Both the position numbers and the translations under genes were made by a program. A stretch of DNA of 64,000 nt from Simplicispira metamorpha (GTDB taxonomy: Bacteria > Pseudomonadota > Gammaproteobacteria > Burkholderiales > Burkholderiaceae_C): positions 1 to 64,000 of the forward strand of contig NZ_SLXH01000026.1 of assembly GCF_004341365.1 (NCBI RefSeq). The letters are read 5' to 3'. Shown here in pieces: positions 1 through 64,000 of this stretch. Position 1 is the stretch's first letter. Every line of letters begins with the position of its first letter. The notes below the pieces were generated by a model, which was not told the origin of the DNA, did not search any database, and worked only from the letters and a program-made list of their open reading frames with translations.

Positions 1-1
1 T

Positions 2-460
2 GGCTGCTTTGGCACTGGGGGCAGATCAGACTCATCTGTTGAACCTCGCACAAATGCGGAAAGATTGCATAAAAATACCTTTTTCGCAATCCCCATGCGT
101 GTGGCAGTGCTGGTGTTCACGGGCTGTGTGCTGACCTATGCCATTACCATGCAGGGCACGTCGATTTATGAAATGGTGTCGGGCGCCTACCAGGTGCCGC
201 TGGTGGGGGCCTTTGTGCCGCTGGTGTTCGGTTTGTACTGGAGCCGCGCTACCACCCAGGGCGCCTTGCTGGCCGTGGCGTTGGGGCTGGGCACCTGGTT
301 GTTGTTTTTGAGCAGCCCGGCGTTGTCGGCGGCGTTTCCGCAGCAACTGGCCGGGTTGCTGGCCGCCTTGGTGGGGATGCTGGCTGGCTCGCTGGTGCCG
401 CAGTTTGTGCCCGACCACAAGGGCCATGTCCACCATTACGAGGGCAGCGTGGCGGCATAA
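2..460 (+). CDS. Sodium:solute symporter family protein, C-terminal part (5' end missing or disrupted)
   Basis: The frame is open from the window edge to a TAA at 458-460. From about the ATG at 95 the translation looks like the last membrane segments of an SSS-family (PutP-like) symporter: a hydrophobic helix, the loop IYEMVSGAYQVPLVGAFVP, then FGLYWSRATTQGA and two more helices. SSS proteins couple Na+ to uptake of organic acids, amino acids or sugars across the inner membrane and are normally near 480-550 residues, so only about a quarter is here. Codons before about position 90 do not resemble the expected upstream helix in any of the three frames as far as I can judge. The gene may therefore be a truncated remnant and not just cut by the window edge. 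The substrate cannot be assigned. Confidence 0.7.
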   Translation, partial: GCFGTGGRSDSSVEPRTNAERLHKNTFFAIPMRVAVLVFTGCVLTYAITMQGTSIYEMVSGAYQVPLVGAFVPLVFGLYWSRATTQGALLAVALGLGTWLLFLSSPALSAAFPQQLAGLLAALVGMLAGSLVPQFVPDHKGHVHHYEGSVAA

Positions 461-477
461 GGGAAAACACTGGCACC

Positions 478-483
478 TATAAT
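478..483 (+). promoter_or_regulatory. -10 box (TATAAT) ahead of the fmdB-like gene
   Basis: A perfect TATAAT lies 36 bp before the start codon at 520 and just after the symporter stop codon. No good -35 hexamer is visible at 16-18 bp upstream, so the promoter may depend on an activator or the box may be chance. If real, it starts the transcription unit running through DUF502 into aspS. Confidence 0.45.
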
Positions 484-519
484 CGAAAGCTTTGCACTTT
501 CACTCCAGGCCCCAAAAAT

Positions 520-870
520 ATGCCTATTTACGCCTACAAATGCGGCTCCTGCGGCCATGCCAAGGATGTGCTGCAAAAAATGTCCGATGCCCCCCTGACC
601 CAGTGCCCCGCCTGCGGTGCAGAAGCCTTCACCAAGCAGGTGACGGCTGCGGGTTTTCAGCTCAAGGGATCGGGTTGGTACGTCACGGATTTCCGGGGTG
701 GCAGCAGCACCAGCGCAGCCCCCGCTACCAGCGACAAAGCCAGCGCCCCCACCACCGAGGCGGCGCCTGCGGCGGCCAGTGCCAGCAGTCCCGCCACAGA
801 TGCTCCTAAAACAGTAGCTGCTAGCGCAGCGCCAGCAAGCGCTAGCGCCAGTTCTGCTGTTAACTCCTGA
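520..870 (+). CDS. FmdB-family zinc-ribbon protein
   Basis: 116 residues. The N-terminal 60 residues form the FmdB/CxxC_CXXC_SSSS zinc ribbon: MPIYAYKCGSCG opens it and the metal cysteines are C8, C11, C29 and C32. The ribbon is followed by a low-complexity Ala/Ser/Thr/Pro tail (about residues 65-116). The family is widespread and was named after a regulator of formamidase/amidase genes; its molecular role is unclear. The end of the tail is encoded by a copy of the dispersed TAGCTGCTAGCGC repeat (804-849), so it is probably not functionally constrained. The stop is 7 bp before the DUF502 start and aspS follows, an arrangement typical of betaproteobacteria and suggesting one operon. Confidence 0.85.
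   Translation: MPIYAYKCGSCGHAKDVLQKMSDAPLTQCPACGAEAFTKQVTAAGFQLKGSGWYVTDFRGGSSTSAAPATSDKASAPTTEAAPAAASASSPATDAPKTVAASAAPASASASSAVNS
804..849 (+). repeat. Dispersed palindromic repeat, copy 1 (inside the fmdB-like CDS)
   Basis: It contains AGTAGCTGCTAGCGC, a short loop, then AAGCGCTAGCGCC, giving an imperfect hairpin (TAGCGC pairing with GCGCTA). It is one of ten related copies in this window. This copy is translated in frame as an Ala/Ser-rich tail. Confidence 0.7.
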
Positions 871-877
871 GTTGTTG

Positions 878-1507
878 ATGTCTGCCTTGCGCAAATGGCT
901 GTTCACCGGGCTGCTGGTGATCGTTCCCGGAGCGATTACGGTCTCGGTGTTGCACTGGATCGTGGGTTTGCTCGACCAGACCCTGCTCATCCTGCCCGCA
1001 GCCTGGCACCCCGACAAACTGCTGGGTTTTCACATTCCCGGCTTTGGTGTGGTGCTCACCCTGCTGATCCTGCTGGCGGTGGGGGCCACGGCCAGCAACT
1101 TTGCCGGTCGCAAGCTGGTGCAGTGGGGCGACGCGCTGGTCAGCCGCATCCCGGTGGTGCGCTCCATTTACTCCAGCGTCAAGCAAGTCTCTGACACCCT
1201 GTTTTCTGAAAGCGGCAACGCCTTTCGCACCGCGGTGCTGGTGCAGTGGCCGCGCGAAGGCGTCTGGACGGTGGCTTTCGTCACTGGCGCGCCCAGCGGC
1301 GAGGTGGCTGCCTACCTGCGCGACGAGTTCGTCAGCGTGTACGTGCCCACCACGCCCAACCCCACCGGGGGTTATTTCGTGATGGTGCGCAAAAGCGATT
1401 GCGTCGAGCTTGAAATGAGCGTTGATGCCGCCTTGCGCTACATCGTTTCCATGGGCGTTGTGGCGCCCGCCGACCCCCTTCTCTCGACCCCCAAGTCAAC
1501 CCCTTAA
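878..1507 (+). CDS. DUF502 family membrane protein
   Basis: 209 residues starting MSALRKWLFTGLLV. Two TTG codons lie directly upstream in frame (872, 875), but the ATG at 878 gives the usual family start. There are two transmembrane segments: residues about 6-30 and 55-78. Next come IPVVRSIYSSVKQV and the conserved VPTTPNPTGGY motif, both typical of DUF502. The function is not established; it is an inner-membrane protein often next to aspS in betaproteobacteria. It begins 7 bp after the fmdB-like gene and ends 30 bp before aspS, so it is probably co-transcribed with both. Length is normal for the family. Confidence 0.85.
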   Translation: MSALRKWLFTGLLVIVPGAITVSVLHWIVGLLDQTLLILPAAWHPDKLLGFHIPGFGVVLTLLILLAVGATASNFAGRKLVQWGDALVSRIPVVRSIYSSVKQVSDTLFSESGNAFRTAVLVQWPREGVWTVAFVTGAPSGEVAAYLRDEFVSVYVPTTPNPTGGYFVMVRKSDCVELEMSVDAALRYIVSMGVVAPADPLLSTPKSTP

Positions 1508-1537
1508 CGCGCCCCTGACGGCGCCGGAAGTTCTGCC

Positions 1538-3352
1538 ATGGCCATGCGTTCCCACTATTGCGGTCTTGTGACCGAAGCCCTGTTGGGCCAAACCGTCACC
1601 CTGGCGGGTTGGGTCAACCGCCGCCGCGACCACGGCGGTGTCATCTTTATCGACCTGCGCGACCGCGAAGGCTACGTGCAGGTGGTCTGCGACCCCGACC
1701 GCGCCGACATGTTCAAGACCGCCGAAGGCGTGCGCAATGAGTTCTGCGTGCAGGTCAAGGGCCTGGTGCGCGCGCGCCCCGAGGGCACGGCCAACGACGG
1801 CCTCAAGAGCGGCAAGATCGAGGTGCTGTGCCATGAGCTGAACGTGCTCAACCCCTCGGTCACGCCCCCGTTCCAGATCGACGAAGAAAACCTCTCCGAG
1901 ACGACGCGCCTCACCCACCGCGTGCTCGACCTGCGCCGTCCGTACATGCAGAACAACCTGATGCTGCGCTACAAGGTGTCGATGGAAGTGCGCAAGTTCC
2001 TCGATGCCAACGGCTTCATCGACATCGAAACGCCCATGCTCACCAAGAGCACGCCCGAAGGCGCGCGCGACTACCTGGTGCCCAGCCGCGTACACGATGG
2101 CCACTTTTTTGCGCTGCCCCAGTCGCCCCAGCTGTTCAAGCAGCTGTTGATGGTGGCCGGTTTTGACCGCTACTACCAGATCACCAAGTGCTTCCGCGAC
2201 GAAGACCTGCGCGCTGACCGCCAGCCCGAGTTCACGCAGATCGATATCGAAACCTCGTTCATGGAAGAGCAGGACATCCGCGACATGTTCCAGGGCATGA
2301 TTAAGACGGTGTTCCAGAACACGCTGGGCGTGGACTTGGGCGAGTTCCCGGTCATGACCTACCAGGATGCGGCCTACCGCTTTGGCTCCGACAAGCCCGA
2401 TCTGCGCGTCAAGCTCGAATTCACCGAACTGACCGACGTGATGAAGGACGTGGACTTCAAGGTGTTCTCGGGCGCCGCCAACATGAAGAATGGCCGTGTG
2501 GTGGCCCTGCGCGTGCCCGGCGGCGCGCGCGAAGCTGGCGGCCTGTCGCGCGGTGAAATCGACGGCTACACCGAATTCGTCAAGATTTACGGTGCCAAGG
2601 GATTGGCCTACATCAAGGTCAACGAACTGGCCAAGGGCCGCGACGGCCTGCAATCGCCCATCGTCAAGAACATCCACGACGCAGCCATTGCTGAAATCCT
2701 CCAGCGCACTGGCGCGCAAGATGGCGACCTGTTGTTCTTCGGTGCGGACAAGGAAAAGGTGGTCAATGATGCCATCGGCGCGCTGCGCATCAAGATCGGT
2801 CACAGCGAGTTCGGCAAGAAAAACGGCCTGTTTGAAGACCGCTGGGCACCGCTGTGGGTGGTGGACTTCCCCATGTTCGAGCACGACGAAGAAAACGACC
2901 GCTGGGTGGCCGTGCACCACCCCTTCACCGCGCCCAAGGACGGCCACGAAGACTACATGGTCACGGCCCCCGAAAAGTGCATCTCCAAGGGCTATGACAT
3001 GGTTCTGAACGGCTGGGAGATGGGTGGCGGCTCGGTGCGTATCCACCGCGCTGATGTGCAGCAAAAAGTGTTCGATGCCCTCAAGATCACGCCCGAAGAG
3101 GCACAGCAGAAGTTCGGCTTCTTGCTCGATGCGCTGCAATACGGCGCGCCCCCGCACGGTGGTCTGGCCTTTGGCCTGGACCGCATCGTCACGCTGATGA
3201 CGGGCGCCGAGTCCATCCGCGACGTGATCGCCTTCCCCAAGACCCAGCGCGCCCAGTGCCTGCTGACGCAAGCGCCGTCGCCTGTCGATGAGAAGCAACT
3301 GCGCGAGCTGCACATCCGCCTGCGCAATGTGGACGCCGTGAAGGCGGGCTGA
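1538..3352 (+). CDS. aspS: Aspartyl-tRNA synthetase
   Basis: 604 residues, full length for a bacterial AspRS. Class II enzyme that activates aspartate with ATP and charges tRNA-Asp in the cytoplasm. The N-terminal OB-fold anticodon domain includes [19 protein letters not shown]. Motif 2 ([16 protein letters not shown]) lies near residue 219 and motif 3 ([15 protein letters not shown]) near residue 542; the GAD insertion domain lies between. Many proteobacterial AspRS enzymes without a partner GatCAB-independent AsnRS also mischarge tRNA-Asn, but this cannot be told from this window. ATG at 1538 is used; an in-frame ATG two codons later is possible. A strong terminator follows directly, separating it from mrr. 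Confidence 0.98.
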
Positions 3353-3380
3353 TCGCTGCAGGCCTTCGGGCAGAATCAGA

Positions 3381-3402
3381 GGCGCCTTCGGGCGCCTTTT
3401 TT
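3381..3402 (+). terminator. Rho-independent terminator after aspS
   Basis: GGCGCC TTCG GGCGCC forms a 6-bp GC stem closed by a stable UUCG tetraloop, followed by TTTTTT. It starts 28 bp after the aspS stop. It cuts transcription before mrr, so mrr and the nudB group need either read-through or their own promoter. Confidence 0.9.
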
Positions 3403-3421
3403 CATTCCAAAATGGATAGCC

Positions 3422-4339
3422 ATGGCCATACCTGATTACGAAACGTTGATGCATCCGTTGCTATCAAGGCTTGCCGATGAGCAGATACGTGTTGTGAAGG
3501 ATGTCGTGGCGCAATTGGCCGACGAATTCAGGTTGACGTTGGAAGAAAGAGCGCAATTGCTGCCGAGTGGCGGAACTCTCACGTTTGCCTCTCGGGTTGG
3601 GTGGGCAAAGACGTACCTCAAGAAGGCTGGCTTGGTGCAGCAACCAAAGCGTGGACTGGTTCAAATCACCGATCAAGGAAAAGCTGCGCTTGCGCAGCAG
3701 CCGGTGCGAATTGATGTTGGCTTTCTTGAGCAGTTTTCATCATTTCTTGACTTCAGAAATTCGTCACGGGAAAAGCCGATTTCTACCCGCTTAAACGATG
3801 TGTTGCCTTTGCCCAGTGACTTGACTCCGGATGAGGTGATAGAGGCTGCGTACCAGCGATCCATATCTGCACTTGCTGATGAAGTCCTGGAGCGCGTCAA
3901 GGCTTGCTCGCCCATTTACTTTGAGCGTTTGGTGGTGCAGCTGCTCATCCAAATGGGTTACGGCGGCAGCCGCGAAGAAGCAGGCAAAGCCGTGGGCCGC
4001 AGCGGTGACGGCGGCATTGATGGCGTCATCAACGAAGACCGTCTGGGGCTCGATGCCATCTACCTACAGGCCAAGCGCTGGAGTAACGTCGTCGGGCGGC
4101 CCGATATTCAGCAGTTTGTCGGCGCACTCGCAGGCCAGCGCGCGACCAAGGGAGTGTTCATATCCACCTCGCGTTTTACGCAGGAAGCCAAGGACTATGC
4201 AGCCAACAGCCAATACAAGGTGGTGCTGATCGACGGCGAGCGGCTGGCTGAGCTCATGATCGAGCACGACTTGGGCGTGTCGGTGGCGGCCACCTACCAG
4301 CTCAAGCGAATCGACTCCGATTTTTTCAACGAAGAGTAG
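3422..4339 (+). CDS. mrr: Mrr-family type IV restriction endonuclease
   Basis: 305 residues. Residues about 1-95 match the Mrr N-terminal winged-helix domain (SRVGWAKTYLKKAGLV...). The C-terminal half is the Mrr catalytic domain of the PD-(D/E)XK fold: FERLVVQLLIQMGYGG, then GDGGIDG near residue 196, then IYLQAKRW, which supplies the catalytic D and QAK residues. Such enzymes cleave DNA carrying foreign methylation. The gene sits between aspS and nudB, which are normally adjacent in related bacteria, and its 5' half is visibly less GC-rich than its neighbours. I read it as a horizontally acquired defence gene lodged in a housekeeping operon. Its stop is 6 bp before the nudB start. Confidence 0.92.
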   Translation: MAIPDYETLMHPLLSRLADEQIRVVKDVVAQLADEFRLTLEERAQLLPSGGTLTFASRVGWAKTYLKKAGLVQQPKRGLVQITDQGKAALAQQPVRIDVGFLEQFSSFLDFRNSSREKPISTRLNDVLPLPSDLTPDEVIEAAYQRSISALADEVLERVKACSPIYFERLVVQLLIQMGYGGSREEAGKAVGRSGDGGIDGVINEDRLGLDAIYLQAKRWSNVVGRPDIQQFVGALAGQRATKGVFISTSRFTQEAKDYAANSQYKVVLIDGERLAELMIEHDLGVSVAATYQLKRIDSDFFNEE

Positions 4340-4345
4340 GGCGCC

Positions 4346-4840
4346 ATGGCCGTTGAACTGGTCGGGACGGCGCCACTGCCTTTCAAAATTCCCCAGTCGG
4401 TGCTGGTAGTGATCCACACGCCGACGCTGGACGTATTGCTGATCCGCCGCGCCATCGATGCGCCCGATGGCCAGGCTTTCTGGCAATCGGTCACGGGCAG
4501 CAAAGACAGTCCACAAGAAGACTGGCGTGACACGGCGGTGCGTGAGGTATGGGAAGAAACTGGCATCTGCGCCCATGCCTCCGGCTGCACACTGCGCGAC
4601 TGGGGCCTGGAGAACGTGTACGACATCTACCCGCAGTGGCTGCACCGCTATGCGCCCGGCGTGCGGCGCAACACCGAGCATTTGTTCAGCCTGCAAGTGC
4701 CTGTAGTTCAGCCCGTGGTGCTCAGCCCGCGTGAGCACACCGCATGGGCCTGGTGGCCTTGGCGCGAGGCGGCAGACCGCTGTTTCTCGCCCTCCAACGC
4801 TGAGGCCATTTTGTTGCTGCCACAATTTGCCTCGCCATGA
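4346..4840 (+). CDS. nudB: Dihydroneopterin triphosphate diphosphatase (Nudix)
   Basis: 164 residues. A complete Nudix box spans residues 51-74 (G51, E58, then REVWEETGI at 66-74). NudB removes pyrophosphate from dihydroneopterin triphosphate, the product of FolE, in folate synthesis. The start PQSVLVVIHTPTLDVLLIRR fits the family. Placement after aspS is typical for betaproteobacteria, here interrupted by mrr. Its stop overlaps the next start by 4 bp (ATGA), so translation is likely coupled to the phosphatase gene. A general NUDIX hydrolase cannot be fully excluded, but length and context favour NudB. folE lies 2 kb downstream. Confidence 0.88.
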   Translation: MAVELVGTAPLPFKIPQSVLVVIHTPTLDVLLIRRAIDAPDGQAFWQSVTGSKDSPQEDWRDTAVREVWEETGICAHASGCTLRDWGLENVYDIYPQWLHRYAPGVRRNTEHLFSLQVPVVQPVVLSPREHTAWAWWPWREAADRCFSPSNAEAILLLPQFASP

Positions 4841-5586
4841 GCCCATCCCCTACCGCCCCCGACATCCTGCGCATTGCCACCTACAACATTCACAAGGGCG
4901 TGCAGGGCATAGGCCCGGCCCGGCGCCTGGAGATCCACAACCTGGGTCATGCGGTCGAGCAGCTCGATGCCGACATCGTTTGCTTGCAGGAAGTGCGCAA
5001 GCTGCACCGGCGTGAGGCGCAGTATTTTGAGCGCTGGCCTGATGTGCCGCAGGCCGAGTTTCTGGCGCCCGAGGGCTACGAGGCGGTGTACCGCACCAAC
5101 GCCTTCACGCGGCACGGCGAGCATGGCAATGCGCTGTTGTCGCGCTGGCCGGTGGTGGGGCACCAGCACGAAGATATTTCTGACCACCGCTTTGAGCAGC
5201 GCGGGCTGTTGCACGTAGAGGTGGACATTGCCGGGCGCTGTGTGCATGTGATCGTGGTGCATCTGGGGCTGATTCCGGGCAGCCGGGTGCGCCAGGTGGC
5301 GCGCTTGCAGCAGTTCATTGAGCGCGAGGTGCCCACAGGCGCGCCTGTGGTGGTGGCGGGTGATTTCAACGACTGGGGTGCGCAAATCACGCGCATGCTG
5401 TGGGGCTTTGGCCTGTACGAGTTTGATGCGCCGCGTGCCTTTACCTTTCCCGCCCGGCTGCCGCTGGTGCAGCTCGACCATGTGTACGTGCGCGGGCTCG
5501 AACCCATCGGGCTGCAGGTGCCGCGCGGGCGCATCTGGTGGCGCATGTCGGACCACCTGCCGCTGATTGCCGAGTTTCGGGTCTAG
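4837..5586 (+). CDS. Endonuclease/exonuclease/phosphatase family protein (YbhP-like)
   Basis: 249 residues with an EEP fold. Motifs seen: IATYNIHKG near residue 11, CLQEVR (metal Glu) near residue 48, VVHLGL, VVAGDFNDW near residue 173 and the final SDHLPLIAEF with the catalytic Asp-His. The gene overlaps nudB by 4 bp and abuts clsB, the same pairing as ybhP-clsB (ybhO) in E. coli. Family members hydrolyse phosphodiester bonds in nucleic acids, lipids or inositol phosphates; the neighbouring phospholipid synthase suggests, but does not prove, a lipid-related substrate. No signal peptide is visible. Confidence 0.88.
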   Translation: MSPSPTAPDILRIATYNIHKGVQGIGPARRLEIHNLGHAVEQLDADIVCLQEVRKLHRREAQYFERWPDVPQAEFLAPEGYEAVYRTNAFTRHGEHGNALLSRWPVVGHQHEDISDHRFEQRGLLHVEVDIAGRCVHVIVVHLGLIPGSRVRQVARLQQFIEREVPTGAPVVVAGDFNDWGAQITRMLWGFGLYEFDAPRAFTFPARLPLVQLDHVYVRGLEPIGLQVPRGRIWWRMSDHLPLIAEFRV

Positions 5587-5594
5587 TGCGCGCC

Positions 5595-6824
5595 ATGAAG
5601 CGCCGCCTGGAGCTGGCCGATGGCCAGCATGTTCAACTGCTGCAAGGTGCGCTGGAACTGTTTCCGGCGCTGATCCAGGCCATGGATGCGGCGCGCGCCG
5701 ACATCCAGCTGGAAACCTACATTTTTGACTTCACTGGTGCCGGTGCCAGCGTGGCCGAGGCGCTGGAGCGAGCGGCCCGGCGCGGTGTGCGCGCCCGTCT
5801 GGTGGTCGATGGCGTGGGCACCGGGCGGTTGCCGTCGGTGTGGCACCAGCGCTTTCAGGCCGCGGGTGTGCAGTGCCAGGTGTATTCGCCGCTGGGGCCG
5901 CTGGGGCTGCTGATGCCCGAGCGCTGGCGCCGGTTGCACCGCAAGCTGTGCGCGGTGGATGGGCGCGTGCTGTTTTGTGGCGGCATCAACGTGCTGGACG
6001 ATTTTTACGATCCCAACTACGGCACCCTGGACGCGCCGCGCTTTGATTTTGCCGTGCAGGCCACCGGCGACCTGGCCGTGCAGGCCAGCGACACCATGGA
6101 GACTTTGTGGCAGCGCATGCAGGCGGTGCGTGATGTGCGCCACCACCACCTGCCCGACGCTGTGCGGGCCTTGCGCGCAGCGCGGGCTGCGCAGGCGGCC
6201 GGGCACACTGCCCAGCCCTTGCCCGAACCCGGCCAGCGCCTGCGTGCTGCGCTCTTGCTGCGCGACAACGTGCGTAACCGGGCCCGCATCGAAAAAGCCT
6301 ACCTGCGTGCCATTGGCTTTGCACGCAAGGAAATCATCATCGCCAACGCCTACTTTCTGCCCGGGCGCAAGCTGCGCCGGGCGCTGGTTCATGCGGCCCG
6401 GCGCGGCGTGCGTGTGCAGTTGCTGCTGCAAGGGCGCTACGAGTATTTTTTGCAATACCATGCCGCGCGGCCTGTGTATGGCACGCTGCTGGCCGCTGGC
6501 GTCGAAATCCACGAATACGCGCCCAGCTTTTTGCACGCCAAGGTGGCTGTGATTGACGCGCTGGACGCGCGCCCGTGGGCCACGGTGGGATCGTCCAACC
6601 TCGATCCTTTGAGCCTGCTGCTGGCGCGCGAGGCCAACGTGGTGATCGAAGACGCCGCCTTTGCCCGGCAACTGCGCCGGCGCCTGGTGCATGCCATGGA
6701 GCACGCGGGCCAGCGGCTGGACCCGCAGCGCTACGCCCAGCGCCCCTGGCGTGCCCGTGTGCTCGACCGCATTGCCTTCGGTATGGTGCGCGCAGCTTTG
6801 TGGCTGACAGGAAAAAACTACTGA
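5595..6824 (+). CDS. clsB: Cardiolipin synthase B (phospholipase D superfamily)
   Basis: 409 residues from the ATG at 5595; a GTG at 5586 overlapping the previous stop is an alternative start. Two HKD catalytic motifs are present: H115-K117-D122 (HRKLCAVDG) and H314-K316-D321 (LHAKVAVID), the second followed by GSSNLDPLSL. The enzyme makes cardiolipin from phosphatidylglycerol with another phospholipid at the inner membrane. There are no N-terminal transmembrane helices, which fits ClsB and not ClsA. The pairing with the EEP gene upstream supports the assignment. A dispersed repeat follows the stop. Confidence 0.92.
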   Translation: MKRRLELADGQHVQLLQGALELFPALIQAMDAARADIQLETYIFDFTGAGASVAEALERAARRGVRARLVVDGVGTGRLPSVWHQRFQAAGVQCQVYSPLGPLGLLMPERWRRLHRKLCAVDGRVLFCGGINVLDDFYDPNYGTLDAPRFDFAVQATGDLAVQASDTMETLWQRMQAVRDVRHHHLPDAVRALRAARAAQAAGHTAQPLPEPGQRLRAALLLRDNVRNRARIEKAYLRAIGFARKEIIIANAYFLPGRKLRRALVHAARRGVRVQLLLQGRYEYFLQYHAARPVYGTLLAAGVEIHEYAPSFLHAKVAVIDALDARPWATVGSSNLDPLSLLLAREANVVIEDAAFARQLRRRLVHAMEHAGQRLDPQRYAQRPWRARVLDRIAFGMVRAALWLTGKNY

Positions 6825-6834
6825 CGGCAGCCTG

Positions 6835-6891
6835 TTTGCTATTAAATATGTAGCGTATAGCGCACGCTGGATAAGGCTTGGAGGCCAAAAA
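6835..6891 (+). repeat. Dispersed palindromic repeat, copy 2 (degenerate)
   Basis: GCTATTAAATATGTAGCG, then TAGCGCACGCTGGATAAGGC and TTGGAGGCCAAAAA. It keeps the spacing and the GGAGGCCAAAAA end of the family but the TAGCTGCT block is mutated. It lies 11 bp after clsB and may act as the end of that transcription unit. Confidence 0.6.
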
Positions 6892-6934
6892 CCCTTGTAA
6901 TCTGTAGTGGCACGTTCGCTGGTAGGATGGCAGC

Positions 6935-7660
6935 ATGTTCAGACCACTTGCAGCCGACATGACACCAGCCAACCCGGATGAAGGAACGCCCGTTTCCATC
7001 AAGATACGTGAGCGGCTCGTCGCGGCGCGCAAGCGCTTCAATGCCAACGACAACATTGCCGACTTTATCGAGCCCGGCGAGCTGGAGTTGCTGCTCGATG
7101 AGGTCGAGTCCAAGATGCAGGGCGTGCTCGACAGCCTGGTCATCCATACCGATGGTGACCACAACACCAAAAACACCGCGCGCCGCGTGGCCAAGATGTA
7201 CCTCAATGAGGTGTTCAAGGGCCGCTACGTCGAGGCGCCTGCCATCACCGAATTTCCCAACGCCGAGCACCTCAACGAGCTGATGATCGTCGGCCCGCTC
7301 ACGGTGCGCAGCGCTTGCAGCCACCACTTTTGCCCGGTGATCGGCAAAATCTGGATTGGCATCATGCCCAACGAGCACACCAACGTCATCGGCCTGTCCA
7401 AGTACGCGCGCCTGGTGGACTGGATCATGGGCCGCCCGCAAATCCAGGAAGAAGCCGTGGTGCAGCTGGCCGACCTGATCATGGAAAAAACCCAGCCCGA
7501 CGGCCTGGCCATCGTCATGGAGGCCAGCCACTTTTGCATGTCCTGGCGCGGCGTGCGCGAGATGGACAGCAAGATGATCAACTCCGTGATGCGCGGCGTT
7601 TTCCTCAAAGACAGCGCGCTGCGCCGCGAATTTTTGTCACTCATCCCCGGGAGAAACTGA
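6935..7660 (+). CDS. folE: GTP cyclohydrolase I
   Basis: 241 residues. Catalyses GTP to 7,8-dihydroneopterin triphosphate, the first step of folate/pterin synthesis; NudB acts on its product. Zinc ligands by family alignment are C128 and H131 (in SACSHHFCPVIGK) and C201 (ASHFCMSWRGVRE); H130 matches the catalytic histidine. The sequence is of the divergent proteobacterial type, with FCPVIGKIWIG where E. coli has a more standard segment. ATG at 6935 is chosen; a second ATG at 6959 also precedes the conserved region. Only 3 bp separate it from the BLUF gene, so the two are almost surely co-transcribed. Confidence 0.93.
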   Translation: MFRPLAADMTPANPDEGTPVSIKIRERLVAARKRFNANDNIADFIEPGELELLLDEVESKMQGVLDSLVIHTDGDHNTKNTARRVAKMYLNEVFKGRYVEAPAITEFPNAEHLNELMIVGPLTVRSACSHHFCPVIGKIWIGIMPNEHTNVIGLSKYARLVDWIMGRPQIQEEAVVQLADLIMEKTQPDGLAIVMEASHFCMSWRGVREMDSKMINSVMRGVFLKDSALRREFLSLIPGRN

Positions 7661-7663
7661 TCT

Positions 7664-8086
7664 ATGTTGGTACGCCTGCTTTACGCCAGCCGCGTGGTCG
7701 ATACCTCGCCCGAGGCCATTGAATCCATCCTGGCCCAGTCGCGCCAGCACAACCCGGGCAGCGGCATCACCGGGGTGCTGTGCTATGGCGGCGGGGTTTT
7801 TCTGCAAGCCATCGAGGGTGGCCGCTCGGCGGTGAACGCGCTGTACGGCCATATCCAGCGCGACCCACGCCACCAGCAGGTGGAGCTGCTGCACTACGAA
7901 GAGATTGACGAGCGCTGCTTTGGCGGCTGGACCATGGGCCAGGTCAACCTCAGCAAGGTCAACCATTCCATCTTGCTCAAATACTCGGAAAAGCCTGAAC
8001 TCGACCCTTATGCGGTGTCGGGCAAGGTGTCGTTTGCACTGCTGCAAGAGCTGATGGCCACCGCTGCCATCATGGGCCGCGCCTGA
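7664..8086 (+). CDS. BLUF-domain blue-light sensor protein
   Basis: 140 residues: a BLUF domain (about 1-95) plus a short C-terminal helical cap, with no output domain. The flavin-binding residues known from AppA can be placed: Y7 (LLYASR), N30, Q48 (FLQAIEGG), W89 and M91 (GGWTMGQ). BLUF proteins bind FAD and switch by rearranging the Tyr-Gln hydrogen bonds; short ones signal through protein partners. It starts 3 bp after folE, so the partner or target could be linked to pterin metabolism, which is inference only. All key photochemical residues are present, so it should be photoactive. Confidence 0.93.
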   Translation: MLVRLLYASRVVDTSPEAIESILAQSRQHNPGSGITGVLCYGGGVFLQAIEGGRSAVNALYGHIQRDPRHQQVELLHYEEIDERCFGGWTMGQVNLSKVNHSILLKYSEKPELDPYAVSGKVSFALLQELMATAAIMGRA

Positions 8087-8106
8087 CCACATCCCCCAGC
8101 CCCGCC

Positions 8107-8964
8107 TTGTTGGGCGTTGATTTTTCCAGCAGCCCCAGTGCGCGCAAACCCATCGTGCTGGCGCTGGGCCAGCGCACGGGCACGCAGGTGCAGCTGGCGC
8201 AGTTGCATCGCTTCCACACCTTGGCAGATTTCACGGCGTGGCTGGCCGAGCCGCGTTGCTGGGTGGGCGGTTTTGATTTTCCATTTGGGTTGCCGCGCGC
8301 GCTGGTGCAGCAGCTGGGCTGGCCGTTGCAGTGGTCGGCCTGCATGGCGCATTACCAGAGCCTGACGCGCGCACAAATCCGCGACACCTTTGCCGCCTTT
8401 TGCGCCGCCCGCCCTGTGGGGGCCAAGTTTGCCCACCGTGCCACCGATGGCCCGGCGGGCTCCAGCCCCAGCATGAAATGGGTCAATCCGCCGGTGGCGT
8501 ACATGCTGCACGCGGGCGTTCCGTGCCTGTTGCAAGCGGGCGTGTGCCTGCCCGGCCTGCACCCCGGCGATAGCGCGCGCGTGGCCCTCGAAGCCTATCC
8601 CGGCCTGCTGGCGCGGCAGATTTTGGGTCGGCGCAGCTACAAAAGCGATGACCGCGCCCGGCAAACCCCCGAGCGCTTGGTGGCCCGCCAAGACCTGCTC
8701 CACGCGCTGGAGACCGGCCAGAACCGCCTGGGCCTGCAGCTGCAGTTGGGCCACGCCCAGCGCGATGCCGTGCTGAACGACCCCCGTGGCGATGTGCTGG
8801 ACGCCGTGCTGTGCCTGTTGCAGGCCGCCTGGGGCGAATCGCGCCGCGCCCACGGGGATGCAGGGTACGGCCTGCCGCCCGGGTTCGATGCGCTGGAGGG
8901 TTGGATCGTCACGGCCCAGCCTGCCACTGCGTCCGCCACCACCACCACCGGGGATACGCCATGA
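8107..8964 (+). CDS. DUF429-like protein (RNase H-like fold suspected)
   Basis: 285 residues from TTG at 8107. Motifs resembling DUF429: LGVDFSSSP at the N-terminus, GGFDFPFGLPR near residue 56, EAYPGLLAR near residue 162 and DVLDAVLCLLQAAW near residue 230. The spaced acidic residues (D in GVDF, D in FDFP, E in EAYP, D in DVLDA) would fit an RNase H-like metal site. The biochemical role is unknown. The start is uncertain: the frame is open further upstream, and CTG at 8083, overlapping the BLUF stop codon, would give a natural-looking MTTSPSPALLGVDFSS. It probably belongs to the folE-BLUF transcription unit; the next gene overlaps its stop by 4 bp. Confidence 0.7.
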   Translation: MLGVDFSSSPSARKPIVLALGQRTGTQVQLAQLHRFHTLADFTAWLAEPRCWVGGFDFPFGLPRALVQQLGWPLQWSACMAHYQSLTRAQIRDTFAAFCAARPVGAKFAHRATDGPAGSSPSMKWVNPPVAYMLHAGVPCLLQAGVCLPGLHPGDSARVALEAYPGLLARQILGRRSYKSDDRARQTPERLVARQDLLHALETGQNRLGLQLQLGHAQRDAVLNDPRGDVLDAVLCLLQAAWGESRRAHGDAGYGLPPGFDALEGWIVTAQPATASATTTTGDTP

Positions 8965-9182
8965 CCGCGCCCCTGCGCAGTGCCCGCGCTGCCCTGGCCG
9001 CTGCACTGCTGCTGTGCGGCGCCGCGCTGGCCGCACCGGCGCCCTGGTACTACTGGCGCAGCAAAATCGACGGCACCCGCATTTGTGCGCAAACCTCGCC
9101 CGGCCCGGGTTGGGAGCAAGACAGCGCCCCGTTTGAAGGCCCCGGCTGCCAGACGCGCCCGCGCCCGCCCACCCGGCGCTGA
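8961..9182 (+). CDS. Small secreted protein of unknown function
   Basis: 73 residues, ATG overlapping the DUF429 stop (ATGA). Residues 1-25 form a clear Sec signal peptide (positive start, LAAALLLCGAALAA, cleavage expected near ALAA-PAP). The mature part is only about 48 residues, with an aromatic patch (PWYYWRSKIDG), two cysteines (RICAQ and PGCQT) that could form a disulfide, and a Pro/Arg-rich end. No family is recognised. The tight coupling to the upstream gene and the clean signal peptide argue it is real. Confidence 0.65.
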   Translation: MTAPLRSARAALAAALLLCGAALAAPAPWYYWRSKIDGTRICAQTSPGPGWEQDSAPFEGPGCQTRPRPPTRR

Positions 9183-9276
9183 TGGCCCGGCATGCCCGTG
9201 CTGGTTTCCCGGCACCAGGTGGGCGGGGCGGCACAATCGGCGTTTTTTGGGCGCTTCGCTGCCACCACCGATTGCC

Positions 9277-9918
9277 ATGCCTTCTCTGGAAACCCTGATC
9301 GCCTTTTTTGGCGTCTCGCTGCTGCTGGGGCTGACGCCCGGGCCGGACAACCTTTTTGTGCTGGTGCAGTCCGCCCAGCGTGGCTGGCGTGCGGGCATGG
9401 CGGTGGTGCTGGGCTTGTGCGTGGGGCTGGTAGTCCACACGGCGGCGGTGGCGCTGGGGCTGGCTGCGGTGTTTGCCGCCTCGGCCATGGCGTTTACGGC
9501 GCTGAAGTGGTGTGGCGCCGCCTATCTGGCTTATCTGGCCTGGCAGGCTTTGCGGGCGCCAGCGGCGCTGGCCTGCGAAGCGGCGCCCACCGCCGCTGCG
9601 GCCAGTGGGCCCAGCGGGCGGCGCATGGTGGCACGCGGTGCGGTGATGAGCCTGACCAACCCCAAGGTGCTGGTGTTTTTCCTGGCCTTTTTGCCGCAGT
9701 TTGCCGATCCCGCGCGCGGCCCGGTGGCGTTGCAGCTGATGGTGCTGGGCGCCGTGTTCATCCTGGCTACGTTGCTAGTGTTTGGCGCCATCGCCTGCTT
9801 TACCGGGGCGTTTGGCGCGCTGTTGCAGCGCTCGGCACGGGCGCAAACGGTGCTCAACCGGGTAGCGGGTCTGGTGTTTCTGGGATTGGCCGTGCGCCTG
9901 GCCACCGCAGAGCGGTAA
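9277..9918 (+). CDS. LysE/RhtB family amino-acid exporter
   Basis: 213 residues from the ATG at 9277 (MPSLETLIAFFGVSLLLG). The hallmark LTPGPDNLFVLVQSAQRGWR motif is at residues about 19-38, and SLTNPKVLVFFLAFLPQF near residue 128 is also diagnostic. Five to six hydrophobic helices are visible. The family exports amino acids such as lysine, homoserine, threonine or cysteine derivatives by proton antiport; the substrate cannot be assigned. The gene starts about 95 bp after the small secreted protein. A hairpin with a T-run (9961-9988) follows its stop. Confidence 0.9.
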   Translation: MPSLETLIAFFGVSLLLGLTPGPDNLFVLVQSAQRGWRAGMAVVLGLCVGLVVHTAAVALGLAAVFAASAMAFTALKWCGAAYLAYLAWQALRAPAALACEAAPTAAAASGPSGRRMVARGAVMSLTNPKVLVFFLAFLPQFADPARGPVALQLMVLGAVFILATLLVFGAIACFTGAFGALLQRSARAQTVLNRVAGLVFLGLAVRLATAER

Positions 9919-9960
9919 ATCCGGCTTGTTCGTGGCGCATGCCAACGCTATGGTGGGGGT

Positions 9961-9988
9961 GTTCGCAACGTATTTGCGGACGTTTTTT
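9961..9988 (+). terminator. Rho-independent terminator after the LysE gene (or attenuator of the next gene)
   Basis: GTTCGCAA pairs with TTGCGGAC (8 bp with one T-G wobble, 5-base loop CGTAT), then G and TTTTTT. It ends only 19 bp before the ATG at 10008, so it could terminate lysE transcription or attenuate a leader of the metallophosphoesterase gene. Confidence 0.7.
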
Positions 9989-10007
9989 CCACCAAGAAAG
10001 GTGTTTC

Positions 10008-12056
10008 ATGCAGAGCAAGAGTTCCCCATCCATCCCTGATTTCAGCATTCAGGGCAGCCTCGGTCGCCGGGGTTTTCTGCGCTACAGCCTGGGCTCTTTT
10101 GCCATGGTGTCCACGGGGTCGATATTGGGAGGGTGCGGTGGCAGTGACCCGCTTCAGTCCTATCGGATCGACACCACCGTGGTGCCCACCACCGAACGCA
10201 TGGTCTCGTTTCCCTATAACCTGCAAGGCCTGGCGGCCAACGAGATCGACAAAGTGGCCAAGTACGACGACTTTGGCTATGGCGCCTGGACTTTTGCGGC
10301 AGGCTTGCCCATCGTGCCCCGGTTGGACTTGATGCCGGGCGGCTACAGCAACCCCACGCCCACGCGGCGCCAGAAACTGGCCCGTTTCTTCACCTTCTCG
10401 GACATCCACATCACCGACAAGGAGGCGCCCAACCAGCTCCTGCTGTTGCAGGAGTTTGAGCGCTACGCCGTCAACAACACCTCGATTTACTCGCCGGTGA
10501 TGATGTACACCACCCAGGTGCTGGATGCGGCCATGCAGACCATGAACGCACTGCACCGGAAAAACCCGTTTGATTTCGCCCTCTCGCTGGGCGATACCTG
10601 CAACAGCACGTCGTACAACGAACTGCGCTGGTACATCGACGTGATCGACGGCAAGGTCATCCGGCCCAGCTCGGGCGCGCACCTGGGCGCTGACAGCATC
10701 GATTACCAAAAGCCCTACCAGGCGGTGGGCCTGGACAAATCCATTCCCTGGTACCAGACCATGGGCAACCATGACCACTTCATGATCGGCTCGTTTCCGG
10801 TGGATGCCGATCCCAGCCTGGGGTTTCGGGAGTCCTATGTGGCCGACACCGTCTGGGCGGTGGCCGACATGCTCAAACCCAATGCGGGCACCTTTCCTGT
10901 GTTGTTCAATATGCAGGACTTCAAGGCCGTACCCCGCTACCACATGGGCGTGATGGATGGCAGCAGCCCGTGGGGCAGCGTCATCCACACCGGCCTGAGT
11001 ACCAGCCCCAAGTTTGCCGGTGGTGCGCCCAAGGTGGCCGCAGACCCCGACCGGCGATCCCTGCTGCGCACCGAGTGGATACAGGAATTTTTCAAGACCA
11101 GCACCGGCCCGGTTGGGCACGGGTTTCATCTGGTGGACAAATCCGCCCCGACGGGCTTTGCCTGCTACAGCTTCATGCCCAAGGCCGATGTGCCACTCAA
11201 GGTCATTGTGCTGGACGATACGCAGAGTGAAAACGACGGCTCCAAGGACATCCACGGCCACGGCTACCTGGACGCGGTGCGCTGGGCCTGGCTGAAGGCC
11301 GAGCTGGCCGCCGGGCAGGCGGCCAACCAGCTTATGGTGATTGCCGCCCATATCCCGATTGGTGTGGCTGCCGTCGGCACCGAGATGGAGTGGTGGCTGA
11401 ACGACGTGCACATGGCCTCGGCGACGGCGGCGCAACCGCAGTGGTGGCAAAGTGAGCCCCCCGTGGCCCCCGAGCACCGCAACGCCACCACCTTGACCGA
11501 GCTGGTCGAGACGCTGCAAAACACCCCCAACCTGATTGCGTGGCTGGCCGGACACCGCCACTTCAATACCGTCAAGGCCTTTCCATCGCCCGATGCGGCG
11601 CAGCCAGAGAAAGGGTTCTGGCAGGTCGAAACCTCGTCGCTGCGGGACTTTCCGCAGCAACTGCGCACGTTTGAGATCTACCTCAACAGCGACTATTCGA
11701 TCTCGGTCGTTACCGTCAACGTCGATACCGCCGTGGCGCCCGGCACACCGGCTGCCACCTCGCGCAAATACGCCGTGGCGGTGCAGCAGATCGTGCAAAA
11801 CGACCTGCGGGTCAATGCGCCCAATGCGGCCACCATGACCAACAGCGGCGTCACGTTGCCGCTGCCCACCATCGATCCCACGCGGCCCCAGGCCGGCGAT
11901 GCGGGCACCCAGGCTGGGCTGGTGCCCGACCCCAGCATCCAGTTCACCGATCTGAAAAACCAGGGTGTGCCCTACAACGCGTCGTACAACGCCGAGCTGT
12001 TCAAACCGCTGAGCCCGGCCATGGTGGCCGCCCTGAAGGCCCGCTTTCCTGCCTGA
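10008..12056 (+). CDS. Exported metallophosphoesterase (TIGR03768-like)
   Basis: 682 residues from the ATG at 10008. The N-terminus has a twin-arginine motif (GRRGFLRYSLG) and then a lipobox-like ILGGC with Cys near residue 44, suggesting Tat export and possibly lipidation. All calcineurin-like metal motifs are visible: FSDIHITD near residue 130, SLGDTCNS near 193, TMGNHDHF near 250, IAAHIPI near 445 and AGHRHFN near 513. The family hydrolyses phosphate esters; the substrate is unknown. The protein is much longer than a minimal metallophosphoesterase and has an extra C-terminal beta-rich region. It stands alone between a terminator-like hairpin and a dispersed repeat. Confidence 0.85.
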   Translation: MQSKSSPSIPDFSIQGSLGRRGFLRYSLGSFAMVSTGSILGGCGGSDPLQSYRIDTTVVPTTERMVSFPYNLQGLAANEIDKVAKYDDFGYGAWTFAAGLPIVPRLDLMPGGYSNPTPTRRQKLARFFTFSDIHITDKEAPNQLLLLQEFERYAVNNTSIYSPVMMYTTQVLDAAMQTMNALHRKNPFDFALSLGDTCNSTSYNELRWYIDVIDGKVIRPSSGAHLGADSIDYQKPYQAVGLDKSIPWYQTMGNHDHFMIGSFPVDADPSLGFRESYVADTVWAVADMLKPNAGTFPVLFNMQDFKAVPRYHMGVMDGSSPWGSVIHTGLSTSPKFAGGAPKVAADPDRRSLLRTEWIQEFFKTSTGPVGHGFHLVDKSAPTGFACYSFMPKADVPLKVIVLDDTQSENDGSKDIHGHGYLDAVRWAWLKAELAAGQAANQLMVIAAHIPIGVAAVGTEMEWWLNDVHMASATAAQPQWWQSEPPVAPEHRNATTLTELVETLQNTPNLIAWLAGHRHFNTVKAFPSPDAAQPEKGFWQVETSSLRDFPQQLRTFEIYLNSDYSISVVTVNVDTAVAPGTPAATSRKYAVAVQQIVQNDLRVNAPNAATMTNSGVTLPLPTIDPTRPQAGDAGTQAGLVPDPSIQFTDLKNQGVPYNASYNAELFKPLSPAMVAALKARFPA

Positions 12057-12116
12057 GGCGGGGTGCCTGTCCCCCACCCGGCCTGCCGATTGCGCAGGCC
12101 CGGGGGATGTCTGTAA

Positions 12117-12173
12117 TTTGCTATTAAAAAAATAGCTGCTTGCGCTTACTGCGTAAGGGCTGAACGCCAATTT
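12117..12173 (+). repeat. Dispersed palindromic repeat, copy 3
   Basis: TTTGCTATTAAAAAAATAGC, TGCTTGCGCTTACTGCGTAA and GGGCTGAACGCCAATTT: the family pattern with the TAGCTGCTTGCGC variant. A separate 6-bp inverted repeat (GGCCTG ... CAGGCC, 12080-12100) precedes it after the metallophosphoesterase stop. Confidence 0.75.
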
Positions 12174-12175
12174 GC

Positions 12176-12205
12176 TTGTGAATTTGGTGTCTGCCGCCCG
12201 ATAAT
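12176..12205 (+). promoter_or_regulatory. Promoter of the histidine phosphatase gene (predicted leaderless transcript)
   Basis: TTGTGA (12176-12181), 18-bp spacer, GATAAT (12200-12205). The expected transcription start, 6-7 bp after the -10 box, falls on or next to the ATG at 12212, and no ribosome binding site is visible. Confidence 0.55.
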
Positions 12206-12211
12206 CAGGCC

Positions 12212-12907
12212 ATGACCGACATCATCCTCATCCGCCACGGCGAGACCGACTGGAACCGCGAGCTGCGCTTTCAGGGACAGGTCGATGTGCCACTCAACGC
12301 CACCGGCCATGAGCAGGCGCGCCGCCTGGCCCAGCGCCTGGCGCAGGAGGCGGTGGTGGCCCACCATTTGGTCAGCAGCGATCTGGTGCGCACCCGCCAG
12401 ACGGCGCAGCCCGTGCTGGGCGCGCTGTTGCCGCAACTGCACATCGACAACCTGACCGACCCCGACCTGCGCGAGCAAAACTTTGGCCTGGTCGATGGCA
12501 TGCGTGTGCAGGACATCAAAGACCAGCACCCTGATGCCTGGGCGCGGTGGCTGTGCTTTGCGCCCGACAGCGGCATGCCCGGCGGTGAGACGACGCAACA
12601 GTTCCACGCCCGCGTTATTGGGGCTCTGCAACGCCTGGCGCAGCAGCACGCGGGCCAGACGCTGGTGGTGGTCACGCACGGCGGCGTGCTCGACATGGTC
12701 TGGCGCACCGCGCAGGGCCTGGGCTTGTCGGGGCCGCGCCAAAGCGATATTCCGAACGCTGCGCTGAACCGGGTGCGTCTGCGTCCCGGTGCCATCGATA
12801 TCCTGCATTGGGCCGATACGCGCCATCTCCAGGGCCTGCCCGCGCAACCCGTGTACGACCAGACCCGGTTGCAAGGCGCGGGGGGCGCCCCGCCTGCTGA
12901 CCGCTGA
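12212..12907 (+). CDS. Histidine phosphatase family protein (phosphoglycerate mutase-like)
   Basis: 231 residues. The RHGETDWN signature is at residues 8-15 with phosphorylated H9; the second catalytic histidine is in VVVTHGG near residue 155. The branch-1 superfamily includes dPGM-like mutases, cobalamin phosphatase CobC and broad-specificity phosphatases such as GpmB/PhoE; length and the lack of dPGM features favour a phosphatase. It looks monocistronic, with its own promoter directly upstream and about 200 bp of operator-containing spacer downstream. Confidence 0.88.
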   Translation: MTDIILIRHGETDWNRELRFQGQVDVPLNATGHEQARRLAQRLAQEAVVAHHLVSSDLVRTRQTAQPVLGALLPQLHIDNLTDPDLREQNFGLVDGMRVQDIKDQHPDAWARWLCFAPDSGMPGGETTQQFHARVIGALQRLAQQHAGQTLVVVTHGGVLDMVWRTAQGLGLSGPRQSDIPNAALNRVRLRPGAIDILHWADTRHLQGLPAQPVYDQTRLQGAGGAPPADR

Positions 12908-13032
12908 CCGTGGTTGTCCCGTGCCATCGGGGCCGTGGCAGGGTGGCGTCAGGGCTGGGGCGATGTAGCCGGGCAACGGTGCGGCGGTGCTGCCAGGCGC
13001 CACCGCCCCCGGATGCCACTGGCTGCATGGGT

Positions 13033-13075
13033 GTGATCGTTCCGGCCAATCGGTTTGACCGCCTGTGCCATTGGC
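13033..13075 (+). promoter_or_regulatory. Putative AraC-regulator operator, site 1
   Basis: GTGATC (13033-13038), 6 bp, GCCAATC starting at 13045, then ATTGGCG starting at 13070. The 6-bp arms GCCAAT/ATTGGC are exactly inverted with a 19-bp spacer. The right arm overlaps the -35 hexamer TTGGCG. The same layout, in the same register, recurs upstream of the Bug gene at 16783 and, weaker, of that at 34985. Confidence 0.6.
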
Positions 13076-13099
13076 GGGCCCGGGGGTGGTGCCTAGACT
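13071..13099 (+). promoter_or_regulatory. Promoter of the caiB-bug-araC unit
   Basis: TTGGCG (13071-13076), exact 17-bp spacer, TAGACT (13094-13099). Transcription should start near 13106, only about 4 bp before the ATG at 13110, implying a nearly leaderless message. No Shine-Dalgarno sequence is seen. Confidence 0.6.
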
Positions 13100-13109
13100 G
13101 GCCCGTGCC

Positions 13110-14339
13110 ATGTCCCAAAATCCTTCTTCCCTTTCTTCTTCTGCGCCTGCGGGCGCTCCGCTGCGCGGCGTGCGCGTGCTTGACCTGACACGGCTGCTGC
13201 CCGGCCCGGTGTGCGCGCTGCATTTGGCCGATCTGGGCGCTGAGGTCATCAAAATCGAAGACACCGGCGCGGGTGACTACGCCGCAGCGGCGCTGCGCAC
13301 GCTGGTCAACCGCAACAAGCGCGGGCTGGCGCTGGACTTGAAGCAGCCCGGTGGCGTCGAGGCGCTGCTGCGCCTGTGCGAGAGCGCCGATGTGCTGGTG
13401 GAGGGCTTTCGCCCCGGCGTGATGGAGCGCCTGGGTGTGGGCTACGCCGCAGTGGCCGCGCGCAACCCGCGCATCGTTTATTGCAGCATCACCGGCTACG
13501 GCCAGACTGGCCCCTACCGCGATGCCCCTGGCCACGACATGAACTACAGCGGCTGGGCCGGTGTGGCCGACCAGATGGGCGTGCCCGGTCAGCCCCCGGC
13601 ACTGTCGAATCTGCCGGTGGCCGACCTGCTTGGCGGCTCGATGACGGCAGCCATGGGCATTCTGGCTGCGCTGTTCGATGCCAGCCGCACCGGCACCGGA
13701 CGCCATGTGGACATCGCTATTGCCGATGGCGTGCTGGCCCATGCCGTGCTGCCGCTGGCCGCCGTCAACACCCACGGCCAGGCCGATGCGGTAGGCCAGA
13801 GCAAGCTCACGGGCGCGCTGCCGTGCTACGCCATGTATGCCACCGCCGATGGCCGCTACCTGGCCGTGGCCGCGCTGGAGCGCAAGTTCTGGGATGCCTT
13901 TTGCGCGCGCATTGGCCGGGCGGATCTGCAAGCCTTGCACTACCCGCTGGCGCCCGCGCAGGCGCAGTGGGTGCGCGCCGAATTGCAGGCGCTGATAGGT
14001 GCGCACCCCCTGGCCTGGTGGACAGACAAACTGCGCGACGCTGACTGCTGCGTCACGCCCGTGCTGCGGCTGCAAGAAGCGTTGGACAACCCGCAGTTTG
14101 CTGCCCGCGCCATGGTGCTGCCGCTGGATGCGGGTGCCACCGCCAGCGCCGCCGCTACCAACCCCACCCCAGACCGGGCGCAGCGCCAGTTTGCCTGCCC
14201 CGTGAAGATGACCGGATTTGAGTTTTCCGTGCGCCAACCCGCGCCACGCCCCGGTGAACACACCGAGGACGTGCTGCGGGAGGCGGGTTACAGCGCAGCG
14301 GAGATACAGGCTTTGCGCAGCCGGGGTGCCGTGGGCTGA
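13110..14339 (+). CDS. CaiB/BaiF CoA-transferase family protein, alpha-methylacyl-CoA racemase-like
   Basis: 409 residues from the ATG at 13110. N-terminal LRGVRVLDLTRLLPGP and HLADLGAEVIKIED are typical of class III CoA-transferases. The region PGHDMNYSGWAG (H142) and PVADLLGG (D172) matches the His/Asp pair that removes the alpha proton in alpha-methylacyl-CoA racemases, whereas true transferases use an Asp for the glutamyl/aspartyl anhydride. I therefore favour epimerisation of 2-methyl-branched acyl-CoA esters. It leads an operon with a Bug receptor and an AraC regulator and sits beside branched-chain beta-oxidation genes, which agrees. Confidence 0.82.
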   Translation: MSQNPSSLSSSAPAGAPLRGVRVLDLTRLLPGPVCALHLADLGAEVIKIEDTGAGDYAAAALRTLVNRNKRGLALDLKQPGGVEALLRLCESADVLVEGFRPGVMERLGVGYAAVAARNPRIVYCSITGYGQTGPYRDAPGHDMNYSGWAGVADQMGVPGQPPALSNLPVADLLGGSMTAAMGILAALFDASRTGTGRHVDIAIADGVLAHAVLPLAAVNTHGQADAVGQSKLTGALPCYAMYATADGRYLAVAALERKFWDAFCARIGRADLQALHYPLAPAQAQWVRAELQALIGAHPLAWWTDKLRDADCCVTPVLRLQEALDNPQFAARAMVLPLDAGATASAAATNPTPDRAQRQFACPVKMTGFEFSVRQPAPRPGEHTEDVLREAGYSAAEIQALRSRGAVG

Positions 14340-14402
14340 ACCCCTTTTTCCGGGGGGGCAGGCCATGGCAACAAACCATCCAGAAAAACCAAGGAGACAA
14401 GC

Positions 14403-15395
14403 ATGCCAAAACAACCAACCCAGGGCTGGACACGCCGACGGGCCACCGCATCGGCTTTGCTGGTGGCGGGCGCCGCGCTGCTGGGCACACCTGCTGCCTG
14501 GGCCGATAGCTACCCGTCCAAGCCTATCACGCTGATCTTGCCGTTTCCGGCCGGGGGCGCGACCGATGTGCAGATGCGTGTGCTGGCGCAGGCTGCGGCC
14601 AAAGAGCTGGGCCAGCCCATCATCATGTCCAACCGCCCGGGCGTGGGCGGCACGCTGGGGCCAGCGGCCATGGCCCAGTCATCGCCACCCGATGGCTACA
14701 CCATTGCGTTGATTGCGGCCACGCTGTTTCGCCTGCCGCACCTGATGAAGGTCAGCTACGACCCGGTCAAGGATTTCACCTACCTCATCAACCTGACGGG
14801 CTATGCCAACGGTCTGGTGGTGCGCCAGGATGCGCCCTGGAAGAACGTGCAGGAACTGCTGGCCGACGCCAAGGCCCGCCCCGGCGCCATCAGCTACGGC
14901 GCTACCGGCAAGGGCAGCAGTGGCCACATTGCCATGGAGCGCCTGCTGCGCACGGCGGGCGTGCAGATGACCTTCATTCCCTACAAGGGCGGGGCCGAAA
15001 CCACCACCGCGCTGCTGGGCGGCCACCTCAACGTGATCTCTGACCCGGGCTGGGGCCCCATCGTGGAGTCGGGCAAGGCCCGGGTGCTGGCCACGCTGGG
15101 CGAGGCGCGACTCAAGCGTTTTCCGCAGGTGCCCACGCTCAAGGAGCTGGGCTTTGACCTGGTGGTGAATTCGCCCATCGGCCTGGCTGGCCCCAAGGGC
15201 ATGGAGCCTGCCGTGGTCAAGAGGCTGCACGATGCTTTCCGCAAGGCCATGAACGACCCCGGCTACCAGCAGGCGCTGGAGCTGAACGACCAGGTGCCCC
15301 TCTACATGGGCGCGGAGGAGTACGGCCGCTACGCCACCGAGCAGACCGCACGCGAGAAGGTCTTTGTGCAGGAGCTGGGCATTAAACTGGACTGA
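14403..15395 (+). CDS. Bug-family periplasmic substrate-binding protein 1
   Basis: 330 residues: a signal peptide (basic start WTRRRATASALL, cleavage near AWA-DS), then the Bug/TctC fold beginning SYPSKPITLILPFPAGGATD, followed by PPDGYTIAL and YKGGAETTTALLGGH. Bug proteins bind carboxylates or amides through two bridging waters. The cognate TctA/TctB membrane proteins are not in the window, so it may act as an orphan receptor or share a transporter. AAGGAGACAAGC gives a clear ribosome binding site. It lies 63 bp after the racemase-like gene and its stop overlaps the AraC start. Confidence 0.9.
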   Translation: MPKQPTQGWTRRRATASALLVAGAALLGTPAAWADSYPSKPITLILPFPAGGATDVQMRVLAQAAAKELGQPIIMSNRPGVGGTLGPAAMAQSSPPDGYTIALIAATLFRLPHLMKVSYDPVKDFTYLINLTGYANGLVVRQDAPWKNVQELLADAKARPGAISYGATGKGSSGHIAMERLLRTAGVQMTFIPYKGGAETTTALLGGHLNVISDPGWGPIVESGKARVLATLGEARLKRFPQVPTLKELGFDLVVNSPIGLAGPKGMEPAVVKRLHDAFRKAMNDPGYQQALELNDQVPLYMGAEEYGRYATEQTAREKVFVQELGIKLD

Positions 15396-16423
15396 TGTCC
15401 CCCGCCGTGACCAGCCACACCATCGCCATTCCCCAGGTGATACAGATCATCCAGGGGGTGCGCCAGCGCGGCATGGACGTGGACGCCATCTTGCAGCGCG
15501 CGGGCATTGCCCCGGCCCTGCTCGACTCGCCGCTGTCGCGCGTCACGCAGGCGCAGTACGCCGCACTCATGAAGGTGCTGCGCCGTGTATGCCGCGATGA
15601 GCTGTGGGGCCTGTGCAGCCGCCCGGTGAAGGTGGGCAGCTTTGCCCAGGTGTGCCAGGCGCTGGTGCATTGCCACACGCTGGGCGATGCGTTGCGCACC
15701 GCGTTCCGCTTCTACCACCTGATGCTGCAAGACTTTGTGCCGCGCCTGCAAGTGCGTGGCAACACAGCGCGGGTGGTCATGGTGACGCTGCGCGAGCGCG
15801 ATCCGCTGCTGGCCTATGCCGAGCGCTCGTTCTGCTTTCTGGGCTACGGCGTGATGTCGTGGCTGGTGTCGCGCCGCATTCCGCTGTCGTGCGTGTTTTA
15901 TCCCCCGGGGACGGACATGCCCTACGGAACGGAGGCCGAACGCCTGTTCCAGGCCCCCGTCAGCCACGCGCAGCCGCGCATGGGGTTTGAGTTTGATGCC
16001 AGCTGGCTCAGCCTGCCCATCGTGCAAAACCCCCAGAGCCTGCAAGAGTTCATGGCGCAAGTGCCCAAGGTGCTGGTGGTGAAGTACCGCCACCAGGCCA
16101 GCCTGAGTGAGCGCATCCGGCGCATGCTGCGCCGCTACCTGGCCAGCGAGATGCCTTCGCTGGAGCAGGTGAGCGAAACCCTGGCCATGACCCCGCAGAC
16201 CCTGCGCCGGCGCCTGCGCGATGAGGGGCAGGGCTACCAGGCCATCAAGGACAACCTGCGCCGCGATGCGGCCATCGAGTACCTGAGCCAGCCCGAACTG
16301 ACGCTGGCCGACATCGCCGGGCGATTGGGGTTTTCTGAAGCCAGCACCTTCCACCGTGCCTTCAAGGGCTGGACGGGGCTGTCACCCGGCGCCTACCGCC
16401 AGACCCAGCTCCACCCTTTGTGA
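15395..16423 (+). CDS. AraC-family transcriptional regulator (arabinose-binding-domain type)
   Basis: 342 residues. The N-terminal part (about 20-210) matches the Arabinose_bd domain of OruR/ArgR-like AraC regulators; the C-terminal 100 residues hold two HTH motifs (EQVSETLAMTPQTLRRRLRD and LADIAGRLGFSEASTFHRAF), ending in GLSPGAYR. Such proteins activate catabolic operons on binding a small ligand. The start overlaps the Bug stop (TGATG), so translation is coupled. It is the only regulator in 13-33 kb and lies between two promoters with identical operator-like repeats, making it the likely binder and an autoregulator. Confidence 0.92.
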   Translation: MSPAVTSHTIAIPQVIQIIQGVRQRGMDVDAILQRAGIAPALLDSPLSRVTQAQYAALMKVLRRVCRDELWGLCSRPVKVGSFAQVCQALVHCHTLGDALRTAFRFYHLMLQDFVPRLQVRGNTARVVMVTLRERDPLLAYAERSFCFLGYGVMSWLVSRRIPLSCVFYPPGTDMPYGTEAERLFQAPVSHAQPRMGFEFDASWLSLPIVQNPQSLQEFMAQVPKVLVVKYRHQASLSERIRRMLRRYLASEMPSLEQVSETLAMTPQTLRRRLRDEGQGYQAIKDNLRRDAAIEYLSQPELTLADIAGRLGFSEASTFHRAFKGWTGLSPGAYRQTQLHPL

Positions 16424-16632
16424 GTGCTGCCCCCGCCCAGGTGCGGCGGGCGGGCGGTTGAGCGCGGGCATTCCCAGGCGCCGCGCACCCACTGTGCTGC
16501 GCCCACCCCAGCGGGCAACCCGTGCCCGAAAACCGTGGCCCTGGTGGCTGCCCTGCAACTGTCGGCGGCGGGCAAGGTGCTGAAGAGCCGTCTGCACACG
16601 CCAACAACGGAGATGGCAGCAGCTGTGCCTGC

Positions 16633-16675
16633 GTGATCTTTTTTGCCAATCATTTTGTGCTAAACGGCGATTGGC
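16633..16675 (+). promoter_or_regulatory. Putative AraC-regulator operator, site 2
   Basis: GTGATC (16633-16638), 6 bp, GCCAATC at 16645, then ATTGGCG at 16670: same arms, same 19-bp spacer and same distances as site 1. The spacer also shares a C..TTTG start with site 1. It heads the operon beginning with the Bug gene at 16783. Confidence 0.6.
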
Positions 16676-16699
16676 GCACCCCCTGCCGACTGCCACACT
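16671..16699 (+). promoter_or_regulatory. Promoter of the bug-thiolase operon
   Basis: TTGGCG (16671-16676), 17-bp spacer, CACACT (16694-16699). The -10 box is weak (three matches to consensus), as expected for an activator-dependent promoter. The register to the operator equals that of site 1. Confidence 0.45.
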
Positions 16700-16782
16700 G
16701 CACCCATGTTCAGCCCCAGTGGCCGCCAGAGCCACACCGCTGCGCATCCGCATCCAACCCTATGAACCGCCGGAGACAAACC

Positions 16783-17787
16783 ATGAAATTTTCCCGACGC
16801 AGCCCCCTGCGCATGGCCCTGGGTAGCGCCTTGGCCGTCCTGCTGGGCACTGCCGCCTTGCCCATGGCTGCCCAGACCGCAGACACCAGCGCCTACCCCT
16901 CCAAGCCTCTGAGAATGATCGTTCCGTACCCGGCAGGCGGCGGGGCCGACATCATTGGCCGGGCCATTGCGCAGCAGCTGGGCCAGGCCTGGAATGTGCC
17001 CGTCATCGTCGAGAACAAGCCCGGTGCCAGCGGCATCACCGGCAACGATCTGGTGGCCAAATCGGCCCCCGATGGCTACACCATGCTGATCGGCATCACC
17101 GCCATGATCCAGACTCCCGCGCTGTACGCCAAGCTGCCCTACGATGTGCTGAAAGACTTTGCGCCGGTGTCACAAATTGCCATGTCCTCCGACCTGTTCG
17201 TGGTGCCGCGCGATGTGCCCGCCAAGACGCTGCCAGAGTTCATCGCCCTGGCCAAGGCCCACCCGGGCAAGTACAGCTACGGCAATTACGGCAACGGCAC
17301 CTCGTCGCACATGCACGGCGAGCTGCTCAAAATGAAGGCAGGCGTTGACCTGACGGCCATCCCCTACAAGGGCGCGGCACCGCTGGTCAACGATGTGCTG
17401 GGGGGGCAGTTGTCGTCGGCGTTTGTCGATGCGTCTTCGGCCAACGCGCATCTCAAGTCCGACAAGTTCCGCATCCTGGCCATCACGGGCATGCGCCGCC
17501 ACCCGGCCTTGCCCGAAGTGCCCACTTTCACGGAGGCGGGCTACAGCGGCTTTGAAGCCAACGGCTGGTATGGCGCTTTTGTGGCCGCTGGCACGCCCAA
17601 GCCCATCGTGGACAAGCTCTCGGCCGAGGTGCGCAAGATCGTCGCCTCGCCCGAGCTCAGTGCCCGCCTGACTGCCATGGGTCTGCGCCCCGTGGGCAGC
17701 ACGGCGCAAGAGCTGGCCGACGTCATGGCCCGCGACCTGCCCAAGTGGAGCCGCATCGTCAAGGACGCCAAGATCACGCTGGAGTAA
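16783..17787 (+). CDS. Bug-family periplasmic substrate-binding protein 2
   Basis: 334 residues from the ATG at 16783, preceded by CGGAGACAAACC. Signal peptide to about residue 35 (RMALGSALAVLLGTAALPMAAQ), then the Bug fold: AYPSKPLRMIVPYPAGGGAD, SAPDGYTMLIG, YKGAAPLVNDVLGGQ. It probably binds an anionic substrate of the catabolic pathway encoded next to it. It is the first gene of a long operon (thiolase, two MaoC-type genes, SDR, acyl-CoA dehydrogenase, ligase, reductase, hydratase). No TctA/B partner is present. Confidence 0.9.
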   Translation: MKFSRRSPLRMALGSALAVLLGTAALPMAAQTADTSAYPSKPLRMIVPYPAGGGADIIGRAIAQQLGQAWNVPVIVENKPGASGITGNDLVAKSAPDGYTMLIGITAMIQTPALYAKLPYDVLKDFAPVSQIAMSSDLFVVPRDVPAKTLPEFIALAKAHPGKYSYGNYGNGTSSHMHGELLKMKAGVDLTAIPYKGAAPLVNDVLGGQLSSAFVDASSANAHLKSDKFRILAITGMRRHPALPEVPTFTEAGYSGFEANGWYGAFVAAGTPKPIVDKLSAEVRKIVASPELSARLTAMGLRPVGSTAQELADVMARDLPKWSRIVKDAKITLE

Positions 17788-17844
17788 CGCGCCCCCTTGC
17801 CCCTGCACTGCGCCAGCCCCTTTTGCCCAACCCAAGGAAACCCC

Positions 17845-19038
17845 ATGTCATCACACAAAAGAGCCGTACACGTCGTTGGCGTCGGCATGATCCCCTTCAC
17901 CAAGCCCGGTGCCAGCGACCCGTACACGGTCATGGGCGCGCGCGCTGCCAAGCTGGCGCTGGAAGACGCTGGTGTCGATTACGCCCTGGTCGAGCAGGCC
18001 TATGTCGGCTATGTCTATGGCGACTCCACCGCCGGCCAGGCGGCCATTTACGGCGTGGGCCTGACGGGCATTCCAGTGTTCAACCTGAACAACAACTGCT
18101 CCACCGGTTCCAGCGCGCTGTTTCTGGCGCGCCAGGCCGTTGAGAGCGGCCAGGTGGAATGCGCCATTGCCCTGGGGTTTGAGCAAATGCAGCCCGGCGC
18201 GCTCAAGGGCGCCTGGGACGACCGCCCCTCGCCCATGGCCCGCTTTGCCGAGGTCATGACCGCGCACCAGGGCTATGACCCTGCCACGCCGCGCGCGGCG
18301 CAGTTCTTTGGCGGCGCAGGCCGCGACTACATGGCGCAGTACGGCATCCGCGCTGATACCTTTGGCCGCATCTCGGTCAAGGCGCGCCAGCATGCCGCGC
18401 GCAACCCGCTGGCCGTGTTCCGCCAGACGCTCACGCTGGACGAAGTGATGGCCGCGCCCATGGTGTTCGATCCGCTCACACGCTACCAGTGCTGCCCGCC
18501 CACCTGCGGCGCCGCTGCGGCCATCGTCTGCTCGGCAGAATTTGCGCAAAAGCACAACCTCGACCGCCGCGTGGTGATTGCCGCCCAGGCCATGACCACC
18601 GACACGCCCAGCACCTTCGAGAGCGGCGACATGCGCAAAGTGGTGGGCTACGACATGAGCGTGGCCGCTGCGCGCCAGGTCTATGAGGCCGCTGGCATTG
18701 GCCCCGAAGACCTGGACGTGGTGGAGCTGCACGACTGCTTTACCGCCAACGAGCTCATCACCTACGAAGCCCTGGGCCTGACCCCCGAGGGCACGGCAGA
18801 AAAGTTCATCCTTGATGGCGACAACACCTACGGTGGCCGCGTGGTGACCAACCCCTCGGGCGGCCTGCTGTCCAAGGGCCACCCGCTGGGCGCTACGGGC
18901 CTGGCGCAGTGCTACGAACTCACCCACCAGCTGCGCGGCACCGCCGAACAGCGCCAGGTGGAGGGTGCGCGCAACGCGCTGCAACACAACCTGGGGCTGG
19001 GCGGCGCCTGTGTGGTCACGCTCTACCAACGGGCCTGA
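17845..19038 (+). CDS. SCP-x-type thiolase (lipid-transfer/acetyl-CoA acetyltransferase family)
   Basis: 397 residues. Nucleophile C85 in NNNCSTGSSALF; a histidine H296 in VELHDCFTANE; and H346 in SKGHPLGATG. This is the thiolase subfamily of peroxisomal sterol carrier protein x, which cleaves 3-oxoacyl-CoA esters including 2-methyl-branched ones. No C-terminal SCP2 lipid-binding domain is present. CCAAGGAAACCCC gives the ribosome binding site and the gene follows the Bug gene by 57 bp. All catalytic residues are intact, in contrast to the paralogue at 26661. Confidence 0.9.
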   Translation: MSSHKRAVHVVGVGMIPFTKPGASDPYTVMGARAAKLALEDAGVDYALVEQAYVGYVYGDSTAGQAAIYGVGLTGIPVFNLNNNCSTGSSALFLARQAVESGQVECAIALGFEQMQPGALKGAWDDRPSPMARFAEVMTAHQGYDPATPRAAQFFGGAGRDYMAQYGIRADTFGRISVKARQHAARNPLAVFRQTLTLDEVMAAPMVFDPLTRYQCCPPTCGAAAAIVCSAEFAQKHNLDRRVVIAAQAMTTDTPSTFESGDMRKVVGYDMSVAAARQVYEAAGIGPEDLDVVELHDCFTANELITYEALGLTPEGTAEKFILDGDNTYGGRVVTNPSGGLLSKGHPLGATGLAQCYELTHQLRGTAEQRQVEGARNALQHNLGLGGACVVTLYQRA

Positions 19039-19051
19039 GGAGCGGCGCACC

Positions 19052-19504
19052 ATGATCGACAAGCGTTTCATCGGGCATGTGATGCCCACCTTCAGCGCCG
19101 TGGTGGAGGCAGGGCGGTTGCGCTTCTTCGCCAAGGCCGCGGGCCAGACCGACCCCCTCTACAGCGATGAGGCCGCCGCCCGTGCCGCAGGCCACCCCGG
19201 CCTGCCAGTGCCGCCCACCTTTTTGTTCTGCCTGGAGATGGAAAGCCCCGACCCGGCGGCCATCCGCAACCTGCTGGGCATGGACTACCGCAGCCTGCTG
19301 CACGGTGAACAAGGCTTTACCTACCACGCCATGGCCTACGCGGGCGACACCCTGACCTTCGAGCAGCGTATCGAAGACATCTACGACAAAAAGGGCGGCG
19401 CGCTGGAGTTTGTGGTGCGCACAACGCGCGTGACCAACCAGCACCAGCAGCTGGTGGCCGAGCTGCGCTGCGTCACTGTGATCCGCAACGCCACCGGGAG
19501 CTGA
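19052..19504 (+). CDS. MaoC N-terminal-type (FAS1-like) dehydratase subunit
   Basis: 150 residues, single hot-dog fold resembling the FAS1_DH/MaoC N-terminal domain: FIGHVMPTFSAVVEAGRLRF, then PVPPTFLFCLEM and LLHGEQGFTYHAMAYAGDTL. This half usually lacks the catalytic Asp-His and pairs with a second hot-dog protein, as in ChsH1-ChsH2-like enoyl-CoA hydratases. The next gene supplies that half and begins 1 bp after this stop. The start has GAGGAGCGGC upstream. Confidence 0.85.
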   Translation: MIDKRFIGHVMPTFSAVVEAGRLRFFAKAAGQTDPLYSDEAAARAAGHPGLPVPPTFLFCLEMESPDPAAIRNLLGMDYRSLLHGEQGFTYHAMAYAGDTLTFEQRIEDIYDKKGGALEFVVRTTRVTNQHQQLVAELRCVTVIRNATGS

Positions 19505-19505
19505 C

Positions 19506-19931
19506 ATGACCGCCACTGCCTTGAACTACGACACCATCGCCGTCGGTGACGCGCTGCCAGGTTTGGAGACACCGCCGATTTCGCGCCTGACGCTGGCGCT
19601 GTACTGCGGCGCCTCGGGCGACCACAACCCCATCCACGTCGATACCGACTTTGCCCGCGCCGCCGGTATGCCCGATGTGTTTGCCCACGGCATGCTCTCC
19701 ATGGCCTGGCTGGGCCGTGTGCTCACCAACTGGGTGCCGCAGCAAGACCTGCTCGAATACAGCGTGCGCTTTGCCGCCATCACCCATGTGGGCGAGCGCA
19801 TCACCTGCGCGGGCAAGGTGGTTGAAAAACTGGAGCGCGCGGGCCGCCGCTGCGTGCGCGTGGAGCTGTCCACCACCAACCAGGATGGCCTGCTCAAGCT
19901 CGCGGGCGAGGCCGTGCTGGCCATCGCCTGA
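19506..19931 (+). CDS. MaoC-family (R)-specific enoyl-CoA hydratase subunit
   Basis: 141 residues. The hydratase-2 motif is present: D39 and H44 in SGDHNPIHVD, then GMPDVFAHGMLSMAWLGR. It adds water to trans-2-enoyl-CoA giving (R)-3-hydroxyacyl-CoA, which suits the downstream HSD17B4-like dehydrogenase. Together with the preceding non-catalytic hot-dog gene it should form a heteromeric hydratase able to hold bulky acyl chains. Confidence 0.88.
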   Translation: MTATALNYDTIAVGDALPGLETPPISRLTLALYCGASGDHNPIHVDTDFARAAGMPDVFAHGMLSMAWLGRVLTNWVPQQDLLEYSVRFAAITHVGERITCAGKVVEKLERAGRRCVRVELSTTNQDGLLKLAGEAVLAIA

Positions 19932-19969
19932 TCTTCTTTGTTCCTTCCTTCTTCAAGATTGCTTCTCAC

Positions 19970-20797
19970 ATGACTCGCAAACTCGACAACAAAGTGGCCC
20001 TGGTATCGGGCTCTGGCCGTGGCATTGGCCGTGAAATCGCCCTCAAGCTGGCCGCCGAGGGTGCGCGCGTGGTCATCAACGACCTCGATGCCACCCCCGC
20101 ACAGCAGACCGTGGCCGACATCATCGCCGCCGGGGGGCAGGCCGTGGCCTGCGTGGGCAGCGTGACCGAAGCGGGCTTTGCCGAACGCTTTGTGGCCACC
20201 GCTATCGACACCTATGGCGGCCTGGACATCATCGTCAACAACGCCGGTTACACCTGGGACAACGTAGTGCAAAAGATGACCGACGAGCAGTGGGAAGCCA
20301 TGCTGGCAGTCCACCTGACGGCACCGTTCCGCATCCTGCGCGCTGCGTCGGGCTTTATCCGCGACGCCGCCAAGCGCGAGGCCGAAGCAGGCAAGCCGGT
20401 ACACCGCAAGGTGGTGAACATCTCGTCCACCTCGGGCGTGTACGGCAACGCGGGTCAGGCCAACTACGCGGCGGCCAAGGCCGGCATCAACGGCCTGACC
20501 AAAGCCATGGCCAAAGAGTGGGGCCGCTACAAGGTCAACGTCAACAGCGTGGCTTTCGGTTTGATCATGACGCGCCTGACCGAGGTGGATGCCAGCGCCG
20601 ATGCCAAGATCGACATCGCGGGCCAGCAGATCAAGGTGGGCGTGCGCCCCGACATCCTGAAGAACGCCGAGGCCACGATCCCGCTGGGCCGGGGCGGCAC
20701 GCCCGAAGAAGCGGCGGGCGCCGTGTACCTGTTCTGCATCCCTGAATCCGACTACGTCAGCGGCCAGGTGCTGGTCTGCGGCGGCGGCAAACCCTGA
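19970..20797 (+). CDS. SDR-family 3-hydroxyacyl-CoA dehydrogenase (HSD17B4-like)
   Basis: 275 residues. Rossmann motif SGSGRGIGRE near residue 13, NNAG near residue 91, a catalytic serine in NISSTSGVYGN, and Y166-K170 in NYAAAKAG. The closest family type is the dehydrogenase part of peroxisomal multifunctional enzyme type 2, which oxidises (R)-3-hydroxyacyl-CoA with NAD. It follows the MaoC pair, giving the two activities that are fused in the eukaryotic enzyme. FabG-like function is the alternative. Confidence 0.87.
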   Translation: MTRKLDNKVALVSGSGRGIGREIALKLAAEGARVVINDLDATPAQQTVADIIAAGGQAVACVGSVTEAGFAERFVATAIDTYGGLDIIVNNAGYTWDNVVQKMTDEQWEAMLAVHLTAPFRILRAASGFIRDAAKREAEAGKPVHRKVVNISSTSGVYGNAGQANYAAAKAGINGLTKAMAKEWGRYKVNVNSVAFGLIMTRLTEVDASADAKIDIAGQQIKVGVRPDILKNAEATIPLGRGGTPEEAAGAVYLFCIPESDYVSGQVLVCGGGKP

Positions 20798-20806
20798 GGA
20801 GACACC

Positions 20807-21958
20807 ATGGAAAGCGTTCTGACTTTTCCCCGCACGGTGTTCCGTGAAGACCATGAAATGCTGCGCCAGACGGTGCGCCGTTTTCTGGAACGCGAGTGCA
20901 AGCCGCGCCAGGCCCAATGGGACCAAGATGGCAAGGTAGACCGCGAAACCTGGCTCAAGGCCGGGCGCGAGGGTCTGCTGTGTACCGCCCTTGACCCCGA
21001 GTGGGGCGGCGCCGGTGGCGACTTTGGCCACTCTGCCGTCATCGTCGAAGAAATCGCCCGCGCTGGCATCAGCGGTCTGGGGTTCGGCCTGCACTCAGAC
21101 ATCGTGGCGCCCTACATCGAGCGCCTGGGCACCGAAGCGCAAAAGCGCCAGTGGCTGCCCAAGGCCGCCAGCGGCGAGGTGATTCTGGCGATTGCCATGA
21201 GCGAGCCCGGCGCGGGCAGCGACCTGAAAGCCATCCGCACCACGGCCCGCCGCGAGGGCGACGAGTACGTCATCAATGGCGCCAAAACCTTCATCTCCAA
21301 TGGCCTGAACTGCGACCTCATCGTGGTCGTGGCCAAGACCCAGCCCGAGCTGGGTGCCAAGGGCGTGTCGCTGATCCTGGTCGAGGCCGACCGGGCGGGC
21401 TTCAAAAAAGGCCGCAAGCTGGAAAAAATGGGCCAGGAAGCCGCCGACACCGCCGAGCTGTTCTTTGAGGACGTGCGTGTGCCCGTCAGCAACCTGCTGG
21501 GCGAAGAGAACAAGGGCTTTGCCTACCTGATGCAGGAGCTGGCGCAAGAGCGTTTCATCATCGCCGTGGGGGCTGCCACCAAGCTGGAGGTGATGCTGGA
21601 CGAGACCATCCGCTACACCAAAGAGCGCAAGGTGTTCGGGCAAACCGTGTTCGACTTCCAGAACACCCGCTTCAAGCTGGCCGAGATCAAGGCCCGCACC
21701 ACGGCCCTGCGCATGATGGTGGACCAGTACCTGGCCGAACACATGCGGCGCAAGCTGACGGTGGAAGAAGCCGCCATTGCCAAGCTCTACGCCACCGAAG
21801 AGCTGGGCCGCAGCCTCGATGAGCTGCTGCAACTCTACGGCGGCTACGGCTACATGATGGAGTACCCGATTGCGCGCGCCTTTGTCGATTCGCGCGTCAA
21901 CCGCATCTACGGCGGCACCAGCGAGGTTATGAAAGAGCTGATCTCGCGCAAGCTCTAA
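20807..21958 (+). CDS. Acyl-CoA dehydrogenase, LCAD-like
   Basis: 383 residues, full ACAD fold with the FAD loop AMSEPGAGSDLKAIRTTA and FISNGLNCDLIVVVAKT. The C-terminus reads RIYGGTSEVMKELI: glycine takes the place of the catalytic Glu found in MCAD-type YEGT. Long-chain and isovaleryl-type enzymes put the base on helix G, and E266 in MLDETIRYTK aligns there. LCAD-type enzymes accept branched acyl-CoA, which fits the cluster. GAGGAGACACC upstream gives a strong ribosome binding site, 9 bp after the SDR stop. Confidence 0.92.
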   Translation: MESVLTFPRTVFREDHEMLRQTVRRFLERECKPRQAQWDQDGKVDRETWLKAGREGLLCTALDPEWGGAGGDFGHSAVIVEEIARAGISGLGFGLHSDIVAPYIERLGTEAQKRQWLPKAASGEVILAIAMSEPGAGSDLKAIRTTARREGDEYVINGAKTFISNGLNCDLIVVVAKTQPELGAKGVSLILVEADRAGFKKGRKLEKMGQEAADTAELFFEDVRVPVSNLLGEENKGFAYLMQELAQERFIIAVGAATKLEVMLDETIRYTKERKVFGQTVFDFQNTRFKLAEIKARTTALRMMVDQYLAEHMRRKLTVEEAAIAKLYATEELGRSLDELLQLYGGYGYMMEYPIARAFVDSRVNRIYGGTSEVMKELISRKL

Positions 21959-22064
21959 GCAGCAACCAATCAGGCAGGGCAGCACCGGGGCGCAGCGCAC
22001 GCCTTGTGCCGCCCGCCTTGCCATCCCTTTGCACACCAAGACAAGAACAACTGGAGACATTGCC

Positions 22065-23759
22065 ATGGCGCCTTTGCACCACCGCTTCTGGCCCAAGGGC
22101 GTGCCGCACGATGTGCGCGTGCCGCGCGTGACCTTGGTGGACTACCTGGAAGTAGCGGCCCGCCGCTACCCCGACAAGCCCGCCATCGTCTATGGCGGCG
22201 CCACCACCGATTACCGCAGCCTGCGGGCGCGTGTCGATGCGCTGGCCGCTTACCTGCAACAGCGCCTGGGCGTGCGCCAGGGCGACCGCGTGCTGCTGAT
22301 GGGCCAGAACTGCCCGCAGTTCATCACCGCCTTTTATGCCGCCTTGCGTGCGGGTGCGGCCATCGTGCCTGTCAGCCCCATGAGCACCGCTGAAGAACTG
22401 CGCTACTACGCCGAAGACAGCGGCGCCCGCGTGGTGGTGGTGGCCCAGGAGCTGGCCGCGCCAGTACAAACCTGCATGGCCCAGGGCCTGCTGGACGCCG
22501 CCCTGGTGCTGGCCTACAGCGACGCCCTGAGCACCACGCGCGACAGCGCCGCCCTGCACGATGAACTGCCCGACGTGGTGCTGGCCCCGCGCCTGCCGCT
22601 GCCCGGCCTGGCCTGGCACGGTTTGGAAGACGCCATCGCCGCCGGGCTGCAGCCTGCACCCACCACGGGCAGTGCCGACGACCTGGCCGTGATTCCCTAC
22701 ACCTCCGGCACCACCGGCCACCCCAAGGGCTGCATGCACACGCACGCCACGCTGTTGGCGTCGAACGTGGCCTCCCAGGTGTGGCGCCAGCTCAATGTGG
22801 ATTCGGTCATTCTGTGCGTGGCGCCCATGTTCCACATGCTGGGCCTGCAAAACGGCATGAACGTGCCCATCACGCTGGGCGGCACCATCATCATGATGCC
22901 GCGCTGGAATCCGGTGCAGGCCGCGCAGCTGATAGAGCGCCACCGCGTCACCGTCTGGACGGCGCCGCCGTCGATGGTGATCGACCTGTTCGCCCAGCCG
23001 CAGGCCCAGCAATGCGACCTCTCCAGCCTGACGCTGCTGTCGGGCGGCGGCGCGGCCATGCCCGAGGCCGTGGCCACCATGCTGGCCGAGCGCTTTGGCC
23101 TGAGCTACAACGAGGGCTACGGCCTGACCGAAACCGCCTCCTTCCTGCACGGCAACCCGCTCTCGCGCGGCAAGCGCCAGTGCCTGGGCATGCCCACGCA
23201 GGGCGTCGAGTCGCGCATCGTGGACCCCGAGACGCTGGAAGACCTGCCGCTGGGCGAAGTCGGTGAACTCGTCACCCATGGCCCGCAGGTCATGCAGGGC
23301 TACTGGCGCAACGAAGAGGCCAACCGCGCCGCTTTTTTTGAGCGCGATGGCAAGCGGTTTTTCCGCACCGGCGATCTGGCCAGCATCGACGAAGACGGCT
23401 ATTACTTCATGCGCGACCGCCTCAAACGCATGATCAACGCCTCGGGCTTCAAGGTCTGGCCCGCCGAGGTGGAAAGCACCATGTACGAGCACCCCGCTAT
23501 CCACGAAGCCTGCGTGATTGCCGTGGACGACGCCAAGCGCGGCGAAACCGTCAAAGCGCTGATCGTGCTCAAGCCCCCGCAGCGCGGCCAGGTGACAGAG
23601 CAGGAACTGATCGACTGGAGCCGCGAGCGCATGGCCGCCTACAAGGTGCCGCGCCTGATCGAGTTTGTGGAGCACCTGCCCAAGTCCGGCACCGGAAAAA
23701 TTTTGTGGCGCGAGCTGCAAGCGCAGCACCGCACCCCCGGCGCACCCCAGGGCGCCTGA
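22065..23759 (+). CDS. AMP-dependent acyl-CoA ligase 1
   Basis: 564 residues of the ANL superfamily. Phosphate loop YTSGTTGHPKG near residue 213, GYGLTET near residue 351, FRTGDLASIDEDGYY near residue 432 and the C-terminal lysine in KSGTGKILWREL. It activates a fatty, branched or cyclic carboxylic acid to the CoA thioester for beta-oxidation. CTGGAGACATTGCC precedes the ATG at 22065. It lies inside the operon between dehydrogenase and reductase genes. The substrate cannot be told from sequence. Confidence 0.92.
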   Translation: MAPLHHRFWPKGVPHDVRVPRVTLVDYLEVAARRYPDKPAIVYGGATTDYRSLRARVDALAAYLQQRLGVRQGDRVLLMGQNCPQFITAFYAALRAGAAIVPVSPMSTAEELRYYAEDSGARVVVVAQELAAPVQTCMAQGLLDAALVLAYSDALSTTRDSAALHDELPDVVLAPRLPLPGLAWHGLEDAIAAGLQPAPTTGSADDLAVIPYTSGTTGHPKGCMHTHATLLASNVASQVWRQLNVDSVILCVAPMFHMLGLQNGMNVPITLGGTIIMMPRWNPVQAAQLIERHRVTVWTAPPSMVIDLFAQPQAQQCDLSSLTLLSGGGAAMPEAVATMLAERFGLSYNEGYGLTETASFLHGNPLSRGKRQCLGMPTQGVESRIVDPETLEDLPLGEVGELVTHGPQVMQGYWRNEEANRAAFFERDGKRFFRTGDLASIDEDGYYFMRDRLKRMINASGFKVWPAEVESTMYEHPAIHEACVIAVDDAKRGETVKALIVLKPPQRGQVTEQELIDWSRERMAAYKVPRLIEFVEHLPKSGTGKILWRELQAQHRTPGAPQGA

Positions 23760-23807
23760 GCGCAGCGCCCACCTTGCAACCACACCAGCACAACACAGGA
23801 GACACCC

Positions 23808-24602
23808 ATGGCAGAGCGTGAAAACTACACCGGCAAAGCCGTATTTGTGGCGGGCGGCAGCAGCGGCATCAACCTGGCACTGGCCCAGGCCTTTGCCCGT
23901 CAGGGTGCGCGCGTGGCCATTGCCAGCCGCTCCCCCGAGCGCGTCGAGGCGGCTGTGGCCGGTCTGCGCGCCCAGGGGCTACCGGCCTGGGGCTACAGCG
24001 CCGATGTGCGCGACGCCGATGCCATCGGTGCCGCACTGGAGCAGGCCCACCACCAGATCGGCGACTTCGACGTGCTGGTCTCGGGCGCAGCGGGCAACTT
24101 TGTCGCCCCGGCGCTGGGCATGTCGGCCAAGGGCTTTCGCACCGTGGTCGATATCGATCTGGTGGGCACCTTCAACGTGCTGCGCCAAGGCCACGCCTTT
24201 TTGCGCAAGCCTGGCGCCTGTGCGCTCAACATCTCTGCGCCGCAGGCCTTCAACCCCACCATGTACCAGGCCCATGTGTGCGCTGCCAAGGCCGGGGTGG
24301 ACATGCTGACGCGCGTGCTGGCCATGGAGTGGGGCGTGGATGGCGTGCGCGTCAACTCCATCGTGCCCGGCCCGATTGCCGACACCGAAGGCGTGCGCCG
24401 CCTGGCCCCCTCGCCCGAAGCGCTGGAGGCCATGGCCCGCACCGTGCCCCTGCGCCGCTTTGGCCAGGTCGAAGAAATTGCCGACATGGCCTTGTTCCTG
24501 GGCTCGGCGCGCGCGCAGTTTGTGACGGGCGCCGTCATTCCGGTCGATGGCGGCAGCTCGCTGCACGGCGGGCGCGACCTCAGCCACGCCCTGGCTGCCT
24601 GA
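23808..24602 (+). CDS. 2,4-dienoyl-CoA reductase (DECR2-like SDR)
   Basis: 264 residues. VAGGSSGINLAL is the cofactor loop. VSGAAGNFVAPALGMSAKGF and VDIDLVGTFNVLRQGH resemble peroxisomal DECR2, and the active-site region reads AHVCAAKAGVDMLTRVLAME, with K161 but no classical Tyr three residues earlier, as in DECR2 and not FabG. Such enzymes reduce 2,4-dienoyl-CoA with NADPH during breakdown of unsaturated chains. AGGAGACACCC precedes the start. This assignment suggests an unsaturated (isoprenoid or dienoyl) intermediate. Confidence 0.82.
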   Translation: MAERENYTGKAVFVAGGSSGINLALAQAFARQGARVAIASRSPERVEAAVAGLRAQGLPAWGYSADVRDADAIGAALEQAHHQIGDFDVLVSGAAGNFVAPALGMSAKGFRTVVDIDLVGTFNVLRQGHAFLRKPGACALNISAPQAFNPTMYQAHVCAAKAGVDMLTRVLAMEWGVDGVRVNSIVPGPIADTEGVRRLAPSPEALEAMARTVPLRRFGQVEEIADMALFLGSARAQFVTGAVIPVDGGSSLHGGRDLSHALAA

Positions 24603-24615
24603 CGGAGACGCCCCC

Positions 24616-25413
24616 ATGCCCCAGCCTTACGAACTGATCCGCTTTGCGGTGTGCGACCAGGTCGCCACGCTCACTTTTCACAACCCCGCCAAGCGCAACG
24701 CCTTCGAGCCGCGCATGCGCGAAGAAATTGCCGAGGTGGTGGCCACCGTGCGCCGCGACCGCAGCATCCGCGCCCTGGTGCTCACGGGTGAAGGCACGCA
24801 TTTTTGCTCGGGCGGCGACCTGAGCAACATCGCCAGCGTGGGCCTGGACAACGCGGGCTGGCGCGAGCGCCTGACCAACCTGCACGACTGGCTGCAAGAC
24901 CTGTTGACGCTCGACCGCCCCATCATTGCCGCCGTCGATGGTGCGGCCTACGGCGCCGGTTTCAGCCTGGCGCTGCTGGCCGATTTCATCATCGCCACGC
25001 CGCGCGCGCGTTTTTGCATGTCTTTCATCAAGGTGGGGCTGGTGCCCGACTGCGCGGCGTTTTACACCCTGCCGCGCATCGTGGGGCCGCAGCGCGCCCG
25101 TGAGCTGATGCTGTCGGCGCGCGAAGTGGGCGCGCAAGAGGCGCTGGCGCTGGGCATCGCCATGGAGCTGCACCCGCCCGAGCAATTGCAGGCCCGGGCG
25201 CAGGCCCTGGCGCGCAGCTTTGTGCAGGCCTCGCCGGTGGCGGTATCGCTCATCAAGCGTGCGCTGGCTGCGCCCGGCCACGACCTGGCCACGCTCTTGG
25301 AGCTGGAGGCCAACGCCCAGTCGCTGGCCATGGGCACCCCAGACCACCGTGACGCCGTGCAGCGTTTTCTGCGCAAAGAGCCTGCCAGCTTTGTCTGGCC
25401 CGCCCAGCCCTGA
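24616..25413 (+). CDS. Enoyl-CoA hydratase/isomerase (crotonase family)
   Basis: 265 residues from the ATG at 24616. Oxyanion-hole regions HFCSGGDLSN (near residue 64) and AAYGAGFSLALLADF (near residue 110), followed by FIKVGLVPD. The position of the second crotonase catalytic glutamate is occupied within GLVPDCAAF by Asp, so hydratase versus isomerase activity is uncertain. It is the last gene of the operon; a strong terminator follows 30 bp later. Confidence 0.87.
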   Translation: MPQPYELIRFAVCDQVATLTFHNPAKRNAFEPRMREEIAEVVATVRRDRSIRALVLTGEGTHFCSGGDLSNIASVGLDNAGWRERLTNLHDWLQDLLTLDRPIIAAVDGAAYGAGFSLALLADFIIATPRARFCMSFIKVGLVPDCAAFYTLPRIVGPQRARELMLSAREVGAQEALALGIAMELHPPEQLQARAQALARSFVQASPVAVSLIKRALAAPGHDLATLLELEANAQSLAMGTPDHRDAVQRFLRKEPASFVWPAQP

Positions 25414-25444
25414 GCGCGCCTGGGCGCCGCCCCTGTGCGCACCC

Positions 25445-25468
25445 GGCCCCGCCATGGCGGGGCTTTTT
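25445..25468 (+). terminator. Rho-independent terminator closing the bug-thiolase operon
   Basis: GCCCCGC CATG GCGGGGC gives a 7-bp GC stem, followed by TTTTTT. It separates the upstream operon from the next transcription unit starting at 25712. Confidence 0.88.
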
Positions 25469-25501
25469 TGTGGGCGCGACGGGGTGTGTTCGGTATGGGC
25501 G

Positions 25502-25530
25502 AAGGCTTGCTACTGAAATCAGTGATTGTG
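25502..25530 (+). promoter_or_regulatory. 29-bp sequence shared with the itaconate operon upstream region, copy 1
   Basis: AAGGCTTGCTACTGAAATCA followed by GTGATTGTG matches 25 of 29 bases of 38355-38383. It contains the small inverted repeat ACTGA-AA-TCAGT. Both copies lie upstream of catabolic operons; function unknown. Confidence 0.4.
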
Positions 25531-25711
25531 GGATGCCCGTCCGCACACGAACATAGAACCCGACAACACACCGGCCGCGCCACCCGCTGGCCACAGCGTG
25601 GGGCACCGGGCCAGCGCCCTGCCACACGGCCCGCGCCGGACGTTGAAACACCGACAGGCCCCAGGGCCACAGGGGCAGCACAGCCCGGACAACTTACAGG
25701 AGCACGCACAA

Positions 25712-26632
25712 ATGAGCACACAAGGCATGGTTGAAGGCAAAGTGGTGGTGGTGACGGGCGCAGGCGGCGGCATTGGCCGCGACATCGCCCTGGCCATGGC
25801 CCGCGAAGGCGCCAAAGTGGTGGTCAACGACATTGGAGCCTCTGTCAGCGGTGAAGGCAACGACGCTGGCCCGGCACAAAAAGTGGTCGATGAAATCAAG
25901 GCCCTGGGCGGCGAGGCCGCTGCCAACACCGACAGCGTTTCGGATGTGGTGGCGGCAGGCCGCATCATCCAGACCGCCCTGGACACCTTTGGCCGCATCG
26001 ATGTGGTGGTGAACAACGCAGGCATTCTGCGCGACCGCTTCTTCCACAAAATGAGCCTGGACGAGTGGGATGCCGTCATCAAGGTGCACCTGTACGGCGC
26101 CTACTACGTCAGCCGCGCTGCTGCCAACCACTTCAAAGAGCAGGGCAGTGGCAACTACATCCACATGACCTCCACCTCGGGCCTGATCGGCAACTTTGGC
26201 CAGGCCAACTACGCCGCCGCCAAGCTGGGCGTGGCCGCGCTGTCCAAGTCCATTGCGCTGGACATGCAGAAGTTCAACGTGCGCAGCAACTGCATTGCGC
26301 CGTTTGCCTGGAGCCGCATGATCGGCTCCATTCCCACCGAAACCGATGCCGAAAAAGCCCGCGTCGAGCGCATCAAGCAGATGACGCCCGCCAAGATTGC
26401 CCCGCTGGCCGTGTGCCTGGCCAGCGATGTGTCTGCCGACACCAACGGCCAGATTTTTGCCGTGCGCAACAACGAAATCTTCCTCATCAGCCAGCCGCGC
26501 CCCGTGCGCTCGGTACACCGCAGCGAGGGCTGGACGCCGCAAAGCGTGGCCGCGCACGCGCTGCCCGCCCTCAAGGCCAGCTACTTTGACCTCGACCGCT
26601 CGGGTGACGTGTTCACCTGGGACCCCATCTGA
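25712..26632 (+). CDS. SDR-family 3-hydroxyacyl-CoA dehydrogenase 2 (HSD17B4-like)
   Basis: 306 residues from the ATG at 25712, with ACAGGAGCACGCAC upstream. GAGGGIGRDIAL is the cofactor motif, VNNAGILRDRFF and Y167-K171 in NYAAAKLG are catalytic elements, and the C-terminal extension (about residues 225-306) is characteristic of the multifunctional-enzyme-2 dehydrogenase group. It likely oxidises a 3-hydroxyacyl-CoA. It starts a second transcription unit (SDR, DUF35-thiolase, dehydrogenase, thioesterase, Bug, ligase) after a terminator, so it parallels the SDR at 19970 but is not a close duplicate. Confidence 0.88.
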   Translation: MSTQGMVEGKVVVVTGAGGGIGRDIALAMAREGAKVVVNDIGASVSGEGNDAGPAQKVVDEIKALGGEAAANTDSVSDVVAAGRIIQTALDTFGRIDVVVNNAGILRDRFFHKMSLDEWDAVIKVHLYGAYYVSRAAANHFKEQGSGNYIHMTSTSGLIGNFGQANYAAAKLGVAALSKSIALDMQKFNVRSNCIAPFAWSRMIGSIPTETDAEKARVERIKQMTPAKIAPLAVCLASDVSADTNGQIFAVRNNEIFLISQPRPVRSVHRSEGWTPQSVAAHALPALKASYFDLDRSGDVFTWDPI

Positions 26633-26660
26633 GCCCCGCAGCGCCACGAGAGCACGCACC

Positions 26661-28280
26661 ATGAGCGATACCACCCCGGGCGTTCAGGCCCAGTACCAAG
26701 CCCAGCTGAACGCGGGCCAGTTCCTGATCCAGCGCTGCACCGGCTGCAGCCAGCATGTCTATTTCCCGCGTGAGAGCTGCCCGCACTGCGGCGCCCACGA
26801 TCTGCAATGGGTAGCGCCCAGCGGCTACGGCACGGTGTATTCCACCACCACCATTGCGCGCAAGCCCGAGGCGGGCGGCAACTACAACGTCAGCCTGATT
26901 GACCTGGACGAAGGCGTGCGCCTGATGAGCCGCGTTGAAGTCCAGCCGGTCGATGCCGTGCAGATGGGCCAGCGCGTGCAGGCGCGCGTGGTGCAACAGG
27001 GCGACCAGGGCGTGGTCGTGTTCGACCCCGTGGTCGGTGCGCCCGCCGCCACCGCCGCGCAGCCCGTGCCGCGCGGCCCGGCAGCGTCGGCGGCCATCCA
27101 CACCTCGTCGGGTTTGCAGGCGCTGCGCGGCAGTGCCGCCATTGCCGGGGTGGCCACCTTTGGCTGCGGCGAGGCCACGGGCTTTACCGAGATGGAAGTG
27201 CTCGCCCATGCCGCCCGCGCCGCCGTGGCCGATGCGGGCCTGAAGATGAGCGACATCGACGGCCTGTGTACCGCCAGCGTGCTCTCCACCATGTGGCCCA
27301 TGCCCGTGACCGAGTACCTGGGCATCAACCCGCGCTACATCAACAGCACCATGATTGGCGGCTCCAGCTTTGTCGCGCACATCCTGCCGGCCATGATGGC
27401 GCTGCAAGCGGGCCAGTGCAACGCCGTGCTGGTGTGCTACGGCAGCACGCAGCGCAGCAGCACCTTTGGCCGCGCCGAAATCGCCAAGGCCCGCCGCGTG
27501 ATGGACCCCCAGCCCTACGAGACGCCCTTCGAGCCCATGCAGCCGCTGTCGGCCTACGCGCTGGCCGCGCGCCGCCACATGCACCAGTACGGCACCACGC
27601 GGCGCCAGCTGGCCGAGGTGGCCGTGGCCGCGCGCCAGTGGGCGCAGCTCAACCCCGAAGCCTTCCTGCGCGACCCGCTGACCATCGACGACGTGCTCAA
27701 GGCGCGCATGGTGTCCGACCCGCTGACGGTGCGCGACTCCTGCCTGGTCACTGACGGCGGCGGCGCCTTCGTGCTGGTGCGCGCCGACCGCGCCACCACC
27801 TTGCCGAAAAAGCCCGTCTATGTGCTGGGCAACGCCACCGCCAACTGGAACCGCCAAATCTCCTCCATGCACGATCTGACGGTGACGGCGGCCAGCCAGT
27901 CGGGCCGCGAGGCCTTTGCCATGGCCGGGCTGGCGCCCAAGGACATGGGCGTGGTCGAGCTGTACGACGCCTTCACCATCAACACGCTGCTGTTTCTGGA
28001 AGACCTGGGCTTTTGCGCCAAGGGCGAGGGCGGCGCGTTTGTCGAGAACGGCGCCATCGCCCCGGGCGGGCGGCTGGCGGTCAACACCAACGGCGGCGGC
28101 CTCTCGTGTACCCACCCGGGCATGTACGGCATCTTCACCGTGATCGAGGCGGTGCGCCAGCTGCGCGGCGAGGCCGGTGCGCGCCAGGTGGCCGGTGTGC
28201 AGACCGCGCTGGCACACGGCAACGGCGGCACGCTGTCGAGCCAGTCCACCGCCATTCTGGGCACCGCCGAGGCGCTGTAA
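26661..28280 (+). CDS. DUF35 zinc-ribbon/OB-fold fused to an Ltp2-like thiolase-superfamily aldolase
   Basis: 539 residues. Residues 1-125: a DUF35 unit, with zinc ribbon C26-C29-C40-C43 (CTGC, CPHC) and an OB fold. Residues about 150-539: the thiolase superfamily of the SCP-x/Ltp2 branch. The nucleophile position reads INSTMIGGSSF, with M231 where the neighbour at 17845 has Cys, so it cannot be a thiolase. VVELYDAFTINTLLFLEDLG keeps the tyrosine region used by Ltp2-type retro-aldolases, which need a DUF35 partner and cleave beta-hydroxyacyl-CoA in steroid side-chain loss. Here both parts are one polypeptide. CGAGAGCACGCACC lies upstream. Confidence 0.85.
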   Translation: MSDTTPGVQAQYQAQLNAGQFLIQRCTGCSQHVYFPRESCPHCGAHDLQWVAPSGYGTVYSTTTIARKPEAGGNYNVSLIDLDEGVRLMSRVEVQPVDAVQMGQRVQARVVQQGDQGVVVFDPVVGAPAATAAQPVPRGPAASAAIHTSSGLQALRGSAAIAGVATFGCGEATGFTEMEVLAHAARAAVADAGLKMSDIDGLCTASVLSTMWPMPVTEYLGINPRYINSTMIGGSSFVAHILPAMMALQAGQCNAVLVCYGSTQRSSTFGRAEIAKARRVMDPQPYETPFEPMQPLSAYALAARRHMHQYGTTRRQLAEVAVAARQWAQLNPEAFLRDPLTIDDVLKARMVSDPLTVRDSCLVTDGGGAFVLVRADRATTLPKKPVYVLGNATANWNRQISSMHDLTVTAASQSGREAFAMAGLAPKDMGVVELYDAFTINTLLFLEDLGFCAKGEGGAFVENGAIAPGGRLAVNTNGGGLSCTHPGMYGIFTVIEAVRQLRGEAGARQVAGVQTALAHGNGGTLSSQSTAILGTAEAL

Positions 28281-28337
28281 CGCTATGGATTGGATAGCTG
28301 CTAGCGCCCACCGCACGGGCCTTGCAGCACCAAAACA
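28281..28337 (+). repeat. Dispersed palindromic repeat, copy 4
   Basis: CGCTATGGATTGGATAGCTG, then CTAGCGCCCACCGCACGGGC and a degenerate end. It starts immediately after the stop codon of the fusion gene and is followed 40 bp later by copy 5 in the same orientation. Confidence 0.65.
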
Positions 28338-28373
28338 CTTAAAACTTTTTGCGGCCTGCGCAAGCACTCTTTT

Positions 28374-28430
28374 TTTGATAGCTGCTCGCGCTTATCCGGC
28401 GGGCGCTGGAGGCCAAAAAGACCTGAAACC
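28374..28430 (+). repeat. Dispersed palindromic repeat, copy 5
   Basis: TTTTGATAGCTGCTCGCGCT, TATCCGGCGGGCGCTGGAGG and CCAAAAAGACCTGAAA. With copy 4 it fills most of the 228-bp gap before the dehydrogenase at 28509. Confidence 0.72.
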
Positions 28431-28508
28431 TTCTGGCCCCCGCACCGCCCCTGTGCATTGACCACCCCGCAGCCGCCCCGGTGGCTTGCGCACCCCAAGG
28501 AAATTGAC

Positions 28509-29663
28509 ATGATCCGCGACAACGAAACCCTTGAAGCCCTGCTCGACAGCGTGCGCCGCTTTGTCCGCGAGCGCCTGGTGCCCGCCGAAAACGAAGTCTC
28601 CGAGACCGACGAAATCCCCGAAGCCATCGTGCAAGAGATGCGCGATCTGGGCCTGTTCGGCATGACCATTCCAGAAAAGTTTGGCGGCCTGGAGCTGACC
28701 ATGGAGGAGGAATGCCGCGTGCTGTTCGAGCTGTGCCAGACCGCACCGGCATTTCGCTCCATCATCGGCACCACGGTGGGCATTGGCTCGCAGGGCATCT
28801 TGATGGACGGCACGCCCGAGCAGCAGGCCCAGTGGCTGCCCAAGCTGGCCACGGGCGAGGTGATTGCCTCGTTTGCGCTGACCGAGCCGGAGGCGGGCTC
28901 GGACGCCGCCTCGCTGCGCACCTCGGCCCGCCGCGAGGGCGACTTCTACATCGTCAACGGCACCAAGCGCTACATCACCAACGCGCCGCACGCGGGCATG
29001 TTCACGCTGATGGCGCGCACCAACCCCGAGGACAAGGGTGCGGGCGGCGTCTCGTCTTTCATCGTCGATGCGAAATCGCCCGGCATCAGCTTTGGCAAGT
29101 ACGACAAAAAAATGGGCCAGCGCGGCGCCCACACCTGCGACGTGATTTTTGACAACGTGAAGGTGCCCGCCGCCAACCTGATTGGCCTGAAAGAAGGCCA
29201 GGGCTTCAAGACGGCGATGAAGGTGTTGGAAAAAGGCCGCATCCACATCGCCGCCGTGGCCGTGGGCGTGGCCCAGCGCGTGCTGCGCGACGCGCTGAAC
29301 TACGCGCTGGAGCGCCAGCAGTTTGGCCAGCCCATTGCCGAATTCCAGCTGGTGCAGGCCATGCTGGCCGACAGCCAGGCCGAGCTGTATGCCGCCGAGT
29401 GCATGACCATTGACGCCGCCCGCCGCCGCGACGATGGCAAAAACGTGGCCACCGAGGCCTCGTGCAGCAAGATGTTTGCCACTGAAATGGTGGGCCGTGT
29501 GGCCGACCGCGCCGTGCAGATTCTGGGCGGCGCGGGCTACATGGCCGAGTACGGCATCGAGCGCTTTTACCGCGACGTGCGCCTGTTTCGCCTGTACGAA
29601 GGCACCACACAAATCCAGCAGCTCATCATCGCGCGCAACATGGTGCGCGCCGCCCGCGCATGA
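28509..29663 (+). CDS. Acyl-CoA dehydrogenase, MCAD-like
   Basis: 384 residues from the ATG at 28509 (CAAGGAAATTGAC upstream). ALTEPEAGSDAASLRTSA is the FAD loop, and the C-terminal LFRLYEGTTQIQQLI carries the standard catalytic base E364. It therefore differs mechanistically from the LCAD-like paralogue at 20807 and probably works at another chain stage. Its stop overlaps the thioesterase start (ATGA). The two repeat copies upstream may separate it partly from the fusion gene. Confidence 0.92.
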   Translation: MIRDNETLEALLDSVRRFVRERLVPAENEVSETDEIPEAIVQEMRDLGLFGMTIPEKFGGLELTMEEECRVLFELCQTAPAFRSIIGTTVGIGSQGILMDGTPEQQAQWLPKLATGEVIASFALTEPEAGSDAASLRTSARREGDFYIVNGTKRYITNAPHAGMFTLMARTNPEDKGAGGVSSFIVDAKSPGISFGKYDKKMGQRGAHTCDVIFDNVKVPAANLIGLKEGQGFKTAMKVLEKGRIHIAAVAVGVAQRVLRDALNYALERQQFGQPIAEFQLVQAMLADSQAELYAAECMTIDAARRRDDGKNVATEASCSKMFATEMVGRVADRAVQILGGAGYMAEYGIERFYRDVRLFRLYEGTTQIQQLIIARNMVRAARA

Positions 29664-30121
29664 CCGCCGCCCTGCCCAGCGGCGCCGTGGCCGATCTGCC
29701 CGGCGATGCGCCCGACCTGGCCTCGGACGGTGTGGACACCTCGCAGCTGTTTGCCCAGGTGCCCTTCAACCACCTGCTGGGCTTGCAGCGCGAGTACGCC
29801 CAGGACGGCGTGGCCCGCCTGGTGCTGCAGCCGCGCGCCGATCTGACCAACAACCACCAGGCAGTCCATGGCGGCGTGCTCATGTCGCTGATGGACAGCG
29901 CCATGTCCAGCGCGGCGCTGTCGGCCTCGGGCTTTACCAAGGCCGTGGTCACCATCGACATGACCAGCAGCTTTCTCAAACCCGCCCATGGCCGCCTGGT
30001 GGCCCACGCCAGCGTGCAGGGCGGTGGCAAATCGGTGTGTTTTTGCGAATGCCGCATTGAAGACGAGGCCGGTCACACCGTGGCCCGTGCCATGGGCACC
30101 TTCCGGTACGTGCGGCCCTGA
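29660..30121 (+). CDS. PaaI-family acyl-CoA thioesterase 1
   Basis: 153 residues, hot-dog fold. NNHQAVHGGVLMSLMDSAMS is the PaaI/4HBT signature (HGG loop, Asp general base), near residues 70-89; VTIDMTSSFLKPA follows. Likely releases CoA from dead-end or excess acyl-CoA intermediates. It overlaps the acyl-CoA dehydrogenase by 4 bp. A paralogue at 32739-33200 lies in the opposite orientation beside another ligase. Confidence 0.9.
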   Translation: MTAALPSGAVADLPGDAPDLASDGVDTSQLFAQVPFNHLLGLQREYAQDGVARLVLQPRADLTNNHQAVHGGVLMSLMDSAMSSAALSASGFTKAVVTIDMTSSFLKPAHGRLVAHASVQGGGKSVCFCECRIEDEAGHTVARAMGTFRYVRP

Positions 30122-30157
30122 GATTTTGGATTTCTACAACGACAACAGGAGACAAGC

Positions 30158-31150
30158 ATGACCGTCAAGAACACTGCGGGCGCATCGCGCCGCCTCTGGA
30201 TAGCCAGCGCCCTGGCCCTGGCCTGTGGCAGCGCCTGGCCACAGAATGCCCCGGCCCCGAACAGCGACCAGCCCATCCGCCTGGTGGTGGGCTACGCCGC
30301 CGGGGGCCCGGTGGATGCGGTGGCGCGCCAGTTTGCGCCGCTGTTTGCCAAAGCCCTGGGCCAGACGGTGATGGTAGAAAACCGCGCCGGTGCCGGGGGC
30401 ACCATGGCCGGTGACGCCGTGGCCAAGTCCGCGCCCAACGGCCTGACGCTGTACTTTGCCGCCAGCCCCACCATGACCATCAGCCCCAACGTGCTCAAGG
30501 CCATGCCGTTCGATCCGGCCAAAGACCTGACGCCGCTGGCGCCCATCCTGAGCTACGCCAACGTGCTGGTCATCAACAAAGACCTGCCCTTCAAGAGCCT
30601 GCCCGAGCTGGTGGCCTACGCCAAGGCCCACCCCGGCAAGCTGGCCTATGGGTCGGCGGGCGTGGGCGCCTCCAACCACCTGAGCGGCGAGCTGTTTGCG
30701 CGCCGCGCGGGCATTGACCTCAACCACATCCCCTACAAGGGCAACGCCCCGGCCATGACCGATGTGATTGGCGGCCAGCTGGCCATGATGTTCGACATCA
30801 TCGGCACCGGGCGCAACTACGTGAACACGGGCCGGGTGCGCGCGGTGGCCGTCACGTCCAAAGACCGTAACGCCGCCATGCCCGACGTGCCCTCCATGCG
30901 CGAGCTGGGCATTGCCGACTACGACGTGGGCGGCTGGTACGGCCTGTATGGCCCGCCCAAAATGCCTGCCGACATGGTGCAGCGTTTTCACACGGCGGTG
31001 CAGCGCACGCTGGCCCTGGACGAATTCAAGGCCAAGTTGGCCGAGCAGGGCTATGACCAGTGGAACGGCAGCCCGCAGACGCTGAGCGAGCGCGCCGCCC
31101 GCGAACGCGCCTTGTGGGCCACGGTGGCCAAAGGCATCCAGGTGGAGTAA
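30158..31150 (+). CDS. Bug-family periplasmic substrate-binding protein 3
   Basis: 330 residues; AACAGGAGACAAGC gives a strong ribosome binding site. Signal peptide to about residue 28 (LWIASALALACGSAWPQ), then QPIRLVVGYAAGGPVDAVAR, SAPNGLTLYFA and YKGNAPAMTDVIGGQ, as in the Bug fold. The ligand-binding PDGYT motif of other family members is here PNGLT. It is placed between a thioesterase and an acyl-CoA ligase, 3 bp from the latter. Confidence 0.9.
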   Translation: MTVKNTAGASRRLWIASALALACGSAWPQNAPAPNSDQPIRLVVGYAAGGPVDAVARQFAPLFAKALGQTVMVENRAGAGGTMAGDAVAKSAPNGLTLYFAASPTMTISPNVLKAMPFDPAKDLTPLAPILSYANVLVINKDLPFKSLPELVAYAKAHPGKLAYGSAGVGASNHLSGELFARRAGIDLNHIPYKGNAPAMTDVIGGQLAMMFDIIGTGRNYVNTGRVRAVAVTSKDRNAAMPDVPSMRELGIADYDVGGWYGLYGPPKMPADMVQRFHTAVQRTLALDEFKAKLAEQGYDQWNGSPQTLSERAARERALWATVAKGIQVE

Positions 31151-31153
31151 GGC

Positions 31154-32695
31154 ATGACCAGTACGCACCCCAGCGCAGCCGCCAGCGCGTGCATCCACAC
31201 CCTGTTTGACCAGCGCCTGGCCAGCGCGCCGCAAGAGGTTTTTTTGTACGCCCCCGAGCGGGAATGGACGTTTGCCGACCTGGGCACGCTGGTCGATGCG
31301 CTGGCCCGCGAGATGCAGGCGCACGGCGTGGTCGAGGGCGACCGCGTGCTCATCGTGGCCGAGAACTGCCCCGAGCATGTGGCGCTGATTCTGGCGTGCA
31401 GCCGCATCGGTGCGTGGTCGTGCGGCGTCAACGCCCGCATGTCGCGCGGCGAGATCCGCGCCTTCATCGCCAAGGCCGACCCGCGCCTGGTGTATTTCAC
31501 GGCGGGCGTGTCGGACGTGGCCGCCGGGCACGCCCAGGATGCAGCAGCTGTGCCTTCGGTGGTGGCGGGCCTGTCGCGCTCGCCCGTGCGCACCCAGGCC
31601 CTGGCCGAGCCCGCACCGCTGGCGCAGCAGGTGGCGGCGGTGATTTTTACCTCGGGCACCACGGGCACGCCCAAGGGGGTGCTGGTGTCGCACGCGGGGT
31701 TGCTGCAGTTTGCCCGTGTGTCCAGCCAGTCGCGTGCGCTGGGGCCGCAAGACCGCTCGTATGCCTACCTGCCGATGACGCACATTTTTGGCCTGGGCAC
31801 GGTGCTGATGGCCTCGTTGTACGCGGGCGCTGGCTTGCTGATGCGCAGCCGTTTTGATCCGGCCAATGTGTTCGAGGCCCTGGCGCACCACGGGCTGTCG
31901 AACCTGCAAGGGCCGCCCGCCATGTTCACGCGGCTGCTGGCCTGGCTGGATGCGCAAGGTATTGAGCAGCCCGCCGCACCGCAGCTGCGCTACGTGTACA
32001 CGGGCGCCGCGCCGCTGGACATGGCGCTCAAGCACGCCGTGCAGCGCCGCTTTGGTCAGCCGCTGCACCACGGCTACGGCCTGTCGGAGTACGCGGGTGC
32101 GCTGTGCCTGGTGCCCCGGGGCAGCCAGCGCGAAGACACCTCGGCGGGCTACCTGGTCGAAGGCGCTGAACTGCGCATCGTCGATAGCGAAGGCCGCGAC
32201 CTGCCCGCTGGTGAGCGCGGCGAAATCTGGATGCGCGGCGTGGGCTTGATGCCCGGCTACTTCCGCGACCCCGAGGCCACCGCCCAGGTCATGCAGCCCG
32301 GCGGCTGGTACGCCAGCGGCGATTTGGGCTACCAGGATGCCGATGGCGCGCTGTACGTGGTGGGGCGGCTCAAAGAGATGATCATCCGCTCGGGCTTCAA
32401 CGTGTACCCCGGCGAGGTCGAGGCCGTGCTCAACAGCCACCCCGCCATCCAGCGCAGCGCCGTGGTGGGCCAGCGCGAATCGGACGGCAATGAAGCCATC
32501 TGGGCGTTTTATGAAGTGCGGCCCGGCACTGCCAGTACCCCCGACGGGCTGCGCGCTGCGCTACACGCCCATGTGGCCGAGCACCTGGCGCCCTACAAGC
32601 GCCCCAGCCACTTCATCGCCATGGACAGCCTGCCCATGACGCAAAGCGGCAAGGTGCTCAAACGCAGTTTGCTGGAGCAGGCTCCCCAGCCGTAG
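31154..32695 (+). CDS. AMP-dependent acyl-CoA ligase 2
   Basis: 513 residues, ANL superfamily. FTSGTTGTPKGVL near residue 166, YGLSEYAGAL near residue 307 (Tyr where many ligases have Thr), YASGDLGYQDADGALY near residue 380 and the lysine in MTQSGKVLKRSL. Activates an unidentified carboxylic acid. Last gene of the unit starting at 25712. A 14-bp-stem hairpin lies just after its stop, between it and the convergent thioesterase. Confidence 0.92.
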   Translation: MTSTHPSAAASACIHTLFDQRLASAPQEVFLYAPEREWTFADLGTLVDALAREMQAHGVVEGDRVLIVAENCPEHVALILACSRIGAWSCGVNARMSRGEIRAFIAKADPRLVYFTAGVSDVAAGHAQDAAAVPSVVAGLSRSPVRTQALAEPAPLAQQVAAVIFTSGTTGTPKGVLVSHAGLLQFARVSSQSRALGPQDRSYAYLPMTHIFGLGTVLMASLYAGAGLLMRSRFDPANVFEALAHHGLSNLQGPPAMFTRLLAWLDAQGIEQPAAPQLRYVYTGAAPLDMALKHAVQRRFGQPLHHGYGLSEYAGALCLVPRGSQREDTSAGYLVEGAELRIVDSEGRDLPAGERGEIWMRGVGLMPGYFRDPEATAQVMQPGGWYASGDLGYQDADGALYVVGRLKEMIIRSGFNVYPGEVEAVLNSHPAIQRSAVVGQRESDGNEAIWAFYEVRPGTASTPDGLRAALHAHVAEHLAPYKRPSHFIAMDSLPMTQSGKVLKRSLLEQAPQP

Positions 32696-32700
32696 CCGGG

Positions 32701-32730
32701 GCAGCGCAGGGCGCGGGCGCCTTGCGCTGC
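32701..32730. terminator. Strong hairpin between convergent genes (no T-run)
   Basis: GCAGCGCAGGGCGC, GG, GCGCCTTGCGCTGC: a 14-bp stem with one G-T wobble and a 2-base centre. It lies between the stops at 32695 (+) and 32739 (-) and probably blocks or stabilises both transcripts. No T-run is present on either side, so termination is inferred. Confidence 0.55.
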
Positions 32731-32738
32731 TGGTGCCA

Positions 32739-33200
32739 TCAGCCCTGCGCCATCTCCTGGGGCGGCGCCAGTTGCTTGAACTTGAACGATGCCATCGCCC
32801 GCGCCAGCACCTCCTGGTTTTCCCCGCGCACGGTGCCTTCGCAGTAGCAAATTGAACGCCCGCCGCCGGTGTGCCAGCCCTCAATCACCAGCCGCCCACG
32901 GCCCGAGGCCAGGAAGCTGGTGTTCAGGTTCAGCGTGACGACGCCAGCCTCAAAGTTCACGCTGGACATGGCGGCACTGGCCATGGCGCTATCGAGCAAG
33001 GTGGCCAGCACGCCGCCGTGGGCCGCGTCGAACAGGTTGGTCAGTTCCGGGCGCACTGGCATGGACAGGCGCGCGTAGCCGTTGGCCGAAACTTCGCGCG
33101 TGACGCCGAGCAGCTGCATGAACGGCACCTGCTTGAACACGTCAGCGAAGCGCCCGGGCACGCTGGCGCAGGGGCTTGCCGGGGTGTTTGCCGGGCTCAT
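32739..33200 (-). CDS. PaaI-family acyl-CoA thioesterase 2
   Basis: 153 residues from the ATG at 33198-33200. NLFDAAHGGVLATLLDSAMA is the hot-dog signature, followed by VVTLNLNTSFLASGRG. Its start overlaps the ligase stop upstream by 4 bp (ATGA), so it is translationally coupled to acyl-CoA ligase 3. It is the counterpart of the thioesterase at 29660. Confidence 0.9.
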   Translation of the reverse strand: MSPANTPASPCASVPGRFADVFKQVPFMQLLGVTREVSANGYARLSMPVRPELTNLFDAAHGGVLATLLDSAMASAAMSSVNFEAGVVTLNLNTSFLASGRGRLVIEGWHTGGGRSICYCEGTVRGENQEVLARAMASFKFKQLAPPQEMAQG

Positions 33201-34735
33201 GCGGCGCTCCCGCAGGACTTGCGCAGCTCGCTTTTGAGCACTTTGCCCGCAGCCGACAAGGGCAGGCTGTGGCGAAACTCGATGCTCTCCGGGCATTTGT
33301 AGCCGCCCAGCCGGGTGCGACAGTGGGCGCGCAGCTCCTCGGCGGTGGCCTCTGCGCCTTCGCGCAGCACCACCACCGCATGCACCGCTTCGCCCCATTT
33401 GGCACTCGGGACGCCGATGACCGCGCAGGTGGCAACGGCAGGGTGTCGGCCCAGGGCCTCCTCGACCTCGGCGGGGTACACGTTTTCGCCGCCCGAGATG
33501 ATCATGTCTTTGAGCCTGTCGACCACGTAGAGGCGCCCTTGTGCGTCCATGTAGCCGCCATCGCCGGTGTGCAGCCAGCCGCCGTGCAGCGCCTGCGCCG
33601 TCTCTTCGGGGCGGCCCCAGTAGCCGACCATGACCACGGGGCCGCGCACCAGGATTTCGCCCGCGTCACCGGTGGGCACTTCGCGGCCTTCGGGGTCGGC
33701 CACGCGGATCTCGGTGGCGTAGCCAGCGCGGCCCGCCGAGCGGATGCACTCGCCGCGCCGCTCCTCGGGCGCCTGGCCAATGCGGTGTACCGAGACCGAG
33801 GCCGCCGTCTCGGTCATGCCGTAGGCGTGGATGAATTCGACGTGGGGCAAGGCGGCCAGCGCGCGCTCCAGCAGCGGCAGGGCCATGGGCGCTGCGCCCC
33901 AGAGGATGCGGCGCAGGCTGCTCAGGTCGTGCTGGCCAAAGGTGGGCGTGTCCAGCAGCATCTGAACCATGCTGGGCACCATCACCATGTCGGTGATGCC
34001 TTCTTCCTGGATGGTGTGCAGCACCGTGTCGGGCCGAAAAGCGGGCAGGGTGACGCAGGTGCCACCCACGATGAGCTGGCCAATCAGGCGGCCCAATCCG
34101 GCTACATGGAACAGCGGTGCAATCAGCAGCGTCACGAAGTCGCTGGGATTGGGCACCTCGGCGGTGCGCCCCACGCTGGAAGACCAGAAGTTGTGGTGCG
34201 ACAGCATCACGCCCTTGGGAAAGCCCGTGGTGCCGCCGGTGTAGAGGATGGCGGCCAGGGCATCAGCGCTGGGGCGGGCGTCTTCCACCGGGGTGGCGGC
34301 ATCGATCAGGGCTTCGTAGCTGTGCAGGCCCTCGGGTGTGGGTGCGTGGCCCAGGTGGACGGTGGCGCAGAGGCTGGCCACTGGTGGCACCACATCGTGC
34401 GCCAGGGTGGTGAAGGCATCGTCCACCAGCAGCACGCGCGCGGCGCAGTCGTTGAGTGCATAGGTGATCTCGGCCAGGCTCCAGCGCGTGTTGACCGGGT
34501 TGAGCGTTGCGCCGCACCACCAGACGGCCAGGGTGGTCTCGACATAGCGGGCGCTGTTGTGGGCCAGCACGGCGATGCGGTCGCCGGGCTGCACGCCCAG
34601 TTGCTGCAAAGCGGCGGCCAAGCGCGCCACGCGCGCATGCAACTGGCCAAAAGACAGGCGGCAATGGCCGTCCACGAGGGCGATCTTGTCGGGGTGGCGT
34701 TGCAGCGAGCGGTGCAGTCCGGCAGTCAGGTACAT
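33197..34735 (-). CDS. AMP-dependent acyl-CoA ligase 3
   Basis: 512 residues, ANL superfamily. LYTGGTTGFPKGVML near residue 159 (Gly replaces the usual first Ser), HAYGMTETAASV near residue 302, LHTGDGGYMDAQGRLY near residue 388 and the C-terminal lysine in LSAAGKVLKSEL. AAGGAGACAAG precedes the start. Divergent from the Bug gene at 34985; the two probably share the regulatory region between them. Confidence 0.92.
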   Translation of the reverse strand: MYLTAGLHRSLQRHPDKIALVDGHCRLSFGQLHARVARLAAALQQLGVQPGDRIAVLAHNSARYVETTLAVWWCGATLNPVNTRWSLAEITYALNDCAARVLLVDDAFTTLAHDVVPPVASLCATVHLGHAPTPEGLHSYEALIDAATPVEDARPSADALAAILYTGGTTGFPKGVMLSHHNFWSSSVGRTAEVPNPSDFVTLLIAPLFHVAGLGRLIGQLIVGGTCVTLPAFRPDTVLHTIQEEGITDMVMVPSMVQMLLDTPTFGQHDLSSLRRILWGAAPMALPLLERALAALPHVEFIHAYGMTETAASVSVHRIGQAPEERRGECIRSAGRAGYATEIRVADPEGREVPTGDAGEILVRGPVVMVGYWGRPEETAQALHGGWLHTGDGGYMDAQGRLYVVDRLKDMIISGGENVYPAEVEEALGRHPAVATCAVIGVPSAKWGEAVHAVVVLREGAEATAEELRAHCRTRLGGYKCPESIEFRHSLPLSAAGKVLKSELRKSCGSAA

Positions 34736-34821
34736 CTTGTCTCCTTGGGTCGTTGTAGGTATGCGCCATCAGATTGGAGCGCATGCACCCTGCCCGGGCA
34801 ATCACCGATCAGCTCAAAGCC

Positions 34822-34827
34822 ATTGGC
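34822..34827. promoter_or_regulatory. Extra ATTGGC half-site in the ligase/Bug divergent region
   Basis: A single ATTGGC lies about 60 bp upstream of the imperfect operator at 34887. It could be an additional binding half-site for the same regulator or chance. Confidence 0.25.
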
Positions 34828-34874
34828 AGAAACGTCCATGCCTGGGGCGTTGCTGCGCCCGCACGGCGCAGGCG

Positions 34875-34917
34875 GTGTCGCTTCTTGCCAAACGAAATGA
34901 ATCTTCCGGCCATCGCC
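34875..34917 (+). promoter_or_regulatory. Putative AraC-regulator operator, site 3 (imperfect)
   Basis: GTG (34875), GCCAAAC at 34887 and ATCGCCG at 34912. Distances between these elements equal those of sites 1 and 2 (12 bp, then 19-bp spacer), but each arm has one or two changes from GCCAATC/ATTGGCG. The following TAGAGTGG resembles TAGACTGG of site 1. Confidence 0.4.
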
Positions 34918-34935
34918 GCCTGCGGTGCTGCTGCC

Positions 34936-34941
34936 TAGAGT
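34936..34941 (+). promoter_or_regulatory. -10 box of the Bug gene at 34985
   Basis: TAGAGT, 49 bp after the start of the left operator arm, the same register as TAGACT at 13094. The matching -35 region (TCGCCG at 34913) is poor, as expected for an activated promoter. Confidence 0.4.
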
Positions 34942-34984
34942 GGTCAGCGCGACAGACACCAAAAACCACTACCAGGAGACAAAC

Positions 34985-35986
34985 ATGACCGATTCCCGTG
35001 CAAATTTTTCTGCATCGCGGCGCCAGTTTGGGCGCCAGTTGTTGTCCGTGGGCGCGTTGGCGGCGGCTTTGCCAGGGGCCGCCACAGCCGCCACATCGCC
35101 TTTTCCTGCCAAACCGATCACGGTGCTGCTGCCGTTTCCGCCCGGCGGCAGCGCCGACGCCATGGTGCGTGCCATCACCCATGTGGCCATGGCGGAGTTG
35201 GGCCAGCCCGTGGTCATCATGCACCGGCCCGGTGGTGGCGGCGTGACGGGCACCGCGAGCCTGACGCAGAACGTGGCCCCCGACGGACACACCCTGGCGC
35301 TGATGCACAACGCCGTGTTGCGCCAGCCGTTGCTACAGAAAGTGGGTTGGGACCCGTTGGTTGACTTCACGTACATCACCGGGTTGGCCAGTCTGTCCAC
35401 GCTGATTACGGTGCGGGCCGATGCCCCCTGGAAGAATTTGCAGGAGCTGCTGGCCGACGCCAAAGCGCGCCCTGGCGCCATCAGCTACGGCACCGTGGGC
35501 GCGACCAGTGCCAACCGCATTGCGGGCGAGCAGCTGGCGCGGCTGGTGGGTGGGCAGTTCAACATGGTTCCTTACAAGGGCGGTGCCGAGGCCATCACGG
35601 CGTTGATGGGCGGCCACTTGGATGTGTACGGCGACCCCGGCGTGGGGCCGGTGGCGCTGTCGGGCAAGCTGCGGGTGCTGGCCTCGTTCACCGACCAGCG
35701 GCTTCAGCGCTTTCCAGCGGTGCCCACGGTCAAAGAGCTGGGCTATGGCCTGAGCGTGTACTCGCCCTTTGGCATCGTCGGGCCCCGGGGCATGGACGCT
35801 GCGGTGGTCGATCGCCTGCATACCGTCTTCAGCCAGGCCGCCACCGATCCGATCTACCAGAAGGTGCTGGAGGATTACGACTTCATGCCCTACCGCATGG
35901 ACCCCGCCGCGTACCGCCAATACGCGCAAGAGCAGTTTGCCCGCGAGAAAACCTTGCTGCAGAAACTGGGCTTCAAGCCCGAGTAG
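34985..35986 (+). CDS. Bug-family periplasmic substrate-binding protein 4
   Basis: 333 residues; ACCAGGAGACAAAC upstream. The signal peptide carries SRRQFGRQLLSVGALAAALP, a twin-arginine-like start, cleaved near ATA-ATS. The Bug fold follows: FPAKPITVLLPFPPGGSAD, VAPDGHTLALM and YKGGAEAITALMGGH. It is most like Bug 1 (14403), sharing APWKNLQELLADAKARPGAI-type stretches. It is monocistronic and divergent from ligase 3. Confidence 0.9.
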   Translation: MTDSRANFSASRRQFGRQLLSVGALAAALPGAATAATSPFPAKPITVLLPFPPGGSADAMVRAITHVAMAELGQPVVIMHRPGGGGVTGTASLTQNVAPDGHTLALMHNAVLRQPLLQKVGWDPLVDFTYITGLASLSTLITVRADAPWKNLQELLADAKARPGAISYGTVGATSANRIAGEQLARLVGGQFNMVPYKGGAEAITALMGGHLDVYGDPGVGPVALSGKLRVLASFTDQRLQRFPAVPTVKELGYGLSVYSPFGIVGPRGMDAAVVDRLHTVFSQAATDPIYQKVLEDYDFMPYRMDPAAYRQYAQEQFAREKTLLQKLGFKPE

Positions 35987-36037
35987 GCGGGATGGTGCGT
36001 CCGGGATGCGCCCGTAACCAGCTGCCCCAGGGCGCAA

Positions 36038-36118
36038 TCAGGCCATGGCAAGTCTTGGAAAGGCTTGCACGCTGTCCAGCACTTGCTCTTGAGAGCGCTT
36101 GGGCGTGAAGGCGCTCAT
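36038..36118 (-). CDS. Very short ORF coupled to the zeta-toxin unit
   Basis: 26 residues (MSAFTPKRSQ to RLAMA). Its ATG overlaps the stop of the upstream 73-residue gene by 4 bp. No family is recognised. It could be a truncated third gene or chance. Confidence 0.3.
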   Translation of the reverse strand: MSAFTPKRSQEQVLDSVQAFPRLAMA

Positions 36119-36336
36119 GTGGGTTTTCCGTTCACGGGAGCCGCGTCTTTTGGCGGGCTGTCGGTGTGGCCCACCTGGGGATAGACATGCTCTAGCACCC
36201 CGTTGCGCATGACCACTACGGCGGTGCCCGTCTGCGCTGCAATTTGCCGTGCGCGCAGTGCAGCGCGTTGCAAGGCCAGCCAGGAGCCCCGCAGGTCGGC
36301 ATTGTTTGCGTTCTCAATCGGTTGGGAAGGGGTCAT
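36115..36336 (-). CDS. Small protein partnered with a zeta-like toxin (possible antitoxin)
   Basis: 73 residues from the ATG at 36334-36336, which overlaps the toxin-gene stop by 4 bp. The core AALRARQIAAQTGTAVVVMR followed by NGVLEHVYP resembles short proteins commonly encoded beside zeta-family kinases in proteobacteria. A role as antitoxin or accessory factor is inferred from position only. Usually such genes precede the toxin; here the order is reversed. Confidence 0.6.
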   Translation of the reverse strand: MTPSQPIENANNADLRGSWLALQRAALRARQIAAQTGTAVVVMRNGVLEHVYPQVGHTDSPPKDAAPVNGKPT

Positions 36337-36854
36337 GGTGCTTCGCTCCAGTTCAGCAAAATCGGTTCTTCGCCCGAGTTGTCGTACAGCGCCCACGCAT
36401 CCACGGCAGGGGCGTAATGGCGGCTCAGGTTGTCCAGTCCGGCAGCAAAGCGGCGGCGGATCACGGCTTCAGGAATATGGTGCCCCCCTTGTTTGACCCG
36501 CTGCGCCACCCGTGCCAGCGCCTCCTGTGCGCTGGCAAGCCGCAGAAAAATTAACTCCACCCGGTAGCCAGCCGCACGCCAACGGGCGATGTGGCGCAGG
36601 TAGGCGCGCCCCGACAGCGTGGTTTCAAAAGCAAAGCTTTGCCCGGTCTGGAAATGCCGCTCCAGTTCTGCCAGCATCAGCCGCGCTGCTGGCAAAGCGG
36701 CGCTTTCGGGGGCAAACGGTGCCAAGCCAGCCGCAATCAGATCGGCATTCAAAAATTGGGGGCAGCCCGCCTCATTGGGTAAAAACTCGCGGGCAAAGGT
36801 AGTTTTACCTGCGCCATTGGGGCCGGCAATGATGATGACTTTGCGCTCGGCCAT
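36333..36854 (-). CDS. Zeta-toxin-like P-loop kinase
   Basis: 173 residues. Walker A GPNGAGKT at residues 11-18, then FLNADLIAAGLAPF, FAFETTLSGRAYLRHI and VIRRRFAAGLDNL, as in zeta/PezT-like proteins. Those phosphorylate UDP-N-acetylglucosamine; this short chromosomal subgroup may use another substrate. ATG at 36852-36854. It begins 4 bp after a truncated type III methyltransferase and is followed by a coupled small gene, so the block looks like a mobile defence/toxin remnant. Confidence 0.85.
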   Translation of the reverse strand: MAERKVIIIAGPNGAGKTTFAREFLPNEAGCPQFLNADLIAAGLAPFAPESAALPAARLMLAELERHFQTGQSFAFETTLSGRAYLRHIARWRAAGYRVELIFLRLASAQEALARVAQRVKQGGHHIPEAVIRRRFAAGLDNLSRHYAPAVDAWALYDNSGEEPILLNWSEAP

Positions 36855-36858
36855 CGGG

Positions 36859-37197
36859 TCAAAGCTCCAGCGCGTAAGGGGGTTGCTTGAAGGTGATGCC
36901 TTCTTTGCCAACCACCTCGCCCAGCCACTGGCGAATCTCCGGGCTGTTGACGTTGTCGCTATAGATCCTGCCCCCGTTGCCGGTGTTGTAGGGCGGGTCA
37001 ATATAGATGCATTTCACCTGTCCGGCATAGCGCGGCAGCAACGCTTTGAGGGCGTGCAGGTTGTCGCCCTGCACAATCAGGTTGCCCGCATCTGCCGGGC
37101 GGAAAGAGAGTTCTGGCACCGGCTCCAGCAGGCGAAATGGCACATTTTTGTGGTGTTTGACGACGGCATCCTTGCCGATCCAGTTCAATGTTGGCAT
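36859..37197 (-). pseudogene. Truncated type III restriction-modification methyltransferase (mod)
   Basis: 112 codons. The first 100 match the N-terminal part of type III Mod enzymes: IVQGDNLHALKALLPRY, then the catalytic CIYIDPPYNTGN (DPPY at 67-70) and NVNSPEIRQWLGEVVGKEG. A full Mod has roughly 550-650 residues; here it ends after a non-homologous ITFKQPPYALEL. The target-recognition region and the res gene are absent, so it cannot be functional. It is probably the relic of a restriction system replaced or cut by the zeta-toxin unit. Confidence 0.88.
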
Positions 37198-37398
37198 TGC
37201 GCCTGTCCAATCCAGTTTGACGCGATGGCGTTGTGTTGTTCTTTATTTGCGCGGTGCCAGTGCATCCAGCCCGCAGTACCCCCGACAGAGGCATACAGCC
37301 CAGAACCGCTCAGCGATACCGGCCTGTCTCAAGATGCCGTTGGCAGTGTGGCGCGATTCGACTGTGAATGACCTTGTTCATGCGGAGCAATGTACCAG

Positions 37399-38310
37399 TC
37401 AGCCCAAGGGCGCTACCCCCGGCTGGTAATGCCCCCGCAGCGTGTCGATCAGCGCCTGGGCGTAGCTGGGCAGCTTGTCCTGGTCGCGCACCAGGATGTA
37501 GCGCTCGCGCACACTCCAGGGGTCGGTCAGCTCAATCAGCGCCAGTTGCATGCTGGCCTGGTTGCGCCGCGCGGCGCTCTCGGGGACGATGCCCACGCCC
37601 ACACCGGCGCCAATCATGCGGCACATGGCGTCAAAGCTCGATAGCTGGATACGGAGTTTGAGCGGCTTGCCCAGCTTGTCGGTCACTTGCGCCAGAAAGT
37701 TTTGCAGCGTGCTGCCGTGGTGCATGCCCACGTGGTCTTGTTCCAGCGTCTCGGCAAAGGCGATGGTGGCGTGGCGGGCCAGTGGGTGGTTGTGCGCTGC
37801 CACCAGCACCAGCCGGTCGGTGCTGAAGTGCAGGGCTTGCAGCCCCAGCGTATCGACCTGTCCGGCCACGATGCCCAGATCAGCACGCCCGTCCAGCACG
37901 CCACGGGCAATCTCAGCATTCGGTTTTTCCTGAAGGTCGATATTGACTTTGGGGTTGGCCGCCAAAAAGGTGGGCAGGATTTCGGGCATGAAATCGGTCA
38001 CGGCGGTGGTGTTGGCAAACACCCGCAGGTGGCCGCGCAGGCCGCCGCCGTACTCCTGCAAATCGGCGCGCAGCTGTTCGGTCTGGCGCAGCACGCCGCG
38101 CGCGTGGTGCAAAAAGGCCTCGCCGGGGGGCGACAGGCGCACGCCCCGGGCTTCGCGGTAGAGCAGGGGCAGGCCCGCCTGGGTCTCCAGCGCCTTGATG
38201 CGGGCACTGGCGGCGGCCAGCGACAGGTGCTGGCGCGCAGCGGCGCGGGTGAGGTTGCCTTCGTCGGCGGTGAGCACGAACAGGCGCAGGTCGGTCAGGT
38301 CAAAGTGCAT
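37399..38310 (-). CDS. LysR-family regulator of the itaconate-type operon
   Basis: 303 residues from the ATG at 38308-38310. N-terminal winged HTH (LRLFVLTADEGNLTRAAARQ, then SARIKALE) and a LysR substrate-binding domain. It is divergent from the hydratase gene at 38415, the usual geometry for a LysR activator and its operon. A related LysR gene accompanies the ict-ich-ccl cluster in Pseudomonas aeruginosa. The ligand would be an intermediate or itaconate itself (inference). Confidence 0.88.
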   Translation of the reverse strand: MHFDLTDLRLFVLTADEGNLTRAAARQHLSLAAASARIKALETQAGLPLLYREARGVRLSPPGEAFLHHARGVLRQTEQLRADLQEYGGGLRGHLRVFANTTAVTDFMPEILPTFLAANPKVNIDLQEKPNAEIARGVLDGRADLGIVAGQVDTLGLQALHFSTDRLVLVAAHNHPLARHATIAFAETLEQDHVGMHHGSTLQNFLAQVTDKLGKPLKLRIQLSSFDAMCRMIGAGVGVGIVPESAARRNQASMQLALIELTDPWSVRERYILVRDQDKLPSYAQALIDTLRGHYQPGVAPLG

Positions 38311-38340
38311 GCCGCCATGGTAGTGCAGCGCGGCACCAGA

Positions 38341-38357
38341 CTTCGAAATTGCAGAAG
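38341..38357 (+). promoter_or_regulatory. Candidate LysR box
   Basis: CTTC-GAAATTGCA-GAAG, an inverted repeat containing the T-N11-A core, lies in the 104-bp divergent region between the LysR gene and the hydratase gene, about 60 bp upstream of the latter. Confidence 0.5.
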
Positions 38358-38383
38358 CCTTGCTTTTGAAAACAGTGATTGTG
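38355..38383 (+). promoter_or_regulatory. 29-bp sequence shared with 25502-25530, copy 2
   Basis: AAGCCTTGCTTTTGAAAACA followed by GTGATTGTG. It matches 25 of 29 bases of copy 1 and overlaps the end of the candidate LysR box. Role unknown. Confidence 0.4.
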
Positions 38384-38414
38384 CCCACGCCGGTGTGCGG
38401 CGACCATGGCGGCC

Positions 38415-39311
38415 ATGAGCAGCACCTTCACCCCCGACGCCCGCACCGTGGATGCGGCACAACTGGCCCATCTGCAAACCTGGACGGGCCGCACCGAAAC
38501 CCTGACCGACAGCATCACCGCCGCGCCGGTGAGCGGCCTGTCGGCCACGCTGGACCGCGACGACGCCTCCCCCGTGCCCGGCACCGCGCTGGCGCCGCTG
38601 TGGCACTGGCTGTATTTTTTGCCGCAGGTGCGCCACAGCGGTCTGGGGCCGGACGGCCACCCGGCGCGCGGTGGCTTTTTGCCGCCGGTGCCACTGCCCC
38701 GGCGCATGTGGGCCGGTGGCCGCTTGCGCTGGGAAGAAAACAACCCGCTGGTGGTCGGCGATGCGGTGCAGCGCGTCTCGCGCATTGAATCGGTCACGCA
38801 CAAGGCGGGCCGCACCGGCGATCTGGTGTTTGTGCTGGTCAAGCATGAAATCTCTAACGCCCGGGGCTTGGCGCTGACCGAAGAGCACGACATCGTGTAC
38901 CGCGCCGCGCAGCAACCGGGCGACCCGGTGCCCCCGCCCACCGTCGCCGACACCGGCGCGCCCTGGCAGCGCACCATCACGCCCGATGACGTGCTGCTGT
39001 TTCGCTACTCGGCACTCACCTTCAACGGCCACCGCATCCACTACGACCGCCAGTACGTCACCCAGGTCGAGGGCTACCCCGGCCTGATCGTGCATGGCCC
39101 CTTGATTGCCACGCTGCTGGTGGACTTGGTGCGCCGCCATGTGCCCGATGCCCGCCTCAAGAGCTTCCAGTTCAAGGCCGTGCGCCCGACGTTTGATTTG
39201 CACCCCTTTGGCCTGAACGGCGCCCCGGCCGCCGACGGCAAAACCGTGCGCCTGTGGGGTAACGACCACGAGGGGTTCCTCACCATGCAGGGCAGCGCCG
39301 CGTTGTTCTGA
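38415..39311 (+). CDS. ich: Itaconyl-CoA hydratase-like MaoC/HTD2 family protein
   Basis: 298 residues from ATG 38415 (38406 also possible). Double hot-dog protein of the HTD2/mesaconyl-CoA hydratase group: PLWHWLYFLPQVR, GGFLPPVPLPRRMWAGGRLR, then in the second half FRYSALTFNGHRIHYDRQY and GYPGLIVHGPLIATLL, with the catalytic Asn/His region. In the itaconate pathway it hydrates itaconyl-CoA to (S)-citramalyl-CoA. First gene of an operon followed by dehydrogenase, CoA-transferase, MmgE/PrpD and CitE-like lyase. Mesaconyl-C4-CoA hydratase is the alternative. Confidence 0.82.
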   Translation: MSSTFTPDARTVDAAQLAHLQTWTGRTETLTDSITAAPVSGLSATLDRDDASPVPGTALAPLWHWLYFLPQVRHSGLGPDGHPARGGFLPPVPLPRRMWAGGRLRWEENNPLVVGDAVQRVSRIESVTHKAGRTGDLVFVLVKHEISNARGLALTEEHDIVYRAAQQPGDPVPPPTVADTGAPWQRTITPDDVLLFRYSALTFNGHRIHYDRQYVTQVEGYPGLIVHGPLIATLLVDLVRRHVPDARLKSFQFKAVRPTFDLHPFGLNGAPAADGKTVRLWGNDHEGFLTMQGSAALF

Positions 39312-39318
39312 CACTGAT

Positions 39319-39376
39319 TGCATCAAAAACCATAGCTGCCAGCGCTTGCCAGGTAAGCGCTAGAGCCCCAAAAAAC
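39319..39376 (+). repeat. Dispersed palindromic repeat, copy 6
   Basis: CATCAAAAACCATAGCTGCC, AGCGCTTGCCAGGTAAGCGC, TAGAGCCCCAAAAAACTG: the clearest hairpin of the family (AGCGCTT, 7 bases, AAGCGCT). It lies between the hydratase stop and the dehydrogenase start, inside the operon. Confidence 0.78.
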
Positions 39377-39390
39377 TGGAAAAAACCACC

Positions 39391-40551
39391 ATGACCCACC
39401 AGCCCGACCAGTACCAGGAAATCCGCGACGCCGTGCGCGCCCTGTGCGCCCAGTTCCCCGACGAATACTTCCGCAAAGTCGATGAGGCCCGCGCCTACCC
39501 CGAAGCATTTGTCGATGCCCTGACCAAAGCCGGCTGGATGGCCGCGCTGATCCCGCAGGAGTACGGCGGCTCGGGCCTGTCCATGGCCGAAGCCTCGGTC
39601 ATCATGGAAGAAATCAACCGCAGCGGCGGCAACTCCGGTGCCTGCCACGGCCAGATGTACGTGATGAACGCCATCGTGCGCAGCGGCTCACAGGCGCAAA
39701 AAGAAAAGTACCTGCCCCAGATCGCCTCGGGTGCGCTGCGCATCCAGTCCATGGGCGTGACCGAGCCCACCACCGGCAGCGACACCACCAAGCTCAAGAC
39801 CACGGCGGTGAAGAAGGATGGCCGCTGGGTCATCAACGGGCAAAAGGTCTGGATCTCGCGCATACAGCACAGCGATTTGATGATTTTGCTGGCGCGCACC
39901 ACGCCCGCCGACCAGGTGAAGAAGCGCTCCGATGGCCTGTCCTGCTTCCTCATCGACCTGAAAACGGCGATTGGCAACGGCCTGACGGTGCGCCCCATCC
40001 TGAACATGGTCAACCACGAGACCAACGAACTGTTCTTCGACCACCTGGAAATCCCCGAGGACGCGCTGCTGGGCGAAGAAGGCAAGGGCTTCAAGACCCT
40101 GCTGGACGGCCTGAACGCCGAGCGCACGCTGATTGCCGCCGAGTGCATTGGCGATGGCTACTGGTTCATTGACCGCGCCGCCAAGTATGCGAACGAGCGC
40201 GTGGTGTTTGGCCGCCCCATCGGCCAGAACCAGGGCGTGCAGTTTCCGATTGCCGATGCCTTCATCGAGCTGGAAGCGGCCAACCTGATGCGCTGGAAAG
40301 CCTGCGCCATGATCGACGCCCACCAGAACGCAGGCGCCGAGGCCAACATGGCCAAGTACCTGGCCGCCAAGGCCAGCTGGGAGGCGGCCAACGTGTGCAT
40401 GCAGACGCACGGCGGCTTCGGCTTTGCCTGCGAATACGACATCGAGCGCAAATTCCGCGAAACCCGTCTGTACCAGGTGGCGCCGATTTCCACCAACATG
40501 ATCTACAGCTACGTGGCCGAGCATGTGCTTGGGCTGCCACGCTCCTTCTGA
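39391..40551 (+). CDS. Acyl-CoA dehydrogenase of the itaconate-type operon
   Basis: 386 residues. FAD loop GVTEPTTGSDTTKLKTTA; C-terminal CMQTHGGFGFACEYDIERKF and then RLYQVAPISTNMIYSYV, which lacks the YEGT glutamate of MCAD-like enzymes. An acyl-CoA dehydrogenase of this type accompanies the itaconate genes in Pseudomonas aeruginosa; it might feed methylsuccinyl-CoA into the pathway (inference). A repeat copy sits directly before it. Confidence 0.9.
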   Translation: MTHQPDQYQEIRDAVRALCAQFPDEYFRKVDEARAYPEAFVDALTKAGWMAALIPQEYGGSGLSMAEASVIMEEINRSGGNSGACHGQMYVMNAIVRSGSQAQKEKYLPQIASGALRIQSMGVTEPTTGSDTTKLKTTAVKKDGRWVINGQKVWISRIQHSDLMILLARTTPADQVKKRSDGLSCFLIDLKTAIGNGLTVRPILNMVNHETNELFFDHLEIPEDALLGEEGKGFKTLLDGLNAERTLIAAECIGDGYWFIDRAAKYANERVVFGRPIGQNQGVQFPIADAFIELEAANLMRWKACAMIDAHQNAGAEANMAKYLAAKASWEAANVCMQTHGGFGFACEYDIERKFRETRLYQVAPISTNMIYSYVAEHVLGLPRSF

Positions 40552-40560
40552 GGGCTTTTT

Positions 40561-41742
40561 ATGACCAGGCCACTGGACGGCATCACCGTCGTATCTCTGG
40601 AACACGCGATTGCCGCGCCGTTCTGCACCCGGCAACTGGCCGACCTGGGCGCGCGCGTCATCAAGGTCGAGCGCCCCGGCGCGGGGGACTTTGCCCGCGC
40701 CTACGACCAGCGCGTGCGCGGCGAGGCTTCGCACTTCGTCTGGGTCAACCGCTCCAAGGAGAGCCTGACGCTGGACCTCAAGCAGCCGGGCGCCGTGGCG
40801 GTGCTCAAAGACATTCTGGCCAGCGCCGATGTGCTGGTGCAAAACCTGGCCCCGGGCGCCGCCGCCCGCATGGGCCTGGGCTACGAGGCGCTCAAGGTCA
40901 GCCACCCGCAACTCATCGTTTGCGACATCTCCGGCTACGGCGAAGACGGCCCCTACCGCGACAAAAAAGCCTACGACCTGCTGATCCAGAGCGAGGCGGG
41001 GTTTTTATCGGTCACGGGCACGCCCGACGAGCCCAGCAAGGCGGGCAACTCGGTGGCCGACATTGCGGCGGGCATGTACGCCTACAGCAGCATCCTGGCG
41101 GCGCTGTTGCAGCGCGGCAAAACGGGCCAGGGCAGCCACATCGACGTGTCCATGCTCGAATCCCTGGGCGAGTGGATGGGCTACCCCATGTACTACGCCT
41201 TCGAGGGCGCTGCGCCGCCGCCGCGCACGGGGGCATCGCACGCCTCCATCTACCCCTACGGCCCGTTTGCCGTGGGCGATGGCGGCACGGTGATGCTGGG
41301 CCTGCAAAACGAGCGCGAATGGAAAGCCTTTTGCGACACGGTATTGCAAAACCCCGCGCTGGCCACCGACCCGCGCTTTGACGCCAACGCCAAGCGCAAT
41401 GCCCACCGCGAAGCCCTCCAGGCGCTGATCCTGGAAACCTTTGCCCCGCTGACCACCGCCCAGGTGCTGGAGCGGCTGGAGCAGGCGCAGATTGCCAACG
41501 CTCGCATGAACACCATGGCCGACCTGTGGGCGCACCCGCAATTGCAGGCGCGCAACCGCTGGCGTACCGTGGGCAGCCCGGCGGGCGACATCCCGGCGCT
41601 GCTGCCCCCCGGGCGGCACAGCAGCTTTGACTACCGCATGGACGCCGTGCCCCAGGTGGGCGAGCACACCGACGCCATCTTGCGCACCCTGGGCCGCAGC
41701 GATGCCGACATTGCGCAGCTGCGCGCCACGGGCGCCGTCTGA
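40561..41742 (+). CDS. ict: Itaconate CoA-transferase-like CaiB/BaiF family protein
   Basis: 393 residues. LDGITVVSLEHAIAAPFCTR and ARVIKVERPGAGDFARAYD start a class III CoA-transferase; the catalytic Asp is expected in KKAYDLLIQSEAGFLSVTG near residue 140. In the known pathway it moves CoA from succinyl-CoA to itaconate. It starts 9 bp after the dehydrogenase. Succinyl-CoA:mesaconate transferase is closely related and cannot be ruled out; the operon composition favours itaconate. Confidence 0.82.
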   Translation: MTRPLDGITVVSLEHAIAAPFCTRQLADLGARVIKVERPGAGDFARAYDQRVRGEASHFVWVNRSKESLTLDLKQPGAVAVLKDILASADVLVQNLAPGAAARMGLGYEALKVSHPQLIVCDISGYGEDGPYRDKKAYDLLIQSEAGFLSVTGTPDEPSKAGNSVADIAAGMYAYSSILAALLQRGKTGQGSHIDVSMLESLGEWMGYPMYYAFEGAAPPPRTGASHASIYPYGPFAVGDGGTVMLGLQNEREWKAFCDTVLQNPALATDPRFDANAKRNAHREALQALILETFAPLTTAQVLERLEQAQIANARMNTMADLWAHPQLQARNRWRTVGSPAGDIPALLPPGRHSSFDYRMDAVPQVGEHTDAILRTLGRSDADIAQLRATGAV

Positions 41743-41773
41743 GGTGCGCGTCCGCATTCTGCTGCACCCAATC

Positions 41774-41829
41774 ACTATGAAATGAATAGCTGCTAGCGCA
41801 CACCCCGTAAGCGCTAGAGGCCGATTTGA
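41774..41829 (+). repeat. Dispersed palindromic repeat, copy 7
   Basis: ACTATGAAATGAATAGCTGC, TAGCGCACACCCCGTAAGCG and CTAGAGGCCGATTTGA; the stem is TAGCGC/GCGCTA. It lies between the CoA-transferase and the MmgE/PrpD gene, again inside the operon. Confidence 0.78.
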
Positions 41830-41854
41830 CTAAAAATTTACCAGGAGCCCCCGC

Positions 41855-43216
41855 ATGCCCACTCCCAGCGCCCAACTGGCCGCCTTTGCCGCCCATCTGC
41901 GTTTTGAACACCTCCCGCAGGCCGTGGTTCGCAAGACCGAAGACCTGCTGGTGGACTGGTTTGGCTCGGCGGTGGCCGGGCACGGCTCGCGGCCCGTGGC
42001 CAGCATTGCCCGCTTTGCCCAGGTGATGGGCGCCGGGCAGGGCGCGGCAGAGGCCATCGTCTCGCGCACCAGCAACAGCCCCTATCTGGCGGCCATGGCC
42101 AATGCGGCCGCGTCGCACGTGGCCGAGCAGGACGATGTACACAACGGCTCGGTGTTCCACCCGGCCACGGTGGTGTTTCCGGCGGCGGTGGCGGTGGCGC
42201 AGGCCATGGGCGCCAGCGGGCGCGATCTGCTGACGGCCTCGGTGGCGGGCTACGAGGTGGGCATCCGCGTGGGTGAATTTCTGGGTCGCTCGCACTACAA
42301 GGTGTTCCACACCACGGGCACGGCGGGCACGCTGGCGGCGGCGGCTGCCGTGGGCCATTTGCTCAAGTTGGACGCACAGCAGATGCTGCACGCGCTGGGT
42401 TCAGCGGGCACGCAGGCGGCGGGCCTGTGGGAGTTTTTGCGTACCGCCGCCGACAGCAAACAGCTGCACACCGCCCACGCCGCTGCGGCCGGTTTGATGG
42501 CCGCCTACCTCGCGCAAGACGGCTTTACCGGCGCAGCGCAAATCCTGGAAGGCCCGCAGGGCATGGCCGCTGGCATGTCCAGCGATGCCGACCCGGCCAA
42601 ACTGGTCGATGGCCTGGGCACCCGCTGGGCCACCGCAGAAACCTCGTTCAAATACCACGCCAGTTGCCGCCACACCCACCCGGCGGCCGATGCGCTGTTG
42701 CAGGTCATGCAGCAGCACCGGCTGCAGCCGGACGATCTGGCGGGGGTGGTCACGCACGTCCACCAGGGCGCTATCGACGTGCTGGGGCCGGTGGTGCGGC
42801 CCGTTACTGTCCACCAGAGCAAGTTCAGCATGGGCACCGTGCTGGCGCTGGTGGCGCAGTTTGGCCACGCCGGTCTGGCCGAGTTTGACCAGCACTTTTT
42901 GAGCGATGCCACCCAGGCCCTGCGCGACAAAGTGACCATGCAACTCGACGCGGAAGTCGATGGCGCCTACCCGCGCCGCTGGATTGGCAAAGTCACCGTC
43001 ACCACCACCGATGGCCGCGTGCTGCATGGCCGTGTCGATGAGCCCAAGGGCGACCCCGGCAACACCCTGAGCCGCGACGAGATCACCGCCAAGGCGCTGC
43101 GCCTGGCGGCCTTCAGCGGCGGCGCCACCGCCACCGAGATGCAGCAGGCCGTAGACCGCCTGTGGCATGTGGCGCAGTGGCCGCGCGTGGGCCGCCTGCT
43201 GGGGGCCGACACATGA
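41855..43216 (+). CDS. MmgE/PrpD family protein
   Basis: 453 residues, full length. Typical blocks: ETEDLLVDWFGSAVAG-type region near residue 27, NAAASHVAEQDDVHNGSVFH near residue 82, VAGYEVGIRVGEF near residue 130 and FKYHASCRHTHPAADA near residue 265. The family contains 2-methylcitrate dehydratase and cis-aconitate decarboxylase, the enzyme that makes itaconate. In an itaconate operon either isomer handling or dehydration of a related acid is possible; the activity is not decidable here. Its stop overlaps the lyase start (ATGA). Confidence 0.85.
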   Translation: MPTPSAQLAAFAAHLRFEHLPQAVVRKTEDLLVDWFGSAVAGHGSRPVASIARFAQVMGAGQGAAEAIVSRTSNSPYLAAMANAAASHVAEQDDVHNGSVFHPATVVFPAAVAVAQAMGASGRDLLTASVAGYEVGIRVGEFLGRSHYKVFHTTGTAGTLAAAAAVGHLLKLDAQQMLHALGSAGTQAAGLWEFLRTAADSKQLHTAHAAAAGLMAAYLAQDGFTGAAQILEGPQGMAAGMSSDADPAKLVDGLGTRWATAETSFKYHASCRHTHPAADALLQVMQQHRLQPDDLAGVVTHVHQGAIDVLGPVVRPVTVHQSKFSMGTVLALVAQFGHAGLAEFDQHFLSDATQALRDKVTMQLDAEVDGAYPRRWIGKVTVTTTDGRVLHGRVDEPKGDPGNTLSRDEITAKALRLAAFSGGATATEMQQAVDRLWHVAQWPRVGRLLGADT

Positions 43217-44082
43217 CGCCAGCGGTACGCCCCCTGCTGGCCTGCGCGCGCAGCTTTTTGTTTGTGCCTGCCGACCGGCCCGAGCGCTACGCCAAGGCCC
43301 TGGCCAGCGGTGCCGACGCCGTCATCATCGACCTGGAAGACGCCGTGGCACCCGCCGCCCGTGCCGCCGCCCGCGCTGCGCTGCGCACCGCCTGGCCCGC
43401 GCTGGCCGCCGCCGACCGGGCGCGCCTGCTGGTGCGCATCAACGCCGAGGGCACGCCCTGGCACGCCGACGATGTGGCGCTGCTGGCCGCGCTGGTGCGC
43501 CAGGGCCTGGCGGGCGTGGTGCTGGCCAAGGCCGAGCGCGCGTCCACGCTGGCCGCCCTGGCCGCCGCCTGCCCGGGCGCGGCGTTGCTGCCGCTGGTCG
43601 AAAGCGCCGAGGGCGCAGCGGCGCTGGACGCGCTGGCGGGTGCGCCCCAGGTGCTGCGCCTGGTGCTGGGCCACCTCGACCTGCAACTGGATATGGGCAT
43701 GGCCTGCGGCCCCGATCAGGCCGAGCTGGCGCCGCTGCGCTGGGCGCTGGTGCTGGCCTCGCGGCGCGCGGGCCTGGCCGCTCCGGTGGATGGCGTGACC
43801 ACCGCCACCGGCGATGCCGCCGCGCTGGCGCAAGACACAGCGCGCAGCCGCCGCTGGGGTTTTGGCGCCAAGCTGTGCATCCACCCGGCGCAGATCGCCA
43901 CCGTACATGCCACCCTGGCGCCCAGCGCCGCCGAGTGCGCCTGGGCCGAGCGCGTGCTGGCGGCGGCTGTAGCCGCTGCGGGCGGCGTGTGCGTGCTTGA
44001 TGGCCGCATGGTGGATACGCCCGTCATCACCCTGGCCCGCCAGACGCTGGAGCGCCAGGCGCTGGGCGCTAGCCGCCTTTGA
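43213..44082 (+). CDS. ccl: (S)-citramalyl-CoA lyase-like CitE family protein
   Basis: 289 residues from the ATG at 43213. SFLFVPADRPERYAKAL at the N-terminus, VIIDLEDAVAP near residue 37 (metal-binding acidic pair), VRINAEGTPW near residue 76 and LGHLDLQLDMG near residue 156. In itaconate degradation this enzyme splits (S)-citramalyl-CoA into pyruvate and acetyl-CoA. It completes the hydratase/transferase/lyase set of the operon. Malyl-CoA or HMG-CoA-like lyase activity is possible within the family. Its end overlaps a convergent gene by 14 bp. Confidence 0.83.
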   Translation: MTPAVRPLLACARSFLFVPADRPERYAKALASGADAVIIDLEDAVAPAARAAARAALRTAWPALAAADRARLLVRINAEGTPWHADDVALLAALVRQGLAGVVLAKAERASTLAALAAACPGAALLPLVESAEGAAALDALAGAPQVLRLVLGHLDLQLDMGMACGPDQAELAPLRWALVLASRRAGLAAPVDGVTTATGDAAALAQDTARSRRWGFGAKLCIHPAQIATVHATLAPSAAECAWAERVLAAAVAAAGGVCVLDGRMVDTPVITLARQTLERQALGASRL

Positions 44083-44677
44083 TCAGCGCCAGGTAATCGC
44101 GGCGCGTGGCGGGCGACACCGACGCCACCAGCTGTGCATGCGGCGTCTTGTGCCGCGCCAGCACCCGTGCCGAGGCCACGGCCTGCGACTTGCAAAACCA
44201 GTGGCAGGTGTGCTGCATCAAGAACAGTTCTGCCGACATGGTGAAAGCCCGGTCACGCGGTGATGTGCTGGCATCTGCGGTGGCCGCGCTGGCAATGCCG
44301 CGCGCATGGATGGCCAGGGCCTGGCGCATGTCAAACGTGGCCTTTGGCAGCCAGACCTCGGCCAGCGGCAGGGGCAGGGCCAGGCGGCTGACGCGCGCGT
44401 CCTGCGCACTGACCTGGGAGAAATCCTTGGCAAAGCGGGCAAACTGCTCGCTCAACTGCGCCTCGGTGGTACTCAAAAGGCTCCAGATTTGCTCGCGCCG
44501 CTCGGGCGTGCTCTCGCCCAGGGCGCGCAGGTAGCCTTCGGTCAGGGCCTCCATCAGTTTTTCGATCTGGTAGTGGCCCAGGTGGCTGGCCAGCAGGGCA
44601 ATGCGCTTGCGCTGTTGGCGTGCGTTGAGAAAGTAAATGCCTGCCGTGAGCAGCAGTGCCAGGGGAAGGATGTCCAT
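44069..44677 (-). CDS. Membrane-anchored protein of unknown function
   Basis: 202 residues from the ATG at 44675-44677. One N-terminal hydrophobic segment (DILPLALLLTAGIYFL) is followed by basic residues and a long, mostly helical, probably cytoplasmic part with possible coiled coil (about 20-100). Near the C-terminus is HTCHWFCKSQ. No family is recognised. Convergent with, and overlapping by 14 bp, the lyase gene. It lies 28 bp downstream of the ABC binding-protein gene on the same strand, so it could be its last operon member. Confidence 0.6.
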   Translation of the reverse strand: MDILPLALLLTAGIYFLNARQQRKRIALLASHLGHYQIEKLMEALTEGYLRALGESTPERREQIWSLLSTTEAQLSEQFARFAKDFSQVSAQDARVSRLALPLPLAEVWLPKATFDMRQALAIHARGIASAATADASTSPRDRAFTMSAELFLMQHTCHWFCKSQAVASARVLARHKTPHAQLVASVSPATRRDYLALIKGG

Positions 44678-44705
44678 GGGCAGCGTCCGTGTGCAAAACC
44701 CGTGC

Positions 44706-46193
44706 TCAAGACCAGTGCAGGGCCGAGAGGTCGTTGACAAAAATCGGCATGTCTTTCCACAGCCCCTTGAGCCGCTTGTCGGCCACCGTGACCCACTGCG
44801 GCTGGTACAAAAAGGCGTGCGCTGCATCTTCGGCCAGCAAGCGCTGGGCGTCGCCCAGCAGCCGGGCGCGGTCGGAGGGGCGCGCGGCCGTCTTGATCTG
44901 CTCGAACAAGGCGTTGAACTGTGGCGACTGGTAGCCCCAGTAATAGTCGGGCTTGGCAAAGTTGCCCAGGTCGAACGGCTCGACGTGCGAGATCAGCGTC
45001 AGGTCGTACTGCTTGCGGCCATAGGTGGCGCTGAGCCACTGCGCCCATTCCACGTTTTGCAGTTTGACGTGGATGCCGATTTTGGCCAGCTGCGCAGCAA
45101 TCACCTCGCCACCCTGGCGGGCGTAGGGCGGCGGCGGCAGCGTCATGGTCAGCTCCAGCGGCAGCTTGACGCCCGCTTCGGCCATCAGCTTTTGGGCTTT
45201 GTCCAGGTCGTAGGGGTTGATGCCGGTGGTGTCCACGTAGCCAAAGGCGCCGGGCACGTAGTGGCTGCCAATGGCGATGCCGTAGCCGTCGCCACCGCCG
45301 TCAATCACGGCTTTGCGGTCGATGGCGGCAGCGATGGCGCGGCGCACGCGCACATCGTTGAGTGGCTTGCGCGCATGGTTGATGGCCAGAATGGTCTTGG
45401 CCCGCGAGCCGCTGACCACCACCTGAAAACGCGGGTTGGCCTTGAACTGCGCCACGCTGCGCGGCGTCACGCGCGGAAAAGCGTCGATATCGCCCGCCAG
45501 CAGTGCGGCCACCTGCGCCGCCGGGTCAGAAATGAAGCGGAACGTGGCCCGGCGAATGCGCAGCGCACCCGGGTTGCGAAAACCCGCCCACTGCTCCAGC
45601 GTGATGGAGGCGCCTTTGCTCCAGTGGCTGAGTTTGTAGGGGCCGGTGCCCACGGGCTTGGTGGCGTTGGTGGCGGCGCTTTGCGGCTCGACGATGATGG
45701 CCGTGGCCTGGCCCAGCACGAACAGAAAATCGGGGTCGATGTCCTTGTTGATGATGACCACGGTGTGGTCGTCCACCACCTGGGTGGTCAGGCTGGCAAA
45801 GGTGCGTTTGTCTTTGTTGGTGCTTTTGTCCCCGCCCGCGCGGTCGAACGAGAACTTGACCGCTGCCGCCGTGAAGGGCACGCCGTTCTGGAATTTGACA
45901 CCCTTGCGCAGCCGCAAGGTGGTGGTGCGCAGGTCGGGCGATACCTCCCAGCTCTCGGCCAGCAGGGGCGAGACGCTGCCATCGGCGTTGATTTTGGTCA
46001 GCGTCTCGAAGATGTTGTAGTGCACGATTTCGCCAATGGCCGAGGCAGCGCCCGCCGTGGGGTCCAGCCCCGGCGGCTCCAGCGTCAGGGCCAGAACCAC
46101 GGTGTCTTTTTTGTTCTGTGCCAGCGCCTCCAGCGAGGTCAGGGGCACGGTGGCGATGGCGCCGGTGGCAAGCAGGGTGCGGCGGGTCAGCAT
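44706..46193 (-). CDS. Peptide/nickel-type ABC transporter substrate-binding protein
   Basis: 495 residues from the ATG at 46191-46193. Twin-arginine-like signal MLTRRTLLATGAIATV with cleavage near ALA-QN. SBP family 5 features: LDPTAGAASAIGEIVHYNIF, LAESWEVSPDLRTTTLRLRKG, PVGTGPYKL and RRAIAAAIDRKAVID. It captures a peptide-like or other solute in the periplasm and delivers it to the DppBC-type permease encoded upstream. The gene order on this strand is permease B, permease C, fused ATPase, binding protein. Confidence 0.92.
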   Translation of the reverse strand: MLTRRTLLATGAIATVPLTSLEALAQNKKDTVVLALTLEPPGLDPTAGAASAIGEIVHYNIFETLTKINADGSVSPLLAESWEVSPDLRTTTLRLRKGVKFQNGVPFTAAAVKFSFDRAGGDKSTNKDKRTFASLTTQVVDDHTVVIINKDIDPDFLFVLGQATAIIVEPQSAATNATKPVGTGPYKLSHWSKGASITLEQWAGFRNPGALRIRRATFRFISDPAAQVAALLAGDIDAFPRVTPRSVAQFKANPRFQVVVSGSRAKTILAINHARKPLNDVRVRRAIAAAIDRKAVIDGGGDGYGIAIGSHYVPGAFGYVDTTGINPYDLDKAQKLMAEAGVKLPLELTMTLPPPPYARQGGEVIAAQLAKIGIHVKLQNVEWAQWLSATYGRKQYDLTLISHVEPFDLGNFAKPDYYWGYQSPQFNALFEQIKTAARPSDRARLLGDAQRLLAEDAAHAFLYQPQWVTVADKRLKGLWKDMPIFVNDLSALHWS

Positions 46194-46249
46194 GTGGGGG
46201 TGTCTCCAGGCAAAAACAGAAATACGGTGGCAGCGTGCAGCCGGGCTTT

Positions 46250-48172
46250 TTACACCATGGGCACCGCCATGCGGCGCGCGTGTATGTATCCGGGTGCAAT
46301 GCGGGGCACGGCGTCCACCAGCGTGCGGGTGTAGGGGTGCTGGGCGTTCTGGAACAAATCGCCCGGCGCACCGCGCTCGACGATGCGGCCCTGGTACAGC
46401 ACCAGTACCTCGTCGCACAGGTGGTTGACCACGGCCAGGTCGTGGCTGATGAGCAGATACGTGACGCCACACTGCTGTTGCAAGTCCTGCATCAGGTTCA
46501 GCACCTGCGCCTGCACGGATACATCGAGCGCGCTGACCGGCTCGTCGGCCACGATCAGGCGCGGGCGGGTGATGAGGGCGCGGGCAATGGCAATGCGCTG
46601 GCGCTGGCCACCGGAGAACTCGTGCGGGTATTTGTCCAGGTCGCTGCTGCGCAGGCCCACCTGGGCCAGCACGGCAGCGGCCTGCGCGCGCTGCTCGGCC
46701 CGGCTGGCGGTGCCCAGCGCTTGCAGCGGCTCGGTGACGATGCGTTCAATGCGCTGGCGCGGATCAAGCGAGCCGTAGGGGTCTTGGAACACCATCTGCA
46801 TATCGCGCCGGGCCTGGCGCAGCGCCTGCGCGGGCAGGGCGTGCAGGTCTTGGCCCAGCAACTGCACGCTGCCTGCGCTGGGCGTGTCCAGCGCCATCAC
46901 CAGCCGCGCCAGGGTGGATTTGCCCGAGCCCGATTCGCCGACGATGCCCACGCTGCGCCCGGCCCGCACCACAAAATCCACGCCTTGCAGCGCGTGCAGC
47001 TGGGAGCGGGGGGCGAACAGGTGCTGGCGCGCCAGCGGGTAGCTGCGGGCCAGGGCGCACACTTGCAGCAGGGGCGGGTCGGATGCGGGCGTGTTTCGTG
47101 CATCAAAACGGCCTCTAGCCCTTGCGGGTTGTGCGCTAGCAGCTATCAACCCAGGAGCGATTGGCGCCGTGCCCAGTGCGCTGCCCAGCGCAGGCGCCAT
47201 GGCCTCGGGGCGCAGGCAGTAGGCCACGTGGTCGCCAGTCACCTGGACGGCGGGGGGCGGCGTGGTGTGGCAGGTGGGCAGGGTGAAGGCGCAGCGCCCG
47301 GCAAAGGGGCAGCCGCTGGGCAGGTCGGCCAGCTCGGGCACGGTGCCGGCGATGGTGGCCAGGCGCGGGCGCTGCCCGGTGGGCGCCACCGGCGCCATCT
47401 GCGGGCGCGCCGCCAGCAGGCCGCGCGTGTACGGGTGTGCCAGCGCAGAAAACACCGACGCCGTGGCGCCGCGCTCGACCACGCTGCCGCCGTACATCAC
47501 CAGCATGCGATCGACGTTTTGCGCGATCACGCCCAGGTCGTGCGAGATCAGGATCAGCGCCATCTGGCGCTCGGCCACCAGCTCGGCGATCAGGGCCAGG
47601 ATTTGCTGCTGCAACGTCACGTCCAGCGCGGTGGTGGGCTCGTCGGCAATCAGCAGGTCGGGGCCACAGGCCAGCGCCATGGCAATGGTGATGCGCTGGC
47701 GCTGCCCGCCCGAGAACTGGTGCGGGTAGGCGTCCATGCGCTGCGCGGCGTTGGCGATGCCCACACGCTCGAGCAGCGCCTGGGCCTGGCCTCTGGCCTG
47801 CGCGCGCCCCAATCCGCTGTGCAGGCGCAGTGGCTCGGCCACCTGGTCGCCAATGCGGTGCAGGGGGTTCAGTGCCGTCATGGGCTCCTGGAACACCATG
47901 GCCATGCGCTGGCCCCGGATGCGGCACAGGGCGGCGTCTGGCAGGCCCAGCAGCTCCTGGCCATCGAGGCGGATGCTGCCGCTGGCGCGCGCGCGCTCGG
48001 GCAGCAGCCCCATCAGCGCCAGCGCGGTGAGCGATTTGCCGCAGCCCGATTCGCCAATCAGGCCCAGGGTTTCGCCGCGCTCCAGGGTGAAGTCCAGGCC
48101 GCGCACGGCCTGCGCCAGGCCACGCGGCGTGGGCAAGGCGATGTTCAGTTGGGACACTTGCAGCAGGGGCAT
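46250..48172 (-). CDS. Dipeptide/oligopeptide-type ABC transporter, fused double ATP-binding protein
   Basis: 640 residues, DppD-like and DppF-like ATPases in one chain. Domain 1: Walker A GESGCGKS at 40-47 and signature FSGGQRQRITIAMALA. Domain 2 (from about residue 370): Walker A GESGSGKS and FSGGQRQRIAIARALI. Between them is the oligopeptide C-terminal module ending near CLRPEAMA and a linker (residues about 342-355) encoded by a dispersed repeat copy. It powers import by the permeases at 48182 and 49164. Fusion of the two ATPases is known in this family, but the repeat-derived linker is unusual. Confidence 0.94.
   Translation of the reverse strand: MPLLQVSQLNIALPTPRGLAQAVRGLDFTLERGETLGLIGESGCGKSLTALALMGLLPERARASGSIRLDGQELLGLPDAALCRIRGQRMAMVFQEPMTALNPLHRIGDQVAEPLRLHSGLGRAQARGQAQALLERVGIANAAQRMDAYPHQFSGGQRQRITIAMALACGPDLLIADEPTTALDVTLQQQILALIAELVAERQMALILISHDLGVIAQNVDRMLVMYGGSVVERGATASVFSALAHPYTRGLLAARPQMAPVAPTGQRPRLATIAGTVPELADLPSGCPFAGRCAFTLPTCHTTPPPAVQVTGDHVAYCLRPEAMAPALGSALGTAPIAPGLIAASAQPARARGRFDARNTPASDPPLLQVCALARSYPLARQHLFAPRSQLHALQGVDFVVRAGRSVGIVGESGSGKSTLARLVMALDTPSAGSVQLLGQDLHALPAQALRQARRDMQMVFQDPYGSLDPRQRIERIVTEPLQALGTASRAEQRAQAAAVLAQVGLRSSDLDKYPHEFSGGQRQRIAIARALITRPRLIVADEPVSALDVSVQAQVLNLMQDLQQQCGVTYLLISHDLAVVNHLCDEVLVLYQGRIVERGAPGDLFQNAQHPYTRTLVDAVPRIAPGYIHARRMAVPMV
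47109..47149 (-). repeat. Dispersed palindromic repeat, copy 8 (inside the ABC ATPase CDS)
   Basis: On the minus strand TTGATAGCTGCTAGCGCACA, then ACCCGCAAGGGCTAGAGGCC. It is in frame and encodes LIAASAQPARARGR, part of the linker joining the two ATPase domains. Confidence 0.75.
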
Positions 48173-48181
48173 GTTCTACCT

Positions 48182-49066
48182 TCAGCGCTGGCGCGACAGG
48201 CGCGGGTCGAGCAGGTCGCGCAGGCCGTCGCCCAGCAGGTTCAGGCCCAGCACGGCGAGGGCGATGGCCACGCCCGGCCACACCGCCAGCAGCGGCGCCT
48301 GGAACATCAGCGTTTGCGCCTCGCTGAGCATGCGCCCCCACGAGGGCGCGGGCGGCTGCGTGCCCAGCCCCAGGTACGACAGCGCCGCCTCGGCCAGGAT
48401 GGCAATGGCAAATTGCACCGTGGCCTGCACGACCAGCACCGGGGCGATGTTGGGCAGCACATGCTCCAGCGTGGTGCGCAAGCGGCCCTTGCCGCAGGCG
48501 CGCGCGGCCAGAATGAAGTCGCGCGCCCACACCGCGTTGGCTGAGGCCCGCGTGACCCGCGCAAAGGTCGGGATATTGAAGATGCCAATGGCGATGATGG
48601 CGTTGCCTATGCCCGCCCCCCACACCGCCGTGAGCATGATGGCCGACAAAATCGCCGGGAAGGCGAACGTGAAATCGCACAGCCGCATGGTGATCTCTTC
48701 CACCCAGCCGCGCTGCGCCGCAGCCCACAGCCCCAGCACCGTGCCCACCGACAGGCCGATGCCCACCGCAATCGCGCCCACCACCAGCGAGTTGCGCGCA
48801 CCCACCAACAGCAGCGATGCCACGTCGCGGCCAAAGGCATCGGTGCCCAGCCAGTGCTGGGCGCTGGGCGCTTGCAGCTTGGCGGGCAAGTCCATGGCGT
48901 AGGGCGACCAGGGCGTCCACACCAGCGACAGCGCCGCGCAGGCCAGCAGCAGCGCCACCAGCACAGCGCCCAGGGCAAAGCTGCGGTGGTGCAGTGCGCG
49001 CGCCAGCCAGCCGGGGGCGGCATGGGGTGCGCTGGTGGCGGGCAAAGGAGGCGGGTGCGGTGGCAT
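48182..49066 (-). CDS. ABC transporter permease (DppC/OppC type)
   Basis: 294 residues from the ATG at 49064-49066. Six hydrophobic segments with the N-terminal OppC-like part (HHRSFALGAVLVALLLACAA), the LGTDAFGRDVASLLLVGARN motif near residue 85 and the EAA loop RACGKGRLRTTLEHVLPN near residue 190. Forms the channel with the DppB-type permease. It lies between the ATPase gene (9 bp away) and the second permease. Further upstream in-frame starts exist but add non-conserved sequence. Confidence 0.92.
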   Translation of the reverse strand: MPPHPPPLPATSAPHAAPGWLARALHHRSFALGAVLVALLLACAALSLVWTPWSPYAMDLPAKLQAPSAQHWLGTDAFGRDVASLLLVGARNSLVVGAIAVGIGLSVGTVLGLWAAAQRGWVEEITMRLCDFTFAFPAILSAIMLTAVWGAGIGNAIIAIGIFNIPTFARVTRASANAVWARDFILAARACGKGRLRTTLEHVLPNIAPVLVVQATVQFAIAILAEAALSYLGLGTQPPAPSWGRMLSEAQTLMFQAPLLAVWPGVAIALAVLGLNLLGDGLRDLLDPRLSRQR

Positions 49067-49163
49067 GGCAGCGGCAGAGGAAGGCAGTCGGGCGGTGAGG
49101 CGGGCAGGGCAGCGGTGGAGTGGGCAGTCGGGCGCTGGCGTGGTCAGGGCGGTCAGGCCCGGT

Positions 49164-50624
<1,461 letters not shown>

Positions 50625-50659
50625 TGTGCCCCAGTGCCCTGGCAAGAGATTTTCAGGTC

Positions 50660-50707
50660 AAATCGGCCTCAAAGGCTTGTGCAGTAAGCGCAAGCAGCTA
50701 TCAAAAT
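50660..50707 (-). repeat. Dispersed palindromic repeat, copy 9
   Basis: Minus strand: ATTTTGATAGCTGCTTGCGC, TTACTGCACAAGCCTTTGAG, GCCGATTT. The core GCTTGTGC-AGTAA-GCGCAAGC makes an 8-bp stem. It lies between the convergent ferredoxin and pth genes, where a bidirectional terminator would be expected. Confidence 0.78.
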
Positions 50708-50715
50708 AATAGTAT

Positions 50716-51327
50716 TTAGACTGCTGCATCAGGCCGAGGCGGCTTGGGTCGGGGCGGTTTGGTGGTGTGGATGAGCAGCGTGGCCTTGTCCATCTCGCCC
50801 GCCAGCAGCGCAGGCCACGCCTTGAGCGAGTGGGCAATGCTGTCTTCGATCAGCGTGCGCTGGTCGGGCGCGGGTTTTTTCAGCACCCAGTTGGCCACAT
50901 CCGATTTCACGCCGGGGTGGCCAATGCCGATGCGCAGGCGCCAGTAGTCGGGCGAGCCCAGCTGGGCATGGATGTCGCGCAGGCCGTTGTGCCCGGCGTG
51001 GCTGCCACCGCGCTTGAGCTTGACCTGGCCGGGGCTGATGTCCAGCTCGTCGTGCGCCACCAGAATCTCTTCCGGCGTGATCTTGAAAAAACGCGCCAGC
51101 GCCGCCACCGATTTGCCCGACAGGTTCATGAAGGTTTGCGGCTCCAGCAGCCAGACCGTATGGCCATGCACCGTGGCGCGCGCCGCCAGCCCCCAGTAGC
51201 TGCGCTCGGGTTGCAGCGTGACCTTGAGCTCGCGAGCCAGCGCATCAATCCACCAAAACCCGGCGTTGTGCCGCGTGGCCTCGTACTCGGGCCCGGGATT
51301 GCCCAGGCCGACAAACAGTTTGATCAT
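50716..51327 (-). CDS. pth: Peptidyl-tRNA hydrolase
   Basis: 203 residues from the ATG at 51325-51327 ([20 protein letters not shown]). The catalytic His is in TRHNAGF (H20), with FMNLSG near residue 69, HDELD near residue 93 and [13 protein letters not shown] near residue 110. It cleaves peptidyl-tRNA that drops off the ribosome. It follows rplY, with a hairpin between, in the usual betaproteobacterial order prs-rplY-pth. The C-terminal PPRPKPPRP tail is lineage-specific. Confidence 0.97.
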
Positions 51328-51355
51328 GCGAAGAATTATCAGGGGCCTAAAAGCC

Positions 51356-51380
51356 AACGGCCCACGCAAGGTGGGCCGTT
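51356..51380 (-). terminator. Hairpin terminator or attenuator between rplY and pth
   Basis: AACGGCCCAC and GTGGGCCGTT form a perfect 10-bp stem around a 5-base loop. On the minus strand GGCTTTTAGG follows, a short T-run, so termination may be partial and allow some read-through to pth. Confidence 0.75.
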
Positions 51381-51423
51381 GAGAGGGAGCAGCCGCGTGC
51401 GGCTGCCAAGCCAGTGGGGTGGC

Positions 51424-52056
51424 TTACTTCTTCTTGCCCTTGCCCTTGGCAGGAGCGGCGGCAGCGGCTTCGGCAGCACCGGCTTCGAGCACCACGGCTG
51501 GCGGCACCACGGCGACCACCACGGGGTTCTTCTGGCTGCCACGCACCACCAGCGTTGCGCCCTTGGGCAGCGGCACGTCTTGCAGGTGCAGGGCTGCGCC
51601 CTTCTTGAGGCTGCTCAGGTCCACGGTGATGAACTCGGGCAGGTCCGAAGGCATGCACGAGACGTTGATTTCGGTCATCACGTGGTTGACGGTGCACTTG
51701 TCGGCCTTGACCGCAGGCGACTCTTCAGCGCCGACGAAGTGCAGTGGCACCTTCAGGTGCAGCTTGGTTTTGTCATCGACGCGTTGGAAGTCGATGTGCA
51801 GCACTTGCTGCTTGTAGGGGTGGTATTGCACATCGCGCAGCACCACTTTGTGCGTTTGGCCAGCCACTTCCATGTCCAGCACGCTGGAGTGGAAAGCTTC
51901 TTTCTTCAGGGCGTGCCACAGGCTGTTGTGGTCGATTTCGATGGTTTGGGGTTCAGTAGCACCACCGTAGACGATGCCGGGCGCGCGGCCCGAATTGCGC
52001 AGACGGCGGCTCGCACCCGTGCCTTGCTTGGCGCGCTCAAAAGCGACGAAGTTCAT
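51424..52056 (-). CDS. rplY: 50S ribosomal protein L25/general stress protein Ctc
   Basis: 210 residues from the ATG at 52054-52056, with ATGGAGATTTGAT upstream. N-terminal L25 domain (about 1-95: [20 protein letters not shown], then [15 protein letters not shown]), which binds 5S rRNA, and the C-terminal TL5/Ctc beta domain. The chain ends in an Ala-rich stretch and lysine-rich KGKGKKK. This is the long Ctc form normal for betaproteobacteria. A terminator separates it from prs upstream, implying its own promoter or read-through. Confidence 0.96.
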
Positions 52057-52103
52057 ATCAAATCTCCATGGGAAATGCACCGCGACCAGTGTCATTTCAG
52101 GTT

Positions 52104-52131
52104 AAAAAAAGGCCCCCGAGAACCGGGAGCC
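52104..52131 (-). terminator. Rho-independent terminator after prs
   Basis: On the minus strand GGCTCCCG, GTTCT, CGGGGGCC form an 8-bp stem with one mismatch, followed by TTTTTTT. It lies 18 bp beyond the prs stop. Confidence 0.85.
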
Positions 52132-52149
52132 TCTGTGGTGTTCCAAGAC

Positions 52150-53124
52150 TCAGAACAGGTCGTTCTGGTCTGAGAACAAACTCATCACCGATTCGCCTTT
52201 GGCAATGCGCTGTATCGTCTCAGCGATCAGCGGTGCCACCGAGAGCTGGCGGATTTTGGCGCATTCCTTGGCGGCTTCGCTCAAGGGAATGGTGTTGGTC
52301 ACGACCACTTCATCCAGGGCCGAGCCCTTGGTGATGCGTTCAATGGCAGGGCCCGAGAAGATGGGGTGCGTGCAGTAGGCGTACACCTTTTTGGCGCCAC
52401 GGGCCTTGAGCACTTCAGCCGCTTTGACCAGGGTGCCAGCAGTGTCGATCATGTCGTCCATGATCACGCAGTTGCGGCCTTCGATTTCGCCGATGACGTG
52501 CATGACTTCCGACACATTGGCCTTGGGACGGCGCTTGTCGATGATGGCCAGATCACAACCGAGTTGTTTGGCCAGAGCACGGGCACGCACCACGCCACCC
52601 ACGTCAGGAGAAACGACGATGAGGTCGTCGTATTTCTTCTGGTTCAGGTCGCCCAGCAGCACCGGCGAGGCGTAGATGTTGTCCACGGGGATATCGAAAA
52701 AACCCTGAATCTGGTCGGCGTGCAAGTCCATGGTCAGCACGCGGGCCACGCCCACGGCTTGCAGCATGTTGGCTACCACTTTGGCCGAGATGGGCACGCG
52801 GCTGGAGCGGGGACGGCGATCCTGGCGGGCGTAGCCGAAGTAGGGGATCACCGCGCTGATGCGTTCGGCAGATGCACGCTTGAGCGCATCGACCATGATC
52901 AGCAATTCCATGAGGTTTTCGTTCGTGGGTGCGCAGGTGGACTGCACCACGAAGACGTCGCGGGCACGAACGTTTTGTTTGATTTCGACAGTGACTTCAC
53001 CGTCCGAGAAGCGACCTACGTCTGCTGCACCCAGAGTGGTTCCAAGGTGTTGGGCGATTTCAGCAGCCATGCCAGGATTGGCATTGCCGGTGAAAACCAT
53101 GAAGTCGGGTTGGTTGGCTTGCAT
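52150..53124 (-). CDS. prs: Ribose-phosphate pyrophosphokinase (PRPP synthase)
   Basis: 324 residues, full length. Makes PRPP from ribose 5-phosphate and ATP for nucleotide, His and Trp synthesis. Motifs: [10 protein letters not shown] near residue 39, [11 protein letters not shown] near residue 94, [11 protein letters not shown] near residue 133, [12 protein letters not shown] near residue 174 and the PRPP loop [12 protein letters not shown] near residue 223. It follows tRNA-Gln, a fixed order in betaproteobacteria. Confidence 0.98.
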
Positions 53125-53170
53125 GAGCGGCCCAGCAGTCTGAGATTAGTGCCTGTATGCGGCAAATATT

Positions 53171-53247
53171 TGGCAGGGGAAGAAGGATTCGAACCTTCGC
53201 ATGCCGGAATCAAAATCCGGTGCCTTAACCAGCTTGGCGACTCCCCT
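53171..53247 (-). tRNA. tRNA-Gln (UUG)
   Basis: 77 nt including an encoded CCA (TGG at 53171-53173 on the plus strand). The acceptor AGGGGAG pairs with TTCCCCT (last pair G-T); the anticodon stem CCGGA/TCCGG encloses TTTTGAT, giving anticodon TTG; the T arm has GGTTCGAATCC. It lies between ispE and prs. A GC-rich hairpin (53253-53278, GGTTGG...GCC/GGC...CCAACC) sits just upstream, possibly separating it from ispE or guiding 5' processing. Confidence 0.97.
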
Positions 53248-53292
53248 ACACGGGTTGGCTGCCGCGTGGCAACCAACCTTTAACTTTTCACC

Positions 53293-54138
53293 TTAAACCC
53301 AGTCTTTTAATGGATGGGTTTGCAGGTTTTCACACTGTTTGACTTGCCACTCGCCGGGAGATTGGCTGAAGTCAACTTGGTGCGATATCCTTGCAAAAAC
53401 TGCGCTTCCAGAGCCCGTCATTTTACCGCGTAATTTGTGCAAATCAAGCCAATTAAGGACTTTTTTTACATCGGGACACAGCGCTTCAGCGGTGCTCTGC
53501 AAGTCGTTTTGACCAAAATCAAAATGTTTTGCAGCGAAGCCTGCGATTGTAGCACTGACTGAATCGCGTTTGAGCGTAGGTGATGAAAAAATTTGTGGAG
53601 TATCCAATCCTGCGGCGGGTTTGATCACCACAAAACGTGCCGACGGGAGTGCGTGCTCGGGGGGGAGCGGCGTAATAGCCTCTCCGATGCCCTCTACCCA
53701 GGCGTTGTCTCCGCACAGGAAAAAGGGTACGTCCGCTCCCAGCGTCAGGCCAATGCGCATCAGGGTCGGGCGATCCAGGTTCAGGTGCCACAGCCGGTTC
53801 AGTGCCAGCAGCGTAGAGGCCGCATCGGAAGAACCGCCGCCCATGCCCGCCTGGGCTGGCACTTGTTTGAGTACGCCGATGTGCGCGCCCAGGGCGCAAC
53901 CAGTGGCCGCTTGCAGTGCACGTGCAGCGCGCACCGTCAGGTCATCCGGGGGCAGGGGCGCGCCCAGGTCTTCGCGACTGATGTGTCCGTCATGGCGCAA
54001 CGCAAAGTGCAGGGTGTCGCTCCAGTCGATCAGCATGAACACCGATTGCAGTAGGTGGTAGCCATCGGGGCGGCGCCCGGTGATGTGCAAAAACAGATTC
54101 AGCTTGGCGGGCGCGGGGACGTCATAGAGTGCTTGCAC
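53293..54138 (-). CDS. ispE: 4-diphosphocytidyl-2-C-methyl-D-erythritol kinase
   Basis: 281 residues, GHMP kinase fold. PAPAKLNLFLHITGRRPDGYH at the N-terminus, the ATP loop PAQAGMGGGSSDAASTL near residue 93 and the GSGSAVFA loop near residue 242. Phosphorylates CDP-ME in the non-mevalonate isoprenoid pathway. It starts 11 bp after lolB in the same direction. Confidence 0.97.
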   Translation of the reverse strand: MQALYDVPAPAKLNLFLHITGRRPDGYHLLQSVFMLIDWSDTLHFALRHDGHISREDLGAPLPPDDLTVRAARALQAATGCALGAHIGVLKQVPAQAGMGGGSSDAASTLLALNRLWHLNLDRPTLMRIGLTLGADVPFFLCGDNAWVEGIGEAITPLPPEHALPSARFVVIKPAAGLDTPQIFSSPTLKRDSVSATIAGFAAKHFDFGQNDLQSTAEALCPDVKKVLNWLDLHKLRGKMTGSGSAVFARISHQVDFSQSPGEWQVKQCENLQTHPLKDWV

Positions 54139-54149
54139 AGCTTGTGTTC

Positions 54150-54710
54150 CTAGCGTTCAAACGTGATGCGCAGTGTGGCCCGGGGCTCAGGTGTCTGGCG
54201 CTGCGCCAGCATTTTTCCTTGCCCAATGGCACTCAGATCTGCATGCCAGCCGTCGCTGGTTGCTGGTATCCCCGAGAGCCAGCTGAACAGTGCGGTCACT
54301 GGGATGGCTGCTCCGGTGGCTTGTTCCAGCAAATCTTCCAGCGAAGAGGATTCCTGCGTAGTCTCGCCCGAGTGGAGCCGGGCATGCCCAGGCTTCCAGT
54401 CGAGTTGCACCAGCGTGTTGCCAAACGGGCTCAAGAGCCTGAGTTCGCCGTGGAGCGGGTTGCCATCCAGTTCGAAGGCCGCAGAAAAAGACTGTGCAGC
54501 CTGGCCTTCCAGTTGTAGCGCCAGGCGTCCGCTCCAGTGGGTGCGCAGTGCGCCGCTGGTCGCTGTCGGCGAGGGGGGGGTGCTACAGCCCGCCAAGGCC
54601 AGCAATGGCGCCAGCACCGCCACGGCGGCCAGTCGGCGTCTGGCAAGTTTCCCGTGGGGGGGGTGTGCGGCGCCCGGCGCAGCGTTGTACCGATGGCTGT
54701 GGCAGGGCAT
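54150..54710 (-). CDS. lolB: Outer-membrane lipoprotein LolB
   Basis: 186 residues. The signal peptide is long and basic, ending in the lipobox LALAGC with C42. THWSGRLALQLEG and LLSPFGNTLVQLDW match the LolB barrel, and LSGIPATSDGW is the family hallmark. It receives lipoproteins from LolA and inserts them into the outer membrane. Its start overlaps the stop of the TPR gene (TGATG). Confidence 0.92.
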   Translation of the reverse strand: MPCHSHRYNAAPGAAHPPHGKLARRRLAAVAVLAPLLALAGCSTPPSPTATSGALRTHWSGRLALQLEGQAAQSFSAAFELDGNPLHGELRLLSPFGNTLVQLDWKPGHARLHSGETTQESSSLEDLLEQATGAAIPVTALFSWLSGIPATSDGWHADLSAIGQGKMLAQRQTPEPRATLRITFER

Positions 54711-56485
54711 CAGAGCGTGGCACCCAAGCGCTTGATGGTGCTTTTCAGGGTGTCGTTGTTGGGCTTGAGCCGCAGGCCTTCGCGCCAGACTTCCTTGGCA
54801 CGCTCTTGCTCGCCCAGGCTCCAGAGTACTTCGCCCAGATGCGCGGCGATTTCGGCGTCAGGCTGTTTTTGGAAGGCGGTTTCCAGGATGCGTAAGGCTT
54901 GCGTGCGGTTACCCATTCGAAACTCCACCCAACCGAGGCTGTCAGTGATGAAGGGGTCGTTGGGGGCATGGCGCAGGGCGGTTTCAATCAGTGTTTTTGC
55001 CTCTGCTAGGCGGATGCCCCGGTCAGCGAATGAATAACCCAGCGCATTGAGTGCGTGGTGAAAATCGGGCTGGCGGGCAATGATCTGGCGCAGCAGCCGT
55101 TCCATAGTGTCAAGCTTGCCCGCTTTTTCGGCCAGCATGGCCTGGTCGTAGACAAACTCGTTGTCGTCGGGGGATTGGGCCACCACACGTGTCTGAACGG
55201 CATAGGCTTGGTCGTATTCGTGGGCGTCGCGCAGTATTTGAACTTCTGCCAGCAGCTTCAGTTGTTCTTCTTCGGCGGTGGCTGCGGGCAGGGTGCTGAC
55301 CAGTGCGCGGGCGCGAGTCAGTTTGCCTTGGCGTGCCAGCAGGGAAGCCCGCTGTAGTTGCGCGCTGAACAGGTCTTGCGGGTGGTCGATGCGGTTAAGC
55401 CACGCTTCTGCGTTGTCTGGGTCGCCGCGTTTTTCGGCAATTTGTGCATACAGAAGGTAGGCCTGCGTCAGTGCGCGGGGCCCGTTGGTACTGGGGGCCG
55501 CAGAGGCTGTGGTCAGTGCAATAAAGCGTTGCAGCGCGGCCTCGGCTTCGGCCAGTTTTTCTTCTTGCAACAGCAGTGCTGCCTGCATCAGCCAGGCTTG
55601 GGTTAGGTCGGGTTGGGCGGCGGTAGCGCTTTGCAACTGTTGCAGGGCTTCGGTGTTGCGCTGCAATTCGATCAATACGCGGGCATAGGCCATGCGCATT
55701 TCAGGACTGGGTTGTGCATCAAAGTAAGTCTGCACTACGGTGCTGGCGGCTTCTTCGCCACGGCCCAGCAGCTCCAGTGCCAGCAAGGCGGCGCCATCGT
55801 AGTGGGGGGCGGTGTTTTGCGCTTGTGCCGCAGCTTGCAAGGCGCCGGGTACGTCTTCGGCCAGCAGCCGCATGCGGCCTATGGCGACCCAGGCCGGTGG
55901 TGCGGTGTCGGGCTGGCGCAGGTCGGCAGCCAGCGCTTGCTCGACGATGGCGGCGGCCAGTGCTTTGTCGCTGGCACGGCGGTACAGCTGCGGCAGGGCC
56001 AGCAGTGTTGCCGTTTTGGCATACGGCGGCGATTGTGTCAGCTCTTGCGCCAGTGGCACCGCGCTGTCGCTGATGCGGTTGAGTGCGACCAGGATTTGCA
56101 GCACATAGCGATTGGCTTCGCGTGATTGTGGCCACGCCGCTTTCCAGGCTTGTGCAGCAGCCAGAGCGGACTCGCCTGAGCGCGCCTGCAAGGCGATGTC
56201 AGCAGCGCGTTGGTAGACTTTTTCGTCGTTGCTTTGGCGAGCAGCCTCCAGCATCAGGGCAAAGCCAGTGGCGGGATCGCCCGCACGGGTGGTGATTTCA
56301 CCCAGCAGAACTTCATAGAAAAGCTCCGCCCCCATGGCCGCATCAGGCGGCTCCTCGCTGGCACCGGTGTTGGCGGGTGGTGTGCGGGTGGCCTTGGCTG
56401 CGGCTGTAGCTGCCCAAGTGGGGGCTGTGCCAGTCACCAGGACGGCGGTCAGCGCAGAGATCATGAAACGATGGATAGAGGCCAT
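54710..56485 (-). CDS. Periplasmic tetratricopeptide-repeat protein
   Basis: 591 residues from the ATG at 56483-56485. Signal peptide ([20 protein letters not shown]), then a TPR superhelix over most of the protein; well-preserved repeats near the C-terminus include [20 protein letters not shown] and [22 protein letters not shown] proteins of this type precede lolB in many betaproteobacteria and are thought to assist envelope assembly; a specific role is not established. It is divergent from mutM with 48 bp between starts. Confidence 0.88.
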
Positions 56486-56533
56486 AAAACCATAATAATC
56501 GAAGCCCGAATGCCCCATTGGATGTCTTTTCCT

Positions 56534-57349
56534 ATGCCCGAATTGCCAGAGGTTGAAGTCACCCGCCTGAGTTTTCACCAGGCTATTGCCGGGGCGCGGA
56601 TTGTGGTCGTGGCGTTGGGCAAGCCCCTGCGCTGGCCTTTGGGTTACGCGCCTGCCGATCTGGCCGGGCGTGTGGTGCTGGGGGTGCGCCGACGTGGCAA
56701 ATACCTGCTGCTGGATCTGGACAAAGGCTTGCTGCTGTTGCATCTGGGCATGTCGGGCAGCCTGCGCTTTGCCGCCAGCTTGCCCGCCCCAGGGGTGCAC
56801 GACCATTTTGATCTGGCAACGACCCAAGGCACCTTGCGTTTGCACGATCCGCGCCGCTTTGGCGCCGTGGTCTATGCGCAGGACGAGCACGACGCACCAG
56901 CACGCAAGCTCTTGGGTGCACTGGGCGTGGAGCCACTGGCCGATGATTTTGTGTTCGAGCCTTTCTGGCGCGGCCTGCAAGCCAGCCGTTCGCCCATCAA
57001 GCAGGTGCTGCTGGCCGGGCGCCTGGTGGTGGGGGTGGGCAACATTTACGCGTCGGAAGTGCTGTTTCTGGCGGGCATTCGTCCCACCACCAAAGCCGCG
57101 CGCATTGGCCAGGCGCGGGCGCGCAAACTGCACCAGGCCATCGTACAAGTGCTGCGCCAGGCGGTGGCAGCGGGCGGCAGTACCCTGCGCGATTTCAGCA
57201 GTGCCGATGGCAGCGCCGGACATTTCCAAGCGCAAGCCCATGTCTATGGGCGTGAGGGCGCACCCTGTCATACTTGCGCCACGCCCGTGCGCATGGTGCG
57301 CCAGGCACAGCGCAGCAGTTACTACTGTCCACGCTGCCAGCATTCTTGA
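56534..57349 (+). CDS. mutM: Formamidopyrimidine-DNA glycosylase
   Basis: 271 residues from the ATG at 56534, the only start giving the obligatory MPELPEVE (catalytic P2 and E3). The beta-hairpin lysine is in [11 protein letters not shown] near residue 57, the H2TH region [15 protein letters not shown] near residue 168, and the zinc finger is C-x2-C-x16-C-x2-C at the end. Removes 8-oxoguanine and formamidopyrimidines. Same strand as the dynamin gene and mutY, its partner in the GO repair system. Confidence 0.97.
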
Positions 57350-57351
57350 AG

Positions 57352-57402
57352 CAAATCGGCATCCAGCCTGCGTGCATTGGGCGCAAGCAGCTATTGTTTT
57401 AA
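57352..57402 (-). repeat. Dispersed palindromic repeat, copy 10
   Basis: Minus strand: TTAAAACAATAGCTGCTTGC, GCCCAATGCACGCAGGCTGG, ATGCCGATTTG. It lies between mutM and the dynamin-like gene; an upstream-extended reading frame of the latter would include part of it. Confidence 0.75.
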
Positions 57403-57442
57403 GAGCGTTTTTGCAGACGACCTCTTGATTTCCGGGAACAAA

Positions 57443-59410
57443 GTGGGATCCTCATTCAACGATCAGTTTGAACTGCACGGCGCTTGGCGGCGTGCGTTTG
57501 CCCAGCAGTTGAAGCGTTTGGCCGAGTGGCTGGACTCCCACGAGTTGATGGACGCTGCTGTGCAAGAGCGTCTGCAACGCCTTGAAAACCAGATCCGCTC
57601 CGACAAAATCATGGTGGCTTTTGTTGCCGAGTTTTCGCGCGGCAAATCCGAGCTGATCAACGCTATTTTCTTTGCCGGTTATGGCCGCCGCATCATGCCG
57701 GCCAGCCCCGGGCGTACCACCATGTGCCCCACCGAGCTGGGCTACGACCCCACTCTGGGGCCCTGCCTGCGTTTGCTGCCCATCGATACCCGGCTGCAGC
57801 CCTTGAGTTTGGCCGAATGGCGCCTCAAGCCGGGCGCTTGGGAGACGCTGCCCCTGGATATTCACAGTGCTGACCAGATCGCAGCAGCGCTGGAAAAGGT
57901 CGCGCAGGTGCGCAAAGTCACGCCCGATGAAGCACGCGCTCTGGGCTTTTGGCACGACGAACTGCCTGAGGACAATCCCGCGCTGGACGATCAAGGCCTG
58001 GTCGAAGTGCCCTTGTGGCGCCACGCCCTGATCAATATGCCCCACCCCCTGCTTAAAGAGGGGCTGGTGATTCTGGATACGCCCGGCCTCAACGCCGTGG
58101 GTGCCGAGCCCGAGCTGACGGTCAACCTGATTCCGCAGGCCCATGCTGTGGTGTTCATCCTGGGCGCTGACACGGGTGTTACACGCTCTGATCTGTCGAT
58201 TTGGCGCGAGCACCTGGTTTCGACGCAGGCGGGCACCGACTCGCGTCTGGTGGTATTGAACAAGATCGACACTCTGTGGGATGCGCTCAACGCCCCGGAG
58301 AAAGTGCAGGCGCAGTTGGACAAGCAGCGCAGCACCTCTGCGCAGATGCTGGGTGTGCGTGTGGAGCAGGTGCTGCCGGTGTCGGCACAAAAAGGGCTGC
58401 TGGCCAAAATCACCCAGGATGCTGCGCTGCTGCAAGCCAGCGGCTTGCCGGTGCTGGAGGATGCGCTATCGCAAGGCATCATGGGTCAGCGCCAGGCCAT
58501 ATTGCGGGCGGCGGTAGCGGCGGGCGTGGCAGGCTTGAACACCGAGACATCGCGCCTGCTCAATATCCGCCGCCGAGACCTCGATGACCAGATGTTGGAG
58601 CTGCGCAGTTTGCGTGGCAAGAATGCCTCGGTGATCGAATCCATGCGCACCCGCATCGAGCAGGAGCAAACTGAATTTGACCTTAGCGCCGCCCGCATAC
58701 AAGCCGTGCGCGCCGTGCATTTGAAGCTGCTGAACGATGTTTTTGTGCAGTTGGGTACCAAAGCCCTGAAAGAGCAACTCAAGCCTTTGGTGGCTGCATT
58801 GCAGCAAAGGGGCCTGAAGCTGGGTGTGAAGAAAATCTATGCGGAGGCTTTTGCCAATTTGCGTGCCACGCTCGATGGTGCGCAAGCGTCCACTATTGAG
58901 ATTCAGGCCATGCTGGGGGGAACCTTCAGCCAGCTCAACGCAGAGTTTGGCTTCTCGCTGCAAGTGCCCGCCACACCGCCGCTGGAGCCGCTGGCGGCCG
59001 ATCTGGCCTCCATTGAGCAGGGGCATCTGCAATACCTGAGCATGGGCAACGCCTTCAAGTTGGCTCGCCCGGAATTTGCCGAGCGCCTGGGGCGCGCGCT
59101 GTTCATGCGGGTACGCACCGTGTTTGAGTCTGCGGCCAACGACCTGGAGCTGTGGAGTAAATCTGCCACCGCCCAGCTGGACGCCCAGTTGCGCGAGCGC
59201 CGACGCAGCTTTGCCCGCCGCATTGAGGCGATAGACCGCATCCAGAAAGCCGCCAGCGGCTTGGTCGAGCGGATTGCAGAAATTGAAGAAGGCGATCAGT
59301 TGCTGACCCAGTTGGAAACCAGTTTCCAGAGCCAGACAGCGCAGTTGCTGAAATTGTCGCTGGAGCCCGCAGTGGCCGTGGAGCACCCCCCCAGTGCCGT
59401 AGCTGCATGA
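57443..59410 (+). CDS. Bacterial dynamin-like GTPase
   Basis: 655 residues from GTG at 57443; TTG at 57425 is an alternative, and still earlier codons would be translated repeat sequence. Dynamin_N GTPase: P loop VAEFSRGKSELINAIF (K68, S69), G3 ILDTPGLN (D212), G4 LNKID (N273). The rest is helical with coiled-coil stretches (about 385-440 and 560-640), as in membrane-remodelling dynamins. Its start is unusual and lacks a strong ribosome binding site. It lies between mutM and mutY and overlaps mutY by 4 bp, so it is co-expressed with base-excision repair genes. Confidence 0.88.
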   Translation: MGSSFNDQFELHGAWRRAFAQQLKRLAEWLDSHELMDAAVQERLQRLENQIRSDKIMVAFVAEFSRGKSELINAIFFAGYGRRIMPASPGRTTMCPTELGYDPTLGPCLRLLPIDTRLQPLSLAEWRLKPGAWETLPLDIHSADQIAAALEKVAQVRKVTPDEARALGFWHDELPEDNPALDDQGLVEVPLWRHALINMPHPLLKEGLVILDTPGLNAVGAEPELTVNLIPQAHAVVFILGADTGVTRSDLSIWREHLVSTQAGTDSRLVVLNKIDTLWDALNAPEKVQAQLDKQRSTSAQMLGVRVEQVLPVSAQKGLLAKITQDAALLQASGLPVLEDALSQGIMGQRQAILRAAVAAGVAGLNTETSRLLNIRRRDLDDQMLELRSLRGKNASVIESMRTRIEQEQTEFDLSAARIQAVRAVHLKLLNDVFVQLGTKALKEQLKPLVAALQQRGLKLGVKKIYAEAFANLRATLDGAQASTIEIQAMLGGTFSQLNAEFGFSLQVPATPPLEPLAADLASIEQGHLQYLSMGNAFKLARPEFAERLGRALFMRVRTVFESAANDLELWSKSATAQLDAQLRERRRSFARRIEAIDRIQKAASGLVERIAEIEEGDQLLTQLETSFQSQTAQLLKLSLEPAVAVEHPPSAVAA

Positions 59411-60450
59411 CAGCGCGTGTTGCTACCTTGGCGCAGCAGGTGGTGCGCTGGCAAACGCAGTATGGGCGCCACCATTTGCCCTGGCAGCAAACGCGCGATC
59501 CGTACCGGGTCTGGCTGTCAGAAATCATGCTGCAGCAAACGCAGGTCACGACAGTGCTCGATTACTACGAGCGTTTTTTGCAGCGCTTTGCTGATGTCAC
59601 TGCGCTGGCACATGCTTCGGAAGATGAGGTGCTGGCACTGTGGAGTGGGCTGGGCTATTACAGCCGTGCGCGCAATTTGCACCGCTGTGCCCAGATGGTG
59701 GTGGCGCAGCATGGCGGCGCCTTTCCGTCCTCGGCACAGGCGTTGGCATTGCTCCCGGGTATTGGCCGATCGACTGCAGGCGCCATCGCTGCTTTTTGTT
59801 TTTCAGAGCGCGTGCCCATCCTGGACGCCAACGTCAAGCGCGTGCTGACACGTTGGCTGGGGTTTGATGCCGATCTGGCGCTGGCAGCCAACGAGCGGCG
59901 CCTGTGGGATCACGCTCAGACCCTTCTTCCCCAGGATGACTTGGCTCATGCCATGCCGCGCTATACCCAGGGGTTGATGGATTTGGGCGCCACGATTTGT
60001 TTGTCGCGCAAACCTGTGTGCGCGCAATGCCCCCTGCAAGACGGCTGCGTGGCCGCGCGACAAGGCGAACCGGAGCGCTACCCGGTCAAAACGCGCAAGC
60101 TGGTGCGCAAAGCACAGTCCTGGTGGCTGCTGGTGCTGCGCGATGGGGCTGGACGGGTGTGGCTGCACAAGCGCCCGGCCACGGGTATCTGGGCCGGCCT
60201 GCATTGTTTACCCGTATTCGAGGCCCGCGAGCAGCTACTGGCACACCCTGCCATATTGGAAGCCCCGCAAGTGACCGAGTTGCCAGCGTTCTTGCATGTG
60301 CTGACCCACCGCGACCTGTACCTGCACCCAGTACTGGCGTCCAGTACCTTCGGTGTGCCGGTTGGCGAAGATGGCGGCTGGTTTGATGCCGGGCAATGGC
60401 GCCAAATAGGCCTGCCTGCGCCGGTGCGCAAGTTTTTGGAGAATTGGTAG
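59407..60450 (+). CDS. mutY: A/G-specific adenine DNA glycosylase
   Basis: 347 residues. EIMLQQTQVTTVLDYYERFL carries the catalytic Glu; LPGIGRSTAGAIAAFCF is the helix-hairpin-helix; D140 in ILDANVKRVL is the catalytic Asp; the 4Fe-4S cysteines are C198, C205, C208 and C214. The C-terminal Nudix-like domain recognises 8-oxoG. Removes A opposite 8-oxoG. Start overlaps the dynamin-like gene (ATGA); ends convergent with rapZ, 21 bp apart. Confidence 0.97.
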   Translation: MTARVATLAQQVVRWQTQYGRHHLPWQQTRDPYRVWLSEIMLQQTQVTTVLDYYERFLQRFADVTALAHASEDEVLALWSGLGYYSRARNLHRCAQMVVAQHGGAFPSSAQALALLPGIGRSTAGAIAAFCFSERVPILDANVKRVLTRWLGFDADLALAANERRLWDHAQTLLPQDDLAHAMPRYTQGLMDLGATICLSRKPVCAQCPLQDGCVAARQGEPERYPVKTRKLVRKAQSWWLLVLRDGAGRVWLHKRPATGIWAGLHCLPVFEAREQLLAHPAILEAPQVTELPAFLHVLTHRDLYLHPVLASSTFGVPVGEDGGWFDAGQWRQIGLPAPVRKFLENW

Positions 60451-60471
60451 CTGTTGCACGGGTTGCAGAGA

Positions 60472-61332
60472 TCAAGCATCAAGCTCGCGATGGCGGCGCA
60501 GCGTCATCCAGCGGCTGCTGAAAGTTTCTGCCAGCCGCTCCACCAAATACACCGAGCGGTGCTGGCCTCCCGTACAGCCAATGGCGACGGTGACATAGCT
60601 GCGGTGGTTCTGGGCCAAAAACTCCAGCCAGTGGTTGAGAAATTGTTCGATATGGCTGCGCATTTGGCGCACTTCTGGTTGGTGTGCCAAATAGTCTGCA
60701 ACGGGTTGATCTAGTCCTGTCAAATCCTTCAGGGCTGGCTCATAGTGTGGATTGGGCAGCATGCGCACGTCAAAAACGTAGTCTGCATCGACCGGAATGC
60801 CGCGCTTGAATGCAAAAGACTGGAACACCAGCGTGAGTTGGTCTGGAGCGGATGACATCAGCCCCTTCACGTAGCTTTGCAGCTGTGAGGCCCGGATAGC
60901 GCTGGTGTCGATGACATGGGCTTGTTCGCGCAGGTCGGCCAGCAGTTCGCGCTCCAGCTCGATGACCTGTACCAGCGCGCGCCGTCCGTCGGTGAGATCG
61001 TCGTGGGAGAGGGGATGGCGCCTGCGTGTTTCAGAGAAGCGCCGCACCAGCGTATCCGTGGTGGCGTCCAGGAAAAGGGAATGCACGACGATGCCCTGGC
61101 TGCGCAAGCGCTCCAATTCTTGCGGTACCTGGGGCAAGGAGGTGGCGCTGCGCACATCCATGGCAATGGCAACTCTGTTGCCGTGGTGGCGGTGCTCCAG
61201 TGCCACAAAAGGCGCCAACAGCTCTGGTGGCAGGTTATCCACACAGTAATAGCCGGCATCCTCCAGGGCGCGCAAGGCGACGGATTTTCCCGAGCCCGAC
61301 ATCCCGGTAATCAAGGCAATTTCGAGTGTCAT
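60472..61332 (-). CDS. rapZ: RNase adapter protein RapZ
   Basis: 286 residues. Walker A GMSGSGKS at residues 10-17, [14 protein letters not shown], then C-terminal [17 protein letters not shown]-like and [17 protein letters not shown]. RapZ binds small RNA GlmZ and controls amino-sugar synthesis in enterics; in betaproteobacteria it is also linked to nitrogen-PTS genes. Its start overlaps the recN stop by 4 bp, so it is coupled to recN. Confidence 0.95.
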
Positions 61333-63008
61333 GGTTGCTGTTCTCCCTGCAGTGCAGCGTGTGCGGTGCCCAGCATTTCGCGGGCATGGGCCAGTGTGGT
61401 TTTGGACAGGCGCTGTCCGCCCAGCATGCGGGCTACTTCGGTCACGCGCTGCTCGCCTTGCACCACTTTCACGGTGCTGCTGGTGCCCGCACCCCCATGG
61501 TCTTTGGATACGACCAAGTGCTGGTGGGCCTGCGAAGCCACTTGTGGCAGGTGAGTCACGGCCAGCACCTGGCGATCCTGGCCCAACTGGCGCATCAGTC
61601 GGCCCACAGCGTCCGCGACAGCCCCGCCGACGCCAGAATCGACCTCGTCAAAGATCAGTGTGGATGCCGTGCCCAGTGCGCTGGTCGTCACAGCAATGGC
61701 CAGGGAGATGCGCGAGAGCTCGCCGCCGGAAGCAATTTTGCCAATCGGCTTGGGCGTGGCGTCGGGGTGGGCCGCTATCAGAAAAGTGACTTCATCCAGG
61801 CCATGGGCAGCAGGGTTGGCACTGGGAGCCAAAGCGACTTGAAACCGTCCACCCTGCATTCCCAGCACTTGCATGGCGTCGGTGATGGCTTGGGACAGGC
61901 GCGGCGCTGCTTGGGCGCGTGCCTGTGAAAGCTTGCGGGCTGCACGGTTGAATGTATCGGCTGCTTTCTTTTCCGTGGCCTCCAGACTGTCCAGGTCTGC
62001 GGCAGTGTTCAATACCTGCAACTCGTTTTTCCAGGACTGGAGCAAATGTGGAAGCTCCACGGGTGTGCGCTTGTAACGCCGTGCCAGGGTCAGCCACAAA
62101 GCCACCCGGGTATCCAACGCCGACAGGCTTTGCGGATCCAGATCCGCATGGCGCAGGTAGGCGTGCAATGAGCGCACCACTTCTTCGGCATGCGCCACGC
62201 TGGAGATCAGTGCGTCACTGAGGTTTTTGAATGCCGGTTCGAGGTGCTCTTGTGCCTGCAATTGCTCTTGCGCCCGGGACAGGCATGGCAGGGCGCCCGT
62301 TTCTTCTGCATCGAGCAGTTTCAATGCCTCTTGCGCTGCATCAAGCAAGGATTGGGCGTGGGTCAGTCGGGTGTGCTGGGCGTTGAGTTCTTCCCACTCG
62401 TCATCGCCGGGCGCGAGTTTTTCCACCTCTGCGATCTGCCATTGCAGTCGCTCGCGGTCACGTTGCAGGTGGTCTTGTGCGCTGCGTGCCTGGGTCAATG
62501 CCTTTTGTGCGGCGCGCCACTGCGCCCAGTGGCTGGCCACCTCATTCTGCATGGCAATGCCGGCGTAAGCGTCCAGTAGACCGCGCACTGCATCGGGGCG
62601 CGTCAGGCTTTGCCAGGCATGTTGTCCGTGGATGTCCAGCAGGTGCTCGCCCACTGTGCGCAATTGGGTGGCAGTGGCAGGTACGCCATTGATCCATGCG
62701 CGGCTCTTGCCCTGCAAATCTACGGTGCGCCGCAGCAGCAGGTGTTCATCGGCAGTAAAACCTGCCTCTTGTAGCCATGGGTGCAGCAGTGCGGGGCAGT
62801 CAAACTCTGCACAGACATCGGTGCGCTGCGCGCCTTCGCGCACCACGGCACTGTCAGCACGCTCGCCCAGGGCCAGTTGCAAGGCGTCGATCAGGATGGA
62901 TTTGCCCGCCCCAGTCTCTCCAGTCAGTGCAGTGAAGCCAGGAGAAAGCTCCAGATCGAGTTGGTGAACAATCACGAAATCGCGCAGCGTGATGCTCTTG
63001 AGCGCCAT
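61329..63008 (-). CDS. recN: DNA repair protein RecN
   Basis: 559 residues, SMC-like ATPase. Walker A GETGAGKS at residues 30-37, long coiled-coil arms (about 160-370), then the signature [14 protein letters not shown] and Walker [14 protein letters not shown]. Acts in double-strand break repair with RecA. It is 2 bp downstream of nadK, with rapZ after it: nadK-recN-rapZ form one operon. Confidence 0.97.
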
Positions 63009-63010
63009 CG

Positions 63011-63907
63011 TCAGGAGCCCCCTTCGTTCCAGCGCAGTTTTTTCCGCAAGGTATCGAAATAACTCCAGCCACAGGGGTGCAGAAAACGCACGCAGTATTC
63101 TGAGCGCTTGACCAGAATGCGGTCGCCATGCAGCAGCGAGGCCAGCGATTGCATATCAAAATTGGCACTGGCATCGCGACCGCTCACGATTTCAATGGCG
63201 ATCTCGGTGATGTCCGCCAAAACAATCGGGCGGTTGGACAGAGTGTGTGGGGCAATTGGCACCAGCACCCAGCCCGGAATGGAGGGGTGCAGCATGGGCC
63301 CGCCCGCCGATAGGGCGTAGGCGGTGGAGCCGGTCGGGGAAGCAATGATCAGGCCGTCAGCCCGCTGGTTGGCAACAAAACGACCGTCCACTTCAACCCG
63401 CAACTCCACCATGCCGGAGGTTGCGCCGCGGTTAACCACCACATCGTTCATGGCAAAAGCGTCAAAGACGCACACCCCATCGCGTATGACGCGTGCATGC
63501 ATCAGTGGGCGGTGGTCTTCTTCAAACTGACCATGCAAAATGGGCGTCAGTGTTGCCTGGTAGTTGTTCAGCGGAATATCAGTGACGAAGCCAAGGCGCC
63601 CTTGGTTGATGCCCACCAGCGGAATGCCGTAGGGAGCCAACTGGCGACCAATGCTCAGCATGGTTCCATCACCGCCTACTACCAAACCCAGGTCGCACCG
63701 TTCGCCAATGCCAGCGGCGTCCAGCGCCGCATACTGCGTCAATCCGGTGTGCAGGGCAGTTTGTGCCTCCAGTGCGACAGAGCAACCTTGGTCAACGAGA
63801 AACTGGGCAATGCTTTCCAGATCCTTGCGAACATTTTCTGCCATGGCCTCAGAAACAGGGCTCTGGTATTTTCCGATCAGAGCAACGTGTTGAAAACTAA
63901 GCTTCAT
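63011..63907 (-). CDS. nadK: NAD kinase
   Basis: 298 residues. The catalytic [11 protein letters not shown] is near residue 75; [12 protein letters not shown] near residue 150 and the glycine-rich [16 protein letters not shown] near residue 190 bind NAD. Makes NADP from NAD and ATP. First gene of the nadK-recN-rapZ unit, divergent from hrcA with 28 bp between starts, the common arrangement in betaproteobacteria. Confidence 0.97.
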
Positions 63908-63935
63908 GGCGAAATTACATCACTAAAATCGTGAC

Positions 63936-64000
63936 ATGCTCGATGAACGTTCCAAGTTGTTGCTCAAAGCGCTGGTCGAGCGCTATATTGAAGACGGGCA
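63936..64000 (+). CDS. hrcA: Heat-inducible transcription repressor HrcA, N-terminal fragment
   Basis: The window ends inside the gene; 21 complete codons are seen, MLDERSKLLLKALVERYIED, the winged-helix start of HrcA. HrcA represses groE and dnaK operons by binding CIRCE. The divergent position to nadK supports the call. A TAAAAT box (63924-63929) lies only 6 bp before the ATG, without a clear -35 or ribosome binding site, hinting at a leaderless transcript. Confidence 0.85.
   Translation, partial: MLDERSKLLLKALVERYIEDG

Follow-up and report, generated by a model that had tools for sequence, protein, structure and literature searches.

Tandem direct-repeat operators define a putative AraC/XylS-family regulon of CoA-ester catabolic genes in Simplicispira metamorpha

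The 64,000-nucleotide stretch of DNA analyzed here as a whole (hereafter, the window) most probably contains a small, conserved regulon of a single AraC/XylS-family activator, which would act on four promoters through tandem half-sites and depend on an inducer. The genes behind these promoters are probably devoted to the uptake and breakdown of a carboxylic acid and would be switched on by this one regulator. Switches of this kind are well known, and this one occurs in many related bacteria, whereas the regulon itself is apparently undescribed: among the titles listed in searches of open-access literature, no earlier description was found. The genes, predicted operators, and promoter elements are compiled in Table 1.

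Table 1. Genes, predicted operators, and promoter elements of the putative regulon (positions in the window)
Feature	Position	Strand	Remarks
Operator 1 (caiB promoter)	13034..13073	+	TGATC-N6-GCCAATC 13034-13051, TGACC-N6-GCCATTG 13056-13073; matrix score 43.5
Predicted -10, TAGACT	13094..13099	+	unit 1; 49 bp from left-arm start
caiB	13110..14339	+	CoA-transferase family III (PF02515); heads unit 1
bug1	14403..15395	+	TctC/Bug solute-binding protein (PF03401); unit 1
araC	15395..16423	+	N-terminal PF12625 domain, HTH_18; candidate activator; third in unit 1
Operator 2 (bug2 promoter)	16634..16673	+	TGATC-N6-GCCAATC 16634-16651, TGTGC-N6-GCGATTG 16656-16673; matrix score 51.6
Predicted -10, CACACT	16694..16699	+	unit 2; 49 bp from left-arm start
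bug2	16783..17787	+	TctC/Bug protein; heads unit 2
Thiolase / lipid-transfer-protein-like enzyme	17845..19038	+	NCBIfam PRK08256 above cut-off
FAS1-DH-like hydratase, MaoC hydratase, SDR dehydrogenase, acyl-CoA dehydrogenase	19052..21958	+	beta-oxidation-type unit
Acyl-CoA ligase	33197..34735	-	AMP-binding (PF00501)
Operator 3 (acyl-CoA ligase promoter)	34799..34838	-	TGGAC-N6-GCCAATG / TGAGC-N6-GTGATTG; matrix score 46.0; not in first reading
Operator 4 (bug3 promoter)	34876..34915	+	TGTCG-N6-GCCAAAC / TGAAT-N6-GCCATCG; matrix score 27.4; weaker
TAGAGT	34936-34941	+	+49 from left-arm start of operator 4 (bug3)
bug3	34985..35986	+	TctC/Bug protein; divergent from ligase

The earlier note on this DNA had placed araC between two promoters. 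This is correct for its position, but the gene does not stand alone: it belongs to a caiB-bug1-araC unit, and its ATG overlaps the stop codon of bug1. The C-terminal helix-turn-helix of the product matched PF12833 (66.1 bits) and PF00165 (37.4 bits), both above cut-off, as expected for the AraC/XylS family, and the N-terminal domain matched PF12625 (132 bits, E 3.5e-38), in agreement with the subfamily. A sequence search against solved structures yielded three relatives, all of them weak, with 5chh as the best (E 5e-17), and all of the 258 plasmid records retrieved were less than 60% identical. The best NCBIfam match was GliR (NF050186); both GliR (165.5 bits, cut-off 570) and QhpR (NF049968; 150.4 bits, cut-off 250) were rejected as equivalogs. 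For the enzymes, the subfamily models PRK08256 (thiolase) and PRK06187 (ligase) of NCBIfam were passed, and among the matches listed no equivalog scored above cut-off for CaiB, the hydratases, the SDR dehydrogenase, the acyl-CoA dehydrogenase, and the ligase (the best 25 matches were considered for the thiolase, the SDR dehydrogenase, and the ligase).

The two sites that were seen first precede caiB and bug2. As had been claimed, GTGATC-N6-GCCAATC-N18-ATTGGCG can be read directly at both places, with left arms starting at 13045 and 16645, and the -10 hexamer begins equally far (49 bp) from the start of the left arm. The exact two-armed pattern GCCAATC-N18-ATTGGCG has two matches in the window and two in the whole genome (68 contigs, 3.78 Mb), which are the same pair. 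When up to 3 mismatches were allowed, 19 matches were obtained in the window compared with a shuffle mean of 11.6 (sd 4.25), and 9 of 100 shuffles reached at least 19, so that clear enrichment of this loose version was not seen. What carries the signal is therefore the exact matches, together with conservation. Occurrence at background frequency, which the earlier note had named as a reason to abandon the motif, thus applies to the loose version, but neither to the exact pattern nor to the direct-repeat core.

Sequence comparison indicates an operator built as a tandem direct repeat (TGATC-N6-GCCAATC / TGa-N8-GCsATTG) that extends to the -35 region. For 61 sites in front of orthologous genes, picked by the left half alone, a half-site in the same orientation recurred at 22 bp with a score of 0.81, versus at most 0.22 at all other offsets between 14 and 31. 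A pair of half-sites in the same orientation, about 21-22 bp apart, is the arrangement of AraC/XylS tandem operators, and the layout is known from XylS and SphR. The GTGATC element does belong to the operator, as had been proposed, but as box A of this 22-bp repeat. The inverted repeat, in contrast, did not hold up as the functional unit. A dyad-symmetric operator with a right arm mirroring the left one was rejected because, beyond CAAT/ATTG, the right arm is not conserved in the 61 sites: GCG at positions 29-31 is present in one of them and GC at 29-30 in eight. The TG at 11-12 (50 of 61) and the GC at 22-23 (43 of 61) are retained, and both are predicted by the direct repeat. The inverted appearance results from the symmetry of CAAT...ATTG. 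This symmetric and conserved element also speaks for an operator of the type GCCAAT-N19-ATTGGC, bound head-to-head by an AraC dimer or another dimeric regulator. When the matrix was compared with itself, the direct 22-bp repeat scored best (4.2), second place (3.4) went to an inverted arrangement with its centre at 7.0 (CAA...TTG in the left part), and the inverted arrangement proposed first (centre 15.0) was fourth (2.9). We regard head-to-head binding as very unlikely, given the variable remainder of the right arm and the TG boxes 11 bp ahead of each core, which have no inverted counterpart.

Scanning of the window with a matrix derived from other genomes revealed four sites, and the next best score was only 6.6. 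The picture of two promoters is accordingly right for both of them but incomplete, as operators 3 and 4 form a divergent pair at 34.8-34.9 kb; the same divergent pair is present in genome G284. The direct-repeat core used for the searches, TGA-N8-GCCAAT-N4-TTG-N9-G-NN-ATTG, matched the own genome with 0, 0, and 1 mismatch, in each case within the window. No match with 2 mismatches was found in this genome, and eight had 3; the backwards control yielded a single match with up to 3 mismatches. Operator 4 was detected exclusively by the matrix, which was run on the window, and similarly weak sites may exist elsewhere in the genome. Chance similarity or a recent duplication of one promoter would be in line with the unclear enrichment of the loose two-armed pattern. 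Such an origin is hardly credible, however, as the sites are conserved across genera at orthologous promoters, the genome has no other core match below 3 mismatches, and the two sites seen first differ, as judged by eye, outside the shared letters.

The positions relative to the promoter elements are also conserved. Before caiB, the TTG at 13071-13073 begins the predicted -35, and the spacer is 17 bp if TTGGCG is taken as the -35. This proposed box survives in part: TTG, which also lies within the downstream half-site, is conserved in other genomes, and the remainder is not. Among 62 sites searched over 43-55, 49 had the start of their best -10-like hexamer at 49, including all 35 sites of the thiolase/bug2 class; for orthologous caiB sites, it lay at 49-50 in 11 of 13. 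The promoter-proximal half thus reaches the predicted -35, with TTG at 26-28 inside the half-site, at a set distance to the predicted -10. A consensus sigma-70 promoter was not found around the sites; this absence carries little weight, as shuffles gave an average of only 0.3. A site that reaches the -35 could also block the polymerase, and the regulator would then repress these promoters. We consider repression quite improbable, because the distance to a weak -10 is nearly fixed and the layout fits the activators XylS, SphR, and GliR of the same family.

Conservation was analyzed in 299 genomes of the family, 25 with an AraC orthologue of at least 50% identity and 274 without. The core with at most 1 mismatch was present in 26 of the 299 genomes (backwards control: 0 among the matches listed), namely in 16 of 25 genomes with the orthologue versus 10 of 274 without (Fisher 6e-14, kinship ignored). 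The exact core was found in 11 of 25 versus 0 of 274 genomes (Fisher 1e-13, kinship ignored). At the regulator loci (at least 48% identity), 38 of 47 had a site before caiB, bug2, or the thiolase gene, and four more had one before the ligase gene. Comparison of loci indicates that the site stands ahead of the gene that leads each unit and relocates when operons are rearranged. With a matrix score above 20 counted as a site, the thiolase gene had one at 25 of 27 loci where bug2 was not directly in front and at 0 of 7 where it was, caiB at 14 of 17 loci when it came first and at 0 of 11 when it followed the ligase gene, the ligase gene at 14 of 19, and bug2 at 12 of 14; the positives among these counts are partly circular, as pattern-picked sites of the loci counted here had served to train the matrix. 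The matrix scores in the window and the left-half test are free of this circularity. Upstream of thiolase genes (at least 79% identity), a score above 20 was found within 1.5 kb in 17 of 22 genomes with an araC orthologue and in 0 of 2 without.

There were exceptions in both directions. The core with at most 1 mismatch was missing in 9 of the 25 genomes with the orthologue. Five of the 22 thiolase genomes scored below 20, four of them weakly (6.4-16.1), and G079 had no hit. Two Noviherbaspirillum loci (L070, L071) had the ligase site and scores of 5.4-13.0 before the thiolase gene, 7.2-14.7 before caiB, and below 0 before bug2. L063 had no caiB site, and no site was found in the 17 kb of L089, with an AraC protein of 54% identity. 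Conversely, G061 had a site with a score of 44.8, although the best AraC protein of this genome has 26% identity; the site is not followed by a convincing gene of at least 200 aa. L049, around an AraC protein of 39% identity, had a site scoring 28.8.

G061 and L049 would suit a tandem operator that is real but read by another regulator, with araC as a mere passenger of the cluster, and we infer the binding by the araC product from sequence. Nevertheless, this alternative appears improbable: among the 299 genomes, exact cores are confined to those with the orthologue, 42 of the 47 regulator loci have a site before a nearby target gene, and PMC3900636 describes a pair of directly repeated half-sites as typical of the family. 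Contrary to the possibility that the motif would not be conserved where the AraC gene is kept, sites were conserved before the orthologous operons and co-occurred with araC orthologues. This supports the view of shared operator-promoters of one regulon and leaves the araC product, as judged from this co-occurrence, as the best candidate for its regulator.

The mechanism is probably as follows. A regulator dimer would occupy two directly repeated half-sites of 18 bp at an offset of 22 bp, with one helix-turn-helix contacting TGa(t)C and the other GCCAATs/GCsATTG. The promoter-proximal half-site would overlap the TTG of a weak -35, so that the regulator could touch RNA polymerase and open a promoter whose poor -10 lies at a near-fixed distance. 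We infer that activation requires an inducer, which is probably the carboxylic acid or its CoA intermediate. Promoter 1 would drive caiB-bug1-araC, and positive self-activation is plausible because araC is the third gene of this unit; promoter 2 would drive bug2 and the thiolase, hydratase, SDR, and acyl-CoA dehydrogenase genes, and promoters 3 and 4 the ligase gene and the divergent bug3, respectively.

Three known systems resemble this arrangement. SphR of Pseudomonas aeruginosa (PMC3900636) is an AraC-family activator with a small core regulon (three promoters) and binds two direct repeats TGNCCSNNRNNSNCC that are 6-8 bp apart; the TG that opens the half-site is important for its binding. 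It is set apart by the half-site, which is TGATC-N6-GCCAATC here, by its genes, and by its ligand, sphingosine. XylS at Pm of the TOL plasmid (PMC5481539) recognizes two 15-bp direct repeats in which 6 bp separate box A (TGCA) from box B (GGTA), and thus shares the box A-N6-box B plan; overlap of the XylS and polymerase sites is named in the title of a paper cited there. However, the boxes and target genes are different, and the signals that XylS senses are benzoates. GliR (PA3027) of P. aeruginosa (PMC8151288) is an activator with one site upstream of the -35 and one overlapping it, but its motifs are YYGGCGHTDTYSGMC and GGAYAWCGCCG, and it controls glycerolipid metabolism genes.

A wider reading, which we regard as unlikely, is that an undescribed AraC-type regulon of the Burkholderiales comprises the whole route for one carboxylic acid, with several Bug proteins for its capture, a CoA-transferase and a CoA-ligase as alternative means of activation, and an unusual beta-oxidation module with a thiolase-like enzyme and paired hydratases; the 22-bp direct repeat together with the conserved CAAT/ATTG dyad might then allow two binding geometries, with and without inducer. 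From the analysis, a widespread set of genes for CoA-ester catabolism gains a candidate regulator and a defined operator consensus. As the inducer of the promoters is likely to be the substrate or an intermediate, the substrate should be findable through them, and the regulator-promoter pair could act as a sensor for it.

The two promoter layouts described in the earlier note, in front of caiB and of bug2, were identical when read directly in the sequence: both carry the same arms, GTGATC, and the same 49-bp distance to a -10-like hexamer (Table). The exact pattern, GCCAATC-N18-ATTGGCG, occurred only twice in the whole genome (3,778,861 bases), both times in the window, and thus stood out from background. 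When three mismatches were allowed, the window was not clearly enriched (19 matches versus 11.6 in shuffles, sd 4.25; at least 19 in 9 of 100 shuffles). A sigma-70 consensus at 9/12 was not found around sites 1 and 2, which fits activator dependence, weakly so as the shuffles averaged only 0.3 matches. The caiB ATG starts 11 bp after the last -10 base of site 1 (13094-13110); provided that both features are correctly assigned, caiB would have an mRNA with little or no leader.

Predicted operator sites and genes of the window
Feature	Position	Strand	Matrix score	Remarks
Site 1, before caiB	13045-13076		43.5	GTGATC and six bases in front
-10-like hexamer of site 1	13094			TAGACT; starts 49 bp from left-arm (GCCAATC) start
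Site 2, before bug2	16645-16676		51.6	GTGATC and six bases in front
-10-like hexamer of site 2	16694			CACACT; starts 49 bp from left-arm start
Site 3, 5' of acyl-CoA ligase	34827	minus	46.0	
Site 4, 5' of divergent bug3	34887		27.4	TAGAGT at +49
caiB	from 13110			Unit 1, gene 1; CoA-transferase III
bug1	from 14403			Unit 1, gene 2; TctC
araC	15395-16423	plus		Unit 1, gene 3; Arabinose_bd and HTH_18; overlaps stop of bug1
bug2	from 16783			Unit 2, gene 1
Unit 2, downstream of bug2				Thiolase-like enzyme, two MaoC/FAS1-DH hydratases, SDR, acyl-CoA dehydrogenase
Further genes	to 32.7 kb	same		Ligase, SDR, enoyl-CoA hydratase, OB-fold-thiolase fusion, ACAD, thioesterase, Bug, second ligase
Third ligase and Bug gene	34.7-35.0 kb	divergent		

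The arms had been taken as an inverted repeat. So that the outcome would not be built into the selection, only the left half (TG-N9-GCCAAT, up to one mismatch among the eight positions) was used to search the regions upstream of target genes, 90 in all. This yielded 61 distinct sites, which are not 61 independent cases because they are related by descent. On their right sides, TG at positions 11-12 and ATTG at 25-28 were each present in 50 sites, and GC at 22-23 was present in 43. The arm extension GCG at 29-31 was found in a single site, and GC at 29-30 in eight. The recurrence score of the half-site peaked at offset 22 (0.81); no other offset from 14 to 31 exceeded 0.22. Because the half-site recurs in direct orientation at offset 22 and the GCG extension is rare, we read the operator as a tandem direct repeat of 22 bp and abandoned the inverted arms as the functional unit. 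On this sequence evidence, GTGATC represents box A of the direct repeat, and the inverted appearance arises because one half contains CAAT and the other ATTG. When the site matrix was compared with itself, the direct 22-bp repeat ranked first (4.2, reached by 0 of 2000 column permutations); an inverted arrangement with another centre took second place (3.4) and the one centred as proposed took fourth (2.9), so this comparison alone does not sharply separate the two.

With a weight matrix derived from 62 distinct sites in other genomes, four putative sites were recognized in the window, two more than before. The next match scored 6.6, and the maxima were 3.1 for the reversed matrix and 15.0 for 100 column-permuted matrices. 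The divergent ligase/bug3 pair was also present in another genome (G284), with a site for each gene (37.9 and 37.3). Ligase matches numbered 31, from 22 of the 25 araC-bearing genomes, and 30 of their loci were surveyed. Scores above 15 in the ligase direction were obtained for six (G000, G284, G087, G194, G268, and G177) and not for the other 24, of which 23 encode ligases less than 60% identical; one locus beyond the six (G227) had a match of 21.6 solely in the divergent direction.

Conservation was analyzed at 56 regulator-gene loci from genome contigs, 47 of which had an AraC match of at least 48% identity. In 38 of these 47, a site of the same layout was located upstream of caiB, bug2, or thiolase, and in four further loci (L070, L071, L083, and L086) upstream of the ligase, so that conservation before orthologous genes was borne out. 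At a score above 20, and with one caiB row left out for its short upstream sequence, a site was found for thiolase in 25/27 loci without and 0/7 with bug2 directly in front, for caiB in 14/17 when first and 0/11 when behind the ligase, for bug2 in 12/14, and for the ligase in 14/19. Pattern-picked sites of those loci had served to train the matrix, which makes the positives partly circular but leaves the zeros unaffected. The predicted site follows the operon head. Outside the core clusters, further sites on the minus strand were observed at L149 5668 (39.5) and, before a Bug-ACAD-CaiB unit, at L155 5588 (34.5), possibly extra regulon members in other genomes. Two MAG contigs labelled Hydrogenophaga and Falsiroseomonas (L072, L073) had identical site sequences and gene identities, which suggests mis-binning of one of them.

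Next to conservation, co-occurrence links the motif to the regulator. In a sample of 299 family genomes, the regulator was matched at E<=1e-60 in 39, and identity was >=50% in 25 of these. The exact core (TGA-N8-GCCAAT-N4-TTG-N9-G-NN-ATTG) was present in 11/25 genomes with the orthologue versus 0/274 without (Fisher p 1e-13), and with up to one mismatch in 16/25 versus 10/274 (p 6e-14), both p values ignoring relatedness. Regulator and thiolase (>=79% identity) occurred jointly in 22 genomes, the regulator alone in three, and the thiolase alone in two. Upstream of thiolase, the score exceeded 20 in 17 of the 22; four others had weak matches (6.4-16.1) and one (G079) had none. It was below -14 in the two genomes without regulator, and at most 0.1 at all six loci analyzed, out of nine, with thiolases of 69-72% identity in genomes lacking an orthologue at >=50%.

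Several results run against this link. The core was not found at one mismatch in 9 of the 25 genomes with the orthologue. Two Noviherbaspirillum loci (L070, L071) kept only the ligase site. No site was found at L089, with a regulator of 54% identity, or at L082 and L096, where contig ends close to the regulator limit the search. Conversely, L049, with an AraC of only 39% identity, had a match of 28.8, and G061, without orthologue (best AraC 26%), had a site scoring 44.8 with TAGACT (L151 6390, minus). No convincing gene lies in the direction of this site, which may be a relic; it adjoins a gene whose translation resembles tctA.

Within the genus, 26 genomes were covered, 15 with a completeness of 90% or more, and the regulator was found at E<=1e-60 in this one only, so the catabolic cluster (12212-36000) looks accessory or horizontally gained. 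It includes a single ORF (26397-28280) joining a zinc-ribbon/OB-fold (ChsH2-type) part and a thiolase part, which are often separate proteins; the equivalent stretch matches as three pieces in G284.

The sites have the layout of AraC/XylS activator operators: box A and box B are separated by six bases, the pair recurs about 22 bp further downstream, and this second copy extends to the -35 region. The clearest precedents for this tandem layout are the operators of XylS (TGCA-N6-GGTA, 15-bp direct repeats; PMC5481539) and SphR (TGNCCSNNRNNSNCC twice, 6-8 bp apart; PMC3900636). The nearest named NCBIfam families are GliR and QhpR, and the regulator falls far below the cut-off of both. The matches listed, mostly open-access literature, included no prior description of the regulon. 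The operator architecture is known, the consensus is new, and the regulon is apparently undescribed. Conservation and co-occurrence make the araC product the best candidate regulator of both promoters, as proposed, with self-activation plausible, and the proposal is widened to four promoters; binding, activation, and inducer are what we infer. The araC product would act as a dimer on the four promoters and would activate them all, its own included, assisted by an inducer that is likely the pathway's substrate or an intermediate.
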